From positions 1 through 20,295 of the IMG/VR virus record IMGVR_UViG_3300005960_000010: a stretch of 20,295 nt of DNA; one strand, 5' to 3'. Both the position numbers and the translations under genes were made by a program. Shown here piece by piece: positions 1 to 20,295 of the stretch; position 1 is the stretch's first letter, and every line of letters starts with the position of its first letter. Origin of the DNA: a virus. The notes below the pieces were generated by a model that did no database searches, was not told the DNA's origin, and was given only the letters and a program-made list of their open reading frames with translations.

Positions 1-2
1 AT

Positions 3-248
3 GTGCCTGTGATTGTAAACAGTTTCCAATTTGATATGCCTAAAGATGTAGATTACATTTCAACAAATTTAGGAAATCTTCAAGGTCCTCCAACTGAGCC
101 TAATTCCGCGCCGACAGGTTGGGCACCAAGTACAAGCATTGTGACTGTGGCAGTAACTCCACAATACAGCAGAACAAAACAAAGTACATTCAGTCTTAAT
201 AATTTCCTCAAAGGTGGATACATGAAGTCTGGAGATGGATTTATTTAA
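3..248 (+). CDS. Baseplate tail-tube cap/initiator-like protein (gp48/gp54 type), C-terminal part, 5' truncated
   Basis: The frame is open from the left edge and ends with TAA at 246-248, so about 81 C-terminal residues are visible. The GTG at 3 is probably an internal valine codon, because the frame runs off the window and no start context can be seen. Visible motifs are PVIVNSF, then P-x-DVDYIST, a Pro-rich loop, a strand TVAVTPQYSR, and a C-terminal LNNFLKGGY ending GFI. This pattern (a PV-V strand, DVDYI, then V-V-P-YSR) resembles my recollection of the C-terminal domain of tail-tube-like cap proteins gp48 and gp54. In T4 these close the hub and start tube assembly. The gene lies two bases before gp53, which supports a baseplate role. 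I cannot tell gp48 from gp54 on this fragment. Confidence 0.5.
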   Translation: MPVIVNSFQFDMPKDVDYISTNLGNLQGPPTEPNSAPTGWAPSTSIVTVAVTPQYSRTKQSTFSLNNFLKGGYMKSGDGFI

Positions 249-250
249 AA

Positions 251-553
251 ATGGCAAAATATAGTGCAACATCACCCTACGGTAACACACCAATTGTTAA
301 CGGACAATATCTTGACAATCTTGTACCAAGAGCAGTTCCTATCAGTCAATACGATTTGCCTTATGTAATTGAGCCACAGTTTCATCAAAGACCAGACTTG
401 GCAAGTAACGTAATTTATAAAACACCCAAACTTTGGTGGGTATTTGCACAAAGGAATTTTGATATATTAAAAGATCCTGTGTTTGATTTCAAAGCAGGCA
501 CAGAAATTATTATATGTGAGCCAAAAACACTTTACACTTATTTAGGATTGTAA
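251..553 (+). CDS. 53: Baseplate wedge protein gp53-like
   Basis: This 100-residue protein has an N-terminal half with SQYDLPYVIEPQFHQRPDLAS and a C-terminal half with LWWVFAQRN, DILKDPVFDFKAGTEI. The series Y-x-I, RPDLL/A, LWW, RN-D-x-x-DP, then a Gly before a beta-strand, is what I recognise as the LysM-like domain of phage gp53. That protein helps join wedges around the hub in T4. T4 gp53 is about twice as long, so this is close to a minimal single-domain form. The start ATG is two bases after the TAA of the previous gene. A purine stretch (GGAGATGG at 231-238) lies 12 bases upstream. The next gene begins one base after the stop, so translational coupling is likely. Confidence 0.78.
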   Translation: MAKYSATSPYGNTPIVNGQYLDNLVPRAVPISQYDLPYVIEPQFHQRPDLASNVIYKTPKLWWVFAQRNFDILKDPVFDFKAGTEIIICEPKTLYTYLGL

Positions 554-554
554 C

Positions 555-3176
555 ATGGCAAAGAGAAAACAAAGTAGCAGTAGTTTGCTATTCAAAAAGG
601 AGTTGCAGGAAAAAATTAAGGAAAAAGGTGTGGACACAGTTTACAGCACAACTAATAAAGTGCAAAGCCAAAAAAAAATTTGGAGACATGGAGTCCGTGA
701 TTACTCAGATGGAAAAAGTATTGCAACTAAAGTTGATTCAAATTTAACCAACGCCACCATTAACAAAAACAAACTCATTCCTAATGGAGTGACTGTGAAT
801 GATGCTGTAAACGAAGCGGATGTTGAAAATGGTTTACACGTTACTGTACCTTTGCAATATACACCAGTTCCTAGAATTACCAATCCTTTGCACAAATATG
901 AATCTGTAAATGCAGTGTTTACACTGGCGGCTCTAACACTTGACGAAGTAAATTTTCCTGACACAACTATAATGGCTAGAGCACCTGAATATATTGTGGC
1001 AAAAAGTGCAGGAGGTTCTGCTAGAGAAACTAATTTGATGAAAGGTGGTAAATTAGAATTCTACATTGACAACGTGGAAATTAATGCACTGGTACACAGT
1101 AATTCTGCCACAGGGCATACACAGGCAACAACAGTAAGTTTTACTGTGCATGAACCATTCAGTTTAGGTTTATTTTTACAAAATTTACAGTATCAAGTTG
1201 CAAAAGCATCAAACACTGGCAACAGTGCTAACATGGCAAACTATCTAACTCATCCAATGGTTTTGATATCTGAATTTGTGGGAACCACTACAGAAGATTT
1301 AACACCATCCGAAAGAAGACAATTAAGAAAAGTGATGCCTATTCAATTACAAACAGTTAATTTTGGAAATTCCAACGGAATATCTACTTACGAAGTTAAA
1401 GCAGTGGCATTAAATGATATTGCATTCGCTGATCAATATGCAAGGATTCCTTATGATGTAGAACTTTCAGGAGACACTGTGTCGGAAATCTTATGGTCAG
1501 GTGAAAAAAGTTTAGCAAATGAGTTAAACAGAAAGAAAGTTCAATTAGTAAAAGAACATAGAGAATCTACTTTCATCAAAAGGAAAGAGTTTAGGCATGG
1601 CTCTGATAGGGCAGATGAGGCGGCAGAACGCTCAGTGTTTGTAAAACAACTTAAAAGTTTGCGTGACTATATGTTTATTTTTCCACAAGATTCAGGTTTT
1701 GCCAGCAGATTGATTTCTAAAGGTGCCCAAGACACTCCTAATAAGATTGCACAGGGAGACTTCGATGAAGGAACTCAAGTACCCTATCCAATCAGACTGA
1801 CAGGAATATTCAGTTATCTTTTTGATGAAAATTTCTCATACACATTGGGAGAAGGGTTTACAGGAGAAGAACTATTTCAAAATAAAATTGGCAAAAGCAA
1901 AATGATTATTAAGCATTTAGAATTGTCAGGTTCCACTGGTAAGGAATTTGCTGACGAAAATGCAGATGAAAACACATATTTCAACAAAGACACTAAAATA
2001 CGTATTTCAGGCAGTGCTAAAATTAACACGAAAACTAAAACAATCAGTTTCAAAAAAGACACTCATATTACACAAATCATAGAAGACCTTATATTATTGA
2101 GTGAATACGGACAAGATATTGACCGCAGAAAATCAGAGGCGGATATGGGAATGATTAAATGGTTTAAAGTTATTCCAGCAAGATATATGTTTGCAGATGA
2201 AAAACTGCAAAAAGAATACAACACCAATCCTGAGATTTTAATGTATAGAATAATCGAATACGAAGTGCCAGATGATAAATTCATGGCACCAGACGAAGTC
2301 AGTCGAGTAGATTTACTAGATGCATTAATTAGAAAAGAATACAATATTTTGTACACAGGTCAAAACAAAGACGTGATAGATTTCAATGTCGAATTTAATA
2401 ATGCATTCTACACAGCACTTATGAATGATTTGGGTAACGTAAATCCTAATAGTGTGGATCAATCCCAATCAAGTGTTGAAACAGAAAAAAGTGTGGTATC
2501 TAAAGATTCTAGCACCAGTGAGTACACTGGAAACTCAATCAATCAACAAGTTGCTTTTGGTGATCCACAAAATGTTGATGGCGGAGATGATGAATCAGTA
2601 GAATTAAGAATTGCAAGACAATTCAACAAAGCCATACTTGATAGTGATGTGGATTTAGTTAAATTAGATTTGAATATTGTGGGAGATCCTTATTACATTT
2701 CACAATCTGCATTTGGAAATTACATAGCATCTAGTATTGAAAGCCAAACACAAAATCAAGACGTAGCAAAAGAAAAATTTAAAGACGTGGATGGCAATGC
2801 AAACTTTTTAAAAAGTGTTGTGCTTACTAAGGTAAATTTCAGAACGCCTTTAGATATAAGCGACGCAAAAGGAAACATGATGTTTTACCAAGAAAAGGTA
2901 GCAGAAAATCAGTTACAAACTTTGGGAGAATTTAGTGGATATTATTATCCAATCAGAGTGATCAGTTCATTTGCAAACAATAAATTTACACAAGAATTAG
3001 AATTAATCAGAAATAAAACAGGAGTAATAGGTGCAGATAAAAATACACGAACAGAAAATAAAAATGTTGTTTCAAAATCTCCTGAAAAACAAGATTCAAA
3101 TGAAATCCAACAAGACCTTTTGCCAAACAATGGATTTATTGGCAACGGTAATGATATGGGTGAAGGAGCCGCTTAA
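555..3176 (+). CDS. Large baseplate hub-like structural protein (probable gp27-type role)
   Basis: This 873-residue protein has a Lys/Ser-rich N terminus (residues 1-30). A region near residues 190-240 contains TVSFTVHEPFSLGLFLQNLQ followed by NYLTHPMVLISEFVG, which resembles tail hub proteins (an E-P-(Y/F)-S-x-G-L-F strand-helix, then an L-x-x-EF-G strand). Near residues 594-620, KEYNILYTGQN and DVIDFNVEFNNAFY recall the domain of hub and gp27-like proteins that ends in an amphipathic YTG-N-D-DF pattern. Residues about 628-680 form a polar, Ser/Asn/Asp-rich linker. From about residue 700, DLVKLDLNIVGDPYYIS and a later TPLDISDAKGNMMF and FSGYY continue a beta-rich hub-like domain. The last 40 residues are polar. 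It sits directly before the gp5 spike, and in T4 gp27 trimers hold gp5, so a hub role is the best guess. It is more than twice the length of T4 gp27. An AGGA at 544-547 lies seven bases before the ATG. Another structural role remains possible. Confidence 0.6.
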   Translation: MAKRKQSSSSLLFKKELQEKIKEKGVDTVYSTTNKVQSQKKIWRHGVRDYSDGKSIATKVDSNLTNATINKNKLIPNGVTVNDAVNEADVENGLHVTVPLQYTPVPRITNPLHKYESVNAVFTLAALTLDEVNFPDTTIMARAPEYIVAKSAGGSARETNLMKGGKLEFYIDNVEINALVHSNSATGHTQATTVSFTVHEPFSLGLFLQNLQYQVAKASNTGNSANMANYLTHPMVLISEFVGTTTEDLTPSERRQLRKVMPIQLQTVNFGNSNGISTYEVKAVALNDIAFADQYARIPYDVELSGDTVSEILWSGEKSLANELNRKKVQLVKEHRESTFIKRKEFRHGSDRADEAAERSVFVKQLKSLRDYMFIFPQDSGFASRLISKGAQDTPNKIAQGDFDEGTQVPYPIRLTGIFSYLFDENFSYTLGEGFTGEELFQNKIGKSKMIIKHLELSGSTGKEFADENADENTYFNKDTKIRISGSAKINTKTKTISFKKDTHITQIIEDLILLSEYGQDIDRRKSEADMGMIKWFKVIPARYMFADEKLQKEYNTNPEILMYRIIEYEVPDDKFMAPDEVSRVDLLDALIRKEYNILYTGQNKDVIDFNVEFNNAFYTALMNDLGNVNPNSVDQSQSSVETEKSVVSKDSSTSEYTGNSINQQVAFGDPQNVDGGDDESVELRIARQFNKAILDSDVDLVKLDLNIVGDPYYISQSAFGNYIASSIESQTQNQDVAKEKFKDVDGNANFLKSVVLTKVNFRTPLDISDAKGNMMFYQEKVAENQLQTLGEFSGYYYPIRVISSFANNKFTQELELIRNKTGVIGADKNTRTENKNVVSKSPEKQDSNEIQQDLLPNNGFIGNGNDMGEGAA

Positions 3177-3181
3177 TAAAA

Positions 3182-4699
3182 ATGCCAAATTTAAGTAGAA
3201 CAGATTTAAAAATAGATGTAAGACGAAATCCCGGACCATACGAAGCGGTTGTAAGAGCAGTAATGGACCCGAAATTCCAAGGATCATTAAAAGTTGAATT
3301 ATTGAAAACAACAGAAAGTGGACAAACAGCAATTACAGGACAAATTATAAGAGCAAAATATTTGAATCCTTTTTACGGAACAACACCTGTGTTTGATACA
3401 AATAACAATAAAGATTATAGATACAGCCAAAGCAGTTATGGTATGTGGTTTGTTCCACCTGACATTGGTAATCGTGTAATGGTTATATTTGTGGAGGGCA
3501 ATATTGAAAAAGCATATTGGTTTGGTTGTATTCAGCAAGAAGGTATGAATATACAGTTGCCTGAAGGTAATCCTGCAACCAATTTACATAATTCAACTGA
3601 GGTAGACGAGATTGATAAAAAAATGCCTGTTGTTGAATACAATAAAAAATATAATAAAAACACTCCAAAAAAAGACGCGAACAATTACTTGAAGCCAGTG
3701 CATAATGCCTTTAAGAATATTTTAAACAATCAAGGATTATTGTCTGATGAAACACGAGGTATATCTTCATCATCTGCAAGACGTGAAGTACCAACAAGTG
3801 TATTTGGCATATTAACTCCAGGACCAGTTGATAAAGATTTTGATTCAATTTTCAAACCAACAAAAAATTTACACTTTCAAAGAAAAGGTGGATCGTCATT
3901 TGTTATGGATGACGGTGATCAGACTTTGATTAGAAAAGGTCCTGCAAGTGATACCGCATATGAATATGTTGACAAATCTAAAAATGAAATTGGTGGAGCA
4001 CCGAACAGTCCTTTTAATGAATTAGTAAGATTAAGAACTAGAACAGGTCATCAGATTTTAATGCACAATTCAGAAGATTTAATCTATATTGGAAATGCAA
4101 AAGGGACAACATGGATTGAAATGACAGCAAATGGTAAAATAGATATATTTGCCAATGATTCAATCAGTGTGCATTCTAACCAAGATTTAAATTTTAAAGC
4201 AGAAAGAGATATTAATTTAGAAGCAGGAAGAAGCACAAATATAAAAAGTGCAACCATGCACACAGAATCAAACACATTTGAAATAAAAGCAAGTGCTAGT
4301 GGTTTTGTTACTACTGGTGCGGAATATCATTTAAATGTTGGCACAAACAATTGGTATACACTGGGAGGAGACAGCCATACAACTAAACCTAACGGTGGTA
4401 CGGATTTTGGATGTCCTTCGGATCCGGCACGTACAGGAGCAATAGATTGTACAAATGCAACATCTGTATCTGCGTTGTCAACTCATACATTACCTGGAAC
4501 AACAAGTATTATGAAACGTGTGCCTCAGCACGAACCTTGGGGACACCATGAAAACTTAAATCCTACCAACGTATCTACTACTAACACAGATAGGAATACG
4601 TCAACGGAGATACCTACAAGCACAGCAACAGTAACTAGAGATCCATTCTATTTGAATGTGTATGTTGATCCAGAAGGCAGAGTGGTGGGTGATTTTTAA
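3182..4699 (+). CDS. 5: Central tail spike/hub protein gp5-like (VgrG-like), without lysozyme domain
   Basis: This 505-residue protein would sit at the centre of the baseplate and pierce the outer membrane. Residues 1-115 form the OB-fold: RNPGPYEA, an FQGSLKVELL strand, then YGMWFVPPDIG (from Y86), GNRVMVIFVEG and AYWFGCIQQEGMN, typical of gp5/VgrG N-terminal domains. Residues about 165-260 contain NNYLKP-H-AF, QGLLSDETRGISSSSARRE and VFGILTPGP, a linker I remember from marine phage gp5 proteins. Residues about 285-400 consist of short alternating beta repeats (IEMTANGKIDIF, ISVHSNQDLNFKAERDINLE), the pattern of the trimeric beta-helix. Near residue 446 is RVPQHEPWGHHEN. In T4 gp5 a lysozyme domain of about 165 residues lies between OB-fold and helix; only a linker is present here. 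The ATG is six bases after the previous stop codon, and GAAGGAG at 3162-3168 lies 13 bases upstream. Confidence 0.85.
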   Translation: MPNLSRTDLKIDVRRNPGPYEAVVRAVMDPKFQGSLKVELLKTTESGQTAITGQIIRAKYLNPFYGTTPVFDTNNNKDYRYSQSSYGMWFVPPDIGNRVMVIFVEGNIEKAYWFGCIQQEGMNIQLPEGNPATNLHNSTEVDEIDKKMPVVEYNKKYNKNTPKKDANNYLKPVHNAFKNILNNQGLLSDETRGISSSSARREVPTSVFGILTPGPVDKDFDSIFKPTKNLHFQRKGGSSFVMDDGDQTLIRKGPASDTAYEYVDKSKNEIGGAPNSPFNELVRLRTRTGHQILMHNSEDLIYIGNAKGTTWIEMTANGKIDIFANDSISVHSNQDLNFKAERDINLEAGRSTNIKSATMHTESNTFEIKASASGFVTTGAEYHLNVGTNNWYTLGGDSHTTKPNGGTDFGCPSDPARTGAIDCTNATSVSALSTHTLPGTTSIMKRVPQHEPWGHHENLNPTNVSTTNTDRNTSTEIPTSTATVTRDPFYLNVYVDPEGRVVGDF

Positions 4700-4714
4700 A
4701 GGTTAAATATTGAT

Positions 4715-5161
4715 ATGTCCACAGAAGAAAAAAAATTGTACAAAGAAGTAACAGTAAAAGCCAACGAGCGACCTCAACTAGAGCCTGCTCAAAGGACTTA
4801 CAGAGGCATCAGTACAGTTAATCCAAACAATACAAGTTTTAAATTATTTGATATAGCACTCATTAAGCAAGATATTATAAATTTGTTCCATATACGTAAA
4901 GGAGAAAAACTAGAAGATCCTGATTTTGGCACAATTATTTGGGATATGGTGTACGAACCATTGACCGAAGAAAATAGAGATTTTATTTCTGAAAACGTTA
5001 CAGACATCATCAACTATGATCCAAGGGTAAATGTTGACGGAGTAACTGTCAGTCAATATGAAAGTGGTATCCAAATAGAGTGCCAACTCACATATTTGAC
5101 TTATAATGTGTCAGAAAATATGAGATTGCGTTTTGATGAGGATGCAGGATTACTGAATTAA
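4715..5161 (+). CDS. 25: Baseplate wedge protein gp25 (GPW/gp25 family, TssE-like)
   Basis: This 148-residue protein has a variable N-terminal 35 residues, then FKLFDIALIKQDIINLFHIRKGEKLEDPDFGT, a WDMVYEPLTEEN segment, a helix, and YDPRVNVDGV followed by beta-strands. This is the order of the GPW/gp25 family, which bridges wedge and sheath and starts sheath polymerisation. The family's conserved EPR motif appears here as DPR at residues 102-104 (5018-5026), a conservative Glu to Asp change. The length is close to T4 gp25 (132 residues) with a short N-terminal extension. It begins 15 bases after the gp5 stop codon; AAAGG at 4698-4702 is a weak ribosome site 12 bases before ATG. It lies directly before gp6, its wedge partner. 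Confidence 0.9.
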   Translation: MSTEEKKLYKEVTVKANERPQLEPAQRTYRGISTVNPNNTSFKLFDIALIKQDIINLFHIRKGEKLEDPDFGTIIWDMVYEPLTEENRDFISENVTDIINYDPRVNVDGVTVSQYESGIQIECQLTYLTYNVSENMRLRFDEDAGLLN

Positions 5162-5173
5162 ATAGGTACTTAA

Positions 5174-5189
5174 TAGGAGCCAATAAATA
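5174..5189 (+). promoter_or_regulatory. Candidate T4-type late promoter box and displaced Shine-Dalgarno before gp6
   Basis: The 41-base gap before gp6 is the largest in the window. It holds AATAAATA at 5182-5189, one mismatch from the T4 late box TATAAATA, and AGGAG at 5175-5179. If the box were used, transcription would start about eight bases before the ATG at 5203 and the message would lack the AGGAG. That motif is also too far (23 bases) to act as a normal ribosome site. In such AT-rich DNA one-mismatch boxes occur by chance, so confidence is low. Confidence 0.3.
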
Positions 5190-5202
5190 CAAATAAAAAA
5201 CT

Positions 5203-8200
5203 ATGTCCATTACACAAAGACAAAATAGACTATTACTAGCAGAAGATTGGAAACGCATATATCAAAGTTTCCGGAACGCTGAATTCCAAAGTTATGACTT
5301 CGACAATCTAAGAAGAGTCATGATCGCATATCTACGTGAAAATTATCCAGAAGATTTTAATGATTACATTGAGAGTTCGGAGTATCTTGCATTAATTGAT
5401 TTAATTGCCTTTTTAGGTCAAAACTTATCTTATAGAATGGACTTAAATGCTAGGGAAAACTTCCTAGAACTTGCTGACAGAAGAGAGTCTGTATTAAGAT
5501 TAGCAAGATTATTAAGTTATAACGCAACTCGTAATCAGTGTGCAAACGGTTTGCTTAAAGTGGTTGCTGTATCAACTAGTGAAAATGTTATAGACAGTAA
5601 TAATTTAAATCTAGCAAATGCAGAAATAAGTTGGTCCGATTCCTCTAATTCAGATTGGTATGAGCAATTCATAAAAGTATTGAATGCGGCTTTTGGTCCA
5701 AATACAAAATTTGGAAAGCCTATAGCATCGGACACAGTCAATGGAATAACAACAAAACAATATCAAGTACAATCTAGTTCACAAGATATTCCAGTATTTG
5801 GATTTAACAAATCAGTTGATGGAAGAAATTTTGAATTTGAAATAACAAGTGCAGAAGTATCAGATGGATCTATAAAAGAACAAGCACCATTGCCGGGAAG
5901 AAAATTTAGTTTTGTACACAGAGATGATGGTCAAGGTGCATCAAGTGCCAACACAGGATTCTTTGTGCATTTTAGACAAGGATTTTTAGATCAAGGAGAA
6001 TTTAATGTAAGTCTTCCAACACCTAATCAATCTGTAAACATCGATGCTAGAAATATTAATAATACAGACGTTTGGTTATACCAATTGGATGAATTCGGAA
6101 GAGAATCTAAACAATGGACAAAACTTGATTCAGTAGTAGGCAACAATATAATTTATAATTCGTTAAACAAAAATAATAGAACAACTTACAGTACTGTTAC
6201 AAGAACAAGTGACAGAATTGCATTACAATTTTCGGATGGAGTGTTTGGTGAACTTCCACAAGGCGGTTTTAGAGTTTACTACAGAACCTCAGATAATTTA
6301 ACATATTCAATTAAGCCATCAGAATTACAAAATGTACAAATTGATATACCATATGTGTCCGCTTCAGGAAAGACAGAAACTTTAAGTTTTGTTTGCAGTT
6401 TGCAATATACTGTTGATAATGGAACTGCTACAGAAAGCAGTGCAAATATTAAAGTAAATGCACCGACTTCATTTTACACACAAAACAGAATGATTACAGG
6501 AGAAGATTACAACGTTGCTCCACTAGGAAAGAACAGGGAAATAGTAAAAGTAAAAAGCACTAATAGAGTAAGCACAGGTATTTCTAAATATTTTGATTTT
6601 GTAGATGCAACAGGAACAAGTAGTGATATAAATGTTTACGGTAATGATGGTGTAGTATACAGAGAAGACATTAATGATTTAAACACATTTACTTTTTCAA
6701 CTAGAACTGATATTGAAGGAGTTATAATAAACAAAATTGAACCTGTGTTAAGTGAAACAAGATTGTTGAATTATTTTATTAATCAATTTCCTGATGTTTT
6801 GGTTGACGATTTAAATGCAAGTTTTGTTCAGTCAACAAAAGGTAATAATATTAGTACAGGTCTTTTGCAAGATCCAGATAGTTTAAAATATGATGCAGGT
6901 CCTACAACAACCAGTCAATTAAAATACGTAGAAACAGGCGCTTTGTGTAAATTTGAAGCACCAAGCGGTTTTCATTTTATGGCAGACGGCACATTGATGG
7001 CAGGATCAGCCGACCATCCAGGTAGCAGAGAGTACATATGGACTTCAGTGGTCAGCGTTGTCGGTGATGGAAAAACAGTCCAAGCAGATGGAACTGGACC
7101 AATTGCATTCAGTGATGTTATACCAACAGGAGCAATATTGAAAAAAATTAAATCTAAATTTACAAAATTTTTAAGCAGTGGTTTAAAAAATGACATTATA
7201 GATCAAGTATTTGCTTTCAATACTTTTGGATTACGTTTTGATACAGATACAAGAACATGGAAACTAATAAAAGAAACAAACCTTGATGTATATGGTGATT
7301 TTAATATTGGTAAAAGCGGTGACGACAGTAATCAAAGACTAGATTCTAGTTGGATGTTATTGTTCACAAACAATGGCGAAACATACACAATGGAAAACAG
7401 AGGTATGCGTTACGTATTTGAGTCAGATAAAGAAATAAGATTCTTTTATGATTCTAGCAATCAAAATTATAATCCAAAGACAGGAAAAACAAAAAAAGAT
7501 CAAATCACAGTTTTAAGTATCAATACAAAACCAAATTCAACTGTTACACTTACAAATGATGTATCATTTAGTGGAGTAAAAGAATATAGAGAAAATAGTG
7601 GCTATGTTAATAGCAAAAAGTTAGAAGTTGCTTTGTATGACAGTGACCAGGATGGATTTATAGATAATCCTGAAAGTTTTGAATTAATTGTAGACACAAG
7701 CAAATACATATTTCAAAAAATTATTGACTTTAATGATGGCAGTAATGAAATAAATTACGTAGATGCAACATCGGAAAAAATTGTTACTGTGCAAAATGCG
7801 AATAGTGTTGCTCCATTTAGCACGTATGATGATGGCACAATTTTGTATCTCATAGATAGTGATTCGTTTAAAAGTATTGACAAAGTTAACAATGTGTTAG
7901 TCAATAACACTTCTTATATAGCGAAAACAGGTAGAGGTGATTTAAAATTCCATTACATACATTCAGCAGATAGCAATTCACGTATAGATCCAAGTACAAG
8001 TAACATTATTGATTTATATTTGTTGACAAGAAACTATGACAGACAGTTTAGACAATGGTTAATAAATGCAATCCCAACACAACCTAAAACTCCAAGTGCG
8101 GACAGTTTGTACAAAAATTATGGATCCGAATTAGATCAAATTAAAAGTATTTCAGACGAATTAATTTACCATCCTGTATCATACAAAGTTTTATTTGGAA

Positions 8201-8733
8201 GTAAAGCAGATACTTCATTACAAGCAACATTTAAACTTGTGAAAAACAATGAACAAGTGATAAACGATAGCGAATTGAAGGTTAGAGTAATAGATGCTAT
8301 TAACACATTCTTTTCATTGGAAAATTGGGAATTTGGTGACACATTTTATTTTTCAGAATTGAGCACGTATGTAATGAACTTTTTAGCACCAGACCTTGCA
8401 ACGTTTGTAATTGTGCCCAACACTGCATCACAAGGATTTGGAAGTCTGTTTGAAATTAAATCAGAAAGTAATGAAATATTCATAAGCGGAGCAACTGTAG
8501 ATAATGTTGAAATTATAGACGCCATAACTGCAAGTAAATTGAGAGCATCAGGCGAAGTTGTTACGTCTTTTGGCACTGATCAAAGCATAGTAACAAGCAC
8601 AAACACTTCGACTTCGACAACTTCTACAAGTTATTCGAGTTCATCAAGTTCATCGAGTTCATCAGGTTCGTCAGGCAGTAGCGGCGGATCAGGCGGTAGT
8701 TCCGGAGGCGGCGGTGGAGGCTACGGTTACTAA
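5203..8733 (+). CDS. 6: Baseplate wedge protein gp6-like (baseplate J family), enlarged
   Basis: This 1176-residue protein forms the wedge core ring that encircles the hub. The N terminus carries MSITQRQNRLLLAEDW, YDFDNLRRVMIAYLRENYPEDFNDYIESSE, then ALIDLIAFLGQNLSYRMDLNARENFLELADRRESVLRLARLLSY in sequence, a conserved start of marine phage gp6 proteins. A baseplate-J-like stretch near residue 420 reads APTSFYTQNRMITGEDYN, the usual AP-F-tqnR-vT-eDY signature. Residues 813-824 form a textbook EF-hand loop. The C-terminal J-like part (about residues 960-1120) includes YKVLFGS and IDAINTFFSLENWEFGDTFY. Residues from 1128 on are a Ser/Thr then Ser/Gly low-complexity tail ending GYGY. T4 gp6 has 660 residues, so about 500 extra are present, mostly in the middle and the tail. 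An in-frame TAA at 5194-5196 shows that 5203 is the first possible start; it has no close ribosome site. Confidence 0.87.
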   Translation: MSITQRQNRLLLAEDWKRIYQSFRNAEFQSYDFDNLRRVMIAYLRENYPEDFNDYIESSEYLALIDLIAFLGQNLSYRMDLNARENFLELADRRESVLRLARLLSYNATRNQCANGLLKVVAVSTSENVIDSNNLNLANAEISWSDSSNSDWYEQFIKVLNAAFGPNTKFGKPIASDTVNGITTKQYQVQSSSQDIPVFGFNKSVDGRNFEFEITSAEVSDGSIKEQAPLPGRKFSFVHRDDGQGASSANTGFFVHFRQGFLDQGEFNVSLPTPNQSVNIDARNINNTDVWLYQLDEFGRESKQWTKLDSVVGNNIIYNSLNKNNRTTYSTVTRTSDRIALQFSDGVFGELPQGGFRVYYRTSDNLTYSIKPSELQNVQIDIPYVSASGKTETLSFVCSLQYTVDNGTATESSANIKVNAPTSFYTQNRMITGEDYNVAPLGKNREIVKVKSTNRVSTGISKYFDFVDATGTSSDINVYGNDGVVYREDINDLNTFTFSTRTDIEGVIINKIEPVLSETRLLNYFINQFPDVLVDDLNASFVQSTKGNNISTGLLQDPDSLKYDAGPTTTSQLKYVETGALCKFEAPSGFHFMADGTLMAGSADHPGSREYIWTSVVSVVGDGKTVQADGTGPIAFSDVIPTGAILKKIKSKFTKFLSSGLKNDIIDQVFAFNTFGLRFDTDTRTWKLIKETNLDVYGDFNIGKSGDDSNQRLDSSWMLLFTNNGETYTMENRGMRYVFESDKEIRFFYDSSNQNYNPKTGKTKKDQITVLSINTKPNSTVTLTNDVSFSGVKEYRENSGYVNSKKLEVALYDSDQDGFIDNPESFELIVDTSKYIFQKIIDFNDGSNEINYVDATSEKIVTVQNANSVAPFSTYDDGTILYLIDSDSFKSIDKVNNVLVNNTSYIAKTGRGDLKFHYIHSADSNSRIDPSTSNIIDLYLLTRNYDRQFRQWLINAIPTQPKTPSADSLYKNYGSELDQIKSISDELIYHPVSYKVLFGSKADTSLQATFKLVKNNEQVINDSELKVRVIDAINTFFSLENWEFGDTFYFSELSTYVMNFLAPDLATFVIVPNTASQGFGSLFEIKSESNEIFISGATVDNVEIIDAITASKLRASGEVVTSFGTDQSIVTSTNTSTSTTSTSYSSSSSSSSSSGSSGSSGGSGGSSGGGGGGYGY
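7639..7674 (+). other. EF-hand-like calcium-binding loop in gp6
   Basis: Residues 813-824 of the gp6-like protein read D-S-D-Q-D-G-F-I-D-N-P-E. This places Asp at loop positions 1, 3, 5 and 9, Gly at 6, Ile at 8 and Glu at 12, the full consensus of a 12-residue calcium-binding loop. The flanks are strand-like (VALY before, FELIVD after) and not the two helices of a true EF-hand. It is more like the single calcium loops found in extracellular beta-rich proteins. Confidence 0.7.
8596..8730 (+). repeat. Low-complexity Ser/Thr then Ser/Gly tail of gp6
   Basis: The final 45 or so codons of gp6 code first for alternating Ser and Thr, then a run of Ser, then mixed Ser/Gly, six Gly in a row, and YGY. 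The DNA mixes TCG, TCA, TCC, AGT and AGC with GGC/GGA codons. It is therefore not a simple DNA microsatellite but is kept low in complexity at protein level. The GC content is visibly higher than in the rest of the window. The end also carries GGAGG (8716-8720), 15 bases before the next start codon. Confidence 0.85.
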
Positions 8734-8735
8734 AA

Positions 8736-11700
8736 ATGGCATACGATAAAGGTCAAAAAGAAAATAGTCCATTAAATTCTTCAAAAAAAAAGTCTTCCGA
8801 TTTTTTACCGAAGTATTTTAGAACTCCTGTTAACGAAAAGTTTTTACACAGCACAGTTGATCAATTAATCAGCGAAGGACAGACTGAAAAAATAAGTGCA
8901 TACTATGGTAGGAAAGATGCAAAGGCTTTTCAAGCCAACGATACTTATATTGAAGAAGTAAGTGATGATAGACAAAATTATAAATTAGAACCTGCAATCA
9001 CTGCCTTTGATACCTTAGGTAATAATGTTTTTCATAAAGACTATATTGATTACATTAACGCAATAAAAAATCAAGGTGGTAACACCGATGACCATAATAA
9101 ATTAAATGCACAAGAGTATTATGCATGGAATCCTCAAATTAATTGGGATAAATTTTATAACTTTAGAGAATACTATTGGCTACCTTATGGACCTCTGACA
9201 GTTACAGTTACAGGGCAACAACGAAATGTTATATCGACGTATTCAGTAACTTTAGATTCTAGTGAAATAAATTATGCTTATGTGTTCAGTCCAGATGGAT
9301 TGACAAAGAATCCTCCGTTAAAATTATATAGAGGTCAAACATATAAATTTAATATTGACTGTGAAGGAATGCCATTTACTATTAGGACTTCTGTTCTTGA
9401 AGGTGATCAATATCTTTACAATCTAGGTGTTGACCAACAAAAAGTAGAACAAGGCACAATTACTTTTGAAGTATCAGACACGGCTCCTAATACTTTGTAC
9501 TATCAATCCACAAATGATATCAACACATATGGGGAATTTAGAATATACGACATAGAAGAAAACAGTGCAATAGATGTAGACAATGAAGTTGTTGGCAAAA
9601 AAGAATACACATTACCAAGTGGATACAGTTTATCCAATGGAATGAAAGTTAACTTTAGAGGTCAAGTAACACCAACCTCTTACAGTGAAGATGAATATTA
9701 TGTAGACGGTGTTGGATCCGCAATCCAATTGATTAAAGCATCGGAAGTTGAAATCACTGCTGACTACACCACAGAGTACTCAGTACCTTTTGATTCTGTG
9801 AATTTTGACCGTGTAGGTTTTGGAACATCCACAAGTTTTGCAACAACAAAAGATTATGTTGTAATATCTAAAGCATCACCAGACAGGAATCCTTGGAGTA
9901 GATATAACAGATGGGTACACAGAGAAGTTGTAGAAAACTCTGCAAAAATAAATGGTATAGAAACAACAGTTGATCAAAACACAAGAGCCAGAAGACCTAT
10001 TATAGAGTTTGCTTCAGGTTTGAAATTATTTCAATTCGGAACAAAAGCAAAAACCAAAATAAATTTAATTGACAATACAACCTTAGATATTTTTAGTGAA
10101 ATTGAAGGCTCTGCTGGACATTATGTTGACGGTGTACAATTAATTGATGGTATGCGTGTTTTGTTTACAGCAGACACCAGTACCGATGCAAACAATAGAA
10201 TATACAAAGTAAAATTTATAGATTTTTATGACGGGGCCACTACTACAAAACAAATTAGTCTAGTAAAGGAGTCAGACGGAGATCCTGTATTAAATGATGT
10301 ATTGTTTGTTACCCAAGGAAATAAAAATGCTGGAAAAAGTTTTTATTATGATGGCACAAACTGGTTAGAAGGACAAAAGAAAACTTCAGTAAACCAAGCA
10401 CCTTTATTTGAATTATTTGACAATGACGGCATAAGTTTTTCCAATAATACAACTTATCCTTCCATTAATTTTACTGGAAACAAAGTATTTTCCTACAAAC
10501 AAGGAGAAGGTGCCAATGATACAGAATTAGGATTTCCATTATCATATCAAAACGTTGCCAATGTGGGAGACATTTTATTTAATTTTGATCTGTTGAGCGA
10601 ATCTTACTCTTATCAATTAGAAGCCACAGACACAATCACAAGTGATAAAGGATTTTTAAGACAGTACAAAGATCAAAATAATTTCACAGTATTAAATGGT
10701 TGGACAAAAGGCAAAAAAGAATCAAGTCAAAAAGTAATTAGGCAATATGTAGTAACTTCAACGCAAACAAATGACTTTGCTATTGATGTGTATGATAACA
10801 GTGCAAGTTTGACAGATTTAGAAGTTATAGTTATTGTAGACAATGCAAGAAAGAAACCAACCACTCACTACACACTTGTCAATCAAAACGGCACAACATT
10901 TGTGCGTTTCAATTCTGCATTGACTGTTGGACAAAACTTAATCATTAAAACACACAGCGATACAGCAAAAAATACAAAAGGTCATTATGAAATTGCAAGT
11001 AATTTAGAATCCAATCCTTTAAACCAAAATATCAAACAATTTAGTTTAGGAGAAGTAGGAGACCACATTAAAACTATTGTAGAAAACCATCCTGAATGGG
11101 AAGGTGTATATCCAGGCGTAGGTAATTTAAGAGACCTGGGTGAACAAGGTAGATATGCAACAAAATTTGTGCAACACTCTGGCCCAGTCACTTTACCAAT
11201 ATTTTATTTTAATAATAAAGCAAGTAACGTAATAGAAGCAATTAAAAATGCTCAAAACGAATATGGAAAATTTAAAAGAAGATTTATTCAAACTGCTGAA
11301 ACAATAGGTATTGACACAGACACTAGAGATTTATTTGAAAAAATTGTTGCGGAGATAAACAAAGATGCCACAACTGCAACTCCTTATTATTTTTCAGATT
11401 TGTTTGCACATGGTGCCTATGTCCTTACAGAACACAAAGTTATTAATGCAGACAATCCATTTTATCAATTGAATGCAAATTTTGACCTAACAGCACCATC
11501 ATCTAAATCTGTGCTTGTCTATCTAAATGGTGATTTATTAATACAAGGAAAAGATTACAATTTTAACAATCAAGGATTTGTAGCAGTAACAAAAACTATT
11601 GCACTTGATGATATTATTGCTGTGTACGAATATGAGACAACAGATGGTTGTCATGTTCCTGAAACTCCAACTAAATTAGGATTATATCCTAAATACGAAC

Positions 11701-14700
11701 CTAAAATTTTCGATGATACTTCATATCCTACTACTAAAAAAGTTATACAAGGACATGACGGATCAATTACACTAGCATACGAAGATTACAGAGATGATTT
11801 GTTATTAGAACTGGAAAAAAGAATATACAACAACATTAAAGTTCAGTACGATGAAAATATTTTAAGCATAAAAGATTATGTACCTGGTCTTTACAGAAAC
11901 ACTGGCATCACCAAACAGTCTATTGATAATGTGTTGCTTTCGGACTTTGTTGATTGGTTAAGACTTATTGGAAATTTAGACTACACTGACAACGACACTT
12001 ACCTAGACTCAGATAGATTTACATTCAACTATTCAAAGATGTCCGCGCCTACTGGAGAATTATTGCCTGGCTATTGGAGAGCAGTGTACAAATTTGCATT
12101 TGATACAGATACGCCACATTTGACTCCATGGCAAATGTTAGGTTTCACAGAAGAACCTACATGGTGGCAAAGTGTCTATGGTCCAGCACCATATACAAGA
12201 GACAATTTAATATTGTGGACAGATTTACAAGACGGTGTTATTCGTGAGCCTAATAAATCTGCTGTGTTTGTTAAAAAATATGCAAGACCAGACTTATTAA
12301 ATCACATACCGGTTGACAGTGCAGGAAATTTATTAAGTCCGCTGGACAGTAATTTTGCCAAAGAATATGTGACAGAACCTACAAGAAATGATTTTGTGTT
12401 TGGTGATGAAGCACCAATTGAAACTGCTTGGAGAAGAAGTGCATACTATCCTTTTGCACTAATGAGTGCAATACTTTGCAACAAGCCTGCTAAATTTATG
12501 GGACTAGCATTTGATAGATCTCGCATAACAAAAAACAGTGCAGGACAGTTTGTCTATGGCGATACTAACAATAGAATCAGTCCAAGTAATTTAGTATTTC
12601 ATAACACAATAAATGACGCAACAAGATCATTCACTGCTGGGTTGACAAATTATGTGACAGAATACGTCAATGTAGTAGATCTAACTAATCACCAAGACTA
12701 TAAAGAACTTGTGGCAAGTCTACAACCTAGATTAACTTTTAAAATTAGAGGCTACACTTCTAAAGACAAATTTAAAATTAAATTAGACAGCAAAACAACC
12801 ACTGCTTCGTCAGATGTATTTGTGCCTGAAGAAGATTATGAAATTGTATTCAACACTAGTGCGCCAATAGACAATTACACATACAGTGGATTAATAATTG
12901 AAAAACAAGGTGCAGGATACATTATCCGAGGTTATGATAAACTTAATCCACAATTTAAAATTTTAAGTGTGCTTAAGAAAAGTTCTGATCCTAATATTAC
13001 TGTAGGTGGTGTAAGTGCAAAATTTGTTACGTGGGAAGCAGAAAAATATTATACGAAAGGTGCGTATGTAAAACACAACCGTAATTTTTATGTAGTTACT
13101 GAATCTCATACAGCAGGACAAGCCTTTGACCTTTCTAACTTTACAAAAATACCAACTCTACCTATTGAAGGCGGTGTGACTGTACAAATTAGAAAAAATT
13201 TCCTTTCAGATATAGAAATAGTGCCATACGGCACAGTGTACAAAACTGTACAAGAAGTTGCCGATTTCATTGTGGGTTATGATGCATACCTGAAAAGTAT
13301 AGGCTTTGAATTTGAAAATTTTGACGGCAGGGTAGAAGAAGTAGCCAATTGGCGTTTAAGTTTAAGAGAATTTTTATTCTGGAGCACACAGAATTGGACA
13401 GCAGGTGCTGTTATATCTTTAAGTCCTTCTGCTTCTAAACTTGTATTAGATAGTGAATATTCAACAGCGGATAATATGTTTGAATTAAGAAGCAAATATG
13501 AAGTGCTGAAAGAAGACGGCAGAAAAATTGAAAAAGAAAATTTGCGTATTGTGAGGCAAGATAATCATTTTGAAATAATAACAAAAAATACTGTAAATGG
13601 AATTTACTTTGCAAGAATTCCTGTGGTACAAAAAGAACACGTGTGTATATTCAACAACACAACTGTATTCAATGATATAATATATCAACCCGAAGCAGGC
13701 TACAGACAAGAAAGACTTAAAGTTTTAGGATACATTAATGCAGATTGGAATGGTAGTAGCAGTGTACCGGGTTTCATTTTCGATAATGCAACTGTTGAAG
13801 ATTGGGAACCATTTAAGAATTATCCTACATCGGCTCTAGTAAAATATAAACAATATTTTTATTCTGCAAAAAATAGAATTGACGGAACGCAAGAGTTTGA
13901 TGACACAAAATGGGTAAGATTAGATGAAAGACCAGCAACAGAATTAATACCAAACTTTGATTACAAAGCACTACAATTTACAGACTTTTATGATTTGAAT
14001 ACAGATAACTTTGACACAGAGCAACAAAAAATGTCGCAACACTTGTTAGGTTATCAAGCAAGAAATTATCTAGCAAATATTATAAATGATGATGTCAGTC
14101 AGTACAAATTTTATCAAGGATACATCAGAGAAAAAGGTACACGCAACAGTTTAGACAAACTGTTCAAAGCATTAACAAGTGCTGACAAAGAGAGCATTGA
14201 ATTTAATGAAGAATGGGCACTGCGTAAAGGACAATTTGGCGCCAGCGAAGCGTATCAAGAAATTGAATTTACTTTGAATGAGCCTCAGTTTAGACTGAAT
14301 CCTCAACCTATAGAATTGAAAGAAATTGAAGATGCAAACAATATTGATTTGAGGATAACAATTCCTGAAAAAGATGTTTATCTAAAAAGTCCAAACTACA
14401 ACGGAAGTCCGTTTCCAGAAAAATTTATTGACAGTTCTGTTTTACAAAGTGCAGGCTATGTGGATTTAAATGATGTATCTCATAGTGTATTCCAATATGA
14501 TGACTTGCCGACTTTAGATGCAAATACAATTTTTGCTAATCAATACATATGGGTAGGTTATAATAATAGATTGTGGAATGTATACAAAGTATTAAACAGT
14601 GGTGCTACAAGCACGTCAATTACAAAAGCAGACAACATAACATTAGAATTAGACAATGCTGTTACAGTGTCTGCTAATGAATATGTTGTTTTAGTATTTG

Positions 14701-17700
14701 CTGATACAAAATATATTTTAAAAGTAATCAGCAACGTAGGTACAACTTTAGTTGTAGAATTGAATGATGCTGTTCAAGATACAGACACTGCTCAAATACT
14801 AACATTGGTAGAATCAAGACTTGAAAAAGCAACACAAATTAATGATATTGTCTATTCAAGAGGACTTGCAGAAAATGATACTTTCTGGATAGATGAGTCT
14901 GATTCAAACCGTTGGGCAGTTGTTAAAAATAATAGTGTGTACAAATCACATCAAGAAATTAGCAATACAAAAACTACAAATACAAACTTTGGTAAATCTA
15001 TTTCAGCAAATGCAAAAAATACTTTGCTTGCCATTTCCGCTACAGGCGAAGAGGAAGGTAAAGTTTACATCTATGAAAGAGGCACAGAAAGTGGACAATA
15101 CACGTTACTACAAATTATCGAATCGCCAACAGAAAATGTTTTTTCATCCACATCACAAGTTTTCGATACTGGTGTTGAGTATGGAGATAACCTTGCATTA
15201 AGTGATGATGGATTACACTTAATTGTTGGTGTGCCTAATGCAACTAACATAAGAAGTAATTTCAAAGGTTCTTACAATCCTAGCAACAATTACAATGTAA
15301 ATGAAATTGTACAATACAAAGAACAACTATGGCAGGCACTTAACCAAGTGTACAGCAAAGATGATTCTGTAGACTTCACAAGTTTTGATAGTCATGTATT
15401 TGCTTTTGAATCTACTTATGATGCTGATTTATTAGGATATGAAAATATCACTAATTTAGTAATTGGTGATCACGTGTTTGGAAATGTTACAACAGATCAT
15501 ATTTTGATAAGAGCAAACACAGAACAGTTTTTAGGAACAGCAGTTGGTGACAAATTACAATTAAAATGGAACCAATATACTTCTATATTTCCTAATGGAA
15601 GACAACCATTTAATGGTGCTTATGCATCAGCAAACATAGACGCTTCATTTTTAACAGGTGAACATACAATTTTACACAAAGTAGAAAAAATATTTGTTAT
15701 AAATGAAACTGTTAATGATGCAGAAGTTTCTGATATAGTTTATACTGCAACAGGTAATGCTAGAGTAGTGTACAGAAGAAAAGTAGGAACAAAAACACTT
15801 TTATATGTAAATGAAGTTCAAGGAGCATTTGGAGATACTGGTGAATTACTAACAGGTGTTGATTTATCTGTTGGAAATTATTATCTTGCATTTACTGATC
15901 AAGATGAATACAACAGAGGATGGTGGGCAATCACTACACCTTTCAGTCAAACACCAAATCCAACCACAAGTTATCCTACAGATTCTAGTGTGTTGAATGA
16001 AACACTATTTGATGTAAATCCTGCTTTGGTTATAAAAGACATTATTAAAAATCAAGAAAACAGAAGCGTACAAACTTTTGTAAACAGTTTAGATACTATT
16101 CAAGCAAAAATAAGCACACAGCCAGATCATCCAACAGAAGCAAGTGAAATATCTGTGTTGACATACAATCAAGAATTTGTTGTAGCAGGTACAGGAGAAT
16201 TTACAGGATTGAAAACAAGCAAGATGTGGTATGCGAGAGGCACTGCACCTATGTTTACAAATAAAGTGCCATATGACAATGTTGCTGAAACAGAAAATAA
16301 CACTGTAAACTTCTGGTTGAACACTATTAGAGATGAGCAAGGAAATAGATATGATCCAGATGTTTTGGGTTTGACTTTTGCTAAAACAAATAAAAAACAA
16401 AGAATTAAAGATATTTGGAACGGAAAAATATTAGTTCAAGCACAGCCAGACATAAACGGAATATTTTATGTGCCAACAGTTGGTGACACAGTAATAGATG
16501 ATACCACAAGTAACACAGGTGAAGTTGCTTTTGTAAGAACTGTAGGCGCTAATGAAGTTGAATTGTTTATTAAAAACAAATCAGGTGCATTTAGATTAGG
16601 CAGTCAACATTCAGAATCAGGTAACATCACTATTGTTGGCACACCTAATAGATTAATGGGTGCTATATTAAAAACAGAATTTGAAAATCAATCAGCAGGA
16701 TCATTATTTGTATTTGAAGATGCTGAATTTATAACACCGCCTGTAATTAATTCTGTTGTTTACGAAACCAATGGCAAGGAATATTGGTTATGGAATGAAA
16801 TTACAATACAAGGAACTTCAAGGATTGCCAATACTCCTAGCAAAGTCAACAAAGATTGGCAACAGGTTTACAATATACCATTAGGATCTGGCTCAACAAC
16901 CGGAGGCACTAATGAAGGTGCATATGTGATTTATGAAAGAAAACCAGGTGCTCCTTTCAACTACAAAGGATCATTTACAGTTCCTGAAGTAAAATCTAAT
17001 TTAAGATTGGGTTACAAAATTAATTTTGCAACAATTAGTGGACAATACTATGCTTACATTTCTGCACAAGGTGACAATCAAGCAGACAACTTTGGTTCGA
17101 TCCATGTGATCAAATATGAAAACGGCGCATGGGTGTTAGCAAAAAATCCTAACTACAAAGGACCTTTCGATGACAATGTACCGTACTATATTAATGATGT
17201 TGTGTTTAGCGATGGCTATTTTTATCAAGCACAAACGAATGTAGATGCAAATAGTGATTTAAGTTCACAAGCATGGACACAACTTGACTCTAGTGTAGAT
17301 AACAGAAATGTGATTCCTAACACAGAACAAACACTGCATGATAGCAGTGTGTTAGTGCAATACGCATCGGATTCTACGATGCTACAAACAGGCTTATTGA
17401 AATTTGCAAAATCCTCTGACGTATCAAGAAATGGTTCTGTAATTGTAACAAGCAACACTTTTAACACAAATGAAACAAATGTTACAGTATACAGATTGAA
17501 AGACGGACATTATGTATATTCACAAACTTTAACAGCACCAAGCAGTGAAACAACATATGGTGTAGGCGTATCTGTAAGTGATGATGGTACTTTAATTGCT
17601 GTTGGTACTCCTGGACAAGATTTATCAAATGTGAATGCAGGAGTTGTTTACATATACAAACAAGTAAATGGATTGTTTGAATTAAGTCAGACATTAAGAA

Positions 17701-20295
17701 CACCAGAAGCAGGCGCAGAAGACCTATTTGGTAATGAATTGGAATTTGATGGCACAAATTTAGTTGTGGCAACTGCAAAAGGCGTTGGAGCAGTTCATGT
17801 GTTCAATAACATTGACGGTACATTATTATATGGTGAAAAATTTAGTTATTACGCAGACAGTACAATTGACACATTTGGCGACAACTTTGTTGTGAGAAAC
17901 AACCACATTACTTTAGCATTGACAGACTTACAATTAACAGCCGCAGGTGTAGGCACAGTAATTGATTATAGAAGAGGAGAAACAAACAGTTGGAGAAAAA
18001 TTAGAAGTCCTCATGATACAGTTGACTTAGAACAAATTAAATCAGTTTTTGTTTACAACAAAAACACAAATAAAATTTATACAACACTAGATTATATAGA
18101 TGTGTTGCAAGGAAAAATTGCCGGCATAGCCGAACAAGAAATTTATTACAAAACACCTTTTGATCCTGCTGTGTATAATACAGGCACAATAGGAAATCAA
18201 GACGAAACTAATCATTGGATGAGTCAACAAGTTGGTCGTATTTGGTGGGATATTTCTAAAGCAAGTTTCAAATATCCTTATCAGAATGATTTAATTTACA
18301 ATAATAACAACGCAAATATGTTGTTTACAGGATCAACGATTGATGTGTATGAATGGACAGAAAGCATATATCGTCCAAGTCAATATGATCAACTTTCACA
18401 ATCAGCAAATGGTAGTTCATTAGGTATATCAGGAACATCTAAAGATGGAGACAATGCTTATGTGTCATACAATAGATATGATAGTGTTGCTCAAAGCAAA
18501 GTGCCTGTGTATTATTTCTGGGTTAAAAATAAAGAAGAAGCACCTGCTTTAGAAAGTAGAAAATTAAGTGCAGAAAAAATTGCAAAAATTATTGAAAATC
18601 CTAAACAACAAGGAATTAAATTTATACAATTCTATGGACCAAACAAATTTGGATTGGTAAATTGCAATGACTTACTAGATGAAGCAAATACAATATTAAA
18701 TGTAAGATACTGGACAATACCTAAAACTGACATCAACATTCACACAGAATATCAGATAATCACTGAAAATGATGAGAATAGTGTGCCTAACAAAGATTTA
18801 GAATTAAGTTGGATCAACAGTCTTGTAGGTAGTGATACATTTGGAAATTATGTTCCAGACATTGACCTCAATGAGAAAGTTAGATACGGTACAAGTTTGC
18901 GTCCAATTCAAAGTTGGTTTAAAAATAGAATAGAAGCATTGAAACAATATGTTGAAAGAGTCAACAGTGTGTTCTTAGAAAATTTAATTGTGGACACAAA
19001 AGAGATAAGTCCACTGCTTCAATTAGAAACTGCACCTACATTGAATTCAGCATTAATTGACCAAGTTGTAGACAGTGTTGATGATTTAAACTTTATAGGT
19101 GTTGCTAATTTACGCCAAGCAAATTTACAACTTACAATTACAGATTCTAAAATTACAGGTGTAACAATAGTTGACAAAGGTGCTGGATATAAAACAGTGC
19201 CGGCAGTAAACATAATTGGCAAAGGCACAGGCGCACTTATTGGTGTTACTGTCAATACTAAAGGCGAAATAGCAAGTGCCACTGTGTTAAAACAAGGTAT
19301 TGGTTACACTCAAACTACCACCGCGGAAGTAAGAAATTATTCAGTATTAGTTTCAAGCGACTCAACACTAGGCGGAAAATGGGCAGTATATGAATACAAT
19401 GGAACTGACTGGAATAAAACATTAACTCAAAGTATTAACGTTCAATTGTATTGGGATTATGCTGACTGGTATGCAACAGGATACAATCAATTTACTGCAA
19501 TAGACTTCAGTGTGTTACAATCATATGAATTATTAGGATTAGATTGTGCAATTGGTGATGTAGTAAAAATACAGACTGTAGGTTCTGGTGGTTGGTTATT
19601 ATTAGAGAAGACTGCTAATAATGTAACTGATGATTACACGCAAAACTTTAAAACTATTGGAAAACAAAATGGAACAATACAATTAAAAAACAATTTGTAC
19701 GATTTCAGTAACACGTTGGGCTATGAAAGTACAGGTTATGATACATTATTCTATGATGCAATACCAACAAAAGAAACTAGAATTATTATTGAAACAATAA
19801 GAGATAATTTGTTTATTGAAGATTTAAAAGTTGAATACAACAAATTGTTCTTTAGCAGTTTGCGTTATGCATTAAGTGAAAATAAAATTACAGATTTTGC
19901 AATGAAAACAAGTTTTGTTAAAGCAAAACACAATGTTGGTGACTTAAAACAAAAAGTTTCTTTCAACAATGATAATTTGGCAAATTACGAAGATTACATC
20001 AAGGAAGTAAAACCTTACAAAACCAAAATTAGAGAATATGTCAGCACATATGAAAAAGTTGATCCTGCAGATATACAAACTACTGACTTTGATCTTGCAC
20101 CTAAATACGATGCTGATAGAAAAATTAATCCTATAAGAGTTGCAGTCACCGATAATCAAATTGTTGGTGATGTTGATGACACATATCCAGATAAACATTG
20201 GAAAGACAATGTTGGATTTAAAGTAACAGCAATCACAGTTGCTGATGGAGGGTCTGGTTATGGTTTAGATCCTGAAGTTACTATATCAGGTGGTG
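8736..20295 (+). CDS. Giant modular virion structural protein (position of gp7), 3' truncated by window
   Basis: I read this frame line by line from the ATG two bases after the gp6 stop codon to the window edge and found no stop. At least 3853 codons are visible. T4 gp7, the gene that follows gp6 there, has about 1032 residues. Landmarks I recognise from giant structural proteins of marine T4-like phages are NFREYYWLPYGP (residue 142), RNPWSRYNRWVH (384), WLEGQKKTSVNQAPLFELFD (about 545), LPGYWRAVYKFAFDTDTPH (1110), FYQGYIREKGTRNSLDKL (1792), FYGPNKFGLVNC (3299), RPIQSWFKNR (3389) and EVKPYKTKIRE (3757). Repeated modules are four CBM-like units (from residues 1433, 1690, 2176 and 2807), FG-GAP-like propeller blades between 2085 and 3092, and Gly-rich GxGY beta repeats after about 3470. 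There is no signal peptide or membrane segment. Likely roles are baseplate periphery, fibre attachment or surface binding. The gp7 equivalence rests on position only. Confidence 0.82.
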   Translation, partial: MAYDKGQKENSPLNSSKKKSSDFLPKYFRTPVNEKFLHSTVDQLISEGQTEKISAYYGRKDAKAFQANDTYIEEVSDDRQNYKLEPAITAFDTLGNNVFHKDYIDYINAIKNQGGNTDDHNKLNAQEYYAWNPQINWDKFYNFREYYWLPYGPLTVTVTGQQRNVISTYSVTLDSSEINYAYVFSPDGLTKNPPLKLYRGQTYKFNIDCEGMPFTIRTSVLEGDQYLYNLGVDQQKVEQGTITFEVSDTAPNTLYYQSTNDINTYGEFRIYDIEENSAIDVDNEVVGKKEYTLPSGYSLSNGMKVNFRGQVTPTSYSEDEYYVDGVGSAIQLIKASEVEITADYTTEYSVPFDSVNFDRVGFGTSTSFATTKDYVVISKASPDRNPWSRYNRWVHREVVENSAKINGIETTVDQNTRARRPIIEFASGLKLFQFGTKAKTKINLIDNTTLDIFSEIEGSAGHYVDGVQLIDGMRVLFTADTSTDANNRIYKVKFIDFYDGATTTKQISLVKESDGDPVLNDVLFVTQGNKNAGKSFYYDGTNWLEGQKKTSVNQAPLFELFDNDGISFSNNTTYPSINFTGNKVFSYKQGEGANDTELGFPLSYQNVANVGDILFNFDLLSESYSYQLEATDTITSDKGFLRQYKDQNNFTVLNGWTKGKKESSQKVIRQYVVTSTQTNDFAIDVYDNSASLTDLEVIVIVDNARKKPTTHYTLVNQNGTTFVRFNSALTVGQNLIIKTHSDTAKNTKGHYEIASNLESNPLNQNIKQFSLGEVGDHIKTIVENHPEWEGVYPGVGNLRDLGEQGRYATKFVQHSGPVTLPIFYFNNKASNVIEAIKNAQNEYGKFKRRFIQTAETIGIDTDTRDLFEKIVAEINKDATTATPYYFSDLFAHGAYVLTEHKVINADNPFYQLNANFDLTAPSSKSVLVYLNGDLLIQGKDYNFNNQGFVAVTKTIALDDIIAVYEYETTDGCHVPETPTKLGLYPKYEPKIFDDTSYPTTKKVIQGHDGSITLAYEDYRDDLLLELEKRIYNNIKVQYDENILSIKDYVPGLYRNTGITKQSIDNVLLSDFVDWLRLIGNLDYTDNDTYLDSDRFTFNYSKMSAPTGELLPGYWRAVYKFAFDTDTPHLTPWQMLGFTEEPTWWQSVYGPAPYTRDNLILWTDLQDGVIREPNKSAVFVKKYARPDLLNHIPVDSAGNLLSPLDSNFAKEYVTEPTRNDFVFGDEAPIETAWRRSAYYPFALMSAILCNKPAKFMGLAFDRSRITKNSAGQFVYGDTNNRISPSNLVFHNTINDATRSFTAGLTNYVTEYVNVVDLTNHQDYKELVASLQPRLTFKIRGYTSKDKFKIKLDSKTTTASSDVFVPEEDYEIVFNTSAPIDNYTYSGLIIEKQGAGYIIRGYDKLNPQFKILSVLKKSSDPNITVGGVSAKFVTWEAEKYYTKGAYVKHNRNFYVVTESHTAGQAFDLSNFTKIPTLPIEGGVTVQIRKNFLSDIEIVPYGTVYKTVQEVADFIVGYDAYLKSIGFEFENFDGRVEEVANWRLSLREFLFWSTQNWTAGAVISLSPSASKLVLDSEYSTADNMFELRSKYEVLKEDGRKIEKENLRIVRQDNHFEIITKNTVNGIYFARIPVVQKEHVCIFNNTTVFNDIIYQPEAGYRQERLKVLGYINADWNGSSSVPGFIFDNATVEDWEPFKNYPTSALVKYKQYFYSAKNRIDGTQEFDDTKWVRLDERPATELIPNFDYKALQFTDFYDLNTDNFDTEQQKMSQHLLGYQARNYLANIINDDVSQYKFYQGYIREKGTRNSLDKLFKALTSADKESIEFNEEWALRKGQFGASEAYQEIEFTLNEPQFRLNPQPIELKEIEDANNIDLRITIPEKDVYLKSPNYNGSPFPEKFIDSSVLQSAGYVDLNDVSHSVFQYDDLPTLDANTIFANQYIWVGYNNRLWNVYKVLNSGATSTSITKADNITLELDNAVTVSANEYVVLVFADTKYILKVISNVGTTLVVELNDAVQDTDTAQILTLVESRLEKATQINDIVYSRGLAENDTFWIDESDSNRWAVVKNNSVYKSHQEISNTKTTNTNFGKSISANAKNTLLAISATGEEEGKVYIYERGTESGQYTLLQIIESPTENVFSSTSQVFDTGVEYGDNLALSDDGLHLIVGVPNATNIRSNFKGSYNPSNNYNVNEIVQYKEQLWQALNQVYSKDDSVDFTSFDSHVFAFESTYDADLLGYENITNLVIGDHVFGNVTTDHILIRANTEQFLGTAVGDKLQLKWNQYTSIFPNGRQPFNGAYASANIDASFLTGEHTILHKVEKIFVINETVNDAEVSDIVYTATGNARVVYRRKVGTKTLLYVNEVQGAFGDTGELLTGVDLSVGNYYLAFTDQDEYNRGWWAITTPFSQTPNPTTSYPTDSSVLNETLFDVNPALVIKDIIKNQENRSVQTFVNSLDTIQAKISTQPDHPTEASEISVLTYNQEFVVAGTGEFTGLKTSKMWYARGTAPMFTNKVPYDNVAETENNTVNFWLNTIRDEQGNRYDPDVLGLTFAKTNKKQRIKDIWNGKILVQAQPDINGIFYVPTVGDTVIDDTTSNTGEVAFVRTVGANEVELFIKNKSGAFRLGSQHSESGNITIVGTPNRLMGAILKTEFENQSAGSLFVFEDAEFITPPVINSVVYETNGKEYWLWNEITIQGTSRIANTPSKVNKDWQQVYNIPLGSGSTTGGTNEGAYVIYERKPGAPFNYKGSFTVPEVKSNLRLGYKINFATISGQYYAYISAQGDNQADNFGSIHVIKYENGAWVLAKNPNYKGPFDDNVPYYINDVVFSDGYFYQAQTNVDANSDLSSQAWTQLDSSVDNRNVIPNTEQTLHDSSVLVQYASDSTMLQTGLLKFAKSSDVSRNGSVIVTSNTFNTNETNVTVYRLKDGHYVYSQTLTAPSSETTYGVGVSVSDDGTLIAVGTPGQDLSNVNAGVVYIYKQVNGLFELSQTLRTPEAGAEDLFGNELEFDGTNLVVATAKGVGAVHVFNNIDGTLLYGEKFSYYADSTIDTFGDNFVVRNNHITLALTDLQLTAAGVGTVIDYRRGETNSWRKIRSPHDTVDLEQIKSVFVYNKNTNKIYTTLDYIDVLQGKIAGIAEQEIYYKTPFDPAVYNTGTIGNQDETNHWMSQQVGRIWWDISKASFKYPYQNDLIYNNNNANMLFTGSTIDVYEWTESIYRPSQYDQLSQSANGSSLGISGTSKDGDNAYVSYNRYDSVAQSKVPVYYFWVKNKEEAPALESRKLSAEKIAKIIENPKQQGIKFIQFYGPNKFGLVNCNDLLDEANTILNVRYWTIPKTDINIHTEYQIITENDENSVPNKDLELSWINSLVGSDTFGNYVPDIDLNEKVRYGTSLRPIQSWFKNRIEALKQYVERVNSVFLENLIVDTKEISPLLQLETAPTLNSALIDQVVDSVDDLNFIGVANLRQANLQLTITDSKITGVTIVDKGAGYKTVPAVNIIGKGTGALIGVTVNTKGEIASATVLKQGIGYTQTTTAEVRNYSVLVSSDSTLGGKWAVYEYNGTDWNKTLTQSINVQLYWDYADWYATGYNQFTAIDFSVLQSYELLGLDCAIGDVVKIQTVGSGGWLLLEKTANNVTDDYTQNFKTIGKQNGTIQLKNNLYDFSNTLGYESTGYDTLFYDAIPTKETRIIIETIRDNLFIEDLKVEYNKLFFSSLRYALSENKITDFAMKTSFVKAKHNVGDLKQKVSFNNDNLANYEDYIKEVKPYKTKIREYVSTYEKVDPADIQTTDFDLAPKYDADRKINPIRVAVTDNQIVGDVDDTYPDKHWKDNVGFKVTAITVADGGSGYGLDPEVTISGG
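13032..13154 (+). repeat. CBM5/12-like module 1 in the giant protein
   Basis: From residue 1433 the protein reads WEAEKYYTKGAYVKHNRNFY, then VVTESHTAG and FTKIP. The pattern is W/Y, a Tyr-rich turn, G-x-x-V-x-(Y/H), three residues, (F/L)-(Y/W)-x-(A/V), a variable loop, then F or W. It matches the small aromatic carbohydrate-binding fold of chitin-binding type 3 (CBM5/12). The same pattern recurs three more times in this protein. Confidence 0.55.
13803..13931 (+). repeat. CBM5/12-like module 2 in the giant protein
   Basis: From residue 1690 the protein reads WEPFKNYPTSALVKYKQYFY, then SAKNRIDG and DDTKWVRLDE. It has all the aromatic anchor positions of module 1 plus the closing Trp typical of CBM5/12-like folds. 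The usual Gly before the V-x-Y strand is replaced by Ser/Ala. It lies about 260 residues after module 1 and before the conserved EKGTRN region. Confidence 0.6.
14988..15128 (+). repeat. FG-GAP-like propeller blade 1
   Basis: From residue 2085 the segment reads FGKSISANAKNTLLAISATG, then EEGKVYIYER and a QYTLLQIIESP end. This is the blade pattern FG-x-S-(V/I)-S, L-A-(V/I), G-x-V-Y-(I/V)-Y, x-L-x-Q-x-(I/L)-x-x-P of integrin-like propeller repeats. It is the first of seven such units between here and 18011. Confidence 0.6.
15180..15239 (+). repeat. FG-GAP-like propeller blade 2, first half
   Basis: The segment reads YGDNLALSDDGLHLIVGVP. It has the first two strands of a blade (YG, LALS-DG, LIVGVP) but no G-x-V-Y-I-Y continuation. 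Instead it runs into a CBM-like module at 15261. The missing strands appear to be at 16914-16985. Confidence 0.55.
15261..15400 (+). repeat. CBM5/12-like module 3 in the giant protein
   Basis: From residue 2176 the segment reads FKGSYNPSNNYNVNEIVQYK, then EQLWQALNQVY. It shares Y-x(3)-Y, V-x-Y and the LW-x-A strand with modules 1, 2 and 4. The closing Trp is not obvious. It follows directly on the first half of propeller blade 2, so it appears to be placed in a blade loop. Confidence 0.6.
15723..15857 (+). repeat. Small beta module A (GExLxG type) in the propeller insert
   Basis: The segment reads VSDIVYTATGNARVVYRRKV, then TLLYVNEVQGAF and GELLTG. It fits a recurring phage module of the form tGxAxVV, (L/I)YVxxVxGxF, xxGExLxG. 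A second, more divergent copy lies at 16482-16622. The function is unknown. Confidence 0.4.
16482..16622 (+). repeat. Small beta module B (GExLxG type) in the propeller insert
   Basis: The segment reads GDTVIDDTTSNTGEVAFVRT, then VELFIKNKSGAF and a short Gly-containing turn. It shares the spacing of strand, strand and SGxF turn with the module at 15723-15857. Sequence identity is low, so the relation is tentative. Confidence 0.35.
16914..16985 (+). repeat. FG-GAP-like propeller blade 2, second half
   Basis: The segment reads EGAYVIYERKPGAPFNYKGS and ends in a TVP turn. It supplies the G-x-V-Y-x-Y strand and the Y-(K/Q)-x-S/T-x-x-x-P end that are missing after the half blade at 15180-15239. 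Together the two halves make one normal blade. Confidence 0.5.
17007..17150 (+). repeat. FG-GAP-like propeller blade 3
   Basis: The segment reads LGYKINFATISGQYYAYISAQ, then ADNFGSIHVIKYENGAWVL. It keeps the (F/L)G start, the AYISA strand and the G-x-I-H-V-I-K-Y strand of the blades. It runs directly into CBM-like module 4. Confidence 0.5.
17154..17294 (+). repeat. CBM5/12-like module 4 in the giant protein
   Basis: From residue 2807 the segment reads YKGPFDDNVPYYINDVVFSD, then GYFYQAQTNV and a closing AWTQLDSS. It is the best match to the family pattern here (Y-x-x-N-D-V-V, FY-x-A, closing W). It sits between propeller blades 3 and 4. Confidence 0.65.
17403..18011 (+). repeat. FG-GAP-like propeller blades 4 to 7
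   Basis: Four blades follow one another: blade 4 at 17403-17540 (FAKSSDVSRNGSVIVTS, VTVYRLKDG, SQTLTAP), blade 5 at 17556-17708 (YGVGVSVSDDGTLIAVGTPG, GVVYIYKQ, LSQTLRTPE), blade 6 at 17727-17860 (FGNELEFDGTNLVVATAKG, GAVHVF) and blade 7 at 17874-18011 (FGDNFVVRNNHITLALTD, GTVIDYRR, WRKIRSP). Blade 5 is the clearest copy. I do not see the integrin-type D-x-D-x-D-G calcium loop in these blades. Confidence 0.65.
19152..19334 (+). repeat. Gly-rich GxGY beta repeats
   Basis: Two units lie here in tandem: ITGVTIVDKGAGYKTVPAVN, then IIGKGTGALIGVTVNTKGEIA and SATVLKQGIGYTQTT. The pattern (V/I)-x-x-x-G-x-GY-x-x-x-P-x-V/I is a common short beta repeat of phage fibre-like proteins. A third unit begins at 20217 (AITVADGGSGYGLDPEVTIS) and is cut by the window end. 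Confidence 0.65.
20217..20295 (+). repeat. GxGY beta repeat at the window edge
   Basis: FKVTAITVADGGSGYGLDPE, followed by VTISGGG, is the cleanest copy of the repeat at 19152-19334. It comes about 85 residues after the conserved EVKPYKTKIRE motif. In related giant proteins, as I recall, that motif precedes a repeat-rich C terminus, so more copies probably follow beyond the window. Confidence 0.6.

Follow-up and report, generated by a model that had tools for sequence, protein, structure and literature searches.

Several described systems come close to the baseplate locus analyzed here. In alpha-I integrins, an I domain is inserted between blades 2 and 3 of the propeller (PMC10659397). The phiKZ protein gp131C (PDB 4GBF) contains a seven-blade propeller at the edge of the baseplate, for which a receptor function has been proposed, and phi11 Gp45 is a five-blade receptor-binding propeller in the baseplate host-recognition device (PMC4901313). 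Evolved Dit proteins are conserved tail-tip proteins with a CBM insertion, which is proposed to bind host glycans (PMC8540738). The giant protein CBB_236 was found in virions by mass spectrometry with 21 unique peptides (PMC5259590). For most giant baseplate proteins in large phages, no function is known.

The window, an IMG/VR virus record, spans 20.3 kb. Its largest ORF likely encodes a seven-blade, integrin-like propeller, one blade of which appears to be split by a CBM-like module that is itself split by a large block. The genes of the window are as follows.

251-553, + strand, gp53-like gene
555-3176, + strand, virion protein gene
3182-4699, + strand, gp5-like gene
4715-5161, + strand, gp25-like baseplate wedge gene
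5203-8733, + strand, gp6-like baseplate wedge gene, immediately upstream of the giant ORF
8736-20294, + strand, giant baseplate ORF of 3853 residues, 3' end open (off the contig), PHROG_10938 virion structural protein

All on the + strand, these genes form a baseplate cluster resembling that of T4, in the order gp53-gp5-gp25-gp6-giant. The coordinates in the preliminary description were right for the giant ORF (8736-20294, +), for residue 2085 (nucleotide 14988) and for the start of the EGAYVIYER motif (16914). The giant belongs to PHROG_10938, whose profile it matches with 1095 bits over the backbone. Complete giant ORFs of propeller-bearing relatives are about 4300-5585 aa long. CBB_236 is a propeller-less homologue and adjoins gp6 and gp25 in phage CBB. 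Based on position, synteny and the proteomics of this homologue, the giant is a baseplate protein, with virion presence shown for the propeller-less CBB_236 only. The giant directly follows gene 6 in the baseplate cluster, the position of T4 gp7. Homology to gp7 was rejected, with an hhalign probability of 0.1% for each of both flanks. Searches of the PDB retrieved no match with the whole-protein sequence or the C-terminal profile, and the N-terminal profile retrieved weak chitinase-type CBM matches only.

The surroundings of the propeller show additional features. In the gp5-like hub protein (3182-4699), the hub/lysozyme PHROG match is limited to the N-terminal 200 residues, and no lysozyme domain was matched. 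The last 45 or so residues of the gp6-like protein (8595-8733) form a tail rich in Ser, Thr and Gly. The giant contains GxGYxxxP-type repeats at 19050-19340 and 20240-20294, and similar repeats occur in Phosso and between blades 4 and 5 of the relative L015. The backbone outside the propeller carries two more CBM5/12-like stretches, at 13029-13151 (residues 1432-1472, weak) and 13803-13925 (residues 1690-1730). A close relative of the window (L007) encodes a 577-residue ORF after the giant (L007:16693-18423); four relatives that are more distant lack it there.

Residues 2085-3090 of the giant ORF comprise, according to sequence and prediction, seven FG-GAP/integrin-type blades. Blades and inserted modules are arranged as follows, with residue numbers in brackets. 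Blades 1 and 3 to 6 were delimited by the AlphaFold2 model and profile comparison, and the halves of blade 2 by the model and a join test.

14916-14963, + strand, two strands ahead of blade 1 (2061-2076; AlphaFold2/DSSP), possibly serving ring closure or belonging to a neighbouring domain
14988-15122, + strand, blade 1 (2085-2129)
15174-15245, + strand, blade 2, strands A and B (2147-2170)
15246-15368, + strand, CBM5/12-like module 1, first half (2171-2211), lying in the loop between strands B and C of blade 2
15369-16829, + strand, nested insert of 487 residues (2212-2698), inside CBM 1
15675-15881, + strand, small beta module A, in the nested insert (2314-2382)
16431-16655, + strand, small beta module B, in the nested insert (2566-2640), homologous to A
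16830-16883, + strand, last strands of CBM 1 (2699-2716, KDWQQVYNIP)
16911-16991, + strand, blade 2, strands C and D (2726-2752)
17007-17138, + strand, blade 3 (2758-2801)
17151-17291, + strand, CBM5/12-like module 2 (2806-2852), in the D-A loop between blades 3 and 4
17394-17531, + strand, blade 4 (2887-2932)
17565-17699, + strand, blade 5 (2944-2988)
17727-17843, + strand, blade 6 (2998-3036)
17883-18005, + strand, blade 7 (3050-3090), placed by model and position, without sequence support of its own

The Pfam domain FG-GAP_2 scores above its curated cut-off of 23 bits in the window (28.5 bits over the stretch as named, 33.8 over a slightly longer one) and matches all 12 relatives scanned. 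Profile-profile comparisons identify blades 1, 4, 5 and 6 as mutually homologous (98.4% each for 1-5 and 4-5). Blade 3 is weaker with 76% to blade 5, and blade 7 reaches at most 11%. The AlphaFold2 model of residues 2045-3115, built on a 47-row alignment, has a mean pLDDT of 84.6 and a pTM of 0.71. The model predicts four strands in each of seven blades, with blade 2 composed of two strands before and two after the interruption. The seven-blade FG-GAP-like propeller proposed in the preliminary description is borne out, with blade 7 assigned by model and position. As a natural stand-in for the deletion suggested there, the relative L024, which lacks the nested insert, was folded and is predicted to form one propeller (pLDDT 84.1, pTM 0.83). 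All 50 best Foldseek matches of the L024 model in the PDB are integrin alpha heads (best E 2.2e-13), from which we infer a closed ring. The window model retrieves integrins over about 400-470 columns mixed with unrelated long multi-propeller proteins, hence not cleanly integrin. DxDxDG motifs, which mark the calcium sites of integrins, are mostly missing (7 matches in 47 segments), and we therefore term the propeller integrin-like in fold rather than an integrin homologue in detail. A tblastn search of annotated phages with the propeller gave no match at 1e-5 and weak matches only at E up to 10, and no propeller was confirmed in bacterial and archaeal genomes. Nor did any phage isolate turn up that carries the propeller.

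Blade 2 is likely split by an insertion of 555 residues, with the break at 2170 and resumption at 2726. The joined blade (2147-2170 plus 2726-2752) aligns over its full length to blade 5 (47 columns, E 1.1e-15). It scores above either half alone and above all 92 control joins to other slices. The closest control join reached 65.0 compared to 67.8 for the true join, a narrow margin due to the first half of blade 2 holding most of the signal. Together with the two predicted strands on each side, this agrees with the split inside blade 2 that had been described from the sequence.

The interruption itself appears to consist of two nested insertions, a CBM in blade 2 that is cut by the block of about 487 residues, since the last strand of CBM 1 (W2708) stands after the block. 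Insert-bearing members have the first half of CBM 1 before the block and the last tryptophan strand (NxDWxQVY) after it. CBM-like stretches were detected with a dedicated HMM at 2175-2202 (cut) and 2806-2852 (complete), and the two modules are homologous (97.7%, E 2e-12, profile-profile). In a completion test, the 22-residue second half was slid along the whole block in 47 members, at about 500 positions each, and each join received a score from the profile of the other CBM, which is uninterrupted. The expected strand after the block was the top completion in 22 of 47 members, compared to about 1.6 expected by position alone, which is our own estimate for members that are related and not independent. 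In the window's own sequence, the expected strand ranked 102 and was not best, so the completion of CBM 1 in the window rests on homologues. The joined CBM 1 of the window aligns to 13 natural uninterrupted modules with small gaps only. L024 has no counterpart of window residues 2212-2698 and carries an uninterrupted CBM5/12-like module in blade 2. The Pfam domain CBM_5_12 scores 18 bits in the window, below the curated cut-off of 26.2, which is passed by L015 (35.4) and L080 (39.4), and matches six of 12 relatives at E 1e-3. The CBM profile also matches two chains of phage tail spikes with solved structures, 8fqc and 9rkv (E about 5e-5). The preliminary description correctly recognized the second CBM-like module between blades 3 and 4 and two small beta modules in the insertion, which form a homologous pair (97.4%, E 1.3e-11, profile-profile). 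Its single block starting with a CBM has to be replaced by the nested order of blade, CBM and 487-residue insert.

Relatives carry insertions of at least 20 residues in the propeller after positions 2082, 2104, 2134, 2143, 2797, 2935, 3016 and 3067. According to the AlphaFold2 model, all of these fall in loops and never inside a strand. Several of the extra loop insertions are CBM-like (L080, L111, L013). Within the block, insertions of this size occur after 2537, 2637 and 2662. Display of all modules on one face of the propeller is suggested by eight of nine loop sites in the window's family, which are B-C or D-A, but L139 seemingly has C-D insertions, and we do not claim it.

Homologue alignments revealed gain or loss of the insert, as the preliminary description had anticipated, and relatives fall into three states. 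The majority carry CBM and insert, 14 distinct relatives carry an intact CBM without insert, and five carry neither. The five bare propellers, without CBM 1 and block, are L220, L228, L201 and the distant L139 and L142. A scan using the C-terminal backbone, which is independent of the propeller, recovered 80 loci, 44 with insert, 23 without, 10 partial (two of them bare, most truncated at a contig end) and three without match (all short ORFs). A flank tree of 66 rows, with 46 of its 63 inner branches starred, requires four changes of the insert label, of which at least three are required by starred branches alone. L024 and ten other insertless rows sit inside a clade holding insert-bearers. 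The bare L220, L228 and L201 are nested in clades of CBM-only forms, and L139 and L142 branch off first. A CBM-only form is found on a contig of 330 kb (L194), hence at least some bearers are jumbo phages. Other jumbo phages have the propeller site empty or otherwise filled (RaK2-like, Vibrio 2.275 and PA5oct-like phages). RaK2-like phages lack the whole propeller, and in KP13-7 backbone matches stop at 1995 and restart at 3107, with 77 residues in between. Phosso (L033, about 13940-18500) has about 1,500 residues at the propeller site without a credible Pfam match.

We suggest that the propeller most likely serves as a peripheral baseplate platform displaying glycan-binding modules, with a probability of roughly 55%. 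Propellers and inserted CBMs are tied to host recognition in other baseplates, and integrins carry an inserted ligand-binding domain, which makes such a display the most likely role. The giant, associated with the baseplate wedge, holds the propeller in one loop of its backbone. By sequence and prediction, CBM5/12-like and small beta modules are spliced into the propeller loops, with one module spliced into another in blade 2. The propeller most likely sits at the outside of the baseplate and would hold the modules towards the cell envelope. There the CBM-like modules, many copies with one set for each wedge, would attach loosely to glycans of the cell surface, either ahead of the fibres or while these attach. 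Of the scaffold with binding modules proposed in the preliminary description, the scaffold part stands, namely an integrin-type propeller split in blade 2 with modules on loops, and the displayed binding is the interpretive part.

The main evidence against display is the conservation of the block. Mean pairwise identity of the nested insert is 0.388, about equal to the 0.36-0.54 of the blades and unlike a fast-evolving receptor tip. This fits a structural role, in which propeller and insertions would hold neighbouring wedges, the sheath or tail fibres, with CBM-like modules reused as spacers or docking points. Such modules are present in other tail proteins, and tail collar or fibre genes come after the giant in relatives. 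However, many lineages lack the insert or even CBM 1, and RaK2-like phages are without the whole propeller, which argues against a universal assembly role. Measured by identity to the window, the propeller region (28-36%) is also more diverged than the N-terminal backbone (42-48%). We consider a structural role possible but do not favor it over the display of glycan-binding modules.

How the layers arose is a matter of history that fits either function. Repeated gain of the nested insert by recombination in the CBM loop would account for insert-bearing and insertless sisters (L172/L208) and for the changes on the tree, the direction of which the tree does not fix. Yet the insert is homologous and sits at a single position wherever it occurs, and the deepest branches within the clade of 61 belong to insert-bearers; about three losses with the CBM kept are simpler. 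Repeated gain is thus unlikely, and layer-by-layer loss of an ancestral insert is the simplest reading. A more speculative and rather doubtful extension is a stepwise, reversible system, in which lineages add or peel recognition layers (the propeller, the CBM in blade 2, the block in the CBM) at fixed splice points while the underlying fold stays intact. If true, nested layering would be a way of changing baseplate host recognition unlike fibre-tip swapping. Natural lineages missing each layer provide a ready-made deletion series for what each layer contributes to recognizing the host. Only one blade attains Pfam significance in the window itself. Even so, a mere chance resemblance to a propeller, or an ORF produced by frameshift or chimeric assembly, is very improbable, since the same architecture recurs in dozens of independent contigs (segments 27-98% identical) and is backed by confident AlphaFold2 models and integrin matches.

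Among open-licence papers, no paper was found to combine FG-GAP, beta-propeller, baseplate and phage. The elements are known and, as far as searched, no description exists of such nesting within a giant baseplate protein. The preliminary description knew of no such arrangement, which holds for this protein in the papers searched but overlooks close precedents in evolved Dit, phiKZ gp131C and alpha-I integrins. One giant baseplate protein can be resolved into a conserved backbone and a removable integrin-like platform carrying modules inside modules, a clear case of a domain in a domain in a domain. phi11 Gp45 differs by its five blades and by being a trimeric, separate receptor-binding protein. 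Evolved Dit differs by the belt/galectin scaffold of siphophages instead of a propeller, and no insertion within the CBM is reported in PMC8540738. Compared by description, phiKZ gp131C shares a seven-blade propeller in a jumbo-phage baseplate protein, but its propeller is the C-terminal domain and PMC4901313 mentions no nested module insertion. The PHROG_10938 giant virion proteins of RaK2-, PA5oct- and Atu_ph07-like phages, including CBB_236, share a backbone that is homologous on either side of the propeller and the same place after gp25 and gp6. Unlike the window, the five tested (KP13-7, Vibrio 2.275, Paride, SCTP-2 and Phosso) match neither FG-GAP nor CBM at the propeller site. Alpha-I integrins differ in that here the insertion lies inside blade 2, contains nested modules and occurs in a propeller mostly without DxDxDG calcium motifs. 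They share the matching fold, an FG-GAP-type propeller of seven blades into which, close to blade 2, a domain is inserted; in integrins this domain binds the ligand.
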